From positions 1-48,303 of the IMG/VR virus record IMGVR_UViG_3300038701_002154: a stretch of 48,303 bases of DNA; one strand, written 5' to 3'. Below, in pieces: positions 1 through 48,303 of this stretch (within the stretch, counting starts at the first letter, position 1; every line of letters begins with the position of its first letter). The position numbers were made by a program, and so were the translations under genes. The stretch comes from a virus. Below the pieces are notes generated by a model. That model saw only the letters and a list, made by a program, of their open reading frames with translations. It made no database searches and was not told the DNA's origin.

Positions 1-240
1 GACAATCACTACCAATGTAATAAGGGTAACGCGAAACTTCTTTGACTTCAATGCGGCACCGAGTGTTTGTAAACGTTTATAGGGATTAGCAGCTGCGATT
101 GCATCGCCGCCAACGTAAGAGCCGCCAATGACTCCCACTAATGACTGAGCCAGGGAACCTAACCCAAAACGTTCGCCTAACATAATGATCAGGCCCGATA
201 TTACTGTAACGAGAATGCTACGCCAGTTTGTGTTATTCAT
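1..240 (-). CDS. Membrane protein between the terminase subunits, N-terminal part (cut by window edge)
   Basis: The ATG at 240 lies 2 nt after the stop of the small terminase. Reading leftward gives about 80 residues without a stop before the edge. Across the circular junction the frame continues in the 47915-48303 part, for a full protein of about 166 residues. The N-terminal part has a hydrophobic segment around residues 8-24 and a second glycine-rich hydrophobic stretch around 30-45, followed by a basic linker. Its position between TerS and TerL is where T7-like phages keep lysis genes (a holin precedes and a spanin separates the terminase genes), so a holin or spanin role is an inference. 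No family motif is recognised. Confidence 0.8.
   Translation of the reverse strand, partial: MNNTNWRSILVTVISGLIIMLGERFGLGSLAQSLVGVIGGSYVGGDAIAAANPYKRLQTLGAALKSKKFRVTLITLVVIV
2..126. repeat. Terminal direct repeat, left copy (contig circularity overlap)
   Basis: This 125-bp stretch is identical to 48177-48301. The base before it and the two bases after it differ between copies. A gene is cut by the window edge and is completed by joining the copies, so this is best read as the overlap of a circular assembly (circular, circularly permuted or terminally redundant genome) rather than a functional repeat. A true short terminal repeat cannot be excluded from sequence alone. Confidence 0.9.
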
Positions 241-242
241 AA

Positions 243-791
243 TTATTCAGTGCTATTGTCACGGAGGTGTTCGAGTTCACGATTTAGTTTATCCAACTCA
301 GCTTGTGGATCTTCAATCGGATCTTCACTTTCAACAGGTTTGTTACGCAAATACTGGTTCAGCAGATCCGATGCGGCTGACCTTCTTACTGGTTCTGACT
401 CAGCCGAGGATGCAAGGTCTGTTAACGTCATAATAGACTCAACTGCGGCACCTTCGAGTAGCCTAGTCACATCGTCATTGAAATGCTGCTTGCAGAGTTC
501 CGCAGTTAGTTGTTTAAACCACGGCTGTTTTTTCACCGCACGACAATGATCTACACTTTTGCCTAATTCCTGCGCTGCGTCCTTAACAGTAGCGCCTTTG
601 ATCAACATATAGGCCAACACCCTGTGCCATGGCTTTTCTGACTGCACCTCATACGGAGCTTCAAGCTCGTCATGCATAGGCGGAGTGTTTATACGTACCA
701 CCTTCGGCAGTGCGTCCTCAACATCCGCGTTCTTCAGTCCTGCAATGAGACTGTCAGTATAATCAAACTTCTCGTCTAGATCCGCTGACAT
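243..791 (-). CDS. terS: Terminase small subunit (probable)
   Basis: About 182 residues from the ATG at 791. The frame stays open upstream to 908, but that extension looks unlike coding sequence, and a GGAGGA lies about 14 nt before 791. The acidic N-terminal part is followed by a helix-turn-helix-like stretch around residues 60-90 (AYMLIKGATVKDAAQELGKS), which resembles the DNA-binding domain of small terminases that recognise pac/cos. The C-terminal part is helical and ends in a charged tail rich in Glu/Asp/Arg, as expected for oligomerisation and contact with the large subunit. The call rests on this architecture and on the gene order TerS - membrane protein - TerL - portal across the circular junction. 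It is the first gene of the leftward late operon, downstream of the 977-1011 terminator. Confidence 0.65.
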   Translation of the reverse strand: MSADLDEKFDYTDSLIAGLKNADVEDALPKVVRINTPPMHDELEAPYEVQSEKPWHRVLAYMLIKGATVKDAAQELGKSVDHCRAVKKQPWFKQLTAELCKQHFNDDVTRLLEGAAVESIMTLTDLASSAESEPVRRSAASDLLNQYLRNKPVESEDPIEDPQAELDKLNRELEHLRDNSTE

Positions 792-976
792 AACGCTTAT
801 CAATTTCCTCCGGTTTGATCGGACGCACTGCCAATCTGGGTTTCTGCTTCGGTTTAGATGGAGCTCGTCGCATAGTGTAACACTACTATAGGATAGCGGA
901 GGAGTCAAACAGTAAGATTTAATATTCGCTCAGATTCCTTGGTTAGTCTATTTGCTCCTGTATCCCACAAGGGCAC

Positions 977-1011
977 AAAAAAAGGCGCACCAGAAATTAA
1001 TCCGGTGCGCC
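977..1011 (-). terminator. Rho-independent terminator closing the leftward mini-gene block
   Basis: Read on the minus strand, an 8-bp perfect GC-rich stem (1011-1004 with 991-984) with a 12-nt loop is followed directly by seven U (983-977). It sits 19 bp beyond the stop of the 1030-1242 gene. It separates the small leftward genes from the late operon that starts with the small terminase, which therefore needs its own promoter at about 800-975. Confidence 0.85.
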
Positions 1012-1029
1012 CTTCTAGTCTAACCACTA

Positions 1030-1242
1030 CTATATCTGCAAGAGTTCCTGCTCAATCCAATTACGGACTTCCACCATCTCATCGTATTCAATGGGGAAGC
1101 GCTGTGCTATACACTCATTCTCATCAAGCCAAGCAATAACCTCTCTAAGGTCTTGCTCCAACTCATCTTGATAATGATCACGTCCTTGTTGGCCTTGACC
1201 AGTCTCCTGCAAATCTAGTAGTTCTTCTTTTGTCTTTCTCAT
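1030..1242 (-). CDS. Small acidic hypothetical protein (last of the leftward mini-genes)
   Basis: 70 residues, highly charged and Glu/Gln-rich, predicted mostly helical, with no membrane segment or cysteine motif. It starts at an ATG preceded by CAAGAGCTGAT, not a clear Shine-Dalgarno. A 12-bp perfect inverted repeat (1255-1283) lies just upstream, and the U-tract terminator at 977-1011 lies just downstream. It is the promoter-distal member of the seven-gene array. No family is recognised; such small acidic phage proteins often bind host proteins, but nothing here shows a target. Confidence 0.7.
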   Translation of the reverse strand: MRKTKEELLDLQETGQGQQGRDHYQDELEQDLREVIAWLDENECIAQRFPIEYDEMVEVRNWIEQELLQI

Positions 1243-1254
1243 ATCAGCTCTTGT

Positions 1255-1337
1255 TACAGAAGTTCGTTCATCGAACTTCTGTAGTCAGGGCTGATTGGAG
1301 GTAAGCTAAAGTAGGCAGGTGTGCTGATGACACCTGC
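1255..1337. other. Two strong inverted repeats between mini-genes
   Basis: The segment holds a 12-bp perfect stem, 1255-1266 with 1272-1283, loop TTCAT, and an 8-bp perfect stem, 1315-1322 with 1330-1337, loop GCTGATG. Neither has a U-tract in either direction. They sit between the stop of the 1362-1649 gene and the start of the 1030-1242 gene. They belong to the series of intergenic hairpins that punctuate this block and may be RNA-processing or stability elements. Confidence 0.75.
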
Positions 1338-1361
1338 CCGATTTAACCTACGAGTGAAACC

Positions 1362-1649
1362 TCACGGTAGTATGGCTGTTAGTTGATCGCAGTGCGGACA
1401 CTTGGAAGGCTCCGGTGCGTCCTTTTTGCTGAACCAATACAGGTTGTCGCAGTGTTCGCAAGTTCCACTGCGGGTCGATGTGGAGAAGCAGAGACAACTA
1501 GGGATTTGTACGAGTAAAGCACGAAGTTTAGCGCAATGCTCTTCTTTGTACTCTAACGCCTCACATAGTGAGAGGTATGTCTCGTTATTGTCGTTACAGG
1601 CGTTACATTTAAAACGCTTGTGTGCTCCTATAACTGTGTATAATTTCAC
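1362..1649 (-). CDS. Small zinc-ribbon-like protein
   Basis: 95 residues from a GTG start at 1649, chosen because it follows the leader CTAACTAACTAAATATC, which resembles those of the neighbouring genes. Cysteine pairs CNAC (near residue 15), CEHC (near 64) and CPHC (near 84) suggest one or two zinc-binding knuckles, with a helical stretch between. The last two pairs, about 20 residues apart, look like a complete four-cysteine ribbon. Zinc ribbons commonly mediate nucleic-acid or protein binding; no specific function can be assigned. An 8-bp hairpin follows downstream. Confidence 0.75.
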   Translation of the reverse strand: MKLYTVIGAHKRFKCNACNDNNETYLSLCEALEYKEEHCAKLRALLVQIPSCLCFSTSTRSGTCEHCDNLYWFSKKDAPEPSKCPHCDQLTAILP

Positions 1650-1709
1650 GATATTTAGTTAGTTAGTTTGGTTAGGGAGCCGTCTGTCGGCTAAAGTGTA
1701 ATCTCAATG

Positions 1710-1740
1710 GAGCAGCTGTAGAACACAGCTACAGCTGCTC
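1710..1740. other. 12-bp perfect hairpin after the stop of the next mini-gene
   Basis: Arms 1710-1721 and 1729-1740 pair perfectly around a 7-nt loop, 8 nt beyond the stop of the 1748-2050 gene. No U-tract follows on the minus strand, so it is not a classical terminator. Confidence 0.8.
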
Positions 1741-1747
1741 GATGAAA

Positions 1748-2050
1748 CTACTGAATCTGGATGTAGCACGTATCCCACCCAGAAAGGGTAGTATAGAACT
1801 CAAACTGGTCGGTGAGCCCCTCTGCTTCAGGTTGAGCGTCATAAGTGTACGACCCGTCAGGGTGTACTGTTATCACGCCATAATTGAGAGTGAGCGATAC
1901 AGAGTGCAACAGTGGCGTTGACTTGTCTCTGTTCGATGCACGGACTCTGGTCACGCGCATCTCACCTGTGAGTTTGGTGCGAGCTTCCAGAAGAGTCAGC
2001 CGCACCTTGTCCTGATTCGGATAGTTTAGTTGTGGTTTAGTTTGTGTCAC
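1748..2050 (-). CDS. Hypothetical small protein with a cadherin/VCBS-like beta motif
   Basis: 100 residues from a GTG at 2050, preceded by the leader AACCAACTAACCACGAATT. The C-terminal half contains a stretch (residues about 58-90) of the form G-V-I-T-V-h-P-D-G-S-Y-T-Y-D, which resembles the strand-turn motif of VCBS/cadherin-like adhesion repeats (G.l.v..DGsytY.p). A single truncated copy in a leftward, probably early gene is odd, and the similarity could be chance. There is no signal peptide, so an extracellular role is not supported. Its 3' hairpin is at 1710-1740. Confidence 0.65.
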   Translation of the reverse strand: MTQTKPQLNYPNQDKVRLTLLEARTKLTGEMRVTRVRASNRDKSTPLLHSVSLTLNYGVITVHPDGSYTYDAQPEAEGLTDQFEFYTTLSGWDTCYIQIQ

Positions 2051-2087
2051 GATAATTCGTGGTTAGTTGGTTAATTGTCGAACATCG

Positions 2088-2133
2088 ACTGAGTGAGGGA
2101 CAGGAGTTGTTACGCTCCTGTCCCCGGCTCAGT
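2088..2133. other. Two-tier hairpin after a mini-gene stop
   Basis: A 10-bp perfect stem (2097-2106 with 2115-2124, 8-nt loop) is enclosed by a second 6-bp stem (2088-2093 with 2128-2133). It starts 6 nt beyond the stop of the 2139-2327 gene on the minus strand. It has no U-tract and is followed by the A/C-rich leader of the next gene. Confidence 0.8.
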
Positions 2134-2138
2134 TGAGG

Positions 2139-2327
2139 TTATTCGCTTAGTTCCAAGAGTAGTTTCTTGGCCAGAAGCAGCGCATCACATATTGTGTTCA
2201 GTTCTACGAGCTCACGCACCGTTGCGTGTTCAGCAAACGCTGGCAAGATGTCGGCGAACTTTGCCGAAGTTTCTGCGATGTCATCGTGGATGTCAATCAG
2301 ATCCTCCCTTGTTTCTTCTGTAAGCAT
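2139..2327 (-). CDS. Small acidic helical hypothetical protein
   Basis: 62 residues from the ATG at 2327, which follows the leader TTAACCACAGAATAACTAAC. The sequence is acidic (many Asp/Glu), leucine- and alanine-rich, and predicted to be all helix with possible coiled-coil character. There are no cysteines beyond one and no membrane segment. No family is recognised. The two-tier hairpin 2088-2133 follows the stop. It is one unit of the leader-ORF-hairpin array. Confidence 0.65.
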   Translation of the reverse strand: MLTEETREDLIDIHDDIAETSAKFADILPAFAEHATVRELVELNTICDALLLAKKLLLELSE

Positions 2328-2372
2328 TAGTTAGTTATTCTGTGGTTAATGTGCTGTCTATCAGCTTGATAA

Positions 2373-2400
2373 GGTGCAGGGATGAGATATTCCCTGCACC
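2373..2400. other. 10-bp perfect hairpin after a mini-gene stop
   Basis: Arms 2373-2382 and 2391-2400 pair perfectly around an 8-nt loop, 15 nt beyond the stop of the 2416-2631 gene. No U-tract is present on either strand. Confidence 0.8.
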
Positions 2401-2415
2401 CTACGAACCGACACC

Positions 2416-2631
2416 CTACAGGGCAACGAAGAAAATGGTAGTTATCAACACCATCGCAAAGACTGTCCTGAAAATCAGCTTCATCTCTTCACGGTAATGT
2501 TCCGCCTCGAGTAGTGACATTTTCACGTAATAGTCGACTTCCTTCGGTGTTATGTCCCCTTTCATGGAACGCAACAACAACCCGGTGTCGATTATAGTCA
2601 TTACAATCGTGTCGTATAAATAATCTAGCAT
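2416..2631 (-). CDS. Small single-pass membrane protein
   Basis: 71 residues from the ATG at 2631, after the leader AACCAACTAACCACGAAAC. An amphipathic N-terminal part is followed by a charged linker and a C-terminal hydrophobic segment (residues about 53-71, IFRTVFAMVLITTIFFVAL), giving a tail-anchored topology. Small phage membrane proteins of this kind often act on the host envelope (superinfection exclusion or takeover), but there is no motif to decide. The 2373-2400 hairpin follows. Confidence 0.7.
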   Translation of the reverse strand: MLDYLYDTIVMTIIDTGLLLRSMKGDITPKEVDYYVKMSLLEAEHYREEMKLIFRTVFAMVLITTIFFVAL

Positions 2632-3028
2632 AGTGTTTCGTGGTTAGTTGGTTTGGTTAAATGGGCTCTGTGCCCGAAAGGGTTAACGCTGTGTGTTTGT
2701 CGTGGGTGGGTGGGTTCAAGAAATTGAATCGCGGATGCGGTGGAGCAAGTCATTCCGACTTCACTCTGCTCCGTCCTACTCAAGGATTCGTTCCGCTCTC
2801 ACAGTAGCCTATCCTATATACTTATATATATATATATCTCTCTATATAGCCATCTACCTGTGCCAATCTGAATCAATCAGGGCGAGAGGTCTCAGCACCT
2901 GTGCCTCAACTCCCCGCCCTGTGCCCCAAATCCGCCCGCTACATCAATTTCCTGAACGCACACACCAACAACAAACACACAAGTTCACAAGCTGAACGCC
3001 TGTAAACTCGCTAGTGATCTCTTAGCTA
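2632..3028. other. Gene-free 400-bp stretch with TA-repeat tract and hairpins
   Basis: No convincing coding region is seen. It holds G-tracts at about 2703-2714, a hairpin at 2741-2773 whose stem combines two inverted blocks (GGAGC/GCTCC outside AAGTC/GACTT), a nearly pure alternating TA tract at 2815-2847 and a 6-bp inverted repeat around 2880-2925. The AT tract would melt easily, so an origin or promoter region is possible, but this is inference. The last 30 bases before 2632 on the minus strand form the usual A/C-rich leader of the next gene. Confidence 0.5.
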
Positions 3029-3060
3029 GGTAGGAACAGGATCTTATTCCTGCCCCTACC
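3029..3060. other. Hairpin after a mini-gene stop
   Basis: An outer 6-bp stem (3029-3034 with 3055-3060) and an inner 4-bp stem (3037-3040 with 3049-3052) form a hairpin 12 nt beyond the stop of the 3072-3461 gene. Confidence 0.7.
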
Positions 3061-3071
3061 AGCGGCTAATC

Positions 3072-3461
3072 CTACAATCCCATCAGGAGAAGCTCCAGCT
3101 CATCCTCGGAAGGAGCGCGGTTGCGAAGCTTCTTGAACTTGGCGATAGCCTTGTCCTTCTTCTTCTCAAACGCTTTCGCTTGAGCTTCTGTCCGGTCACC
3201 CGGTCTCCACTCAGGGTTAATAGAAAACACACCATTCTTGCAAAGATACCGACCTTCACTGCTGTCCATCTTCTCAACTTCGCCCTTCGCAGAGCGATAG
3301 CTGGTTGACGGTCCATACTGAATGAGCTGGCGAGCCAACCATTCACCCAGAGCATCCAGATCTTCATCCTTCCACTCTGACAGCTTAGGCACTTCCAAGC
3401 CGATCTTACCAGCTTTGTAGGCGTTTTCCTTTGCTTCGAATTCTTTAGTGATAGTTCCCAT
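3072..3461 (-). CDS. Basic hypothetical protein
   Basis: 129 residues from the ATG at 3461, leader TTAACTAATACTAATATT. The centre holds aromatic and glycine residues (IQYGPSTSYRSAKGE) and the C-terminal third is strongly Lys/Arg-rich (around residues 95-115), then ends in an acidic-hydrophobic tail. This suggests a nucleic-acid-binding or scaffold-like protein, but no domain is recognised. It is one of the larger members of the leftward array, followed by the 3029-3060 hairpin. Confidence 0.7.
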   Translation of the reverse strand: MGTITKEFEAKENAYKAGKIGLEVPKLSEWKDEDLDALGEWLARQLIQYGPSTSYRSAKGEVEKMDSSEGRYLCKNGVFSINPEWRPGDRTEAQAKAFEKKKDKAIAKFKKLRNRAPSEDELELLLMGL

Positions 3462-3529
3462 AATATTAGTATTAGTTAAACACTGGGCGCATCAGCAACC
3501 TGCCTCCGCAACAAAACCCAGCTAAGAAA

Positions 3530-3571
3530 CCACTAACGCTAGTGGCCTAAGGGCGGGGGAGCGAATCCCCC
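3530..3571. other. Two short hairpins after the first mini-gene
   Basis: A 6-bp perfect stem at 3530-3535 with 3540-3545 (loop ACGC) and a 5-bp G/C stem at 3555-3559 with 3567-3571 lie directly beyond the stop of the 3577-3777 gene. Confidence 0.65.
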
Positions 3572-3576
3572 TAGGG

Positions 3577-3777
3577 TTAATCTTCAAGCGCCCACCTGAA
3601 CTCCTGATATGTGTTGAAGAATCCCGTTCTGCATCCGGCCATCCGACCGCTGCGGAACTTGAATCCTTCCTTCAGCCATACCTCAATCAGATAATCACTT
3701 CCGCCTGCCTCGCCCGGTGTGCATTCCTGCACCGCCTTATGACGAGCCACCTTCTGAATCAATGTGGACAATCCCAT
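3577..3777 (-). CDS. Small hypothetical protein (promoter-proximal leftward mini-gene)
   Basis: 66 residues from the ATG at 3777, which follows GTGTTTAGATT. Mixed alpha/beta character with several aromatics, two isolated cysteines and a basic middle. It is the first gene leftward of the 3778-4286 hub and so would be the first expressed from any leftward promoter there. No family is recognised. Confidence 0.65.
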   Translation of the reverse strand: MGLSTLIQKVARHKAVQECTPGEAGGSDYLIEVWLKEGFKFRSGRMAGCRTGFFNTYQEFRWALED

Positions 3778-4286
3778 AATCTAAACACGGTCACCCGCCC
3801 TTAAACCACTAACTAGCTGATGAGCATGGCACTACGCCAGGGATACCAGACTTCCCATGCCAGAGCGACATTTACAGGAGTTAGGGCCTGACCTATGGCA
3901 CTTACCCCGCACCTGTGCTCCTACTCACGCAGGATTTTTTCCCCGCGCTTCCAGAGCTTGCCACCCGTTTACTGGCGGCTACCGCTCACCCAGTGACCTA
4001 CGGGCTATGTGGCGATTGCTCGCTGCCCTTGGCCAACTGGCTCACCACCCATACATAACCCTATGACGCTCCCATTCTCACCCGCCACACTACCCAAAGG
4101 GGTCCCCTCCCCCCGCGGGCCGGGTCCTGTGGTATTATCCTCCGTGCGTGCTCCACGATTTCTGAACGTCCAACTTTCACAGGGGTTCGTGAGATGAACG
4201 AGTGGTAGGGGTGGGACGGGAGGTTGGTGAGGGTGGGTGGTGTAGAAAAAAATTGCAGACAGGGCGGATTTAATATGAAATATTAT
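3778..4286. promoter_or_regulatory. Divergent gene-free hub, GC-rich and structured
   Basis: About 500 bp lie between the leftward and rightward transcription units. The segment is visibly more GC-rich than its surroundings and full of inverted repeats: an imperfect 6-bp stem closing 3824-3860, a hairpin near 3970-4003 (ACTGG...CCAGT enclosing GCGG-CTA-CCGC), palindromes AGGGGTCCCCT and CCCGCGGG at about 4097-4120, and a G-tract cluster at 4208-4240. No ORF with coding character is seen. It probably carries control signals for both arms, and an origin or a structured RNA is possible. Confidence 0.6.
4208..4240 (+). other. G-tract cluster (possible G-quadruplex)
   Basis: G runs occur at 4208-4211, 4213-4215, 4218-4220, 4231-4233 and 4235-4237, with loops of 1-2 nt except one of 10 nt. 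A three-tier quadruplex is possible only with that long loop. The cluster lies about 50 bp upstream of the rightward promoter. Confidence 0.5.
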
Positions 4287-4314
4287 TTGACTTTTGCCCG
4301 TCATGTGCTATATT
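4287..4314 (+). promoter_or_regulatory. Sigma-70-type promoter for the rightward early genes
   Basis: The -35 TTGACT (4287-4292) and -10 TATATT (4309-4314) are separated by 16 bp, with TGC just before the -10 (extended -10). The upstream flank is AT-rich. Predicted transcription starts near 4321. The same arrangement (16-bp spacer, TGC before the -10) recurs at 8184-8211. Confidence 0.75.
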
Positions 4315-4319
4315 GACCT

Positions 4320-4373
4320 GTCGAAAGACGCAAGCGAGACCTGCTAGAGGTCAAGATCCAACCAACGAAAATT
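4320..4373 (+). promoter_or_regulatory. Structured 5' leader of the first early gene
   Basis: Two small hairpins: 4320-4329 with a GAAA tetraloop (3-bp stem) and 4338-4341 with 4349-4352 (4 bp). They are followed by the A/C-rich, Shine-Dalgarno-free stretch CAACCAACGAAAATT before the ATG. Confidence 0.5.
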
Positions 4374-4565
4374 ATGACTGTACAAGAACTTATAGACGAG
4401 TTAGAAAAGCTTTCACCAAGGGCGAAGGAAGCTAAAGTGGGTTTCCGCGAAATATCTGGTGATTTGTTAGAGCTTGACCAGATCCGGCAACGCCCTGACG
4501 CTTATTATATTAACGAAAACGGCGACTCCTCTAAAGGCGCTTTTGTAGAGCTTGACAGACAGTGA
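4374..4565 (+). CDS. Small hypothetical protein, first rightward early gene
   Basis: 63 residues, starting at the first ATG after the promoter at 4287-4314. It opens with an MTVQELIDELEKL-type helix, commonly seen at the start of many small unrelated phage proteins, followed by a probable beta region. It is acidic overall with no cysteine or membrane segment. It has the favoured promoter-proximal position and so is probably abundant immediately after infection. No function is assigned. Confidence 0.7.
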   Translation: MTVQELIDELEKLSPRAKEAKVGFREISGDLLELDQIRQRPDAYYINENGDSSKGAFVELDRQ

Positions 4566-4649
4566 GTGAAGACGACGAGAATCACAACATCGCAGCTACA
4601 GCCTTATAAACACGCTAACCGAACGAACAATAAACATAAAGTAAATAAC

Positions 4650-5213
4650 ATGGAGAAACTACCCTACGTTGAATTGAACTATAACCCGGAAAAATACGTC
4701 AGAACCGAACTAGTTCTGACGGAGGAAAGCCGCGAGTATTTAGCCAGCTCACCTTTGTTGACTAAGTGTCCCTGGACTATTCACTGCCATCACGTGACTT
4801 TACACCACCACAAAGCGCATCCGCCCGTTAATAATCCGGAAGAACTCTGGCAACCTTTGACGTTCTGGATCACACCAGTAGCCTTGGTAATTACCGAGGA
4901 ACTCATAGCGATACAGGTTAAGACTCAGGCCATATGTTTCAACGAGTTCCCGCACATAACTATAGCGACGGCTCCGGGAGTACAGCCAGTGGCCGCAAAC
5001 AACGCGTTACGCGTTGCGAAGAAACACGCGTTTACTAATATAAAAAGTTTGCTGGGACAGGTTCGGTTAGTTAACATGAAGGGCTGTCCCTGTGAAAGCT
5101 CTTGCTGTCACGACCCAGATCCACAAGATTCGGCGCCGCCTTACGAGTCCTATGAAGATCAGTTTACAACCGTATGCAGGAACTGCGGAAGCTCATGTCA
5201 GTGCGATTTGTAA
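4650..5213 (+). CDS. 2H phosphoesterase-like protein with cysteine-rich tail
   Basis: 187 residues from the ATG at 4650, preferred over the upstream GTG at 4566 because it follows the leader AAAGTAAATAAC. Two H-x-T motifs, H48-V-T50 and H102-I-T104, are about 54 residues apart and each is embedded in hydrophobic strands. This is the hallmark of the 2H phosphoesterase superfamily (LigT, tRNA-ligase cyclic phosphodiesterase, T4-type Acb1 anti-CBASS). The region after the second motif (PGVQPVAANNAL) resembles the tRNA-ligase CPDase type. Such enzymes open 2',3'-cyclic phosphates or cleave cyclic oligonucleotides. A C-terminal tail with at least eight cysteines (residues about 148-186) suggests bound zinc. 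RNA repair or defence evasion are the likely roles. The superfamily is fairly sure, the substrate unknown. Confidence 0.65.
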   Translation: MEKLPYVELNYNPEKYVRTELVLTEESREYLASSPLLTKCPWTIHCHHVTLHHHKAHPPVNNPEELWQPLTFWITPVALVITEELIAIQVKTQAICFNEFPHITIATAPGVQPVAANNALRVAKKHAFTNIKSLLGQVRLVNMKGCPCESSCCHDPDPQDSAPPYESYEDQFTTVCRNCGSSCQCDL

Positions 5214-5214
5214 T

Positions 5215-5433
5215 ATGAAAACAGAATTTTGGGTGAGTGGGTCTGCGAAAAATTGTAAAGACTTTCTATCTTTGGTCTTTGAAAAACAAAGACTTGAACA
5301 TGGTCGGACTTTAGTGAATCGTTCGCATGTATGTTATCGCGGCTGTTCCTGCACCGAACCTAATAAAAACGTCCGTATAATGAATATTGAAGCTCAGCTG
5401 AGAGAATTTGAAGTAATAAGACACAAACTATAA
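5215..5433 (+). CDS. Small cysteine-containing hypothetical protein
   Basis: 72 residues from the ATG at 5215, 1 nt after the stop of the 2H gene. The frame is open from 5092, but that part overlaps the coding sequence of the 2H tail and is out of frame. It contains a cluster CYRGCSC near residues 43-49, possibly a partial metal site. No family is recognised. Tight spacing places it in the same transcript as the 2H protein. Confidence 0.6.
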   Translation: MKTEFWVSGSAKNCKDFLSLVFEKQRLEHGRTLVNRSHVCYRGCSCTEPNKNVRIMNIEAQLREFEVIRHKL

Positions 5434-5447
5434 ACAAATAACCAACC

Positions 5448-5870
5448 ATGAACCCACTGTCTAAAGCCGCAATAATCCTTCCTATAGAAGAACTTCAAAA
5501 TGTCCTTGAAGAAATCGGAGTCTTTCCCTACCTTGCACAAGCTTGTATCAACAAAGGACGCTCAAGCTTGACAGCAACCAACTGGCGTCTAATCATTACG
5601 AACATAGGCACAGCATTAGAAGAAGCAGAACACGAGCCAGATATAGTATTAGAAGAGCTTCGAGATTCCGACAACATGCAAGCAGTCATAGAAGTCTTAG
5701 AGCTTTGGGACTGCGAAAAAACTCCTGATTGGCTGCCTCCTGTGTTGGCTATCTACGTGCAGACCAGAATGCACAAAATCATTGACAAAGTTGTAGTAGA
5801 CTTCAAAGACCAGCCTCCTGGCGAAGGTATAATTTCATTAGTATCCAGTAAATCAATTGAACAAAACTAA
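5448..5870 (+). CDS. Helical hypothetical protein
   Basis: 140 residues starting after the leader CAAATAACCAACC, which matches the style of the other SD-less starts. Acidic, leucine-rich and mostly helical, with no cysteine pairs, Walker motif or membrane segment. It sits between the 2H gene pair and the winged-helix gene, probably in one operon with both. No recognisable domain. Confidence 0.7.
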   Translation: MNPLSKAAIILPIEELQNVLEEIGVFPYLAQACINKGRSSLTATNWRLIITNIGTALEEAEHEPDIVLEELRDSDNMQAVIEVLELWDCEKTPDWLPPVLAIYVQTRMHKIIDKVVVDFKDQPPGEGIISLVSSKSIEQN

Positions 5871-5873
5871 CAC

Positions 5874-6128
5874 ATGCCAACTAAACCACGAACACGCGGA
5901 ACTCGTACAGAGTTATCCATACTACGTTTTCTCACATTCAACTACGATCAATCACACAAACAGATCCAAAAACTCGCGCTCAAGACCAAACACGATACTT
6001 GGACTCGCACTGTTTGTATGCGCTTGCGTCGCCGAGGTCTAATCGCGGTTCGCGAAGTGGGTGAGCGTCCACTCAGGTATAACATCACAACCAAAGGCTT
6101 TGCTCATCTACACAACTTGGAAGATTAA
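5874..6128 (+). CDS. Winged-helix DNA-binding protein
   Basis: 84 residues. A basic N-terminus is followed by a winged-helix fold: helix 1 (residues about 14-25), helix 2 (QSHKQIQKLALK), recognition helix with several Arg/Thr (HDTWTRTVCMRLRRRG), then a beta-hairpin wing (LIAVREVGERPLRYNIT) and a final helix ending in a T-x-K-G-x-x-H-L pattern typical of MarR/PadR-like regulators. It probably regulates early transcription, binding the 3.8-4.3 kb hub or host promoters. It lacks any extra effector domain. The stop is immediately followed by the next start. Confidence 0.75.
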   Translation: MPTKPRTRGTRTELSILRFLTFNYDQSHKQIQKLALKTKHDTWTRTVCMRLRRRGLIAVREVGERPLRYNITTKGFAHLHNLED

Positions 6129-6647
6129 ATGACAAAAGAGGACGCAGAACCAATCATACTCGACATGTTCTATCGCCGCTCTGGCTGCAAAGTCAAAGTG
6201 GAATCCCCGCGCGAACAGGCTGCGTTCGAACTCTGGAAGGGTGAGTGTATCACGATAGACGGGAGCGAATATAAAGTGACCAACAAACCCGGTGTATGGT
6301 GTTATTTCTGGCCGGTATCACACTATTACAATGACACAGAAATGCTTCTTTGTATTGGCGGATTGTCTGACGGAGAATTTGTAAGAATTGGCCTTTTTAG
6401 CGATGAAATCGTACTACAACAAGCGCCAGCACCGCCTGCTCTAACTCCGTTAGAGTCATCACAATACGCTGAACTAGAACTAGTAAGTCATCGCTATATT
6501 AAAGTGCGCAGAGGTTTTCGATTCAATACAGCCACGCCCCCACATATACAAAAATTCCTGATGTGGGATGGTCTCTCGGAAGACGAAGCCGCCGCGCGCT
6601 ATGATCGCTACATCCAAGAACATTTAAACCGTTATCCTTTTTCATGA
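6129..6647 (+). CDS. Hypothetical protein
   Basis: 172 residues, adjacent to the winged-helix gene (start directly after its stop). The first 90 residues look like a compact beta-rich domain (alternating aromatic and charged residues), followed by a proline/alanine linker (QQAPAPPALTP) and a C-terminal helical part. No catalytic motif or membrane segment is visible. The linker suggests two separate modules. Its stop overlaps the next start (ATGA). Confidence 0.7.
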   Translation: MTKEDAEPIILDMFYRRSGCKVKVESPREQAAFELWKGECITIDGSEYKVTNKPGVWCYFWPVSHYYNDTEMLLCIGGLSDGEFVRIGLFSDEIVLQQAPAPPALTPLESSQYAELELVSHRYIKVRRGFRFNTATPPHIQKFLMWDGLSEDEAAARYDRYIQEHLNRYPFS

Positions 6648-6970
6648 AACCTACAACAAATAAAACACACCGCCCACGCCTACTAGTCCAGATCCCTCTT
6701 ACCAATAAGGTGTTCAGATCACGAACTGCTGTGTGCGGTTGTCGCGGTAGGATAGACGCTAAAAACCCTACTTGTAGTATCTGTCACGATTGGTCTAGTA
6801 AACAGGTTGAAGTGGAGAAACTGGGAGTCTGGAGCTTACTGCTGTTGGTGCTTAGTGTGCTGGCAGTGGTGGTTGGTGTATTGTTGTTCCAAGAACTGCT
6901 GTTAGTTGCCGGTATCGTTTGCAGCTTGGTAGCTGTGTTGGGGTTTTTATATGGAAGTAACTTAGACTGA
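6644..6970 (+). CDS. Membrane protein with cytosolic zinc-knuckle
   Basis: 108 residues. The N-terminal half has a CGC...CSIC cysteine set (residues about 32-48), likely a small zinc site, and the C-terminal half has two hydrophobic segments (about 62-82 and 86-104) separated by a tight turn, predicting a hairpin in the inner membrane. The start overlaps the previous stop by 4 nt. A host-envelope or exclusion function is plausible but unproven. Confidence 0.7.
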   Translation: MKPTTNKTHRPRLLVQIPLTNKVFRSRTAVCGCRGRIDAKNPTCSICHDWSSKQVEVEKLGVWSLLLLVLSVLAVVVGVLLFQELLLVAGIVCSLVAVLGFLYGSNLD

Positions 6971-6973
6971 ACT

Positions 6974-7330
6974 ATGAGCATTATTGATATAAACGAATTA
7001 CTTGAGTTTGCAGAGAGTTTAAAACCACACGAAATTGTTCATTTAGCCTCTAGTCGCCACTGACTGAGTTCCAGGTATGCCAGTAGTTTACTGGCAGAGG
7101 AAGGCGATAGCACTTGGAGCTCAAAAAAGCACGTCACAGTTTATACGGAGGAAGGTTGTGAGCAGTTTTTTGCTTTACCTGAATCATATGCAGAGTTTCA
7201 GCAAAGAGTGTTACTAAAAAATACTACAGCGGCAGATCTGATAGTCATACTAAAACACTTACGTGATGACGGTGTAAGTATAGCTGTTGATTATTACACG
7301 AAGTGCCACAACAGACCTAATAACAAATGA
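6974..7330 (+). CDS. Hypothetical gene interrupted by a single in-frame UGA (recoded or nonsense-mutated)
   Basis: From the ATG at 6974 the frame reads 29 codons, hits TGA at 7061-7063, and then continues open for 88 more codons, ending in a TGA that overlaps the start of the next gene (ATGA at 7327-7330). This translational-coupling overlap is typical of real phage genes here and argues that the whole 119-codon span is one gene. Both sides have normal composition: the N-part is helical and acidic (MSIIDINELLEFAESLKPHE), the C-part a mixed domain with two cysteines. The stop is followed by C (UGA-C, a leaky context), and a perfect 8-bp stem-loop begins 14 nt downstream (7078-7096). Readthrough, selenocysteine insertion, a nonsense mutation or a sequencing error remain open. 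No family is recognised. Confidence 0.6.
7078..7096 (+). promoter_or_regulatory. Stem-loop 14 nt downstream of the in-frame UGA
   Basis: Arms 7078-7085 and 7089-7096 pair over 8 bp around the 3-nt loop GTT. The apical G lies 22 nt after the UGA. Size, distance and a G at the first loop position are compatible with the loose bacterial SECIS model and equally with a simple readthrough-stimulating hairpin. Confidence 0.55.
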
Positions 7331-7698
7331 AAAAACTTGAACTTCTATTCATTGACGACGATGTTGAGTTCCTGACAATGCTAACGATGTTGAGTCGTGT
7401 AGCTGGTCACGAAATTACAGGATTGAGTAACGCAAAAGATGCTGAGCTTTGGCTTATGAACAACCATCCGGACGTTATAGTACTAGATCTTGTTATGCCA
7501 AACCTCGATGGGTTGGAGTTGTATAGGAGTATCGAACCAACATTAAAAAGAACAACAAGAGTGATGTTTTTAACAGCGGCTTCGGACGCTACTATAGCTG
7601 GTGTAGCTTCTGCCACCGGTTGCGAGGTTTACCAAAAACCTATATCACTTAAACTATTATTTGAGATAATTGAAAACGGACCACAAGAAACAAAATGA
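7327..7698 (+). CDS. Stand-alone response-regulator receiver (CheY-like) domain
   Basis: 123 residues covering one complete receiver domain and nothing else. All functional positions are present: acidic pocket D10-D11-D12, phospho-acceptor D54 in VIVLDLVMPNLDG, switch T83 in FLTAAS, and K104 followed by P105 (YQKPIS). It should therefore accept phosphate from a host histidine kinase. No output domain is fused. No kinase is encoded in the window, so it may act as a phosphate sink or decoy, or bind a partner when phosphorylated. It overlaps the UGA-interrupted gene by 4 nt and the zinc-finger gene by 4 nt, so all three are probably translationally coupled. Receiver domains are uncommon in phage genomes. 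Confidence 0.9.
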   Translation: MKKLELLFIDDDVEFLTMLTMLSRVAGHEITGLSNAKDAELWLMNNHPDVIVLDLVMPNLDGLELYRSIEPTLKRTTRVMFLTAASDATIAGVASATGCEVYQKPISLKLLFEIIENGPQETK

Positions 7699-7907
7699 AC
7701 TGCGAAATTTGTAACAGAACAATACTGCCGGCTAGAGCTGAACTGGGATATACTACGTGTATTCCCTGCTCCGATAGAGTGACAAAAGAAAAACGCGAGA
7801 TAACGTTGCCTTCTGGTTACACAAAACCAACTTCACGCGTTCCTAAACTTCCTATTTCGGAAGAAGAGCAGAGGCTGGATGATTGGTTTCAGATTAGAGT
7901 TGAATAA
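7695..7907 (+). CDS. Small zinc-finger protein, DksA/TraR-like
   Basis: 70 residues. A four-cysteine finger at the N-terminus (C3-x2-C6 ... C22-x2-C25) has an intervening PAR-containing stretch (RTILPARAELGYTTC), like the C4 finger of DksA/TraR proteins (C..C...IP.AR......C..C). The coiled-coil of DksA is missing, so only the finger is shared. The C-terminal half is polar and ends in a short helix. It could act on RNA polymerase, but only the finger is visible. Coupled to the receiver gene by an ATGA overlap. Confidence 0.6.
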   Translation: MNCEICNRTILPARAELGYTTCIPCSDRVTKEKREITLPSGYTKPTSRVPKLPISEEEQRLDDWFQIRVE

Positions 7908-7937
7908 TAGGTAATTACGAAAGATGTCTATAAAGAA

Positions 7938-8213
7938 ATGAGTTTAGTTTTTCCTAGGATCGCGGAGATTGACGAGGACTTCAAGGATCCTGTCGATGGT
8001 TACCTGATCGCTACGAAGGCTGTGCGTGTGCGTTGGATAATTACCCCTGATGAGATAGAATGGATACACAAGCTGGAGGCCTCGCAGGTTGTCCCTTTTC
8101 GCCCTCCGCCCTTTTGGTGGAGAATGGGAATTTTCAACCTAACAAAACAATACCGCGAGGTAAAAACTTTTAATAATAAATATTTGACAAGCCTTATCTG
8201 TATGCTATTGTAA
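7938..8213 (+). CDS. Hypothetical protein
   Basis: 91 residues from the ATG at 7938. Mixed composition, with a central aromatic/proline patch (PFRPPPFWWRMG) and a C-terminal hydrophobic end. Its last 30 nt overlap the promoter at 8184-8211, so the C-terminal residues are shaped by regulatory sequence. No family or motif is recognised, and the start is uncertain because there is no clear leader. Confidence 0.5.
   Translation: MSLVFPRIAEIDEDFKDPVDGYLIATKAVRVRWIITPDEIEWIHKLEASQVVPFRPPPFWWRMGIFNLTKQYREVKTFNNKYLTSLICMLL
8184..8211 (+). promoter_or_regulatory. Sigma-70-type promoter upstream of the amidase-like gene
   Basis: The -35 TTGACA (8184-8189) and -10 TATTGT (8206-8211), 16-bp spacer, are again preceded by TGC, like the promoter at 4287-4314. 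Predicted transcription would start at about 8218, at or within the ATG at 8217, implying a leaderless message if this start is right. Confidence 0.65.
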
Positions 8214-8216
8214 TGG

Positions 8217-9056
8217 ATGCACGAAAATGTTGCCTTCTACCTTACCTTTGGTTTGTCTCTTATTATATGTTTTTTCCTGGCTTTGAATTTCGGTACCCCG
8301 GAAGGGGATTTCGTGGTTGGTGGCCTGGAGGGAGAAATCGGTCCTACGACTGTGAGTATCCCTCCAGGTTCTTCCGTCGAGTTAGACATTACACAACCAA
8401 ATCTGCGAGAACCAGAATCACTTACCGATAACTATGATGAACCTACGCCGCTTGCGGTCCCTGTGTCGTGGAATACTGAACCGCAGTATACACTCCGAGC
8501 GTGCGCCGAATCTATGAAAGACGAATCAACCCTTTATATAGACTGTCACCTCAACTCAGCAGGCGGCAACTACGCATTAGCTATCGCTTCGGATAGTGCG
8601 GAAAATGTGGCTAACGCCGTTGTTTCTTGGTGGGGTGATCTTATCTCAGTACCACATAAACTTTGGCTGAAAAAGGATAAGTTCGCCCTGATCCGCATAG
8701 CCAACCAACGAGGTATGTCTGTGATTATCTGGGAACCAGCTTTTGTGGATGGTCCTAATCCTGACCAACCAAAACTTGTTATCAGACACTGGCCTGACTT
8801 CATAGACAAACTAGCCTACTACGCAAAGCAACACGGGTATAGAAAAGTGAAACTTTATGTTGGGCATGAAAATCGCGACGGCGGTGCTAACTGGCAAGGC
8901 TACTCCGAGGCAGCCTTTTACTCACACATTCGATCTTCAACTGATCCACAAACTCACCAACCAATTTCAGATGTTTTCCACGATGAACTACCACCGCGAC
9001 AATGCCGCCCTGCGTATTCCAACAGTGCTAGGGCTAGACGCTTCTGTCCGACCTGA
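8217..9056 (+). CDS. N-acetylmuramoyl-L-alanine amidase-like protein with permuted motifs and probable frame change
   Basis: 279 residues as read. A signal anchor (residues about 5-23) is followed by a linker and an Amidase_3-like region that would cleave peptidoglycan stem peptides outside the membrane. Recognisable family pieces appear in a rotated order: L-R-x3-A then H111 in YIDCHLNS (normally the last zinc His), E173 in VIIWEPAF (normally the C-terminal catalytic Glu), and only then H217 in YVGHENRDGGA and E231 in GYSEA (normally the first zinc ligands). After about residue 234 the frame looks non-coding, whereas the +1 frame continues with family-like sequence (helix, then NYHRDNAALRIP). 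An extra T in the TTTT run at 8916-8919 would explain this. Probably the endolysin or an envelope hydrolase. The fold is moderately sure, the permutation inferred. Confidence 0.55.
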   Translation: MHENVAFYLTFGLSLIICFFLALNFGTPEGDFVVGGLEGEIGPTTVSIPPGSSVELDITQPNLREPESLTDNYDEPTPLAVPVSWNTEPQYTLRACAESMKDESTLYIDCHLNSAGGNYALAIASDSAENVANAVVSWWGDLISVPHKLWLKKDKFALIRIANQRGMSVIIWEPAFVDGPNPDQPKLVIRHWPDFIDKLAYYAKQHGYRKVKLYVGHENRDGGANWQGYSEAAFYSHIRSSTDPQTHQPISDVFHDELPPRQCRPAYSNSARARRFCPT

Positions 9057-9087
9057 CGATAAATACTTTTCTCGGCAGTTGTCGAGT

Positions 9088-9117
9088 TACAATAAAACCA
9101 ACTACAATAAAACCAAC
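9088..9117 (+). repeat. Perfect tandem duplication of a 15-nt start-codon leader
   Basis: The unit TACAATAAAACCAAC occurs at 9088-9102 and 9103-9117, ending directly before the ATG at 9118. The unit has the A/C-rich character of the other leaders in this genome, so the initiation element itself was duplicated. Confidence 0.85.
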
Positions 9118-9384
9118 ATGGATGATATAACAGACCCAAATGCATTTCCCGTGGCTGAGTTTACTTACTCACAGGAAGTGTGGCTGATGCACGATAATGC
9201 GCCAACAACAGGAATAATCAATAAGTATGTCTGCAAGGGCGTTAAGAAGCACATAATGTCACACATCGAGACGTACTATGAAGTGGCTATCGGTCGTCTT
9301 ACAGAGGACTACAAAGCCTCCGAGCTCTACGCCACTAAACTGGAACTGTTAAATTCTTTCCTTGACGACGATGAGCGCCTTTAA
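9118..9384 (+). CDS. Hypothetical protein
   Basis: 88 residues from the ATG at 9118, chosen because of the duplicated leader right before it. The frame is open well upstream and, if the 8916-8919 frame change is an indel, would be continuous with the amidase-like gene. Mixed alpha/beta with a helical C-terminal half (ETYYEVAIGRLTEDYKASELY) and no membrane segment. No family is recognised. It may be an independent protein or the C-terminal domain of the preceding one. Confidence 0.6.
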   Translation: MDDITDPNAFPVAEFTYSQEVWLMHDNAPTTGIINKYVCKGVKKHIMSHIETYYEVAIGRLTEDYKASELYATKLELLNSFLDDDERL

Positions 9385-9643
9385 ACCAACACTAAAACCA
9401 TTAACCGACCGACAGATTGACCTTTATGCGCTTAAGGGTCATTACGGTGAGGCCAAGCAACATGAGTGGCTTCGCTCAGTCGAACAGGGAACGCTACGTT
9501 CACTCGACCACCAAATACGTCAGGGCAAAGTCAATTCTCTGGCACAGGAAGCTCTGGGACGCCGTAAGAAACGAAAGGCTCGTAAAACCGCGCTCAACGA
9601 TGACAGCATGTTCGCAAAACTTCTCGAAGACCTAGGATTATGA
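9371..9643 (+). CDS. Small basic hypothetical protein
   Basis: 90 residues from the ATG at 9371, overlapping the previous stop by 14 nt. Helical with a strongly basic patch (GRRKKRKARKT, residues about 64-74), suggesting nucleic-acid binding. It ends with an acidic helix. The stop overlaps the next start. No domain is recognised. Confidence 0.65.
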   Translation: MSAFKPTLKPLTDRQIDLYALKGHYGEAKQHEWLRSVEQGTLRSLDHQIRQGKVNSLAQEALGRRKKRKARKTALNDDSMFAKLLEDLGL

Positions 9644-9870
9644 TCAAACATCAAGTTTACGCTATTGCCATAACCATGTGCTGGCTATGCACACTAATCG
9701 CTCTAAGTCTACGCAACAAACAACACGAAAAACTACAAAACGAAGCCATTGAACGCGGTCACGCTGAATGGTATATTCACAAAGACCGCTCCGTCAAGTT
9801 TCGTTGGAAGACTCACATAGATCCACAAACACTTCCACGTCACTTCAAATACCGCGAAGCTAAACTCTAA
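9640..9870 (+). CDS. Small N-terminally anchored membrane protein
   Basis: 76 residues. A single hydrophobic segment (residues about 6-24) is followed by a charged, partly helical soluble part. With a positively charged residue just after the segment the orientation is uncertain. Being two genes behind the amidase-like gene, an inner-membrane spanin or holin partner is conceivable, but no spanin signature is seen. Confidence 0.65.
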   Translation: MIKHQVYAIAITMCWLCTLIALSLRNKQHEKLQNEAIERGHAEWYIHKDRSVKFRWKTHIDPQTLPRHFKYREAKL

Positions 9871-9876
9871 AACTTT

Positions 9877-9923
9877 ACCTCAATAGGGAGGTGAATCGGA
9901 AAGGACTGCCGAGTAACAGTCCT
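9877..9923 (+). promoter_or_regulatory. Paired hairpins in the leader of the 9947 gene
   Basis: A 5-bp stem (9877-9881 with 9888-9892) and a 7-bp perfect stem (9902-9908 with 9917-9923, 8-nt loop) are followed by 23 nt of unstructured A/C-rich sequence ending at the ATG. The same layout occurs at 4320-4352 and 11596-11629. Confidence 0.65.
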
Positions 9924-9946
9924 ACAAATAAACAAACAACAAAAAT

Positions 9947-10561
9947 ATGCAAACCCAACAGTTCAAGTCGCTTGGTTTTAACTTCAATCTCGCAGTGCCT
10001 GAAACGGCCGAAGAGTTCGATCAACTCGCTGGTAAGTCTGGCGCGTGTGTCGATGAAGCTACCCGTAACGTCGTTTACAGACAAGCAAACCACGACTTCC
10101 GCAAGGCCTTCTGCGAGGCCGTTGAAAACGAAACCGGGATTCCCCGGGAGACTAAAACAGTCAAAAACGCCAAAGGCGAAGAGCGTGAGGTCTTCGACGA
10201 AAAGGAACAGGAATACATCAACCGCGTCCAGATTGCCAAAGACGAAAACGATGAGCCTGTCACCAACGAGGAGAAACTCCAAGTAATCGCCTCTCAGGTC
10301 GGCAAGGACATCAAGTTCGATCCTACACCTTCCGAGCGGAAGAAGAAGGCGCCGAAAGAGATCGAAGAAAACGCCAAGGGCATCTTGGCGAACATCGAAG
10401 CCGGAAACACCAAGGCTGCCACAGTCGCTTCCAAGTTTGGAGAGGCGCTCGGCTGCGACTTCGCAACCGTCTATGGCGAAGTCACTGAAGAGTCGCTTGT
10501 GCAAGCACTCCTCGCTGTCAAAGCCAAAGAAGATCGCGACCGCACGAACCGTTTCTGCTAA
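9947..10561 (+). CDS. Charged hypothetical protein, self-contained expression unit
   Basis: 204 residues after the leader AAACAAACAACAAAAAT. Highly charged, with a Lys/Glu-rich middle (residues about 125-145), no membrane segment, and a C-terminal helical alanine-rich part. Codons are strikingly C-ending (GCC, AAC, AAG, GAC), unlike the neighbours, as if selected for high expression. The gene is flanked by a two-hairpin leader and a 14-bp stem-loop after the stop (10575-10616), which isolates it as a unit. An abundant DNA- or RNA-associated protein is a reasonable guess. No family is recognised. Confidence 0.75.
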   Translation: MQTQQFKSLGFNFNLAVPETAEEFDQLAGKSGACVDEATRNVVYRQANHDFRKAFCEAVENETGIPRETKTVKNAKGEEREVFDEKEQEYINRVQIAKDENDEPVTNEEKLQVIASQVGKDIKFDPTPSERKKKAPKEIEENAKGILANIEAGNTKAATVASKFGEALGCDFATVYGEVTEESLVQALLAVKAKEDRDRTNRFC

Positions 10562-10574
10562 TCGCAGAATAACT

Positions 10575-10616
10575 GCGCAGAAAGGGGATCTCGTGGTTGA
10601 CTTCCCCTTTCTGCGC
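10575..10616 (+). terminator. Long 14-bp stem-loop after the 9947 gene (terminator-like or RNA-stabilising)
   Basis: Arms 10575-10588 and 10603-10616 pair perfectly around a 14-nt loop. No U-tract follows (TCACCTTCTTC), so termination is uncertain. A competing 5-bp hairpin, 10563-10567 with 10573-10577, shares bases with the 5' arm. Confidence 0.6.
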
Positions 10617-10648
10617 TCACCTTCTTCACACAATTTCAGACTGCGAAC

Positions 10649-11170
10649 ATGTCCGGATTAGCCATTCATTCAGAAAAGTATTTTCGACGGTATGAGCGAT
10701 TCATTGCTACTGTGGTAGAGAATTATCCTAAAGAGACGCACTTTAAACCCAGGGAGAGTGTTAACACTTTCGTTTCACGATTTAGAGACGCTTTGAATGG
10801 GATGAGAATCAACGGTTGGCAGAGTGAATTGTTTACCTTTGAACAATGTGCAGGGATTTTCAGGTTACTTCGTCAAGGTGGCGACTTCATTATCACAGTT
10901 AATGGTGAGAATGTTTACGTTGGGCCGCCTATTAAGGATGGTGGTGCAATACAAGTGGAAGCGTCTTCGGCAATGAGTTTGGAACCCGGACAGGTAGATG
11001 CTAGGGACAAAGAAGTTTTTTGTGCCATACATTTGTTGAAAAGGCGTGGTTATTTACCTGAACCTGTTGAATTTGTAAATGTCAGTAATGGTCAAAAGAC
11101 CGAGCTGGAAATCGCCGAAGGCTTTATTGAGTTTTTTGAAAGCGGCGATGGTGTATATGTAATGATATGA
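10649..11170 (+). CDS. Hypothetical protein
   Basis: 173 residues. The first 75 residues look helical and basic (residues about 10-60, several Arg/Lys and Phe), the remainder a beta-rich domain followed by a final helix and strand (EGFIEFFESGDGVYVMI). No catalytic motif or membrane segment. The stop overlaps the next start by 4 nt, so the pair is probably co-translated. Confidence 0.7.
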   Translation: MSGLAIHSEKYFRRYERFIATVVENYPKETHFKPRESVNTFVSRFRDALNGMRINGWQSELFTFEQCAGIFRLLRQGGDFIITVNGENVYVGPPIKDGGAIQVEASSAMSLEPGQVDARDKEVFCAIHLLKRRGYLPEPVEFVNVSNGQKTELEIAEGFIEFFESGDGVYVMI

Positions 11171-11547
11171 AATTTGTAGAGAGTCCTTACGGAAAGTTGA
11201 GTAATGAAGATAAGAAGTTGGTCATGTGCAAGGTTAGTGCAGATGACTGGAATCTGGTCTACGCAATGTTCCCGTTTAGGGGCCTGCAGGATCAGATCTT
11301 AGCAACATTGTTCAGCCAATTTATTGAAAGAGTTAAAGAATTAGACTTACCAAAACATTATGAGCCAGATAACAAAAGGCGCCTTGAAAGCGTCCTTCGA
11401 GGAGATGCCATTTCACCGACTGGAGGAAGTGGACACGGAGAACATGACCGACGACGAGAAGAGGATTCTTGTGGAAGTTCTGCAGGAACGGAACAGGTCA
11501 GCACAGAAGCGGAAATCAGTGAACTCGAAACAGAGCAAACGGATTGA
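11167..11547 (+). CDS. Hypothetical protein running into the next gene in another frame
   Basis: 126 residues. The first 64 look like a normal helical domain (residues about 14-55). From about residue 65 the sequence becomes low-complexity (Gly/Ser/Glu/Arg) because it is read through the next coding frame for 188 nt before a stop occurs. Either the tail is tolerated overprinted sequence, or a stop or frame was lost. No family is recognised. Confidence 0.6.
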   Translation: MKFVESPYGKLSNEDKKLVMCKVSADDWNLVYAMFPFRGLQDQILATLFSQFIERVKELDLPKHYEPDNKRRLESVLRGDAISPTGGSGHGEHDRRREEDSCGSSAGTEQVSTEAEISELETEQTD

Positions 11548-11587
11548 GGGAAAAGACAAAGGTGTGGATATCTCAAAGTTTATGTAA
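11360..11587 (+). CDS. Small charged protein overlapping the previous gene
   Basis: 75 residues from the ATG at 11360, preceded by TACCAAAACATT. The composition looks like real coding sequence: a helical, acidic N-terminal part and a Lys/Arg/Ser-rich tail. It overlaps the upstream gene by 188 nt in another frame. Of the two frames in the overlap this one looks the more protein-like. Confidence 0.6.
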   Translation: MSQITKGALKASFEEMPFHRLEEVDTENMTDDEKRILVEVLQERNRSAQKRKSVNSKQSKRIEGKDKGVDISKFM

Positions 11588-11595
11588 CACAATTT

Positions 11596-11629
11596 GCGAC
11601 CTAGTCGCTAAACAATCCCGATAACGGGA
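11596..11629 (+). promoter_or_regulatory. Paired hairpins in the leader of the GH114-like gene
   Basis: Two 5-bp perfect stems: 11596-11600 with 11604-11608 (loop CTA) and 11616-11620 with 11625-11629 (loop ATAA). They are followed by TTAAAGAACAAAC and the ATG. Confidence 0.6.
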
Positions 11630-11643
11630 GTTAAAGAACAAAC

Positions 11644-12366
11644 ATGAAAACAAAAACAAGTATGATGGGGTGCCTATTGCTGTTAATTGCAGCATTGAGT
11701 ACCATTACGTTAAGCGCTATTGATCGACCCAGTTGCCAGATTCAGTATTACGGAGTCTATGAACCCGCGGGGACTGACTATATTATTCTGGATCTCTTCG
11801 AACATACCAAAGCGGATGTCAACCTTGCGCGTGCCCAGCACTCGATTCCCATCGCCTACTTTTCGGCGCATTGGGAAAACTACGACAGCCGATTCGATAA
11901 GGATTCGTTCGATATGCGTGGTTCTAAGAAACTGCCTGATTGGAAAGGTGAACGCTATATTGATTGGAGATTACCGACGAATCAGTGGCTTATGAAGAAG
12001 CGAATGGATCTGGCGAAGGAAAAGTCGTTTTGGGGAGTTGATATTGACAATGTCGACGGTCCCGGTTCGGTTGAGTACTTTGGTTGGCTGCTTAAAGAGG
12101 CAAAATCGCGAGGCCTGGCCGTGGGGTTGAAAAACTGCGCCGACGTCTATACGAAGGGTAAAACAATTTACGTGAGGCCCGATTGCAATCTCGGTAAATA
12201 TGGAACGGAGGTGGACTTCTTCGTCACCGAGGCCACAGACAGTAAGGAACTGTTGGTATATCACCATTTCAACAAACCTGTGTTTCGTATGTATTATGGA
12301 AAGGGTGCAAAAACGCCCGACTTCATATACGAGGTCAGTCAAAAGGACCGACGAAACAGGTTCTAA
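11644..12366 (+). CDS. Secreted GH114-like glycoside hydrolase
   Basis: 240 residues. A clear signal peptide (residues 1-25: basic start, hydrophobic LLLLIAALSTITL core, cleavage near LSA) directs export. The mature part follows the GH114/TM1410 pattern of endo-alpha-1,4-polygalactosaminidases: IPIAYFSAHWENYDSRFD (strand with the conserved YFSAG-like motif), KKLPDWKGERYIDWR, MKKRMDLAKEKSFWGVDIDNVDG (catalytic-region D-x-D-N-x-D-G), then LAVGLKNC and VDFFVTEAT. It is shorter than many family members but the core barrel motifs are present. It would cleave a galactosamine-containing exopolysaccharide or similar polymer in the periplasm or outside. Because it is in the early arm with its own leader and terminator, it probably acts from the infected cell rather than in the virion. 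Confidence 0.75.
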   Translation: MKTKTSMMGCLLLLIAALSTITLSAIDRPSCQIQYYGVYEPAGTDYIILDLFEHTKADVNLARAQHSIPIAYFSAHWENYDSRFDKDSFDMRGSKKLPDWKGERYIDWRLPTNQWLMKKRMDLAKEKSFWGVDIDNVDGPGSVEYFGWLLKEAKSRGLAVGLKNCADVYTKGKTIYVRPDCNLGKYGTEVDFFVTEATDSKELLVYHHFNKPVFRMYYGKGAKTPDFIYEVSQKDRRNRF

Positions 12367-12379
12367 CACACAAACAGCT

Positions 12380-12413
12380 AGCGGGTCGTCTGTAGTGGGC
12401 GGCCCGCTTTTTT
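12380..12413 (+). terminator. Rho-independent terminator after the GH114-like gene
   Basis: A 9-bp stem with one G-T pair (12380-12388 with 12400-12408) ends in a U-run (12408-12413). The next gene starts only 4 nt after the U-run, so it must be reached by readthrough or by an internal promoter. Confidence 0.8.
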
Positions 12414-12417
12414 CACC

Positions 12418-12675
12418 ATGGAAGAGAAATTTTTAGACTGGGTTGTTGGGATGTATGGCAACCCTAAAGCAGTACCTGATGAGGTTTTAACGCAACTATA
12501 TGACGCGTTCATTGCTGGTTCGATGTTAACCAAAAAATGCTTTGGACGCGGAGAAGTTGAGAAAGTAGACAAAGCACACGCCAGATATGTGCTGCGACTC
12601 AATCAGCGCGGCGATTCGTTGGTTGACAAGGGATTAATGGAAGAAAGGCAAAAGTTTTTAAGGGATGGAAATTAA
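12418..12675 (+). CDS. Small hypothetical protein
   Basis: 85 residues from the ATG at 12418, 4 nt behind the terminator U-run. Helical, no cysteine pairs beyond one Cys, no membrane segment. It overlaps the nuclease gene by 11 nt and so probably belongs to the replication operon. Its message would have almost no leader unless transcription reads through the terminator. Confidence 0.65.
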   Translation: MEEKFLDWVVGMYGNPKAVPDEVLTQLYDAFIAGSMLTKKCFGRGEVEKVDKAHARYVLRLNQRGDSLVDKGLMEERQKFLRDGN

Positions 12676-13696
12676 TTTAGATTTAAACAACAAGGTTGAG
12701 GTAGCAAAAGCAGAACCTCGACCACTATTGCAGCACAAAGAGGGAAATGATTATGTGTTGCAGATCGACAATTCGTCGATGGAGGTTTTTAACACGTGTC
12801 CGCGTGCCGCGTTTTACAGTAAAATTGTAGGCAGAACCAAAAAGGAGAGCCCCGCTTTGGTTTACGGTTCGGCTATACATGAGGGTTTGGAATACTACTA
12901 CAAAAACGGTAGGTCCAAAGATTCTTGGGAAGCCGATATGCTGACTGCGGCCTTGGGTGTGTTTGAGGATAAAGCGCAAGACTTTCACCTCGACGAATGG
13001 AGGACTGCTGATATGCTTTGTCACGCCTTACAGAAATACGTGAGGAAGTATGCAAAGGAAGAGGTTAAACCTTTACAGTTGGATACCGGTCCGGCCGTTG
13101 AGATTCGTTTTTCGCAGCCTTTGGGTGTTGTGGAGTTTGGTTCGCGTGTTCCGGTGGAGTTGTTGGACAACGCAGATGAGCACACTGATGATGTGGCGAA
13201 AGTCGATAATGTTCACGTGTATTGGATTGGTAAGATCGACGTTATCGTAGAGGACAGTGGAGGTCTGTTTGTTATGGATCATAAAACCACTCAACGAGTC
13301 GGCAACGAGTTTTGGAACGATTTTTACCTGTCAAACCAAATGCTCGGGTATGCCTGGGCAACGCAGAAATTCTTAGGCGAGCCTGTGAAGGGTCTGATAT
13401 TGAACGCTATTATCGGTCGCCGTCCTACCAAAACAGGAACTTCGCTGGATTTTCAGCGACAAAAATACTGGTATACTCAGGAACAAATCAGTAACTGGGA
13501 GATCAATGCATTGGCGTTGGTCAGTGACTTCTTAGGAGATGTTCACCGCGATTACTTTCCGATGAAGACCGCGTGGTGCACCAAGTTCGGTAAGTGCCAG
13601 TATCATGATGTGTGCACTTTACCAGAGTCTTCCAGACTACACATGTTGTTCTCTACTCAATATCAAGACAATGTATGGAGTCCACTGGAGGATTAA
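12665..13696 (+). CDS. Cas4/RecB-like PD-(D/E)XK exonuclease with Fe-S cysteines
   Basis: 343 residues. All nuclease landmarks are present: H72 in GSAIHEGLEYYY, D192 in GKIDVIVE and D205-x-K207 in FVMDHKTT, the metal-binding PD-(D/E)XK core. C45 (FNTCPRAAFY) at the front and C305, C311 and C317 near the end form the split four-cysteine set that holds a 4Fe-4S cluster in Cas4/AddB-type nucleases. Phage homologues process DNA ends for recombination or degrade host DNA, usually with a single-strand annealing partner; here the Sak4-like ATPase lies four genes downstream. No CRISPR genes are nearby. The 3' end overlaps the sigma-factor gene by 22 nt. Confidence 0.85.
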   Translation: MEINLDLNNKVEVAKAEPRPLLQHKEGNDYVLQIDNSSMEVFNTCPRAAFYSKIVGRTKKESPALVYGSAIHEGLEYYYKNGRSKDSWEADMLTAALGVFEDKAQDFHLDEWRTADMLCHALQKYVRKYAKEEVKPLQLDTGPAVEIRFSQPLGVVEFGSRVPVELLDNADEHTDDVAKVDNVHVYWIGKIDVIVEDSGGLFVMDHKTTQRVGNEFWNDFYLSNQMLGYAWATQKFLGEPVKGLILNAIIGRRPTKTGTSLDFQRQKYWYTQEQISNWEINALALVSDFLGDVHRDYFPMKTAWCTKFGKCQYHDVCTLPESSRLHMLFSTQYQDNVWSPLED

Positions 13697-14157
13697 CGGA
13701 AGCTCAATTAGAACAATTATACCAACCCGTTACTAAGTTTATACTTTCTACGTATTATGAGTCCGACTGGGAAGATGTGGTGCAGAAAACGATGCTACAA
13801 CTGTGGCGCAAGCGGCATTTGTTTCGTCTATCAGCAAATACAAAATTGTCCAGTTGGGGAGTGAGCTTTGCGCGTTTGACGTTATTAACACATCTTAAAG
13901 CTGAGAAAAAGCACAAAGATGCATTATCATTCGAAGCGTGCTTAGATAAAGGAGTGGATTTCTATTTTGGTGAAGATCCAGAAACTTTGCTTAGATCAAT
14001 CCTCGATGACGAGTGTAATGCTATAGTTACTGCGTCTTTGGCAAACTACAAAATACCTGAAATAGCAGAAATGCTAGGTATAAGCTATAGAACAGTAGTG
14101 AGACGTAGAATGTATATAAGAGATCGACTACTTGAACTTTACCCTAATCTAAAATGA
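13675..14157 (+). CDS. ECF-like sigma-70 family RNA polymerase sigma factor
   Basis: 160 residues from the ATG at 13675; the frame is open from 13612 but that part overlaps the nuclease. Region 2 is recognisable as YYESDWEDVVQKTMLQLWRK (compare D-a-E-D-l-v-Q-e-t-f-l-x-l-W in ECF factors), then SSWGVSFARLTLLTHLKAEKK. Region 4 is the helix-turn-helix IPEIAEMLGISYRTVVRRRMY followed by a basic helix. Regions 1 and 3 are absent, as in ECF factors. It would bind host core RNA polymerase and direct it to phage promoters, probably the late leftward operon. It lies between the nuclease and pyrophosphatase genes with overlaps on both sides. Confidence 0.85.
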   Translation: MESTGGLTEAQLEQLYQPVTKFILSTYYESDWEDVVQKTMLQLWRKRHLFRLSANTKLSSWGVSFARLTLLTHLKAEKKHKDALSFEACLDKGVDFYFGEDPETLLRSILDDECNAIVTASLANYKIPEIAEMLGISYRTVVRRRMYIRDRLLELYPNLK

Positions 14158-14522
14158 CAGATCAGCAAATACGCGACAATATAAGACGTAGGTTGTATCT
14201 CAAAGCGGGCATTCCTGCTTGGGACGGCGACGAAAACAAAATCAAAAATAGCGTTCTATCCCGTCTCGTCCCTTTTGTGGTTTTGATGTTCAACCGTCTC
14301 GTAATGGGACACATGCGCTACGGTGAATTAGAACATCCAGATAAACCCACACATGATCATTTGGCTTCGATACGTAGTCGTCTGGATAAATGGGAAATCG
14401 ACGGAAATGACGAGCATCTGGTTGACATAGCCAACCTATGCTTCTGTGAATACTTAGAAGGAAAACATCCAAGGAAGCACTTTAGCGCTGCAGATGATAG
14501 CGAACACGCAAAGACAAAATGA
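14154..14522 (+). CDS. All-alpha NTP pyrophosphohydrolase-like protein (tentative)
   Basis: 122 residues. The middle contains helices with the pattern MRYGELEHPDKPTHD and a final HLVDIANLCFCEYLEGKHP, reminiscent of the helices in all-alpha (MazG-like or dATP/dGTP) pyrophosphohydrolases, where D-x-A-N lies in the metal-binding core. The canonical ExxE...ExxD set is not complete. It overlaps both neighbours by 4 nt; the neighbour at 14519 is a true MazG-like enzyme, so a related nucleotide-pool role is plausible. The family call is a guess from pattern only. Confidence 0.5.
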   Translation: MTDQQIRDNIRRRLYLKAGIPAWDGDENKIKNSVLSRLVPFVVLMFNRLVMGHMRYGELEHPDKPTHDHLASIRSRLDKWEIDGNDEHLVDIANLCFCEYLEGKHPRKHFSAADDSEHAKTK

Positions 14523-14944
14523 AACAGTATCAAGGTCGCTGTGGTGGGGATTCACTGAATGGCCTGTATAATAAAATGGAACAACAAAGACACGAAGATA
14601 AAGTGCTCAAGCTGTGGAAGAGGCCCTCCACGTCAGCTTTGAACATGACAAACCAACAATATGACTTAATTCACTTAGCCATAGCTATAACTAGCGAAGC
14701 CGGTGAATTTGCAGACGCAGTTAAACGTCACGTCATATACGAGAAACCGCTCGACATCGACAACCTTAAAGAAGAGTTGGGTGACTTGGAATTTTACCTC
14801 CAAGCAGCTTACCAAACTACTGGCCTCAGCCGCGACGAAGTTCTGCGAGCTAACGAGTTGAAACTAGAAGAGCGCTATCCAGAAGGCACATATACTGACC
14901 GGGATGCGCAAGAAAGAAAAGACAAAAACACTGACCATGATTAA
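14519..14944 (+). CDS. mazG: MazG-like nucleotide pyrophosphohydrolase
   Basis: 141 residues. The EXXE-EXXD metal-binding signature of MazG enzymes is seen as E60-AG-E63 (ITSEAGEFADAVKRH) and E86-LG-D89 (LKEELGDLEFYL), followed by the typical LSRDEVLRANELKLEERYP. These enzymes hydrolyse (d)NTPs to monophosphates. Phage MazG proteins are thought to adjust nucleotide pools or the host starvation response. About 45 residues of low-similarity sequence precede the domain, and the true start could be internal (M20 or M43). It sits between the 14154 gene (4-nt overlap) and the Sak4-like gene (8-nt overlap). Confidence 0.85.
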   Translation: MKQYQGRCGGDSLNGLYNKMEQQRHEDKVLKLWKRPSTSALNMTNQQYDLIHLAIAITSEAGEFADAVKRHVIYEKPLDIDNLKEELGDLEFYLQAAYQTTGLSRDEVLRANELKLEERYPEGTYTDRDAQERKDKNTDHD

Positions 14945-15731
14945 AAAAGCAACACAATACAAACAACCCAGTAGCTTACTACTACTAGGCACTCCGGGAA
15001 CCGGAAAGTCCACGTTCGTATCACAATTCCCTGGGATCTTTATCCTTGATTGTGATAACAACCTAGCCGGACCTATCCGATGGTTGAAGGATAACAACAA
15101 AGAAGTCGACTTCTATTGCGCTTCTCCTTGCATTGATGACGACGGCACTGAAGTTCCCAGAGAACACTGGTATCGTCGAGCAGCTCAGCTTTTGGTTCAA
15201 GCCTCTGAAATGCCGGAAATAAAAACCATCTGCATCGACTCGCTCTCCTCCTTCTCCGATATGGTGATGGTGGAAGTGCTGCGTCAACAAGGTCGCAAAC
15301 TGGGTTCATTCGACAAACTCACTGACACTAACAAAGTCAAAGCCGCGGATGAACAACTCCAGATACAAGACTGGGGTGTGTTCTTCAATATGATTAAGCA
15401 AGTATTCTTCCGCCTAAAGTCTTGTGGCAAAATGCTCGTCGTTACTGGACACATCAAGACATCCGAGGACTCACTAACTAAATCAATTAACGAACTCGTC
15501 GCAATCCCCGGTCAATCCGCTAACCAAATCTCGGGTTGGTTTTCTGAAGTATGGAAGCTCGAAAACTCAATCAAACGGCGTGGCAGTAGTTCGGAGCAGG
15601 AACGCCTGGTTCAGACGTTTCCGTCAGGGAAGCTCCAAGAATACTTGGGTCTTAAGTCTTCCGCAGGTGTAGCTACAGGAACTGCGATGAACGCTGACGC
15701 ACTTATTAAACAGATATGCCAGACGAAGTAA
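14937..15731 (+). CDS. Sak4-like RecA-fold ATPase / single-strand annealing protein
   Basis: 264 residues from the ATG at 14937, preferred to an upstream ATG at 14904 because of the short ATG-to-stop overlap usual in this operon. Walker A G18-TPGTGKST, Walker B IKTICIDSLSS (near residues 91-101), a later VVTGHIK strand and a polar Q/N segment follow the AAA_24/RecA-core layout of Sak4 recombinases. It would promote annealing or strand exchange on phage DNA, with the PD-(D/E)XK nuclease as likely end-resecting partner and the 16329 protein as a possible SSB. Confidence 0.85.
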   Translation: MIKKATQYKQPSSLLLLGTPGTGKSTFVSQFPGIFILDCDNNLAGPIRWLKDNNKEVDFYCASPCIDDDGTEVPREHWYRRAAQLLVQASEMPEIKTICIDSLSSFSDMVMVEVLRQQGRKLGSFDKLTDTNKVKAADEQLQIQDWGVFFNMIKQVFFRLKSCGKMLVVTGHIKTSEDSLTKSINELVAIPGQSANQISGWFSEVWKLENSIKRRGSSSEQERLVQTFPSGKLQEYLGLKSSAGVATGTAMNADALIKQICQTK

Positions 15732-15907
15732 CAGACATTGACGCGGTTCATCCGGAAGAGTGGGTTAAATATCAACGAGACAACCAGCAGTGGATTGTGA
15801 AATTGTTGAACGAAGCTGACAATCTGTTGGCCTTCGGACATCCAAGAGAACGCCTGGAGAAGTTTCTTAAAGCACATCCGGCTCCACTACCACCTAACCA
15901 ACGATGA
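15716..15907 (+). CDS. Small hypothetical protein
   Basis: 63 residues, overlapping the Sak4-like gene by 16 nt and the next gene by 4 nt. Helical with an amphipathic centre (QQWIVKLLNEADNLLAFG) and a proline-rich end. No family is recognised; probably a small accessory protein of the recombination or replication operon. Confidence 0.65.
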   Translation: MPDEVTDIDAVHPEEWVKYQRDNQQWIVKLLNEADNLLAFGHPRERLEKFLKAHPAPLPPNQR

Positions 15908-16134
15908 AGAAACGTGCTTTTATTGTAAAGCTCGAGATTGATGATTCTCTTGATCCATTAGCGGTGGCGGAGGATATTCATGCTGCGGTGTATGAAGAAG
16001 GGTATAACGTGCAAAGCGTGGCACCTTGGAACGCACCAACAGAGCTTGAAGCGCAGGCTAAGAGTATAACTAACATCGCTCAAGGTTTACCTGCGCAAGG
16101 TTTGGGTATACTACCAGAACAAACAAATGATTGA
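15904..16134 (+). CDS. Small hypothetical protein
   Basis: 76 residues. A ferredoxin-like beta-alpha-beta start (RAFIVKLEIDDSLDPLAVAEDIHAAVYEEGYNVQSVAPW) is followed by a flexible tail. No catalytic residues are visible. It overlaps its neighbours by 4 nt upstream and 8 nt downstream, so it is translated as part of a tight operon. Confidence 0.65.
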   Translation: MKKRAFIVKLEIDDSLDPLAVAEDIHAAVYEEGYNVQSVAPWNAPTELEAQAKSITNIAQGLPAQGLGILPEQTND

Positions 16135-16273
16135 AACAGCAATTTGTGTCGGCGCTATTTTGGCGATCATTGTCTTGATTATTTCAATGCTGCCAAGGCG
16201 TAGATTCGATCAAGACGAATACGAGGAAGATACCTTCGATCCCGAAGAAGACGACAACATAAACAATTTGTAG
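16127..16273 (+). CDS. 48-residue membrane-anchored acidic micro-protein
   Basis: The ATG at 16127 overlaps the previous stop by 8 nt. One hydrophobic segment (residues about 5-22, ICVGAILAIIVLIISML) is followed by a PRRR stop-transfer and an intensely acidic tail (D/E-rich to the end), giving an N-out, C-in single-pass topology. Too short for family detection. The start overlap and the TM-plus-basic-anchor design make it a credible gene. Confidence 0.65.
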   Translation: MIETAICVGAILAIIVLIISMLPRRRFDQDEYEEDTFDPEEDDNINNL

Positions 16274-16328
16274 GAGCTATGGTAGCACTTACAACATAAA
16301 ACAAATAACAGAAAACAAACAACAAAAC

Positions 16329-16769
16329 ATGAAATTGGACTTAGACTTCGACCTTACACAAACTTCAACCGAAATGCCGCGACTTGTAGCAGGGGATTAC
16401 CTCTGTAAAGTCAAGTCCGCGGAGATTGAAGAAAACAGTCGTAAGGACGGACACAATCTGAAGGTCACTTTTTCCACATTGGAAGAAGGTGAGAGTACCG
16501 AGGGGGATGCAATCAACCCCGGGTTTCCTCTCACTAAGTGGTTTCCGCTTCAGCAATCAAGTAATGACAAGGCGCCGCCGTTTGAGCGTGATCTTGCGAT
16601 CTTGACTGACGCGGTCTTCAAGATTGAAGATCCCGAAGATCGTCCACCATTCACCAATGATCTTATTGATAAGATGCATGGTGAGGAAGTGGTGATTCGT
16701 GCAAAACTCCGTAATTCTGAAGATTTCGGACTCCAGAACGATGTCGCTCGCATAATGCCAGCGGAATAA
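16329..16769 (+). CDS. Probable single-stranded DNA-binding protein (DUF669-like)
   Basis: 146 residues after a long A/C-rich leader (AAACAAACAACAAAAC). An acidic N-terminus precedes a beta-rich core beginning PRLVAGDYLCKVKSAEIEENSRKDGHNLKVTFSTLEEGE, the pattern of phage DUF669-type OB-fold proteins that are usually found near Sak4/Sak recombinases. Aromatic residues (W, F) are spaced along the strands and the C-terminus stays acidic. It would coat ssDNA during replication and recombination. It has its own leader and is followed by a terminator-like hairpin, consistent with high expression. Confidence 0.6.
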   Translation: MKLDLDFDLTQTSTEMPRLVAGDYLCKVKSAEIEENSRKDGHNLKVTFSTLEEGESTEGDAINPGFPLTKWFPLQQSSNDKAPPFERDLAILTDAVFKIEDPEDRPPFTNDLIDKMHGEEVVIRAKLRNSEDFGLQNDVARIMPAE

Positions 16770-16784
16770 TCTTCATCACGTGGG

Positions 16785-16813
16785 GCGCGCATACGTATAA
16801 CGCGCATCTTTTC
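16785..16813 (+). terminator. Terminator-like hairpin after the ssDNA-binding candidate
   Basis: A 5-bp GC stem (16785-16789 with 16801-16805, 11-nt loop) is followed by ATCTTTTC. The next ATG (16817) lies 4-5 nt behind the T-run, the same arrangement as at 12380-12418. Confidence 0.5.
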
Positions 16814-16816
16814 ACT

Positions 16817-17020
16817 ATGGCTTTATTACTTATAAAAATTACAGTCCACCTGATCTTCTTTTACTATTGTTCAAGAGCGATATATTGGTGGCGTTGTTAC
16901 CGTAAAGAGACGAACATGATGTTGGCTTACGGATACGATCAACTCTTTAATACTAACCTAAAACTAGCCCTACTATTTTTCGTTGCAATACTAGTAGGTT
17001 ACGCAACTCACATATTCTAA
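16817..17020 (+). CDS. Small two-pass membrane protein
   Basis: 67 residues with hydrophobic segments at about 2-20 and 46-64, separated by a basic, tyrosine-rich cytoplasmic loop (RAIYWWRCYRKE). The stop overlaps the ATG of the ParB-methyltransferase gene (TAATG). Unknown function; position in the replication operon suggests a membrane anchor or host-directed role. Confidence 0.65.
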   Translation: MALLLIKITVHLIFFYYCSRAIYWWRCYRKETNMMLAYGYDQLFNTNLKLALLFFVAILVGYATHIF

Positions 17021-18564
17021 TGGAACAGGAAACAATACAACAAAAAGTGCTACGGCTCTCCTCATCGGCTCACGGAGTAATCAACATTGATGAAGTCTAC
17101 GTAGATGAGTCTCGTATCAGAAAAGACGACGACAAAGTGCGTCGTTACATTGACGAAGAACTGGCACCTTCGATCGCCGAAAAGGGTGTGATTCAGCCTT
17201 CAACTATTCACAAGTGCGCGGAACCGATAACTCATAAAGGAGTCATATACGAATACGAACTGGTAGCTGGTTGGTGTCGTATGCAGGCCTGCGCCGCGTT
17301 AGGTCTCAAACAAATACCTTACAACTTACAGGAGAAACTCACTGGGGACCAGTTACTCGAGCTTGAACTCGAAGAGAACGAGATACGCCTTGATATGACA
17401 TGGCAAGATCGTTGCTTGGCGATCGAGAAAATTCACAAACGTAAAGCACGTGAGCACGGTGCTGTTGGTGAAAAGTGGGGCTATCGCGAAACTGGAAAAC
17501 TGCTCGGTGTATCTTACGGTAATGTGTCGGATACACTCAAGATCGCGGGGTACTTACGTAACGGTGATGGTGAAGTCAACGCTGCCGGCTCTATGGGCGA
17601 AGCTATGAACATCTTACTAAAACGTAAGGAACAGGCTCTCATTGACGATCTTTCCGCACGCGCTATGCCTGCGACCGCAAAGAAACGCACAGTCGGACAT
17701 GTAACCACCGCTAATCCAATCGGAGATCTCACACCGTCACCTGTATCCGCTCCTGTTCCCAGGGGTTCGGAGTCTGAAAGCGTGATAAAGAAGTCGATGG
17801 TCGAGAAGTATGAAGTGGATCTGTCGGACATGTTGTTCAACATGCCGAATGAAGAGTGGTTTGCGGGAGCGGACGCTGAGAGTGTGGATTTGGTGTATAC
17901 TGATATTCCGTATGGTATTGATATGGATAATCTGGATTTTCAACCGAACAAAGAAAAAGGCGACAAAGTTCAGGGCGATTTGGCTAGCGTTTACGATGAA
18001 CACGATGTGGACGAGAACGTGGAGCAGATGAAACCGTTTTTGGAAGGCGCTTACAAGGTGCTGAAGGACGGTAAGTATTGTGTGTTTTGGTATGATATTA
18101 AACACCAGGAGAAGCTACACAAATGGGCCTTGGAAGCAGGTTTTACCGTGCAACCGTATCCATTGATTTGGTGCAAGGAGCATCCTTGTAGAAACAGGGC
18201 CGGGAATATTTGGTGGACTAAATCCATCGAGTATGTGTTTGTTTGTCGGAAGGGTAAAGGGACACTGAGGTCGCCGCAGACACGGTGCTGGTTTTTGGCT
18301 GATGGGAGTGCTGAGAGAAAGACTCAGCAGAATCCGTTCTCTAAGCCGTTTGCTGTTAGTAAACAAATTATCGAGCCGCTGACTATTCCCGGGGATTTGG
18401 TGTTGGATTGTTACGCAGGCGAGGGTTCGCTGGTTAGGTGTGCGCTGAACATGGGGAGACGCGTGATTGCAGTGGAGAAGAAGAAAGAGCATTTTGTCAG
18501 GTTGCAGGAACATGTGAGAAAAGTGTATGTGACCATGACGAATGATAAGGTTAAGTTTTTATAA
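17020..18564 (+). CDS. ParB-like N-terminal domain fused to a DNA methyltransferase
   Basis: 514 residues. Residues 20-130 carry the ParB/Srx fold: EKGVIQPSTI (about 54-63), the box YELVAGWCRMQACAALGLKQIP (about 79-100) and ELEENEIRLDMTWQD. A HTH-like stretch follows (about 155-180), then a Ser/Pro linker (about 225-265). The C-terminal half is an amino-methyltransferase with motif IV as D295-I-P-Y298 (usually D/N-P-P-Y) and motif I as VLDCYAGEGS near residue 462. The motif order (IV before I) is that of the beta class. It would methylate adenine or cytosine amino groups on DNA, protecting the phage from restriction or marking replication. There is no partner endonuclease. Coding-strand composition switches from A/C-rich to G/T-rich near the linker. 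Confidence 0.85.
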   Translation: MEQETIQQKVLRLSSSAHGVINIDEVYVDESRIRKDDDKVRRYIDEELAPSIAEKGVIQPSTIHKCAEPITHKGVIYEYELVAGWCRMQACAALGLKQIPYNLQEKLTGDQLLELELEENEIRLDMTWQDRCLAIEKIHKRKAREHGAVGEKWGYRETGKLLGVSYGNVSDTLKIAGYLRNGDGEVNAAGSMGEAMNILLKRKEQALIDDLSARAMPATAKKRTVGHVTTANPIGDLTPSPVSAPVPRGSESESVIKKSMVEKYEVDLSDMLFNMPNEEWFAGADAESVDLVYTDIPYGIDMDNLDFQPNKEKGDKVQGDLASVYDEHDVDENVEQMKPFLEGAYKVLKDGKYCVFWYDIKHQEKLHKWALEAGFTVQPYPLIWCKEHPCRNRAGNIWWTKSIEYVFVCRKGKGTLRSPQTRCWFLADGSAERKTQQNPFSKPFAVSKQIIEPLTIPGDLVLDCYAGEGSLVRCALNMGRRVIAVEKKKEHFVRLQEHVRKVYVTMTNDKVKFL

Positions 18565-18567
18565 GTT

Positions 18568-18852
18568 ATGACAGATCAAGAACAGTTAAAATTAATAATT
18601 GACACGCTAATGAGTGTCACAGACGACGCTAAAGAAATTGTGATTTGGTATTTTATTTACCTCATTTTCGCCAAGATAGTTGGTCATATGATTGCTGTCG
18701 TATGGGCTTTTGTAGTCTATAAGGTGCTGCTCTATCTATTTAAAACCTTCCGCAGTAATGCGCTAGTAGCTGATTTGGTAGATAAGGCCTGGGCAGATGT
18801 TGAAAACAAAGATTATACCAAAATTCGTGACGTATGGCAAACCAAGTCTTAA
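18568..18852 (+). CDS. Small membrane protein
   Basis: 94 residues. Two hydrophobic segments (about 24-42 and 44-64) flanked by polar helices, suggesting a hairpin in the inner membrane with both ends cytosolic. The 3' end overlaps the DNA polymerase gene by 19 nt. No family is recognised. Confidence 0.65.
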   Translation: MTDQEQLKLIIDTLMSVTDDAKEIVIWYFIYLIFAKIVGHMIAVVWAFVVYKVLLYLFKTFRSNALVADLVDKAWADVENKDYTKIRDVWQTKS

Positions 18853-21254
18853 ATGAGTTTCCGTCGATTGACTCCGATAGAGAGACAGTTGCGATTGTTG
18901 GAGAGGCCCCGGGTGCTGATGAGGAAAGGCTGGGGAGACCTTTTGTTGGTGCGGCAGGTAATATACTGTCACAGGTAATGAACAGGGCTGGGTTATTACG
19001 GTCGTGTTGCTTTATGGGTAATGTATGTCAGTTTCGACCGCCGAAGAATGACATAACTAAGTTTCCGTGGAATGGTTGGCAGATTCAGGATGGTCTGAAT
19101 ACACTGGCTGGTGATATAGTTAGATGTGATCCTAGTCTGGTTGTGTTGTTGGGTAATACTGCGTTGAAAGCTGCGGGAGTGAAAGAGAGTGTTCTGAACA
19201 TGCGCGGGTCGTTGTTCAGGTGCATGGATATCGACTCACCGTTTTATGGTAGAAAGTGTATCGCTACAATACACCCGAATGCGATTCTGAGAAAGTATGA
19301 TTGGTTGCCGCTTATGTTGTTTGATATGCAACGAGCGAAAGAGGAAGCCGGTTCTCGAGAATTGTTTCTGCCTGAGCGTGTGTGCGACTTGGATTTGACG
19401 GCAGACCAGATTTGTGAGAAATTAGACAATTGGACACCCTGGAAGTTGGCTGCACTCGATATTGAGGGTGGTGTTAATTTGGAGGAGTTTCGAGGAATTA
19501 CTTGCATGTCGATCGCGGAGGATGCTAACTATGCGTTTGTTATTGACTGGACCAGGTTGAATGATCGTGATAAGGTTAAGGTGTTTGACTCTTATAGTGT
19601 GTGGATGCGTAGGCATGATATTCCTAAAGTGATGCACGGTGGGTTGTACGATGTGTTTTGTGTTAAGTGGAAACACAAGGTTCCGACAGGTGGGTTTGTT
19701 CATGACACTATGCTGAGTGCTTGGGAGTTGTATTGTGAGTTAGCAAAGTCTTTAGCCAATCATACGTCGATCTTTACGCGAGAGCCTTATTATAAGGATG
19801 AACGTAAGGCACTCGACTGGCATACGCATTTAAAGTATTGCTGTAAGGACTCTATGGTGACGTACGAAATACATAAGGCTCATATGAAAGAGCTGAGTGA
19901 GACACCAGCGTCAATGGAGCACTACACGTTTAATACTAAGCAACTTCCTATGTTGTCATATATCATGCGACGTGGATTTAAGTATGATACAGAGTTAGCG
20001 AAGGCAAAACGGTTGGAACTTCAAGTTGAACAGGATGAACTGATGGCAACTATTGAGATACTCAATGGTGAACCGATAAATCCTAACTCATCTAAACAAA
20101 TGTGCCACGCACTGTATTCGCGACACAGATTCGAGCCGCAATATCAGAAAGAGCGTGGACGTAAAACTAACAAACAGACAGCTGATGGTCTGGCGTTATT
20201 GACGTTGTTTAAAAAATATGACAGCGACTTCGTTTTTAACCTACTTAAATGGAAGCAGCTTGACGGAGTTCGCAAGCAGTTAGATATTAAACTTGATGAC
20301 GACGGACGAATACGCAGTCACTATAATCCTGTAGGTACAGAAACTGGAAGGTATGCGTGTTATAAGTCAAACACAGGTTCTGGTTACAACCTACAAACAA
20401 CAACTAAAAGGTTGCGGGAAACGTTTATAGCTGACGACGATCATCTTATGGCACAGATTGATTTGTCCGGTGCCGATGGTTGGACAGTTGCGGCGCATTC
20501 GTTAAGACTTGGCGATGATACGCTGATGAACGATTATCTAACTGGTGTGAAGCCGGCTAAGGTTATTGGTGCTATGTACCTCACTGGTGATACAAGTATT
20601 GCTAATATGTCATCTGAGCAGGTCTTAAGTTTGTGCTCTGAGTTTGACTGGAACAATGAACATGCTTGGTTGTATGCTGCATCTAAGGCAGGACAGCACG
20701 GATCATGCTATGGTATGGGTAAAATCACAATGTCCAGTAATATTCTTAGGCAGTCCTGGAAAAAGTCTGGGACTCCTATCTATGTGGAAGCAAAAGAATG
20801 TGAACGCATCAAAAACTTATTCTTTCGTCGCTATAAAGGTATTGAGAAGTGGCAACACTGGGTTAAGCGTCAAGTAGAGGAAGAAGGTTGTTTAACTGCG
20901 GCCTCCGGACATACAAGACAATTCTTCGGTCGTCGGACGGATAATGCAACGTACCAAACCGCCTTATCACACGAACCGCAAGCTAATACAACCTATGCCA
21001 CGGCGCTCGCTGGTCAGGCTTTGTGGAGCGACCCTAGAAACAGAACACAACAAGGCGATTTAATTATAGAACCTTTACACCAAGTACATGACGCCTTAGT
21101 AGTGCAATTTCATAAAGATACGTTGGAAGACTCTAAAGCAAAGATAAATAAATACTTTGATACTACATTGACAATTGGAGGTGTTGAAGTGAAGATACCT
21201 TTTGAGGCTGAAATCGGTCACTATTGGGGTGATGATTCTGTAGCAACACTATGA
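18834..21254 (+). CDS. polA: UDG-like domain fused to family-A DNA polymerase with 3'-5' exonuclease
   Basis: 806 residues in three parts. Residues about 15-180: uracil-DNA-glycosylase superfamily (family 4/5-like), G23-EAPG27 and GRPFVGAAG at the front, VLLGNTAL in the middle, H147-PNAIL near the end; no paired N-terminal Fe-S cysteines are seen. Residues about 200-380: DEDD exonuclease, D209-I-E211, then MHGGLYD and YCCKD. Residues about 380-806: polymerase with motif A D543-LSGAD548, O-helix K618-AGQH622-GSCY626-G and motif C H752-D753-A754. It replicates phage DNA; the UDG part may remove or sense uracil. Three polymerase positions differ from E. coli Pol I: E710 is D548, F762 is H622 and E883 is A754. 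The metal-binding aspartates are kept, so it should be active. Confidence 0.9.
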   Translation: MANQVLNEFPSIDSDRETVAIVGEAPGADEERLGRPFVGAAGNILSQVMNRAGLLRSCCFMGNVCQFRPPKNDITKFPWNGWQIQDGLNTLAGDIVRCDPSLVVLLGNTALKAAGVKESVLNMRGSLFRCMDIDSPFYGRKCIATIHPNAILRKYDWLPLMLFDMQRAKEEAGSRELFLPERVCDLDLTADQICEKLDNWTPWKLAALDIEGGVNLEEFRGITCMSIAEDANYAFVIDWTRLNDRDKVKVFDSYSVWMRRHDIPKVMHGGLYDVFCVKWKHKVPTGGFVHDTMLSAWELYCELAKSLANHTSIFTREPYYKDERKALDWHTHLKYCCKDSMVTYEIHKAHMKELSETPASMEHYTFNTKQLPMLSYIMRRGFKYDTELAKAKRLELQVEQDELMATIEILNGEPINPNSSKQMCHALYSRHRFEPQYQKERGRKTNKQTADGLALLTLFKKYDSDFVFNLLKWKQLDGVRKQLDIKLDDDGRIRSHYNPVGTETGRYACYKSNTGSGYNLQTTTKRLRETFIADDDHLMAQIDLSGADGWTVAAHSLRLGDDTLMNDYLTGVKPAKVIGAMYLTGDTSIANMSSEQVLSLCSEFDWNNEHAWLYAASKAGQHGSCYGMGKITMSSNILRQSWKKSGTPIYVEAKECERIKNLFFRRYKGIEKWQHWVKRQVEEEGCLTAASGHTRQFFGRRTDNATYQTALSHEPQANTTYATALAGQALWSDPRNRTQQGDLIIEPLHQVHDALVVQFHKDTLEDSKAKINKYFDTTLTIGGVEVKIPFEAEIGHYWGDDSVATL

Positions 21255-21493
21255 CACAACAAGATAAACGAGATAAACTTTTACAAGACATCAACCTCAC
21301 TGGCACACTAGAAGTAAACGCGGAGTATATTCTGCGTGAATGTTTTGACTCTATGACTATAGGGTTTTGGTGTCAGTGCAACAATCTTTTGTACGAAATA
21401 AACACTAAACCAAGAGCAGAGTTCCATTGTGGGATGACAGTAAAGTTCATCGCAAAACCGGTACTCACACCGTCACCAGAAGAAGAGCTATGA
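21251..21493 (+). CDS. Small hypothetical protein
   Basis: 80 residues, overlapping the polymerase stop and the next start by 3-4 nt each. Mixed alpha/beta with four cysteines (CFDS, CQC, HCG). No defined finger pattern. Probably co-translated with the replication genes; no function is assigned. Confidence 0.6.
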   Translation: MTQQDKRDKLLQDINLTGTLEVNAEYILRECFDSMTIGFWCQCNNLLYEINTKPRAEFHCGMTVKFIAKPVLTPSPEEEL

Positions 21494-22071
21494 ACAAAAA
21501 ACAACCTAATGTGCATCTTATAACAGATGCGTTTAGAGACGAGGTCGCTAGACTGCGACTTAAGTATGATACTGTAGTAGAGACCGGCACCCACGATGGA
21601 TCTGGTAGTACTCAAATATTCGTAGATAATAACTATAAGGTGCGCACGTGTGAGTGTGATATCCGAAAAGTAAAAGCGGCTCGTGAGCGTTTTCTGACTC
21701 ATGACGTAGATGTAGCACACGCCTACACCACTTACGAACACGACCTAGATCCTATTTATGTGGCGCGTTTGGATGCATACGACGCGAGTCCTAGCTGGTC
21801 CGATGAACAGTGGTTAGACACACAAATACAAGAGTACCGAAATTCCGTTCTGTACTTCTTGGACTCCCACTGGACCATGGGTATACGTGAGTTCCTTCGT
21901 ATTATCTACATGCACCAGAATTTTGGAGGTGAATGGACTATTCTGCTGGATGACGCAATCAACCATAAACACAACTCGTCAATCCACTACGCTAAATCAA
22001 TTTATAAAGACCGATGTAAGGTTCATAGAATAGGAGGTGAAAGATGGGCGCGCATTACTTTGCTACCATGA
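21490..22071 (+). CDS. SAM-dependent methyltransferase-like protein
   Basis: 193 residues from the ATG at 21490 (overlapping the previous stop, ATGA); the frame is open upstream but that region codes the preceding gene. Motif I is YDTVVETGTHDGSGS (residues about 28-42), followed by a strand with an acidic residue that would bind the SAM ribose (VRTCECD), then a later SVLYFLDSHW and WTILLDDA. This is the class-I Rossmann methyltransferase layout used by small-molecule or glycan methylases (FkbM-like in style). The substrate is unknown; the neighbouring GT9-like gene makes a sugar target plausible. Confidence 0.65.
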   Translation: MNKKQPNVHLITDAFRDEVARLRLKYDTVVETGTHDGSGSTQIFVDNNYKVRTCECDIRKVKAARERFLTHDVDVAHAYTTYEHDLDPIYVARLDAYDASPSWSDEQWLDTQIQEYRNSVLYFLDSHWTMGIREFLRIIYMHQNFGGEWTILLDDAINHKHNSSIHYAKSIYKDRCKVHRIGGERWARITLLP

Positions 22072-22895
22072 AACCAATGTTGGCTAAAAAGTTCAAAGAC
22101 CAGCGACACAAACTCAAGTTCCCTTGTTACGTACAACCAAAATTAAATGGTGTGCGTATGCTGTTCTTTGACGGATGTCTGCAAAGTCGAGATTCGAAAG
22201 AGTGGAAGCCGGGGATTTTACCTCACATTGAGGAAGCTTTACAGTATTTTCCCTCTAGTATGATGCTGGACGGTGAACTCTATATTCATGGTGAATCTCT
22301 ACAAATGATAAATTCTCGTGTTAGTGTCAATCGTGTCAATTCGCATCAAGCTGCCACTGACGTCGTTTACCACGTATTCGACTGTTTAGACTTTGATTGG
22401 CTAGAGTGTGAGTTCGCGCAGAGATCTGCATTCTTGTGTAACGCACTCCCGTCTTTTCCTGACTGTGTTCAATTCGTTCCTACCCACGAAATTCAATCAC
22501 ACGCAGAAGGTGATTACTGGTTTAACCATTACAAAGAACAAGGTTACGAAGGTCTAATGTATCGCCAAAACGTGGAATACGGTTTAGGGCACAAATGTGG
22601 TAACAAAGAAAATCGTTGGGATGTCTTACTTAAACGCAAAGACTTTCTTGACGAAGACTGTGAAATTGTAGACTTCGAATACGGCACAGGTAAATACGAA
22701 AACTGCGTAGGTAGTCTTATTTTACGATTCCCAGCTAATAACTGCATCTTCAACGCCGGTAGTGGTTTAAGCGACGCTCAACGTCATCGTTATGTGTCAA
22801 ACCCACCAATCGGACTCACCGCCAAAATCAAATACGAAATGCTCTCTGACAAGGGCGTCCCACTAAAACCAACCATAGAATGTGTAAATGAGTAA
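22044..22895 (+). CDS. ATP-dependent DNA ligase
   Basis: 283 residues. Nucleotidyltransferase motifs in order: I QPK33-LNGVR (the Lys that is adenylated), III MLDGELYIH, IV EGLMYR and V LLKRKDF, followed by a C-terminal OB-like part. Motif I reads K-x-N-G rather than the common K-x-D-G. It seals nicks during replication. The start at 22044 is supported by GGAGG six nt upstream, the one clear Shine-Dalgarno noticed in this genome; it overlaps the methyltransferase-like gene by 28 nt and the GGAGG lies inside that gene. Confidence 0.85.
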   Translation: MGAHYFATMKPMLAKKFKDQRHKLKFPCYVQPKLNGVRMLFFDGCLQSRDSKEWKPGILPHIEEALQYFPSSMMLDGELYIHGESLQMINSRVSVNRVNSHQAATDVVYHVFDCLDFDWLECEFAQRSAFLCNALPSFPDCVQFVPTHEIQSHAEGDYWFNHYKEQGYEGLMYRQNVEYGLGHKCGNKENRWDVLLKRKDFLDEDCEIVDFEYGTGKYENCVGSLILRFPANNCIFNAGSGLSDAQRHRYVSNPPIGLTAKIKYEMLSDKGVPLKPTIECVNE

Positions 22896-23646
22896 AAAAG
22901 TACAAATCTTCCGCTTTGGTGTTCAGGGAGGACTCGGAGACGTGATCTTCCAGTCGTTCCCGTGTTATGAATACTTACGTAAAACTGATGATCCCTGTGT
23001 TATTCACATAGGCTGTCGCATAACCAACACTGAGGATCTCTTTCGATTCAACAAGAAAAACATACGTGTAGTTCCTAATACCACACGTTTCGGTAGCGTC
23101 GAACTAAAATCACAACAACCAATAGGCGCAGAAAAAGCTGCTGTAAAAGAACTCGGCGGTGCTGGCTACTATATTCCCAGGCTTCAACCGCGTTGTTGGA
23201 CGGCTCCTCCTCGTTACCCGATACCCCTTGTTACAATGGAAGCGTCCAAGTACCTAATAATACCTAAGAGTTCCGGGGAGGATCGAAGAATACCAACAGA
23301 CATAGTTAACACCTATCCAACTAATAAATACAAAGTCCTAGGAAGCCTTGATTTTCCCTCATTCGCTTCCTATCAACTCTCCCTATTGGAATATATAGCA
23401 CTAGTTCGTGCAGCGAACCACTTGGTTACTTGCGATACGTCAGCTTTGGCTATTGGAATGTTGTTTGGTAAAGCTACTACTGTGTATATAGATACGAAAG
23501 GTGACGGACCTTATGGGTGTAACGGTAAACCACTTAACCATATGTCTCGAATGATGTGGGCTAGCCCTAATGTGAATGTTAGAGATTATGAGGGTAGTGT
23601 GCTGAAACCTGAAGGCGCTATGTATTCAAATGAACAGTGGTCATAA
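22888..23646 (+). CDS. GT9-like (heptosyltransferase-type) glycosyltransferase
   Basis: 252 residues. The N-terminal GGLGDVIFQSFPCYEYLRK (about 14-32) matches the G-x-G-D...P start of GT9 enzymes. The C-terminal LLEYIALVRAANHLVTCDTSALAIGMLFGKATTVYID (about 171-207) matches their nucleotide-sugar site, where a D-(S/T) pair precedes the conserved A-x-A-x-G-x-P region. It is shorter than ADP-heptose:LPS heptosyltransferases (about 320-350 residues), so the middle is trimmed. It could modify host surface sugars to block superinfection, or modify DNA or protein. It overlaps the ligase by 8 nt and is the last gene before the structured 23648-23769 region. Confidence 0.7.
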   Translation: MSKKVQIFRFGVQGGLGDVIFQSFPCYEYLRKTDDPCVIHIGCRITNTEDLFRFNKKNIRVVPNTTRFGSVELKSQQPIGAEKAAVKELGGAGYYIPRLQPRCWTAPPRYPIPLVTMEASKYLIIPKSSGEDRRIPTDIVNTYPTNKYKVLGSLDFPSFASYQLSLLEYIALVRAANHLVTCDTSALAIGMLFGKATTVYIDTKGDGPYGCNGKPLNHMSRMMWASPNVNVRDYEGSVLKPEGAMYSNEQWS

Positions 23647-23647
23647 G

Positions 23648-23769
23648 TGCATGGCCTAATTCGCCATGTAAGCGCGCCTAAGCCATCGCAATCCCGCCCG
23701 CTATGATCATACCCGGCGGGGATTCAAATGCCGTAGCGGGCGAATGATGGCCAATGGCGGGCAATCCCG
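23648..23769 (+). ncRNA. GC-rich multi-hairpin intergenic region (candidate structured RNA)
   Basis: The 171-bp gap to the next gene has no ORF and is much more GC-rich than both neighbours. Three hairpins lie in series: 23648-23655 with 23663-23670 (8 bp, one wobble), 23695-23703 with 23734-23742 (9 bp perfect, enclosing a 30-nt segment with its own small CCC/GGG stem) and 23758-23761 with 23766-23769 (4 bp, CAAT loop). The phrase GCAATCCCG occurs twice. No U-tract follows. It could be a small RNA, a processing site or an origin element. The strand is assumed from the flanking genes. Confidence 0.4.
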
Positions 23770-23817
23770 GATGCGTCGCCGACCTCGATTTACAATGAAG
23801 ATTACAGTATAACAATT

Positions 23818-25041
23818 ATGTCCTTTATAAAAGACTACATCTTAGCTACCTCAGGCAATGAGGCACCAGATACTTTTCACAAATGGAGCGCGTTATCTGC
23901 GCTCTCGTCTCTATGTTCACGTCGTGTATGGGTGGACCAGGGGATTTTCATAGCATACCCTAATATGTATGTGATGCTAGTTGGTAGCGCAGGGATTAAA
24001 AAGTCTACAGCCATGTCACTAGCACGTAACCTAATACGTGAATTGAAGACGATACCAATCGCACCACCTTCAATCACCAAAGAAGCTATGACAGAGTATA
24101 TGGCAGAAGAAGATACGCCCTGCCTTAAAAACTTCAAATACCACCATAACGGTAAAGATATCTTAAAGTCCTACACTCACTTATCTATCTTCGCGAACGA
24201 GCTTGTCACGCTGATTAACTCAGGCGGCAATGCTATGGGTATGATCGAGTTCTTAACTGACATATTCGACACCGACGAGGAGTTCGAGGTGCGTACTAAA
24301 AACCGAGGCACCGACACGATAAAAGCACCCTACATCACTGTTCTTGCTTGCCTTACAACTGAGACGCTCTCTAACCTGATGAACACAAAAATCATCTCGT
24401 CGGGTTTTTCGCGAAGATGTATATTTGTTTACTCAAATGACTATGGTAATCCTGTACCTCGTCCTATTGTAACGCAAGAACAAGCAGACGCCTGGAATCG
24501 TTGCGTGCAACGTGGCAAAGACATCCAAAAACTCTCAGGTCAATTCACCTGGGAACCAGAAGCCGAAGAGTTCTGGGATGACTGGTACGTTCAATGCCAC
24601 AAACAGAAAGAAAGAGAGGACTCCGAAATACGTTCCGGGTTTCTACAAACTAAACCCAACTACGTCCTTAAAATTGCGGCACTTCTCAGGGTTTCAGACT
24701 CTGATCAACTGATAATCACTAGAGAATCCTTAGAGCTAGCACTAGCGTTTATCACAGAGATCGAACCTGATATGGATATAGTCTTCGCAGGAGCTGGTAG
24801 AAATGAGCTGTCACCTATTGCTAAGTCTATTGAAGCTATGGTGGTGTCCTCGGCCGAGCCTATTATGTTGAATCGGATACACGCCACGTTCTTCAAAGAG
24901 GCTTCTACTAGCGAGATTAACGATATATTAGAACATCTGTCGGAATCCAATAAGATTAAGTTACTTAGAGTGACTAAGGACCGCCAAGTCCTGAAGCTCG
25001 TTGCAAGACCGGACTTCGTCTTAAAAGGTGGTCAGCCATAG
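23818..25041 (+). CDS. DUF3987-type ATPase, probable replicative helicase or primase-helicase part
   Basis: 407 residues. Starts in the DUF3987 manner (DYILATSGNEAPDTFHKWSALSALSSL), then VMLVGSAGIKKST (Walker A, residues 56-64), a Walker-B-like strand in HLSIFANELVTLI (about 122-134), and ITVLACLTTETL with a conserved GFSRRCIFVY (about 198-207) resembling an arginine finger. A C-terminal helix-turn-helix-like part follows. Related phage proteins are often fused to primase domains; here no primase part is attached, so DNA unwinding is the best guess. The gene ends 68 nt inside the oppositely oriented giant virion gene. The leader is TACAGTATAACAATT, without a Shine-Dalgarno. Confidence 0.75.
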   Translation: MSFIKDYILATSGNEAPDTFHKWSALSALSSLCSRRVWVDQGIFIAYPNMYVMLVGSAGIKKSTAMSLARNLIRELKTIPIAPPSITKEAMTEYMAEEDTPCLKNFKYHHNGKDILKSYTHLSIFANELVTLINSGGNAMGMIEFLTDIFDTDEEFEVRTKNRGTDTIKAPYITVLACLTTETLSNLMNTKIISSGFSRRCIFVYSNDYGNPVPRPIVTQEQADAWNRCVQRGKDIQKLSGQFTWEPEAEEFWDDWYVQCHKQKEREDSEIRSGFLQTKPNYVLKIAALLRVSDSDQLIITRESLELALAFITEIEPDMDIVFAGAGRNELSPIAKSIEAMVVSSAEPIMLNRIHATFFKEASTSEINDILEHLSESNKIKLLRVTKDRQVLKLVARPDFVLKGGQP

Positions 25042-28000
25042 CAGCTGCTTGAGGTCTTGGTAACGAAACGTTCTTCGACATAATCTGGTCTACAATAGAA
25101 GCGCGCTGTAGTGATCTTTTTGATACACTGACAGGGATACCTAAGTTCTGCATTGTTTGTGTTCTGCTTAACAAACGATTCACCTCGCTGGTGCCGCCTG
25201 ATAAGCCTAACGAGTTTAGTAGTGCTTGACTGCCTACAGTAGAGTCAAAGGTTCCTGTACGTCTAGGGTCCCGGGGATTCTCCCGGCGCTCTATACGCTC
25301 AGCTACCTTTTTGGCTCCGTCAGAGACGGCTCTGTTGTACTCCTGTTCAGCTGCTTGTACCATTCCCTGCTCTTGAAACTTGACAACCTTTGGATCTTGT
25401 CTGGCGACTTGATCTAAGTACTGTCTAGCCAATGCTGGGTTTTCTGTATAAAGGTCAGCTATCTCATCGAAGAGATTAATGTCACGTTCTCTGATACGCT
25501 CCTGGTGTCTACGATCTAGCCGCTCGTAGGATTTGAGTTTGTTAAGTCTTTGTGGAGTAAATCCCACGCTGTAGGCAAACTTCTCAGCGAATGAACCGTC
25601 AATAAGCATACCACCATTTTGATCTCGAAACTCACCTCCGTCTTTATACATTTTGATAGGTTTGCGCCATGCGATAGGTGCGATATCTTCAAATGCCTGG
25701 GCAGCGTCACGATCTTTTAGTAGCGACGTCGCACTCTTGGTTATTGATTCGACTACAGATCCTGTAGGACCAGCGAGTGCCCCTAGCGAATAGCCGTCAT
25801 AGGCGTTAACACCTAAGACGCCTCCGATAGCAAACCTTGATCCAACGTCAGGTGCACCGGGTAGTGTTTTACCTAAAATCGCATTGGCCGCTCCGTGCAT
25901 TATAATGTCTGACATCATACCGCCGTCCTCTTTTTCGTCCTCTTCAAAGAACTCTGCGAGACCTTCACGTAATTCACGCTCTAGTTCAACACCGGTTAGT
26001 GTCTCAAACATGTGCATTGATGCCTGCATGAAAGGTAATCCTACTAGACCGGCTCCAAAGAACTGTGTGGCGACCATAGTTGTCAATGCCTTGCGCGCTT
26101 TCTTTCTGTCGGCTTCGGTTAGGTGCGGGTATTGTTTCTTAGAAAATGCGGTTTCAGCGTAGCGTCGCATCATAGATAACATTCCGAATGTGTAACCTTG
26201 TAGTGAATACAGAGCTTGTCCAGTTGTCCTGAATCCTTCTTTACCAGAAAACAAAGCGGTCGGACGGTTAGCTTTACCACCTGATAACGCAACAACACGT
26301 GTGAACTCACCAGCAGACTCGATCGCCTCTTGGTGCGACTTACCATTCTTACGAGCTATTTCGTAACCGGTAATAAGTCCAACACGAGAGTTAAACTCTG
26401 TGAATTGTTGGTAGAATCGTAGCGAGTGGTTTGCAAACAACCGAACTGGTGTTAGACCCGCTTCTAGCAGTCTACTACCCGCTTGGCCGTCGCGACCTGC
26501 TAATCCTGACGCATCAACGTTAGAGGCTAAGTCCACATCGACAATGTCCGCTGCGTGAGTTAACGAGATCCAGTTGTGTTCAGCTGCGTATTTCATCAGC
26601 TCTTGGTGCTCAGGTTTATCCCAGAGACTGTTATTATCACGTGCGCTTCGTTTAGCTATATGTTTAGCTGTAAATTTACCGACCTGTCGTTGAGCTTCCA
26701 GAATCATTTTACTGGCCTCAACAAAACCCATACCTTGGTTAATCATTTCAGGAACATAACTAAAGGCCGGTTGTCCTACCTCAATTACGTGAGATGAAAG
26801 GTTAGTTCCTAGGAAGTATGCCGCATTGTATTTAGCCAACCTAGTACCCATTTTAGTATCCGGTGTAAGAAAGTTCTCAATATGCTGCATCACATCAGGC
26901 ATATGAGCTTGCACTTTTGGGTTCTTCAATTCTTCGTTTGTAAGTTGATAACGAAGCTCGTTGTTAAGCACCTTTTTGTGCAGTGCTCTAGTGGCTGCGT
27001 TGAAGTAAGCGAACTGTGTTTGGATCATGTCCAAATCATCTCGACCCGGCTTGAACTTACGATACGCACCTTGTTTAACCATTTCTTTCGCTTTCAACTC
27101 TCTGTTGAATAACGTAGAATAATCGAGCATAGATTTCAACTCGGTAGTTAAACTCTCGTCCAATCCAAGCGTATCAATCAAAGCTCGATTCTTATCGTCG
27201 TAAGCTTTCAGCACCTGACCCATTTGATCCTCGGCAACCATATGAGGTATACCACGCCGACCCGTATCGGTCGCTATAACCTTACCACCTTCACGATCCA
27301 ATCGAGCTCTGAGGTTCTTTTCATAAACCTCCATGTCTTTCAGCTTATCAAAAGCCTGACCGCCTGTTTCTCCGTTCGCTTCCTTCCAACGAAGGAAATA
27401 CTTACCTACTCGAATCTCAGAAAAGAAGTGTGGATTTTCTGCAAAAGTCTTTAACAACTCTGTGTTGTCTTTATGTTGCTGCCTTACCAAATCGTTCAGT
27501 CGAATAAATAGATCACCATCCACTGCCTGAGCTGCCTTGGCCATCATCTCCTTACCTTGCACAACTTCTGCAGGATCAATACTACTCATCGCACGCTGTC
27601 CGCGATATATGTAATCTGCGATAGCTGGTGCCTTATCCCACAGATCAGGACGACTTGAAGCAATTACTGCCTTAAGAATAGCAATATTACCACTGTCTAC
27701 AACCTTTTCCGTCTCCGCGTACTGGAATTGCTCCATTGCATCGTGAAAACGTTTAACCGTCTCAATGACTGCTTGTCTTTCTTTAATCGGCAGCGCGTCC
27801 AGTTTGGCCCTGAGCTGACTATCAGCTTTCTTTAAGTCGGTATAAGCCAACATCTTACCAGTGCGATCCTTACCGTTATCGTCTTTCCACCTGTGTTTCT
27901 GCATTGTACGCATCCAGTCAGACGCCAGTTTATTCAACTTAGGCTTATCACGAACCATCTCGTACTTCAGTCTAGCATCCTTAGTAGCAAACACAGGAGC

Positions 28001-31000
28001 ACCGTTAGCATCGAGTTCTCCCGTAATTGCCGCTGCGATCCTTTTCATAGACGCATTCACACCACCCTGAAAATCGTGCATAGCCCTATTGATACCTCTC
28101 AGCGACGGAACCATCTGTGCACGTTGATCAAAAGTCAAAATCAATTTATCGAAGGCCTTTGCGACAAAGCTTCGATCGTCGCGTGGTGTCAATTGTTCTT
28201 CATCTCCTGTAAAGTAATCCAACACTTCTTGTCGACCACTCTCATCCCAGAGTTTTCCTAACCCCTCACCCTCAGCCTCGAAAGCGATAGCGTCCTTCTG
28301 TGCCCGCTTGAACTGCTCAGCCATCTGTGTCATCTCAGCAACACGCTTTCTTAGAGATGTTCGGACTCTGAAATTCTGCAACACGTGACCGGTGCCTTTC
28401 ATTGCGCCGTAGATAGAGCGAGCTACGTCGGACAGGGTTTGCCATGCGCGCTTGATAGGTGCAGGGAGGAGGTTGAGCGCGAACTGGTCTGGTGGGTGAG
28501 TTTGTCCCATAGCCCACATGGAGAGAAGGTTGGCGCGAACTTCACGTGCGTTGCCTGCTGTGCGTTTAGCAGCCTCGATAACCTCAGCTGTTCGCATGTG
28601 TTTAGGAATTTGTTCGAGCGCTATTTCCATTGCGATGGAGTGCTCTTCGGGCGAGGCCTCGTTTACCCAGTCGTGAAAGGCTTTGAAGTTGTCGAGCTGA
28701 CGCCGAGTCATTTGACCGTTTTGGTAAAGGTTCTCTACTAGGTGGCCGAGCTCGTGTCCTGCTACGAATGATAAGGCTTCGAGCTTTTGCTGGTCGTTAA
28801 GACCGTCAAGACCTTTGCCGCCGAGGAAGAGTTTACGGGCAGGGCTGTCTATAGAGGCAGCACCTCGAGTGTCACCTTGCAGGATTTGGAACAGGTCTAT
28901 GTCTTCAACGGAGAATATGTCGAACAGTTTCTCTATTGTAGGTGAAGCAGATCGGACAGCTTCGGGCTTCATTCCTTTTTCTAGAAGGATGCCTTCGACT
29001 AGTTCTTTTGGTGTGGCTACTCGACGCGCACGTGAGATTTTTGATTTTTGTCCTCCTTTGTAAAGTAAAGGGTGTTGAAGATCCGCCACAGTGTCGATGT
29101 GATTCATGTAACTGGACATGGTTTCGAAGTCACTAGCAGTGTGCATGTCCTGTGTGATTACAGCACGCTCAAGTGAGGATAAACCTACACCAGACTTCCA
29201 AGGTTTTTCGCGTTTTATTAGATCTATTAGTTCTTCTATAGGGACAGGTTGTCTTGTGTCTTTATAAACAATCGTTTGTGTAGCTAAGTTATAAGAGAAG
29301 TCGTTTATTTCAGGTATGTGATTATACACGTTTTCAAACTCGGCTATTGCCAATTCTCCTACATTGCCGTGAAAGTCATCTTTAATTAACGGAAACCTTA
29401 ACTGTATATTACTTTTTAAATGCTCTGTTGTACCTTTACGTAATGCGGCAGATAGCATAGTGGAAGGTTTACGTTTTTGATTAACCTCAGTGAGTCCTGG
29501 AGGGTTGTGGTCTTTCGATTTGGTGTTAGCTATGAATTCGTAAGCCGCTGCGTAAAGCTGAGTGCCTGCGGGCCTTCCGTTCATTGCATAGATTTCGAAC
29601 TCTTGCCCGTCCATCAAACTTAAAGAAATCCAACCGTGGTCTTTGCCGTGTTCGTCTATACCGCCTAGACTCGAACGAAAGATGAGTGTGTGATCATTCG
29701 GCATCTCTGCAGTTATTGTAGATTTGTCAGTGGACACAGCGGCTGCTATAACATGAGGGTCTGTGGACTCTGTAGTTCCGAATCGAAAGGCGTTGCCTTT
29801 GCTTGCGATAGCTTCCCAGGCTTTACCTATGTCAGTGAAGATTGCTTGAGTAGTCGGGTCTCTTTCTTTTTTACCTGCTTTTGTGAGGGCAAAAAGACCG
29901 TCGACACCTTTCTTTTCAAAGGCCGCGTCAGCTATACGACCGGCATCTAAAAGATCTCCGAAATTATCCTCTACCCGTTTTATTAATTCCGCGTACGCTT
30001 TTCGCTCAGCTTCTGCTCTCTGGCCTATAGAACCGTCGCCACCAACAATTTGTAAAGTGCTGGTCGCCCCCTGATATAGATCTATAGCGAACGCGTATTC
30101 TTGGAATAGAAGTTTTAACTCATACTGTCTATTTAACCCGTCAGGGTCAGAATTTAAAGCGTTTAAGGCTAGTGCACGAATTTCTCTAAAATGGGCGTCA
30201 GCTCTAGTTTGGATAAGTTGTGCGTCTTCTTCTGTAAAGTAAGCTAGGTCCTCGTCGTCTATGTCACTATACAGGTCACGTCGTAATTCCGCGTCTTCGT
30301 CAAGAATGCCATACTCTTCGTCAGTTAAACCACTACGGATGTCGTTTTGATCGTAGAAGTCTCGCTCTATCTGGTTGTGTTCGACCCAGAAGGATTCAGC
30401 AGCTTCGCGGGCTGTGTCGAGATCTTCTGGGTAAGAGCGTTCATAAGTTTCAATGGATTCATCAAGTGTGGTATCGTCAAAACCTTCACCTACTTTCGGT
30501 CGTAACTCTCCGTTTTCGTCCTGTATGTAAGTGCGACCACCAATTATGATTTCTTCTTTGGCTTTATCAGAGGGCTCTGTCTTTAGTGAACTCTCACGAC
30601 GAGGTGCCTCTTTAACATTAGCAGATATCTCTTTCAACTTCTCAGCTGTGAGCTCTCTGTTAACCTTCACAGCTTCCTGAATATCCACGTCGTCCATAGG
30701 AACAGCAACCATTTGCTCCACTGTTTCCATGATATCAGCAGTTTCGAAATCGTTACCACCACGCAACTCCGCGAGGTCAGCATCTCCAGCACCTTGTAAC
30801 TCCGCATCACCTCTCAGTGGACGCCATTTGACGACAAATTGATCTTGTCCATCTGGCGTCTTCTTGTTGTACTTCGCAGGAAAGAACTTAAAGTTCTCGT
30901 GCTTATTAGACAACAAATCGGCCTGTCTCTGTGCGGCTTGCTCTGAAGTATACTTAGCGTTTACTTCACTACCGGATTTTTCTTTGACATTCTGCAGTCC

Positions 31001-33208
31001 TTCAGTCTTAGACATTTCAAGCTGCTTCGATCGACGCACCAGTGTTTTCTCTAAGATCTTCAATTGTTCTTCATCAGTCATCTCAGCCTGAGTCTTCTTA
31101 GAAGAACGATCGTACAATTCTCCGGCAGCCTTCAAGTCATGCCACTTTTTGTACGCATTAGCAATATAAACAGGAGCCTTTTCACGGTCACCCGCAGTCG
31201 CGTATTTAGAGTACACCGCAAATGAATCCCTATCATCTTTAGAGACGCTCATCTCATTGATCCACTCAAACACAACAGGGCCATCAGGATCGTCCATCAA
31301 TCCTTTTGTTGGACGCCCACCTTTAACACCACCCTTAGCTGCCAGTTCCTTAGCATACTCCTTACTGTTAAGTTTCTTCAACGCAGCCTCTAATGCACGA
31401 AAAGCCTCACCTGGAGTCTTATAGCTAGATCGTTGTTGTTGCCAGCGTAAAAACGCCTGCTTTAAACGGTACTGCCTGGCCTTAGCTCTGCGAGGTGCTT
31501 TAGCTAATTCCTCTTCGAGCAGCTCCAGTCCTTGTTTAGTCTCAGGTTCACGACCTTCCAGCGTGTTGTCTTGGCGAAACTCATCGATCTTACTATCGGT
31601 TCTCTTTTCCTCAGCTGACCTACGATCCTTACGCTTACGCTTTTTAAAGGTCTCTACTTGCTGCTGAGTTTCATTCTTTACAGCCTGTGTTGTCTTCTCC
31701 ACAGCTTCATTAATATCGTCACCCTCTTTTAAACGACTTTCAGTCTTGCTTTGAAGTACTCCGTCATCAACAAGGTCAGTACCTAATTGTAACCTGACAA
31801 CATTGCTGTCATCTACAATCCTCTCTGTAGTCTGCGCGTCAATAGCGTCAGTCTCTAACATCCTGTCATAGTGCACCGTCGCCTTGTCATCCAGACCAGC
31901 ACTACGCATAGCGTCCAATTCTGCTTGAACTTCAATCGGAGTAACGTTACGCTCTCCCTGGGGTTCAGACTCCGAACTTCTGCGAGTGATGATTGATAAG
32001 GCGGCTTCCTGTGGAGTGACTTCGGTTTCGACTGTGTTACCTTCGTCGTCTGCGACTGTTCGTGTGATGGGGTCGTTGTATATTTCGTCTATACGAGTAG
32101 CCATCTCTTGTCCGAAGATTGAGGAGATGTTTTCTGGTGTCGTGTAGTCTTGTATCTCGTATGCGGTTTCACGAGCCTCTTCTAGTTTCTGTCTGGTTGC
32201 TTCGCGTTCTTCTGGGTCTGCGATTGTTTTGAGTTGTGCGAGTAGTGTTTGGTATTGAGATTCAATCTCTACACGGTTGGTAGCTGTGATCGTTACGCCG
32301 TCGTCGTCAGACATTAATTTGCGTGCACGCTGGACGTCGCCAGCTACATTGGAGTCGTTAGGCTTGGGTTTGGGTTTTGCTGAGGTGCGTGAGATCTCTG
32401 TTGGGACTATAGCCTCGTGGAGACCGAAGAGTACTGTTGGGTCAATGGCCTCAGCGAGATAGTTCTCGAGTGTGTATGGGTTAGTCCAGGTTCCTGTTTC
32501 TGCGTAGTCAATTCCTGCCGATGCTGTGAGCATACCTAGGTTGAGTGCGTTTTCTCCTGCAACTAATCCAACAATGCGGTCACCAAAATTGGTTGCGGTT
32601 CTGACTAGATCGTCGCCTTGCCGTTTGACTGTGCCTCCTGTGATACCAAGTGCGCGACCGAGAGCAGTTTTGCCTATAGTGTTACGTGTGACTGAATGAG
32701 CTAAGCGGCCACCGAATCGTGTGACGGGTCCGCCGATGTATGGTATGGAACCGGCAAGGGCTGCGTGACCGAGGGAGTCGGTTTTCTCAAATGCGTTGGC
32801 TGCACCCATTGCACCTGAGATAGCATTACCAGCAACGACAGAAGCACCGCTTGTTGGTAGTGCTAGGGCGTAACCGGCGATTGCGGGGAGGAAGTCCACA
32901 ACACCTCGAAGGGACTCCTCCCCGGCTTGTCGCCCGGTTGCTGCATCAGCACCGAAAAAGTCAAACACGTTTTCGCCAAAATCTCCAAACGCATTCTGCA
33001 CAGGTGCGGCGTGGTTATCGAGGAAACGATCCACACCAGCGGAATAAGATTTGACGCCTATCTCAAACGGATTGCCTATACCTTGCGAGGCAAAGTCTGA
33101 GTTTGTGACTCGGTTTAAAGAACCAGAGAAGTCGTTTATAGGAAGTTGTTGTAAGCCTAAACGATTTCTGACGTTTTGGATTTGGGCGAAAGTTAATCCG
33201 GCGCTCAT
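24974..33208 (-). CDS. Giant internal virion protein with HExxH metallopeptidase site
   Basis: 2744 residues, about 17% of the genome, starting after the leader CAATTCTAACAAACACAC. Residues about 50-250 are Ala/Gly-rich and hydrophobic, possibly membrane-interacting. About 280-1100 are highly charged and coiled-coil-like. H1485-E-L-G-H1489 in SFVAGHELGHLVENL is a zincin active site, a phage-virion peptidase pattern. About 2240-2560 resemble the C-terminal large-polyvalent-protein region (LPD38-like) found in giant phage proteins: helical, with RLFANHSLRFYQQFTEF and hydrophobic GAGLVGLPFM. The tail is basic. Such proteins are packed in the head and ejected with DNA. No convincing RNA polymerase or lysozyme motif was seen. 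It is the last gene of the late operon. Confidence 0.85.
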   Translation of the reverse strand: MSAGLTFAQIQNVRNRLGLQQLPINDFSGSLNRVTNSDFASQGIGNPFEIGVKSYSAGVDRFLDNHAAPVQNAFGDFGENVFDFFGADAATGRQAGEESLRGVVDFLPAIAGYALALPTSGASVVAGNAISGAMGAANAFEKTDSLGHAALAGSIPYIGGPVTRFGGRLAHSVTRNTIGKTALGRALGITGGTVKRQGDDLVRTATNFGDRIVGLVAGENALNLGMLTASAGIDYAETGTWTNPYTLENYLAEAIDPTVLFGLHEAIVPTEISRTSAKPKPKPNDSNVAGDVQRARKLMSDDDGVTITATNRVEIESQYQTLLAQLKTIADPEEREATRQKLEEARETAYEIQDYTTPENISSIFGQEMATRIDEIYNDPITRTVADDEGNTVETEVTPQEAALSIITRRSSESEPQGERNVTPIEVQAELDAMRSAGLDDKATVHYDRMLETDAIDAQTTERIVDDSNVVRLQLGTDLVDDGVLQSKTESRLKEGDDINEAVEKTTQAVKNETQQQVETFKKRKRKDRRSAEEKRTDSKIDEFRQDNTLEGREPETKQGLELLEEELAKAPRRAKARQYRLKQAFLRWQQQRSSYKTPGEAFRALEAALKKLNSKEYAKELAAKGGVKGGRPTKGLMDDPDGPVVFEWINEMSVSKDDRDSFAVYSKYATAGDREKAPVYIANAYKKWHDLKAAGELYDRSSKKTQAEMTDEEQLKILEKTLVRRSKQLEMSKTEGLQNVKEKSGSEVNAKYTSEQAAQRQADLLSNKHENFKFFPAKYNKKTPDGQDQFVVKWRPLRGDAELQGAGDADLAELRGGNDFETADIMETVEQMVAVPMDDVDIQEAVKVNRELTAEKLKEISANVKEAPRRESSLKTEPSDKAKEEIIIGGRTYIQDENGELRPKVGEGFDDTTLDESIETYERSYPEDLDTAREAAESFWVEHNQIERDFYDQNDIRSGLTDEEYGILDEDAELRRDLYSDIDDEDLAYFTEEDAQLIQTRADAHFREIRALALNALNSDPDGLNRQYELKLLFQEYAFAIDLYQGATSTLQIVGGDGSIGQRAEAERKAYAELIKRVEDNFGDLLDAGRIADAAFEKKGVDGLFALTKAGKKERDPTTQAIFTDIGKAWEAIASKGNAFRFGTTESTDPHVIAAAVSTDKSTITAEMPNDHTLIFRSSLGGIDEHGKDHGWISLSLMDGQEFEIYAMNGRPAGTQLYAAAYEFIANTKSKDHNPPGLTEVNQKRKPSTMLSAALRKGTTEHLKSNIQLRFPLIKDDFHGNVGELAIAEFENVYNHIPEINDFSYNLATQTIVYKDTRQPVPIEELIDLIKREKPWKSGVGLSSLERAVITQDMHTASDFETMSSYMNHIDTVADLQHPLLYKGGQKSKISRARRVATPKELVEGILLEKGMKPEAVRSASPTIEKLFDIFSVEDIDLFQILQGDTRGAASIDSPARKLFLGGKGLDGLNDQQKLEALSFVAGHELGHLVENLYQNGQMTRRQLDNFKAFHDWVNEASPEEHSIAMEIALEQIPKHMRTAEVIEAAKRTAGNAREVRANLLSMWAMGQTHPPDQFALNLLPAPIKRAWQTLSDVARSIYGAMKGTGHVLQNFRVRTSLRKRVAEMTQMAEQFKRAQKDAIAFEAEGEGLGKLWDESGRQEVLDYFTGDEEQLTPRDDRSFVAKAFDKLILTFDQRAQMVPSLRGINRAMHDFQGGVNASMKRIAAAITGELDANGAPVFATKDARLKYEMVRDKPKLNKLASDWMRTMQKHRWKDDNGKDRTGKMLAYTDLKKADSQLRAKLDALPIKERQAVIETVKRFHDAMEQFQYAETEKVVDSGNIAILKAVIASSRPDLWDKAPAIADYIYRGQRAMSSIDPAEVVQGKEMMAKAAQAVDGDLFIRLNDLVRQQHKDNTELLKTFAENPHFFSEIRVGKYFLRWKEANGETGGQAFDKLKDMEVYEKNLRARLDREGGKVIATDTGRRGIPHMVAEDQMGQVLKAYDDKNRALIDTLGLDESLTTELKSMLDYSTLFNRELKAKEMVKQGAYRKFKPGRDDLDMIQTQFAYFNAATRALHKKVLNNELRYQLTNEELKNPKVQAHMPDVMQHIENFLTPDTKMGTRLAKYNAAYFLGTNLSSHVIEVGQPAFSYVPEMINQGMGFVEASKMILEAQRQVGKFTAKHIAKRSARDNNSLWDKPEHQELMKYAAEHNWISLTHAADIVDVDLASNVDASGLAGRDGQAGSRLLEAGLTPVRLFANHSLRFYQQFTEFNSRVGLITGYEIARKNGKSHQEAIESAGEFTRVVALSGGKANRPTALFSGKEGFRTTGQALYSLQGYTFGMLSMMRRYAETAFSKKQYPHLTEADRKKARKALTTMVATQFFGAGLVGLPFMQASMHMFETLTGVELERELREGLAEFFEEDEKEDGGMMSDIIMHGAANAILGKTLPGAPDVGSRFAIGGVLGVNAYDGYSLGALAGPTGSVVESITKSATSLLKDRDAAQAFEDIAPIAWRKPIKMYKDGGEFRDQNGGMLIDGSFAEKFAYSVGFTPQRLNKLKSYERLDRRHQERIRERDINLFDEIADLYTENPALARQYLDQVARQDPKVVKFQEQGMVQAAEQEYNRAVSDGAKKVAERIERRENPRDPRRTGTFDSTVGSQALLNSLGLSGGTSEVNRLLSRTQTMQNLGIPVSVSKRSLQRASIVDQIMSKNVSLPRPQAAAMADHLLRRSPVLQRASGLGGP

Positions 33209-33217
33209 GTGTGTTTG

Positions 33218-34375
33218 TTAGAATTGTTGTTGTAATTGCTTTTCACGAAGACGTCTCACAGCTTCCGCGGTGTGTCCTCCCATCTCACCTGAAAGCACTT
33301 GACCTAAAATATCTCGTAATAGGTTGAGAGATAAATCAGCACGTGATTGGACATTTGGTATTACTCCGTCAATACCCAGGTCTGAGGTAAGATCGAACGG
33401 GTTAGGTACTTTTGTAGGTTGTTCTGACGTTGCAGTCGGAACTCCACTGAACTTAGAATCATACGATTCAACGATTGGTGTGCTATTAGTCACTGGCGCA
33501 GGAGCCGGTGCCGGCGGCGTTGGTGGTGGAGTTGGAGGTGGGCCTTCCTGCTTTCCGACGTAGTCACCTGGTGCCAGTTCAAAGTTTGGTTCAGGCGCAG
33601 GTGTTGGGTAAGAGCCTTGTCCAAAATCGTATTGGTTAGTTTTAGGATTCCAAGCAGGAGGCGCAGGGTTATAGTTACCCAATCCGGGAGTCTGAGCTAT
33701 GAAATCCATACGTTGTTTAGCTGACTCACGTTGCTCTGGCGTATACACGTCTCCTTCAACCGAAGAAAGTTGATCCAAGTTACGCTCTCCCATTTGCTGT
33801 TCGTAAGGTAAGTTACGCTCAAACGGATTTTGGAATCCCGTTGCTTGCGGGTCTTGCCGGTATAGACCATCACGTGACTGACCTGTTACAGGGTCATAGA
33901 TTGCGTTCAAACCACCAACAGAGCTGGAGCTTGGTGTGTATTGCTGTCTTTGCGCAGGCGGCTTGCTCGATTGCATCAGCTTTCGTTGCGCCACTGCAAG
34001 GATTGCATTTTGTCGTTGCTCCGCTGGATCTACAAAATTGCCTTGACGTGACGCTATATTTCGCTTACGCTCTTCCGGTGTTGTGAAATAAGAAGATCCG
34101 GGAGTGCCGTCACCGAATGGGTTGTTATCAGACTCTCCGTAGTTACGCTGAGAGTTACGAATACCACCAAAAACTCCCTGGTCTTTCATAAAATCCATAC
34201 GATCGTCGCCTAGCTGTGCTAATGCATCGAATGGGTTTACGGGTGCTGCCGGTGCCTCGGGCTTCTTTATCGGACGACTCTTAGGCCGAGACTGATGCTC
34301 ATCGTAAAAACGATTACCACGTGAGTTTCTGTTACGCTTCTTAGCGTTTCTTTGTTTTTTGTTTTCTGCTGGCAT
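33218..34375 (-). CDS. Proline-rich probable virion protein
   Basis: 385 residues. A basic N-terminus (NKKQRNAKKRNRNSRGNRFY) is followed by a long low-complexity region rich in Pro, Gln, Asn and Ser, with a pure proline/alanine/threonine run near residues 277-293, and a short helical C-terminus. Mostly disordered. The position between the giant internal protein and two Gln-rich proteins suggests an internal or tail-associated virion protein. No domain is recognised. The start overlaps the stop of the 34375-34872 gene. Confidence 0.7.
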   Translation of the reverse strand: MPAENKKQRNAKKRNRNSRGNRFYDEHQSRPKSRPIKKPEAPAAPVNPFDALAQLGDDRMDFMKDQGVFGGIRNSQRNYGESDNNPFGDGTPGSSYFTTPEERKRNIASRQGNFVDPAEQRQNAILAVAQRKLMQSSKPPAQRQQYTPSSSSVGGLNAIYDPVTGQSRDGLYRQDPQATGFQNPFERNLPYEQQMGERNLDQLSSVEGDVYTPEQRESAKQRMDFIAQTPGLGNYNPAPPAWNPKTNQYDFGQGSYPTPAPEPNFELAPGDYVGKQEGPPPTPPPTPPAPAPAPVTNSTPIVESYDSKFSGVPTATSEQPTKVPNPFDLTSDLGIDGVIPNVQSRADLSLNLLRDILGQVLSGEMGGHTAEAVRRLREKQLQQQF

Positions 34376-34872
34376 TAGTTTGCTAGGTTAAGGATTGCAT
34401 CTCGCATCATCTGATCTCTGGCTTCCTGCTCAGGATCAACTGCATTTTGTTGTTGAAACATAGATGGGTAAGGTTTTATAGAACCCTCAATACCCAGAGA
34501 GTTGAGGTAACTTTCAATCATAGGTCTTACGTCCCCATGCTCTCCTCCAACACTAAGCATTCCTGCAATAGCGTTGGAACGAGCGGCGTCAAGGCTGTCT
34601 TGTTTGTATTGCCAATCACGCTCACGGTCTTCTTCGAACACGTTAAGCTCGTTCTGTGCTGCTTGATTTTTGAGTCCCTGGCCTGTTAAAGCTCCAGGAT
34701 GCAAATCAGCAGATTGAGTTCTGGTTTGTTGCTGACCCATTAAGGCCTCCATCATTCCAGCTTCCTGTAACAGTTGCTGTGGTCCGGCTAACTGCATCGC
34801 GGCAGCAGCGTTTTGTAACCTCTGTGCTTTTACTTGTTCGCGTAAAAGTCTTGATTCAAGTCCTCCGGGCAT
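34375..34872 (-). CDS. Gln/Ala-rich probable virion protein
   Basis: 165 residues. The N-terminal half is a Gln/Ala/Leu-rich helical coiled-coil (LLREQVKAQRLQNAAAAMQL), the C-terminal half polar. Overlaps with both neighbours by 1 nt show a translationally coupled set (34872, 34375, 33218). Similar Gln-rich short proteins are common next to internal virion proteins of podoviruses. No catalytic motif. Confidence 0.7.
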   Translation of the reverse strand: MPGGLESRLLREQVKAQRLQNAAAAMQLAGPQQLLQEAGMMEALMGQQQTRTQSADLHPGALTGQGLKNQAAQNELNVFEEDRERDWQYKQDSLDAARSNAIAGMLSVGGEHGDVRPMIESYLNSLGIEGSIKPYPSMFQQQNAVDPEQEARDQMMRDAILNLAN

Positions 34873-35225
34873 TATCTTGAGAATGGGTTGTAGGAATTGT
34901 TAGCAGAAGCCAAGGGGTTACGCTGCGTTCCAATGGTTGTCCTAAACTGGCTTGCACCAGATCGATTATTGTTCCCAGCACCAGGCATTGATATCTGCTG
35001 TTGTTGGGGACCCTGCATCTGACTCATTCTTAAAGCCAGTTGTCTATTGTATTCTTGTGGATCAGTCATGCGCAGTTGGTTTTGCTGTTGCATCTGCTGC
35101 AACCCGGGACCACCGAAACCGCCTTCCGCCCAGCCGTTGCCGTATAGGTCGTTTAGCTGTTGGTAATTCCGTGCCGCTTCCTGCTGCCACGACTGATTCT
35201 GAACTTGTCCGTATGTTCCAATCAT
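34872..35225 (-). CDS. Gln/Asn-rich small virion-type protein
   Basis: 117 residues, extremely rich in Gln, Asn and Gly (for example QQMQQQNQLRMTDPQEYNRQ), largely disordered. It begins the three-gene Gln-rich set and lies directly downstream of the sulfotransferase gene. Likely structural; no domain is recognised. Confidence 0.65.
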   Translation of the reverse strand: MIGTYGQVQNQSWQQEAARNYQQLNDLYGNGWAEGGFGGPGLQQMQQQNQLRMTDPQEYNRQLALRMSQMQGPQQQQISMPGAGNNNRSGASQFRTTIGTQRNPLASANNSYNPFSR

Positions 35226-35226
35226 G

Positions 35227-35955
35227 TTAACTTTGTTCTAGTTGAGCTATGCGACGATTAATCTTGTCAACCGCTCGCCTGTCGAGGTAGTTCGTCCATC
35301 CGTTAATTTCGCCTTTACGAACAAATCCAGGATCGTGCTTCTTCTGCATTGCAGTAAAAGAACATTCTTGTTTTGTTGACTCGACGACTTCGCGAGATGC
35401 ACCTATAAATTTGTTTAAATAATCTACAAGCCCAGCTCGAGATTCATAATCTTGTGCCCATTTGTCATAGTTGACTATAACAGTGTTAGACTTCAGTGTA
35501 TTTCGATTGAATAAATACCAATCATGTATCTGCTCTTCTACCCAACCCCACTGCGATTCAATTAGTAAGTTGATAAGTGCGGCGTCACCAATGTCAGGAT
35601 AAATGTCTAACAACGATTGAATCGGTCGGGCGATCGGTAAGCCTTGAGCACGTCTTGTAGTCTTTTCATAGATAACAAGACTAACAAAAGCGTCCAGAAA
35701 GTTACGGCGTGCGCCCACTACATATGTATTACCATTAGCCAATGGAGCAAGCTCGAGCGGTGTAAACGCATGAGTTTTTACGACAGCACCCTCAACTTGC
35801 TTCATTGACTGTAGTTGCTCCGACGTAACCGCAGAACCTAGAGTCCTGGCAATGTCCTTAAATGCGTACCGCCCAGGTTGTTCCTGAAGGCGCATCAATA
35901 TCTGAGAAATCCAAGTGCTTCCGACTCGAACCCATGTTGCTACATAAAACTTCAT
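35227..35955 (-). CDS. PAPS-dependent sulfotransferase
   Basis: 242 residues. Motifs of cytosolic/Golgi-type sulfotransferases are in the right order: WVR10-VGSTW (5'-phosphosulfate loop, usually PKSGTTW), KT-H62 (catalytic base, as in IKTHLP), YVVGARRNFLDAFVSL (3'-phosphate binding, Arg and Ser, residues about 78-93), VNYDKW and GFVRKGEINGW (the RKGxxGDW C-terminal motif). It transfers sulfate from PAPS to a hydroxyl, probably on a sugar. It overlaps the GT4 gene by 4 nt, so the two should be made together and may build a sulfated glycan on a virion protein or the host surface. PAPS would come from the host. Clearly unusual among phage structural genes. Confidence 0.85.
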   Translation of the reverse strand: MKFYVATWVRVGSTWISQILMRLQEQPGRYAFKDIARTLGSAVTSEQLQSMKQVEGAVVKTHAFTPLELAPLANGNTYVVGARRNFLDAFVSLVIYEKTTRRAQGLPIARPIQSLLDIYPDIGDAALINLLIESQWGWVEEQIHDWYLFNRNTLKSNTVIVNYDKWAQDYESRAGLVDYLNKFIGASREVVESTKQECSFTAMQKKHDPGFVRKGEINGWTNYLDRRAVDKINRRIAQLEQS

Positions 35956-36899
35956 AATGCTCTTAGTGTATGTCTTATTGTGTTTGTTAACGAATAGTTT
36001 AGTGCTGTCTCAAACGCGGCTTGATTAATTTCAAAGTCCACTTTCACCGCTTCTCGAAGTTTGTCAACAGCATCATCAAGATCGGGTTGTGCCCACTCAC
36101 CGATGAAGTGATCATCAGTCACAGGCGTCATTTTGTAACCTACAGGAAAAGAGTTTTTGTCATTCATGAAGTCTGTGTTACCGCCGTAATTCGTAGCAAC
36201 CACCTTTTTACCCAGCGCCATAGCTTCGAGTAACTGCAAACCAAAACCTTCCGCTGTATGTAACCCTAAGTATACATCAATGGATTTGTATAGCGTAGAC
36301 ATATCTTCTGGTGAGACTTCTTCGTTTAATATAGTAACATCGAGTCCTTCGCATTCTTGATACATCCATTTAAGCATGTGTGACTCAACATTTTTACACT
36401 TAATAATTAATTTACAGGCATCACCCAACGCGCGCTTAACAACTTGAATAGCTTGTATAGGATTTTTACGCTGCACCCGTGAGTGCGCGTCAAAGCTAAT
36501 CAATATCCTAGGCTTATCGTGTGCTGTTGGACAGTATTGATATCCGGACGCGTGATGCGGCACCAATTTAACCACCGGATCAATATGTGCTTGCAGAATC
36601 TCTTGACAAAACGTACTAGCAGTCCATACCTCATCAAACCGATTTGCGGACTGTATTAGATGCGGATACATTTCAGTAGCTTCACACATAAAATACCCTA
36701 TCCGTCGTCCTCCATATTCACCCACCATTTTAGCCATCGCGGGAGAGCCATGAAAGTATATGTTATTTACCTTATTCTTAGCAGGAGTTCGGTAGTCGAA
36801 CATGTGCGGCACTACGAATGCTGAGAGTGCGTTGGTGTGCATGTAGTATGCATTGCCAATGCCTGAATAAAGTCTAGGGCCTATACAATTTATCTCCAT
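35952..36899 (-). CDS. GT4-family glycosyltransferase
   Basis: 315 residues. The Rossmann-like N-terminal half ends near residue 160 and the C-terminal half carries the GT4 nucleotide-sugar signature HTAEGFGLQLLEAMALGKKVVATNYGG (about 227-253), including the E-x7-E type glutamates. It transfers a sugar from a nucleotide donor with retention. It is placed between tail-module genes and coupled to the sulfotransferase, which suggests glycan decoration of a virion component. Its start overlaps the preceding small gene by 26 nt. Confidence 0.85.
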   Translation of the reverse strand: MEINCIGPRLYSGIGNAYYMHTNALSAFVVPHMFDYRTPAKNKVNNIYFHGSPAMAKMVGEYGGRRIGYFMCEATEMYPHLIQSANRFDEVWTASTFCQEILQAHIDPVVKLVPHHASGYQYCPTAHDKPRILISFDAHSRVQRKNPIQAIQVVKRALGDACKLIIKCKNVESHMLKWMYQECEGLDVTILNEEVSPEDMSTLYKSIDVYLGLHTAEGFGLQLLEAMALGKKVVATNYGGNTDFMNDKNSFPVGYKMTPVTDDHFIGEWAQPDLDDAVDKLREAVKVDFEINQAAFETALNYSLTNTIRHTLRAL

Positions 36900-37083
36900 G
36901 TGTTGTTCCTCGTTTTGCGTCGTCGATCACTTGTTGTTGTGCTTGTTCGAACTGTTGTTCAGTGGCACGGAAGTTAGCCTCCTCTGCTTCGAATGCACTG
37001 ATTATACTTGCTAGTAGATCAGGCTGTCGTCCAGAGCCTGAGTCAGGTCCGGGAACTTCATGTATACTCTCACTCGTCTCCAT
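36874..37083 (-). CDS. Small coiled-coil protein
   Basis: 69 residues. A short acidic/Ser/Gly start is followed by a Glu/Gln-rich helix (FEAEEANFRATEQQFEQAQQQV) and a basic end. It overlaps the upstream structural gene by 73 nt and the GT4 gene by 26 nt. Such a long overlap means part is dual-coding; the helix lies largely outside the overlap and looks real. Function unknown. Confidence 0.55.
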   Translation of the reverse strand: METSESIHEVPGPDSGSGRQPDLLASIISAFEAEEANFRATEQQFEQAQQQVIDDAKRGTTHGDKLYRP

Positions 37084-38549
37084 AGGTTGTATTTCCAGCG
37101 CGATGAATCTTCGAGGATTAGAGCCTCGTGAGGTGGGTCGTTATCGGTGAAGGGTTCACCACGCATTAGTTTAATGTAGTTAGTTGCTGTTGGGTAAGAT
37201 GCAGGGAAATTGAATGTGACTTCAGTTATGGCGTAAGCTGGTGGTGGATTGCCGGTTACTACGTTGATGTAGGCCTCGTTGAAGACGTCTGTTGTTATGG
37301 TTAGTGCGTCGGTTATGACTCGTTCACGGATTGAACGTCCGGGGATGTCCACTTCTATAGTTACGGGTTTGAATTGGAAGACTTCGGCTGCAGTTGGTGC
37401 TGAGGTGTGATAGGTTATCTCAAAGCGGCAGGGTATTTTGAATCGGTGTGGAGAGGATTTGACTGCGTTGATGAGTTCTTTACCACCGCCGAGTGAGTGG
37501 ATTACAAAGGGAGTGTCAGGGTCAAGGTATGAGGGGAAGTCGTATTCGACTGAGTGGTATTCGTAGAAAGTTTCAGTGAGTATGGAGGGGTCTATTTCAC
37601 GGATGACCTTAGTCCATCGGTCACAGCCAGTGTGACGAACGCTTACGACTCGTCGTGCCGCGCCGTTGACAGCGACGGTCGGTTCTGTACCGTGAATGGT
37701 GCGAGTTACTTCTACGCGCTTACCTGTTACAGGCTCTTCCTCGTACGATACCAGCTGCGGCCAACCGTTTGGCAAAATTGTTTTTGTATAGATTTTTTTG
37801 TGACCGTCGATTTGTTGTAGACTTTCCGCTACAGTGTCGATTGACTTGGCGGGAAGCTCGAAGTCTAGTGGTACTTTCCTTGTTTCTGTTACTGTTTTGC
37901 ATGATTCTACACCAAAATTGTCTTCGGTTGTAAGTGTTCCGTGTCCGCCGTCAGCATAGGTGTAAGTGTCGAGATATTTGTCTTGTCCTATTTGTTCACG
38001 TTTGAAAGCTTCTATGTTCGAGCCAGTGGGAATCGGATCGTCGTGGCGGACTACTTGGCGACGTATGAATAGATCATTGCCACCACCTTCTGGTGAGTTG
38101 ACTATGCGATCAACACGAGGATTCCAAGATTCAACGGTGCGAATTTCTCGGTCTGCGTGATTCCTATCTGTTTGAACTATTTTATCAGAGATTCTGAGAA
38201 AGTCGTGCGTTGGAGTGGTAGTGGTTGCATCTACAAGTGAGGTAGTAGTAGTGACGTCATCAGCTCCAAGTTCTTCTAGGCCTTTGGCTTCTGTGGTGGC
38301 CAGCTCTTGGAGGTCGTAAACGTCTACGAAAGTGTCTTCTCGGCGAGACTTGTTTGCGTTACGCTCGTTGTAGACTCGAGATTGCAGGAGTCCAAATCGT
38401 GGACGGAGTGGCTCAGCCCCGTGCTCGACGAGTTGATCTATAACAGTGTGTGTGTTTCCACGTGTCTCTGCGTTCGGTCCTATTTCGGAGACCAGGGCCT
38501 TGCCTCTGGTGGCGTCCTGAGGAGAATAGTTACGGATCTGTCGTTTCAT
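37011..38549 (-). CDS. Probable tail or virion structural protein
   Basis: 512 residues, mainly beta-strand by pattern (alternating Thr/Val/Tyr), Thr- and Val-rich, with no signal peptide or enzymatic motif. Its size and its place between the head-tail adaptor/phosphatase and the glycan enzymes suggest a tail-tube, nozzle or spike component. This gene's coding strand is notably G/A-rich on the plus strand, differing from the flanking genes. No family is recognised with confidence. Confidence 0.65.
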   Translation of the reverse strand: MKRQIRNYSPQDATRGKALVSEIGPNAETRGNTHTVIDQLVEHGAEPLRPRFGLLQSRVYNERNANKSRREDTFVDVYDLQELATTEAKGLEELGADDVTTTTSLVDATTTTPTHDFLRISDKIVQTDRNHADREIRTVESWNPRVDRIVNSPEGGGNDLFIRRQVVRHDDPIPTGSNIEAFKREQIGQDKYLDTYTYADGGHGTLTTEDNFGVESCKTVTETRKVPLDFELPAKSIDTVAESLQQIDGHKKIYTKTILPNGWPQLVSYEEEPVTGKRVEVTRTIHGTEPTVAVNGAARRVVSVRHTGCDRWTKVIREIDPSILTETFYEYHSVEYDFPSYLDPDTPFVIHSLGGGKELINAVKSSPHRFKIPCRFEITYHTSAPTAAEVFQFKPVTIEVDIPGRSIRERVITDALTITTDVFNEAYINVVTGNPPPAYAITEVTFNFPASYPTATNYIKLMRGEPFTDNDPPHEALILEDSSRWKYNLWRRVRVYMKFPDLTQALDDSLIY

Positions 38550-39004
38550 AACCTTTCTATGATATTAAGTTCGCGCCAGTTAATAGCAGTCACTGACTCG
38601 CGATCGTATTGTTTGCGTGCTGAGTTTACCATACAGATAGCTTCGAGCAGAGAACAACCAAAATTATGGTGAAGGTGTGCAATTAAGAGCGTGGGCGCAC
38701 GGTGTGTTCCTGCTGTGCAATGCACGTGTACTGTGTTACCATCCATAAGTGCTAACGCTTCGTGAAACATTTTCTTAGGCGGTGGTTGTTTTCCTTCAGC
38801 CCAACCTATAAATAGACCTCTGCCTGCTGTTATTACAGAACCATGTGAAGGCACAACAGCTCGCTTTTTGTATTCGCTACAATTTAAGTGAGAGCCTTGT
38901 GAAATATGCACACGTAGTGGTTCTGCTGCTACGTCAGGTAACGGTTGACCGCAGGATTCATACCCACCAAGGTAGGCGTATCTATTTACTTTAGCTAGTC
39001 TCAT
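38546..39004 (-). CDS. Dual-specificity/tyrosine protein phosphatase-like protein
   Basis: 152 residues. The catalytic loop H95-C96-TAGTH-R102 (HC-x5-R) is followed by APTLLIAHLHHNFGCSLLEAICMV, the helix pattern of dual-specificity phosphatases. The N-terminal half offers strands typical of the fold (NRYAYLGGYES, RVHISQGS). The cysteine would form the phospho-enzyme intermediate. Candidate substrates are phosphoproteins, phosphorylated sugars or RNA caps. It lies in the late structural operon, coupled to both neighbours by 4-nt overlaps, so it is made with virion proteins and could be packaged. Phosphatases of this type are rare in phages. Confidence 0.8.
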   Translation of the reverse strand: MRLAKVNRYAYLGGYESCGQPLPDVAAEPLRVHISQGSHLNCSEYKKRAVVPSHGSVITAGRGLFIGWAEGKQPPPKKMFHEALALMDGNTVHVHCTAGTHRAPTLLIAHLHHNFGCSLLEAICMVNSARKQYDRESVTAINWRELNIIERL

Positions 39005-39753
39005 TTTGGTTGCCGTCCTGATTCGATAGTGAAGTTATTGTATTCTGCAAAGGCGGCGAGAGCTTCGTCTCGAGCTTTGACTGGAGGTGGTAAGTTACCT
39101 TCCTGTTGTGGGATAAATGTCTGGAAATGGTTGTTGAGTTCTACTACGGCATACCATTGAAGGTAATTAGGACAGTTTTCAGTGAAGAAATCTGTATCGT
39201 CGTCACAAGTATAGTCAGCCTGCCAGAGGTAAGCGTCACAGTAGATTTGATAAGTAGAACTTTCAGGGACTGCCGGACGAATTTCAAAGGAATCACCTAA
39301 CAAGAAGATTTCGTAATTGTTTATGTAGTTGGTGTGATATGGTGTAACTATAGGATCGGCGTCGGATAAGTAACGTGACTGACCGATGATAGATTCACCA
39401 GCACGTATGTGTTCTTTGTCTTTTACTGCTCCGTGTTTTTTGGTGTGGTGATATACAGGTGTGAGTATGCCGGAGTTGTCGAACTCTATATAAAATGTTT
39501 GAGGTTGTTTCACAGAGACTGTAGCTCCGTTGTCGTTGCGTTGTGCTGTGCGCCAGTTGGTGTCGTTGAAGCGGACTAAAAACTCTTCGTAGTTCCAATC
39601 AATAGTCTGCTGAGCAAACCGCTTAGCGTTGTTAATTGATGGAAGAAATAGGTCTACAGTTTCGGCAGTGTCTTCATCGAGAACGTGATGAAGATCAGCC
39701 AAAGGAACTTGGTGATATGCTGCAACCTGTCTGCGTATGTCTCCAACTGTCAT
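39001..39753 (-). CDS. Probable head-tail adaptor / tail-completion protein
   Basis: 250 residues. The start MTVGDIRRQVAAYHQV...LFLPSINNAKRFAQQTIDWNYEEF resembles helical starts of podoviral adaptor (gp11/gp4-like) proteins, which bind under the portal; a beta-rich part follows and the last 60 residues are helical (YLQWYAVVELNNHFQ ... ARDEALAAFAEYNNF), again adaptor-like. The position after the fibre gene fits. The family link is from pattern and position only. Confidence 0.55.
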   Translation of the reverse strand: MTVGDIRRQVAAYHQVPLADLHHVLDEDTAETVDLFLPSINNAKRFAQQTIDWNYEEFLVRFNDTNWRTAQRNDNGATVSVKQPQTFYIEFDNSGILTPVYHHTKKHGAVKDKEHIRAGESIIGQSRYLSDADPIVTPYHTNYINNYEIFLLGDSFEIRPAVPESSTYQIYCDAYLWQADYTCDDDTDFFTENCPNYLQWYAVVELNNHFQTFIPQQEGNLPPPVKARDEALAAFAEYNNFTIESGRQPK

Positions 39754-40601
39754 GGTGTCTGTATTACGATTGTGCCGATGGTGTGTGGCGATGCTGTGGT
39801 TTTGACTTCCAAGTTGACTAAGTCTGCGTATAAAGTCGTGGAGTTAGTTCCAGCGACTGCGTCTGCAGCTGTATCGTAGAAAGTATTGTTACGCAGGTTT
39901 AGTGCTGTAAAGTAAGTGCCGTCGTCTTTTTCGTAGATTCGATGTCCTTCATCAGTTAAACCTGAGTCAGAGTATGAACCAGCGACAGACGCTGTGCCAG
40001 AGGTTATGATGTATAAAGTAGGAGGTGCGTTAGGTGATGAACCGATTGAGGTCCAGGAGGTCTCTCCTGCGTCTTTTGTAAACCACTCACCTGTTGAAAT
40101 GTTATGGTGTATGGAGTCATAAGCACGTTCGGCTAAGTCTGTAGGGTCGTCCTCCTCAGATAGAGTGGTTACTGTTCCGGATGTGCCATCACTTCCTGCG
40201 TCTCCAGTGTCACCTTTAGGTCCCTGTATTCCCTGGTCGCCCTGGTCGCCTTGAATTCCTTGGTCGCCTTGAATTCCCTGATCACCCTTCGGGCCTCGAG
40301 GTCCTTCGGCTCCTAAGATAGGGCCAAGGTTGTGCCAGGCGCCGTTAGAATAAACGAGGATATCACCGATCTCAGGTGGATCTGTAGAACCTGTACTTAG
40401 ATTTAGCTTACCTGGTAAAGCTCCACCTGTAACAGTTGAGATCTGGTAACCATAACCTGTTGGTGTGGTACCTACAAGCGCCTCCCAGGTCGAGATACCT
40501 GCGTACGTATAAATTAAAGCGGACTCACCTCGGTCACCCTGAGGACCTGTAGGACCTGAGGGAAAGTTGACGGTGATCTGCCATGGACATTCACAACTCA
40601 T
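39750..40601 (-). CDS. Collagen-like tail fibre or spike protein
   Basis: 283 residues. Short collagen-like piece at the start (GPTGPQGDRGE, about 16-26) and a long uninterrupted Gly-x-y run in the middle (about 97-140, GPRGPKGDQGIQGDQGIQGDQ and onward) that would form a trimeric triple helix. The flanking parts are beta-rich and Thr/Ser-rich, as in trimeric fibres. The C-terminal third is a likely receptor-binding knob. The repeats may expand or contract by slippage. Likely host recognition or a head fibre. It overlaps both neighbours by 4 nt. Confidence 0.75.
   Translation of the reverse strand: MSCECPWQITVNFPSGPTGPQGDRGESALIYTYAGISTWEALVGTTPTGYGYQISTVTGGALPGKLNLSTGSTDPPEIGDILVYSNGAWHNLGPILGAEGPRGPKGDQGIQGDQGIQGDQGDQGIQGPKGDTGDAGSDGTSGTVTTLSEEDDPTDLAERAYDSIHHNISTGEWFTKDAGETSWTSIGSSPNAPPTLYIITSGTASVAGSYSDSGLTDEGHRIYEKDDGTYFTALNLRNNTFYDTAADAVAGTNSTTLYADLVNLEVKTTASPHTIGTIVIQTP
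40205..40320 (-). repeat. Collagen-type Gly-x-y coding repeat
   Basis: Direct short repeats in DNA encode GDQGIQ units in the fibre gene, several of them nearly identical at base level (CCTTGATCACC-like and GATTCCTTGGTCGCC units on the plus strand). This invites copy-number variation between strains. Confidence 0.75.
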
Positions 40602-40993
40602 ATTTCTCCGTGTTCGTTTCCGATTTTTAGTTTGCCTTGTAAGCGAAAGTCGACGTTGTCAGTGATTACGTCTATCTTTGCGTTAAGATAAGGGGCTGGT
40701 TCAAAGTCTGATGCCGTCGCTGCTATAGCTAATGCGACCGCTTCTGCAAAGGTGTTACCAATGCTGTCTAGTGAATCGAGTGCTGGTGGGATGTTTATTA
40801 CAACTTGCGTAGAACTAACTATAGTTATATCGCTCGTCTCTCCGGACCGGTAGCGCCATACCACCGATCCGTTGAGTTCGAGCTCTAGTAGAACCAACGC
40901 AGTAACAAAGTCGTAGGCTGGGGGACCGGTTAACTCTATACAGAGATTGGCCCCGGGACCATACTTAGGAAATACTATGCTTTGCGGTGTCAT
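40598..40993 (-). CDS. Small beta-rich structural protein
   Basis: 131 residues. Beta-strand pattern through most of the length (VFPKYGPGANLCIELTGPP, VVINIPPA), suggesting a capsid- or tail-associated beta-sandwich. It is in the block after the capsid gene and coupled to the fibre gene by 4 nt, so a decoration or fibre-attachment role is possible. No family is recognised. Confidence 0.65.
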   Translation of the reverse strand: MTPQSIVFPKYGPGANLCIELTGPPAYDFVTALVLLELELNGSVVWRYRSGETSDITIVSSTQVVINIPPALDSLDSIGNTFAEAVALAIAATASDFEPAPYLNAKIDVITDNVDFRLQGKLKIGNEHGEI

Positions 40994-41009
40994 GTTCTAC
41001 CAGATGCGT

Positions 41010-41195
41010 TTAGCTTGGATGCCCTTTGGCACCCTTTTTACCAACCGGTTTGCCTTTGGATTTGTGGCGCTTAGTGCTGTTTTTACCGGTCGCAAAACGT
41101 TCACGCGCTCCGTCGTTAAGTTGCGCAGTATTCTTAACGTCTACTGCGCTGCTTGAACTGACTTCGTCGTCGTATCCAATGTGTTTACCTTTCAT
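41010..41195 (-). CDS. Small basic late protein
   Basis: 61 residues with a very basic C-terminal half (RHKSKGKPVGKKGAKGHPS), suggesting nucleic-acid or capsid-interior binding. The leader AAAGCCCAAATAACACATT before the ATG resembles that of the major capsid gene, supporting real expression. No homologue is recognised. Confidence 0.65.
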   Translation of the reverse strand: MKGKHIGYDDEVSSSSAVDVKNTAQLNDGARERFATGKNSTKRHKSKGKPVGKKGAKGHPS

Positions 41196-41234
41196 AATGT
41201 GTTATTTGGGCTTTGGTTTAGTTTGGGTTGTGTT

Positions 41235-41906
41235 CTAACTACTCGGAACACCGATAGCTCGAACGATATAAGATGAGCCAACAACGAGTCCGGCAGGGTC
41301 GGATTCATCGGTGTCAGCTCCTTCAGTTGTGACAGTAATACTGGTGATACCTGCATCGCCGTCTTCTGCCGAGGTGACTTCACCCGCTGTGGCATGTGTA
41401 ACCGTTACAGTTGCGCCATCAGAGGAGGCAGCAAACTTGCCGTCTGCGTTGATAATAGATGCAATAGCAGTAGCGACATCAGCAGCTGAGTCATCGGTAG
41501 AAATACCAGTGACTTCCAACGCTCGGTCAGCTGCCGAGGCGCCAGCGGGAATTGTGGTGCCGCTGTTGTCGGTATCAATCCAGACTCCAACAGACCCGTC
41601 CTCATCGTAAAGAAGAAAATAGGTGCCGTCAAGTGAGTCAGTATCGTCCGCTACAGCATCAAACGTTTCAACCTGCGCAATCGCAGATTCTGTTCGAACT
41701 TGTAGCGCTGTCCCGGTGTTGATAGGAACTTCGACAGAACCTAATGTGCTGTTGTAGATCGGCTCAACAAGATTGATCTCTGCCAGTTGCAGTTCGGAGG
41801 CCAGGATTTGCTGCTCATTGTTTGAAGTGATTGCAACAGTGGCCTCCAACAATACAAAAGGCGGAACAAGTCGCCTCTTACTATTAATCGTAATCGTTTT
41901 GCTCAT
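41235..41906 (-). CDS. Probable capsid decoration or structural protein
   Basis: 223 residues, Ala/Thr/Asp-rich. The middle holds a domain of the type DGTYFLLYDEDGSVGVWIDTDN ... AADRALEVTGISTDDSAADVATAIASIINADG, seen in various phage tail and capsid-associated proteins, then a TVTVTHA beta region. Located immediately after the major capsid gene, where decoration proteins often sit. It is acidic and likely exposed. Confidence 0.6.
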   Translation of the reverse strand: MSKTITINSKRRLVPPFVLLEATVAITSNNEQQILASELQLAEINLVEPIYNSTLGSVEVPINTGTALQVRTESAIAQVETFDAVADDTDSLDGTYFLLYDEDGSVGVWIDTDNSGTTIPAGASAADRALEVTGISTDDSAADVATAIASIINADGKFAASSDGATVTVTHATAGEVTSAEDGDAGITSITVTTEGADTDESDPAGLVVGSSYIVRAIGVPSS

Positions 41907-41944
41907 AATAAATAAGTATGAAGGGATCGGACCTTCAGCGAAAG

Positions 41945-43357
41945 TTACGAAGTAATACCACCAAGATCCTGAAGGAACATGTGGTTCTCAGGGAAGCGAA
42001 CCTCCAGACCAAACTCAGTCAACCACTCATCCTTACGACCATCATAGTCATTCGGCTGGCGGTTCTTGAGCAGGTTAGTGTCCGAGTCCTGGAACGGAGT
42101 GTATTTCAACTCGCCCACATCCAGTACGAAACCACTGTTACGGTGGATCGCAGTCTGGTTGAGTAGCGGATGCACCTTGAAGTGAACAATACCCCAGGGT
42201 GATTCCCAGGAAGTCATGTTCATGCCGTAGGTGTCTTCCTTCGGATTGAGGTTCATGGTTCGCATACCTTCACGATCAACGAACTGATTGAAGTATTTGA
42301 TCAGACCACCTCCGCAGAGAACAACCTTCTCATAACTTCCATCGTTGGTGAACCGGAATGCGTTCTCCCAGATGTCGTCGAACTGTGACTTGGAGATTGT
42401 AGAACCTCCAAAGTTCAGGATGCGCTTGTCGGAGTCAGCGTCCCACGCCGAGTTGGAAATGTCGGAACCTGTCCGATACTCAAAGGCACCGCCGTTGGCG
42501 ACATTACCCAGTTCCCACTGTTCCAGGAACCAGAGCAAACCGCCCATGGTGCGTCGCTCAGTAGTTTCACCATCATCAGTAGTGACTGTTGCCACACTTC
42601 TCCGGGAGAACATCGCAGCGTATTCCATTGCGGCCATGTGCTTGAGAGAGTTCTTCTTGGCTTTAGTCTTATACGGACCAGAGTCGTCGAAGACCAACCC
42701 TTCTTTCAGTGCGTTACGCGAGAAGCTGAACGCGTGCCGAAAGATCTGAGTATAGTTGTCAACCAGGATTGGCAAAGTCCACCAACCGTTACGAGAACGG
42801 TCTGCTTCCGCAGTTGCACTACCAACCATGACTACGTCAAGGGCGTTGGCAGCCACGGTGTTCAACAGCGGATCAGTACCACCGACAGCTGCTGTAAGAA
42901 CAACGTCGATAGTATTTTCCGCAGGATACGTAGCGGTAACAATACACTGAAACGTATTGGTTCCGCTGTTATCGTTAGGAACGTTCCGGATCTCCAGCAC
43001 GTCACGAACCTGAACAGAGTCCAGTCGGTCGAGTTGAATCCTCAGAGCCGAATCCTTTGCACCGGTCCAACCAGTTGTGGTCTTGTCAGTTCCGGCAGCA
43101 CCGTTGGAGCCATCGGTTGCAGTGAACGGTCCGGCAGCGTTAGCCGAAGCCGTCTTGTACTCGAATCGCTCATTACGATCTTCACGCCAACCGAACTCAG
43201 GTTTGTCGGTTGGTCCTTCTTCCGGGTCATCCATCAAGGACAAAAGTCCCATGAGTGGTGCCGGACCGTTAGGGTATCTATAAAATACCGAACGCCTTGC
43301 GTTAAGACTCCAGCTGTTGCGTAGGTCAGCTGTGTCGATTAAGCCTAGAATAGCCAT
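41945..43357 (-). CDS. Major capsid protein, SU10-like
   Basis: 470 residues. Starts after an A/C-rich leader (AACCCAAATAAACACATAA). N-terminal arm, then a region resembling the HK97-fold A- and P-domains, with the C-terminal GMRTMNLNPKEDTYGMNMTSWESPWGIVHFKVHPLLN segment (about 362-398) characteristic of the SU10-type (DUF5309-like) capsid family. It self-assembles into the icosahedral head on the scaffold encoded immediately upstream. Codon choice is C-rich and uniform, as expected for the most abundant protein. No insertion domain is obvious apart from a Thr/Gly-rich loop (residues about 75-100). Confidence 0.85.
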   Translation of the reverse strand: MAILGLIDTADLRNSWSLNARRSVFYRYPNGPAPLMGLLSLMDDPEEGPTDKPEFGWREDRNERFEYKTASANAAGPFTATDGSNGAAGTDKTTTGWTGAKDSALRIQLDRLDSVQVRDVLEIRNVPNDNSGTNTFQCIVTATYPAENTIDVVLTAAVGGTDPLLNTVAANALDVVMVGSATAEADRSRNGWWTLPILVDNYTQIFRHAFSFSRNALKEGLVFDDSGPYKTKAKKNSLKHMAAMEYAAMFSRRSVATVTTDDGETTERRTMGGLLWFLEQWELGNVANGGAFEYRTGSDISNSAWDADSDKRILNFGGSTISKSQFDDIWENAFRFTNDGSYEKVVLCGGGLIKYFNQFVDREGMRTMNLNPKEDTYGMNMTSWESPWGIVHFKVHPLLNQTAIHRNSGFVLDVGELKYTPFQDSDTNLLKNRQPNDYDGRKDEWLTEFGLEVRFPENHMFLQDLGGITS

Positions 43358-43390
43358 GTTATTATGTGTTTATTTGGGTTTGTTTGTTTG

Positions 43391-44242
43391 TTAAGAAAAG
43401 ACGTCCCAACTGGGTTTATCCTTTCCGCCTCCGCCGGGTCCTGCTCCCCCGCCACCGCCAGCACCTTGCGGAGCCATACGTGGCATTGAACCATTACCTG
43501 GGTTTGGTGTTCTAGCTTGTGAGGACAAACTGAAGTTCGGATTAACCGACCTCATCAGCTGTTCTACTTGTGTGGCCACTGTCTGCTGAGCTTCCTGAGC
43601 ACTTTGAGCTACATAGCCCTGTGCTCTGAGAGTCTGCATAACTTGACGCACTGCTGCGCCTTGACCTTTCAATGCTGGATAGCTCGCTTCCAGATTAGAC
43701 ACAAACTGCGTGTCCTTCTGTTCCCTTACCATGTCCAACGCGGGCGAAAATTGTTGTTGCATGTCCTGTGCCATGATCTGGTTTGAATAACCCATGACTG
43801 TTGTGAGGTGTGTGACAATGCCGGATACCATTTCGTTAAAGGCGTTCAGTCGAGTCTCTTGCGAAGCGTTATCTCCAAACAGTTGATCAACCAGACCTTC
43901 ATTAGGCTGATACACTTTCAACTGTTCGTTCAGTTGCTCTTCGGTCAGTTCAGGTTGTGCCTGAGGTTGACTCTGCTGCTGCATCTGCTGGATTTGCATC
44001 CACTGCTCAGGCGTAAGCGCCACCTGACCTGGCTGTGCTTGCGGCTGTGCTGGCGGTTCTGGTGCTCCGGTAGGTCCGGTATCACCCGGTGCCCCCGGAT
44101 CATCACCATGCGGTTCATCGTGCTGCTCAGGCTGGCTCGGGTCTCCCCAAACTCCAGCGCCAGCATTATCACCACCACCTCCGTCACCACCGAGGCCGTC
44201 AGTTCCTTCTCTGAGTCTTATCCAATTGTATTTAACTTTCAT
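43391..44242 (-). CDS. Capsid scaffolding protein
   Basis: 283 residues. Acidic Gly/Pro-rich N-terminus, Gln-rich helical centre (QMQQQSQPQAQPELTEEQLNEQL), long helices to about residue 235, then a Gly-rich linker (GGGGGAGPGGGGKDK) and a short C-terminal piece that probably docks onto the capsid protein. This architecture and the position directly before the capsid gene are those of phage scaffolds, which are removed on maturation. There is no attached protease. Confidence 0.8.
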   Translation of the reverse strand: MKVKYNWIRLREGTDGLGGDGGGGDNAGAGVWGDPSQPEQHDEPHGDDPGAPGDTGPTGAPEPPAQPQAQPGQVALTPEQWMQIQQMQQQSQPQAQPELTEEQLNEQLKVYQPNEGLVDQLFGDNASQETRLNAFNEMVSGIVTHLTTVMGYSNQIMAQDMQQQFSPALDMVREQKDTQFVSNLEASYPALKGQGAAVRQVMQTLRAQGYVAQSAQEAQQTVATQVEQLMRSVNPNFSLSSQARTPNPGNGSMPRMAPQGAGGGGGAGPGGGGKDKPSWDVFS

Positions 44243-44534
44243 TTTCTTTTGCTTTAATTAGTTCTTCAACTTCCTCCAATAAATTCTCGTAATAGGCGTT
44301 CATCAACTGAACTTGTCGTAGTTGCCCGAATGCCTGTTCACGTAAAAAGAATGAGGAAATTGTTTCTATCTGCATGTCACAGATTACAGAAAGGAATAGG
44401 TCGCGGGAGGTCTCGGTCTCTTTTTTGTATTGTTCGTATAAGGCAGTTTCTTTAAATTGTAGGAGGTCCGACCGGAGCTGTTTGAGTTTCGCTAGTGGGA
44501 GTTCCGTTGGGTCCGAGGATAGTTCCGATTGCAT
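44232..44534 (-). CDS. Small helical protein overlapping the portal gene
   Basis: 100 residues, helical and Glu/Lys/Leu-rich throughout with coiled-coil potential. It overlaps the portal gene by 83 nt at its start and the scaffold start by 11 nt. The ATG follows CAACACCTCAAA. It may be a capsid-assembly chaperone or a portal-associated protein. No family is recognised. Confidence 0.6.
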   Translation of the reverse strand: MQSELSSDPTELPLAKLKQLRSDLLQFKETALYEQYKKETETSRDLFLSVICDMQIETISSFFLREQAFGQLRQVQLMNAYYENLLEEVEELIKAKENES

Positions 44535-46326
44535 TTTGAGGTGTTGCTGGTTGTATTCTAAAACGTTCGAGATCGTCGACTCCGCGGAGTTGAAGGATCT
44601 CTTCCATTAGTTTGCCTATATCGAGAGGAAGTACCTGCATGACTACAGGGTTTGAAATGATTGCGGTGACTAGGTCTTGTAAAGATTGTGCGATAAAACC
44701 CTTTTCGGAGCCAAGGACCGAATCGAAAACGAAATGGTCCTCGGCTCCTACTAGGGATGTAGGGTCTTGAGGGGAGTAGGAGGAATGGAGATGTGCTTTG
44801 CCCTCTCCTACAATCTTGGCAAAGGTCTCGGGGGAGATTCCTTGTCGGGAATTGAAAAGTAATTTGCGCCCCATGGAAGCGTAGCAGTCAGGCCAGAGGA
44901 TTGCTGCTAATGTCTTCATTCGAGATGCGGCTCCGTCATTGGCAGCCCGGGCTTCTGTGGCTGAGCGACGACCACCATGGAACTGCCCCATAGCATTCTC
45001 GTTGACGCCTGTGGATAGTTGCATGATACGTAGAACTGCGTCAGCATCGGCGAGGTTGGTGCCGGTGGTGTCTACGAAGTTTAGTTGGCGCACGAATTTG
45101 TCGACGCCTAGGCGGGCGGCGCCTTTCTTTAGTAGTATCCAAGGTGAGCGCGATTCAACCGTGGTCATATCAACTGACGTGGGGTCGATGATCATGTTGT
45201 TGTCGAGTGACTTTTTGACTGCGTTCATTCGGGAGTTGAAGAGGAACGATACACAGTCCTGCATAGCTTCGATGATGTCGGATAGCGACTCACCTATGAC
45301 TTGGTGGGAGTCGTAAGAATAAAGACCTAGATCGTATATGTATTCATCGTGGAGGTAACCAGAGGGACGTACGTCAACGATGCGCTGGTCGTTAGCAATG
45401 GTTACGATACAGTTAATTGGGTGCTCCTGTTTGCCGAGGTCGTAGGTTTTGGGAACAATCTGACCCTGGTAGGTGGTGATGCACACCATTTGATCGTGCT
45501 TCTCACGCCGTGATTGATCTGCAAAACCGCGCACGCCGTTGAGTCTCGTGTCGCCGCCACGTTTTAATATGAAATCCTTAGCCACTGGTTCAATGTGATC
45601 CACACCGAACATGCGACCAGTTTTCTCCCATTTCTTTAGTTGAGATATATGGTATTCCATCTCGTCCGCAACAAAAGCACCGCGACGGTATTCTGTTAGA
45701 GGAAAGCGTGTGTCAGGAAAGAAATTGTAAGGGCTGATGTTTTGTATCTTGTTTCCCTGATATTTAGTCATTTCCACAAGCGAAGTGAAGTCGCCTTGTT
45801 CGAAGGGCTGTTCACTGTTTGCACCGAAGGCGGTATCGCCCTGACTAACCGGAACGTATTGAGTTTCTTCATCCCACCAGTGCTTGAACACACCCATACC
45901 AAATCGCCCTATGTCTAAGATGTTTTGGTATAGCTTGGAATTAAAATGGTTCCTGCGAAGATCACGTTCAAGTATCTCTTCGGAGCACTCACGTATATCA
46001 TGGTCCTCAGGTCCTGTGGCATTTAACTCATAAAAGCGTTGTTTTTGAGTTAACAGTAGAAAAATAAACGAGACGAAAGTTTGTATCTGTGCAAATGACA
46101 TCGGCACAATAAACTTCGTAGGCTCTCCGTGTCGTTGTGCCTCACGATCCTCTTTTGTCAGTGTCACCCGGCCGCGGTATATATCGTTCTGTTTGTCCCA
46201 CGCAGAATACTTCTTAGTCATATCCTCTCGTGAACGCTTAACTTGATCACGACAGTGGTTCAATAGACGAACTAGTCCGTCGTCTTGTTGCTTTGACTCG
46301 ATGCGTTGTTTTAGTGTCTTTGGCAT
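44452..46326 (-). CDS. Portal protein
   Basis: 624 residues. N-terminal arm with SAWDKQNDIYRG (about 41-52) and the membrane-like helix MSFAQIQTFVSFIFLLLTQ (about 76-94) that are typical of podoviral portals; the central region carries a GRFGMGVFKHWWDEE stretch and the C-terminal half long stem/crown helices (VNENAMGQFHGGRRSATEARAAND) resembling the P22/SU10-like portal group. It forms the dodecameric DNA entry ring at one vertex. It follows the large terminase by 1 nt. Confidence 0.85.
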   Translation of the reverse strand: MPKTLKQRIESKQQDDGLVRLLNHCRDQVKRSREDMTKKYSAWDKQNDIYRGRVTLTKEDREAQRHGEPTKFIVPMSFAQIQTFVSFIFLLLTQKQRFYELNATGPEDHDIRECSEEILERDLRRNHFNSKLYQNILDIGRFGMGVFKHWWDEETQYVPVSQGDTAFGANSEQPFEQGDFTSLVEMTKYQGNKIQNISPYNFFPDTRFPLTEYRRGAFVADEMEYHISQLKKWEKTGRMFGVDHIEPVAKDFILKRGGDTRLNGVRGFADQSRREKHDQMVCITTYQGQIVPKTYDLGKQEHPINCIVTIANDQRIVDVRPSGYLHDEYIYDLGLYSYDSHQVIGESLSDIIEAMQDCVSFLFNSRMNAVKKSLDNNMIIDPTSVDMTTVESRSPWILLKKGAARLGVDKFVRQLNFVDTTGTNLADADAVLRIMQLSTGVNENAMGQFHGGRRSATEARAANDGAASRMKTLAAILWPDCYASMGRKLLFNSRQGISPETFAKIVGEGKAHLHSSYSPQDPTSLVGAEDHFVFDSVLGSEKGFIAQSLQDLVTAIISNPVVMQVLPLDIGKLMEEILQLRGVDDLERFRIQPATPQNAIGTILGPNGTPTSETQTAPVGPPTI

Positions 46327-46327
46327 G

Positions 46328-47914
46328 TTAGTTTAGGTAACGTCCTCCGACTGGTCGGGTGAGCGTGGTGGATGTTGGTTTGTTGTGAGCTACTGAACGC
46401 CAGGAGTCATCTACACGTAGTGGCTTGGCCGGTCGACGAGAACTGATATCGGATTGGTATTCGAGGCCGTTGAGTACAGCTCGATACAAATTCTCCATCA
46501 TGTGATCGTCCTTGTCGACCGGCTTATCTTCACCACGCTTCCAGATGTATCTGTCTACTTCCCAAAGAAACTCAGTGCAAGATTCGTGAACGAATAGGGT
46601 GGGATTGCCGTGGTCGTCACGCTCGCGGAGTTTCTGTTGAGTTTTGAGGATACCATAGGAAAGATCTTTGGGGGCTGGTTCTACTGGAATGCCTTCTGCG
46701 TAGAACTCATCAGCAAAGCAGGTGCCTGTTACTGGGTTCTCAATGAAGGCGATCGGGTCTATTTGGAAAGTTTCAACAAAGTATTCGTTTGTGTGTGTTT
46801 TAATGTCTTCGACTAGTTGGGAAATGAGTCCGGGCGAGAAGTGTTCGTTGAATATAAAGGTTTGACCTTGAGGTGATGTGGCGAAGTAAAGGACAGCGTG
46901 CGGTGTGCGTGGGTGGGGGTCAATGAAGACTCGGATGGTGTAGTTGTCTGGTGGTGTTTGCTCGTCCACCCAACCGTGAGGTGTGGAAACTTTACGATCA
47001 CCTCCATAGACGTGAAGGTTGTGATCAAATTGTTTGTATACTAGGCCGGAGAGCGCCGCAGGTATGCCATAGATACGACAAGCTTGCTCGTCTTTGTCTA
47101 TGTCTTCTGCAAACTCTTCGATTGACTCTTTGGTAACGTATGGGTTGTCGAACGAAGCTCCGGTCATTACCCAACGAGGAGACTTCTTCTCGGTGTTGAT
47201 ATAGGCTTCGTCAAACTCAGCACGAGCCATGTGTGCTGGGATGAAATAGTCGTTGATCCACGGTTCCTCAACAGGTGTGCAAGTAAACCAAGCTTTGCCT
47301 TGGCGGTCAATCAGGCCTCGGGATAGTGCGGTCCACATGTCCTTGGGGCAAGGCTCATCAACGTGAATCCAGTCCCAGTCGGAGGACTCAAGGCCCATTT
47401 TGTTCTGCATGTAGGAGCGAACAGTTTCGAGGTGGATTGTGGATATGCCGCCGTGAATAGACTTAACTTGAATCTCGACAATACCTGTTCCGGAACGTCC
47501 TTTCTTCTTTTTGTGTATACATTCATCTGAAAGTTTCTTGAACAGTTTTCCTTGACCTGTTCCGGGCTCAGGGTTCGTAAATATTTCTGAGGCTTTATCC
47601 CAGTCAGTGACTACGATGCAGCCTTTAGTTGAGTGCTTGGGTATACCTACGTAGCGTGCAGGATCGTCTTTAGGATACCAAGGGCGTTCGCCAATAGCAA
47701 AGGCACAATCTTCTGATGCACCCATGTCAGACTTACCAAACCGGTTGCCGGTCCGCATATAACGGCGAAGGTAGTTACCTGCGCGGTGAAATAGGTCTTG
47801 TTTACGGTGTGGCTTGTAGAATGCCAGTCCATTAGATTCCTGCAGAGCACGACGCTGGCGGAGTAACTCCACCTCTCGTCGTTTAGCTGCAAGTTCTTCA
47901 GGACAGACTATCAT
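46328..47914 (-). CDS. terL: Terminase large subunit
   Basis: 528 residues. ATPase: Walker A G56-NRFGKS62 after a Q-motif-like HRKQDLFH, Walker B WDWIHVDEP (about 179-187) and a C-motif (AWFTCTPVEEPW). Nuclease: D in VFIDPHPRTPHAVLYF (about 330) and the paired DDH near the end (PVDKDDHMMENLYRAVLN), the RNase-H-like metal site. It packages concatemeric DNA through the portal and cuts it. The gene starts 1 nt downstream of the membrane-protein gene. Confidence 0.9.
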   Translation of the reverse strand: MIVCPEELAAKRREVELLRQRRALQESNGLAFYKPHRKQDLFHRAGNYLRRYMRTGNRFGKSDMGASEDCAFAIGERPWYPKDDPARYVGIPKHSTKGCIVVTDWDKASEIFTNPEPGTGQGKLFKKLSDECIHKKKKGRSGTGIVEIQVKSIHGGISTIHLETVRSYMQNKMGLESSDWDWIHVDEPCPKDMWTALSRGLIDRQGKAWFTCTPVEEPWINDYFIPAHMARAEFDEAYINTEKKSPRWVMTGASFDNPYVTKESIEEFAEDIDKDEQACRIYGIPAALSGLVYKQFDHNLHVYGGDRKVSTPHGWVDEQTPPDNYTIRVFIDPHPRTPHAVLYFATSPQGQTFIFNEHFSPGLISQLVEDIKTHTNEYFVETFQIDPIAFIENPVTGTCFADEFYAEGIPVEPAPKDLSYGILKTQQKLRERDDHGNPTLFVHESCTEFLWEVDRYIWKRGEDKPVDKDDHMMENLYRAVLNGLEYQSDISSRRPAKPLRVDDSWRSVAHNKPTSTTLTRPVGGRYLN

Positions 47915-48303
47915 TTAAGGGGTGTTAATTTGTTGGTTGTTCGAAGTAGCAGCGTTAGCTTCACGCATACGAGCCAGTTCTTTCTTTATTTGAAGGAGCT
48001 CCGTGGTTGCGTGTAGTTCTGCGTTTAGCTGAGAGGTTGGCTCAGGCTCCTGTTCGTCAATGAAGTCTTCAAGCGGTGGAATTTCAGCTCGATCTTTAAT
48101 GCCTTGAAGAATATTGTAACCACCAACTAATATAGCCAGTCCCGGACTCACACCTCCTCCAAACACACACACAAGCACAATCACTACCAATGTAATAAGG
48201 GTAACGCGAAACTTCTTTGACTTCAATGCGGCACCGAGTGTTTGTAAACGTTTATAGGGATTAGCAGCTGCGATTGCATCGCCGCCAACGTAAGAGCCGC
48301 CTT
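47915..48303 (-). CDS. Membrane protein between the terminase subunits, C-terminal part (cut by window edge)
   Basis: Runs from the right edge leftward to a stop at 47915. The frame is continuous with the 1-240 part when the 125-bp overlap is joined; a TTG at 48226 would be the only internal start and is not needed. It contains a strong hydrophobic region (VTLITLVVIVLVCVFGGGV and the following SPGLAILVGGYNIL) giving one or two transmembrane helices, then an acidic Pro/Glu linker and a charged helical C-terminus rich in Glu/Ala/Arg. Together with the N-terminal part this looks like a two- to four-pass small membrane protein, candidate holin. Confidence 0.8.
   Translation of the reverse strand, partial: GGSYVGGDAIAAANPYKRLQTLGAALKSKKFRVTLITLVVIVLVCVFGGGVSPGLAILVGGYNILQGIKDRAEIPPLEDFIDEQEPEPTSQLNAELHATTELLQIKKELARMREANAATSNNQQINTP
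48177..48301. repeat. Terminal direct repeat, right copy
   Basis: Identical to 2-126. The flanking bases differ (48176 versus 1, 48302-48303 versus 127-128), as expected of trimmed contig ends in a circular assembly. Confidence 0.9.

Follow-up and report, generated by a model that had tools for sequence, protein, structure and literature searches.

A UGA-interrupted early gene with a strong downstream hairpin in an uncultivated tailed-type phage: nonsense codon or recoding signal?

An in-frame UGA at positions 7061–7063 of an uncultivated phage genome splits an early gene, and a strong RNA hairpin begins directly behind it. Does the UGA break the gene, or is it recoded under the direction of the hairpin? 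The codon belongs to a single IMG/VR virus record of 48,303 bases, which was analysed over its full length and is referred to here as the window. On the minus strand, the right half of the window encodes head and tail proteins together with the large subunit of the terminase. The left half is mostly transcribed from the plus strand and contains replication genes, among them a DNA polymerase gene and a gene at 17020–18564 (+) that encodes a DNA methyltransferase fused to a ParB-like domain.

A single reading frame flanking the UGA

The split frame spans 6974–7330 on the plus strand. It is sequentially composed of an N-terminal part of 29 codons (6974–7060), which opens with an ATG 3 nt past the stop of gene 6644–6970, the UGA followed by C (7061–7063), and a C part of 88 codons in the same frame (7064–7330), whose terminal TGA overlaps the ATG at 7327. 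The read-through product is 118 codons long. Rechecking of the sequence reproduced the frame layout, its coordinates, the ATGA overlap at 7327–7330, and the UGA-C context, all of which had been put forward in an earlier note on this DNA.

The C part contains no in-frame stop, compared with 7, 9, 8, 4, and 4 in the remaining five frames. Its codon score is the best of the six frames, and it is clearly coding in its own frame. The 29-codon part also scores best in its own frame, but weakly. The neighboring genes are packed alike, with ATGA junctions at 6129/6644 and 7327/7695, and 6974–7330 is therefore filled exactly by a single gene. The exact fit to the neighbors and the coding character on both sides of the UGA indicate that the two parts were once one gene.

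UGA is the stop codon of 14 of the 43 solid genes in the window. The code is thus the standard one and is not changed as a whole, as the earlier note had also stated, and an alternative genetic code in which UGA specifies an amino acid is rejected. A frameshift at the UGA cannot yield the long product, since a stop follows immediately in each of the other two frames. Re-initiation was likewise rejected as a source of the C part; the starts available are limited to CTG at 7064 and 7091 and GTG at 7208, none with a Shine–Dalgarno motif. An out-of-frame ATG at 7077 opens a frame that is non-coding by score (−0.17 per codon).

The gene directly downstream (7327–7698, +), joined through the ATGA overlap, encodes a stand-alone receiver domain (PF00072, E = 2.3e-16). 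It lacks an output domain and lies in a phage early operon. An AlphaFold model of the read-through protein, built from the single sequence, is poor (pLDDT 55) and least confident at residues 24–51, and no fold match was found for it.

A two-stem hairpin adjoining the UGA

An 8-bp stem with a GTT loop at 7078–7096 had been reported, and it is present as claimed. It forms the top of a larger element; the hairpin is larger and stronger than that description. The predicted fold is a two-stem RNA hairpin at 7065–7124 (+). Its lower stem starts 1–2 nt past the UGA and pairs GAGUUCCAGGU with ACUUGGAGCUC over 11–12 bp in the folding. The upper stem of 8 bp (7078–7096, +) is capped by a GUU loop located 22 nt past the UGA.

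The 67 nt past the UGA fold with a minimum free energy (MFE) of −29.0 kcal/mol. This value is in the lowest 0.27% of early-region positions at a length that was picked after seeing the fold, and at 40, 50, and 80 nt the site is in the lowest 1.0, 3.0, and 0.8%, respectively. Of the 1789 TGA triplets in the window, counting both strands, 0.45% have an equally low MFE. The observed MFE is reached by none of 2000 dinucleotide shuffles (z −5.3) and by none of 1500 controls under a synonymous-codon null (z −4.6). The structure exceeds what codon choice explains. In the 48 kb, only eight places have a perfect Watson–Crick stem of at least 8 bp that closes a 3–8-nt loop. Among 51 one-stop-split frames without an early far-side start, most of which are probably not genes, collected from 1.35 Mb of the window and related records, this frame has the strongest hairpin. 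About 0.1–0.5% of comparable places in the window carry such a hairpin.

Comparable structure strength is also present inside genes without any stop, around 44701–44772, 40891, and 10551. The first of these is on the minus strand inside gene 44452–46326 and has a z of −6.7 and an MFE of −30.6. The second, near 40891 in 40598–40993 (−), has a z of −5.7 and an MFE of −33.7, with no stop codon involved; among 1129 in-frame segments taken from window genes, it alone is as extreme under the synonymous null, and it is more structured than the site at the UGA.

The hairpin is followed by an A-run and not a T-run, which argues against a terminator, and the element is single-copy, which argues against an operator or a repeated palindrome. 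It matched no known RNA family. Elsewhere, the left end of the window contains five perfect 9–12-bp hairpins within a 1.2-kb span (1255–1283, 1314–1338, 1710–1740, 2097–2124, and 2373–2400), which are possibly terminators or processing sites.

The codons under the hairpin score poorly. The segment 7064–7126 is non-coding by score (−0.18 per codon, at about the 1st–5th percentile of gene segments), whereas both flanks are not. Such a score, and the low confidence of the model at residues 24–51, would suit a quasi-palindromic insertion or another arrangement, in which a small in-frame hairpin insert brought the stop, or the 29-codon frame is a separate leader and the C part a remnant. However, neither the window nor 120 related loci showed a second copy of the element, there is no clear target-site duplication, and RNA constraint would equally produce a poor codon score. 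Such an origin is improbable.

A related question is whether the hairpin functions as a bacterial SECIS element, at which SelB of the host would insert selenocysteine at UGA 7061. A published bSECIS model comprises a loop of 3–9 nt with a G within the first two positions, a stem of 4–16 bp, a UGA-to-loop distance of 16–37 nt, and an MFE of at most −7.5; the loop is mostly N1-G-[G/U]-N-N2, with N1 and N2 paired (PMC13188914). The upper stem-loop falls within all of these constraints, with 8 bp, a GUU loop, and 22-nt spacing. The first 40 nt past the UGA have an MFE of −13.9 kcal/mol, and the loop plus its closing A-U pair represents the commonest pattern. As in fdhF-type elements, the UGA is followed by a stem-loop with an apical-loop G at 22 nt. 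The site differs from them in its 3-nt loop, which is the lower limit, in its location in a phage gene, and in showing no cysteine homolog, no redox motif, and no sign of selenocysteine machinery. In our own implementation of the model, 2.3% of the TGA triplets in the window also pass, so SECIS membership does not follow.

Genomic surroundings and the search for relatives

The terminase has relatives in IMG/VR with identity of up to 64%, and the polymerase is also carried by many IMG/VR records with a related terminase. In the fetched related loci, no counterpart was found for the block of ~4.5–9.4 kb that holds 6974–7330. For 4566–5213 (+), Pfam gave a weak match to a domain of the 2H-phosphodiesterase type (PF08302, E = 5.3e-6); a possible function of the product is that of a phosphoesterase acting on cyclic nucleotides or RNA ends. 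The structural genes on the minus strand have features of their own. They include a single 2744-codon open reading frame at 24974–33208, which overlaps the end of a plus-strand gene by 68 bases, and a small protein at 38546–39004 whose motif HCTAGTHR, read from the sequence, resembles the signature of Cys-based phosphatases. Collagen-like GPxGDQGIQGDQG repeats are present in another minus-strand protein, at 39750–40601.

No homolog of the read-through protein was found in IMG/VR, either by protein scans, which also covered the C-terminal half and the neighbors, or by a DNA-pattern scan with the UGA codon left free. GTDB genome contigs, the fetched related loci, Pfam, PHROGs, and PDB yielded no relative, and tblastn of the read-through protein against phages, plasmids, and 50 terminase-related records returned nothing. 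NCBIfam gave one chance-level match (E = 0.007, 15 bits, where the cut-off is 500). The contig scans require near-exact octapeptides and possibly missed distant relatives, and records very near the window were possibly left out of the searched collections. Because no homolog was found in these collections, no conservation is shown for the UGA or the hairpin.

In 23 conserved window proteins aligned to related loci, no internal stop occurs in ~115,000 distinct codons, with four stop matches sitting at alignment ends. This makes an assembly or sequencing error at 7061–7063 an unlikely origin of the UGA. In favor of an error, the sequence comes from just one uncultivated IMG/VR record; against it, no other interrupted gene was recognized in the window, and we consider an error very improbable.

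Shine–Dalgarno motifs are found at 5 of 41 gene starts in the window, below the 16% background, and the leaders are A-rich (for example, AACAAACAACAAAAAT). Such start sites resemble those of Bacteroidota (PMC3155529). The start-site features suggest a Bacteroidota-like host. Selenocysteine decoding is uncommon in Bacteroidota.

Nonsense codon or recoded UGA

We tentatively read 6974–7330 as an accessory gene interrupted by a nonsense codon, which is slightly favored over programmed recoding of the UGA. The locus would be one accessory early phage gene of 118 codons, broken here by the UGA. Most ribosomes would terminate at the UGA with 29 codons translated, and the protein would be lost or produced at leak level only; we infer both the mutation and the loss of product. 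The hairpin would be either fortuitous or used in another role, such as in mRNA stability or in spacing translation on its way into the receiver gene. Several observations fit a nonsense codon. Both parts share one coding frame that matches the gene boundaries around it exactly, and UGA is an ordinary stop in this genome. The gene looks dispensable because its block has no counterpart in related records and no relative was found in the searched collections. About 2% of random TGAs satisfy the SECIS model, similarly strong structures lie inside stop-free genes, and hairpin-driven UGA recoding in tailed phages is not reported in the literature searched. Like nonsense-interrupted accessory genes of phages, it is an orphan in a lineage-specific early block, with one in-frame stop and the rest intact; unlike them, it has an exceptionally strong hairpin 1–2 nt past the stop. 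That hairpin, which ranks in the top 0.1–0.5% of the window right at the UGA, must be called a coincidence under the nonsense reading. Also against this reading, the 88 codons past the stop show no further damage, and the conserved genes of related records are free of internal nonsense codons, although such codons may be commoner in accessory than in conserved genes.

Hairpin-directed recoding, by readthrough or by selenocysteine insertion, would give two products of an early gene located before the receiver gene in a tailed-type dsDNA phage. It is a real possibility, ranked below the nonsense reading. The earlier note had proposed either a short and a long product or selenocysteine, with a nonsense mutation as the null. 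The anatomy of the gene supports recoding beyond what the earlier note could know, through the bSECIS geometry, the structure, and the coding on both sides. The low odds of finding such a hairpin at any one point strongly favor recoding, with the reservation that this case had been chosen because of its hairpin. UGA recoding in a tailed phage has a low prior probability; the literature searched contained no report of it. Of the two forms, programmed readthrough is the less doubtful, and is itself rather unlikely. The weak UGA-C stop and a hairpin at the mRNA entrance of the ribosome would cause some ribosomes to insert a standard amino acid, yielding products of 29 and 118 residues and supplying the receiver gene with ribosomes. 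Readthrough is consistent with a structure directly past the UGA that far exceeds both shuffled and synonymous controls, with coding sequence flanking one stop in a single frame, and with the weak codon score under the hairpin, which fits an RNA constraint. The immediate stops in both other frames leave frameshifting no long product. The C part has no usable start codon of its own near its beginning, where the hairpin would hinder SD-less initiation. Alphavirus-type readthrough with a 3′ stem-loop and UGA readthrough in phage Q-beta share the UGA-C, the stable 3′ stem-loop, and the in-frame extension. The present case differs from both in being a dsDNA phage, in having no conservation shown, and in its short upstream product. 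No homolog and hence no conservation, no tailed-phage precedent in the literature searched, and a 29-residue product without evident use all count against readthrough. Selenocysteine insertion is improbable. No cysteine lies within 30 residues of the UGA, and there is no redox motif such as CxxU or UxxC; the lack of a nearby cysteine and the SD-less leaders, which suggest a Bacteroidota-like host, lower this reading. In addition, no cysteine homolog, or homolog of any kind, was found in the searched collections, no tRNA gene was found in the window, and a review on prokaryotic selenoproteins mentions no phage (PMC13188914). These probabilities were set by judgement and not by calculation. Recoding and nonsense are close, with a plain disabling mutation at least as likely.

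If the UGA is a plain nonsense codon, the locus shows how easily a hairpin mimics a SECIS element, with ~2% of random TGAs passing a published model. If the UGA is recoded, the gene would be a rare example, among tailed-type DNA phages, of a stop codon recoded by an RNA structure, and would suggest that UGA-split frames in viral metagenomes are sometimes wrongly annotated as broken genes.
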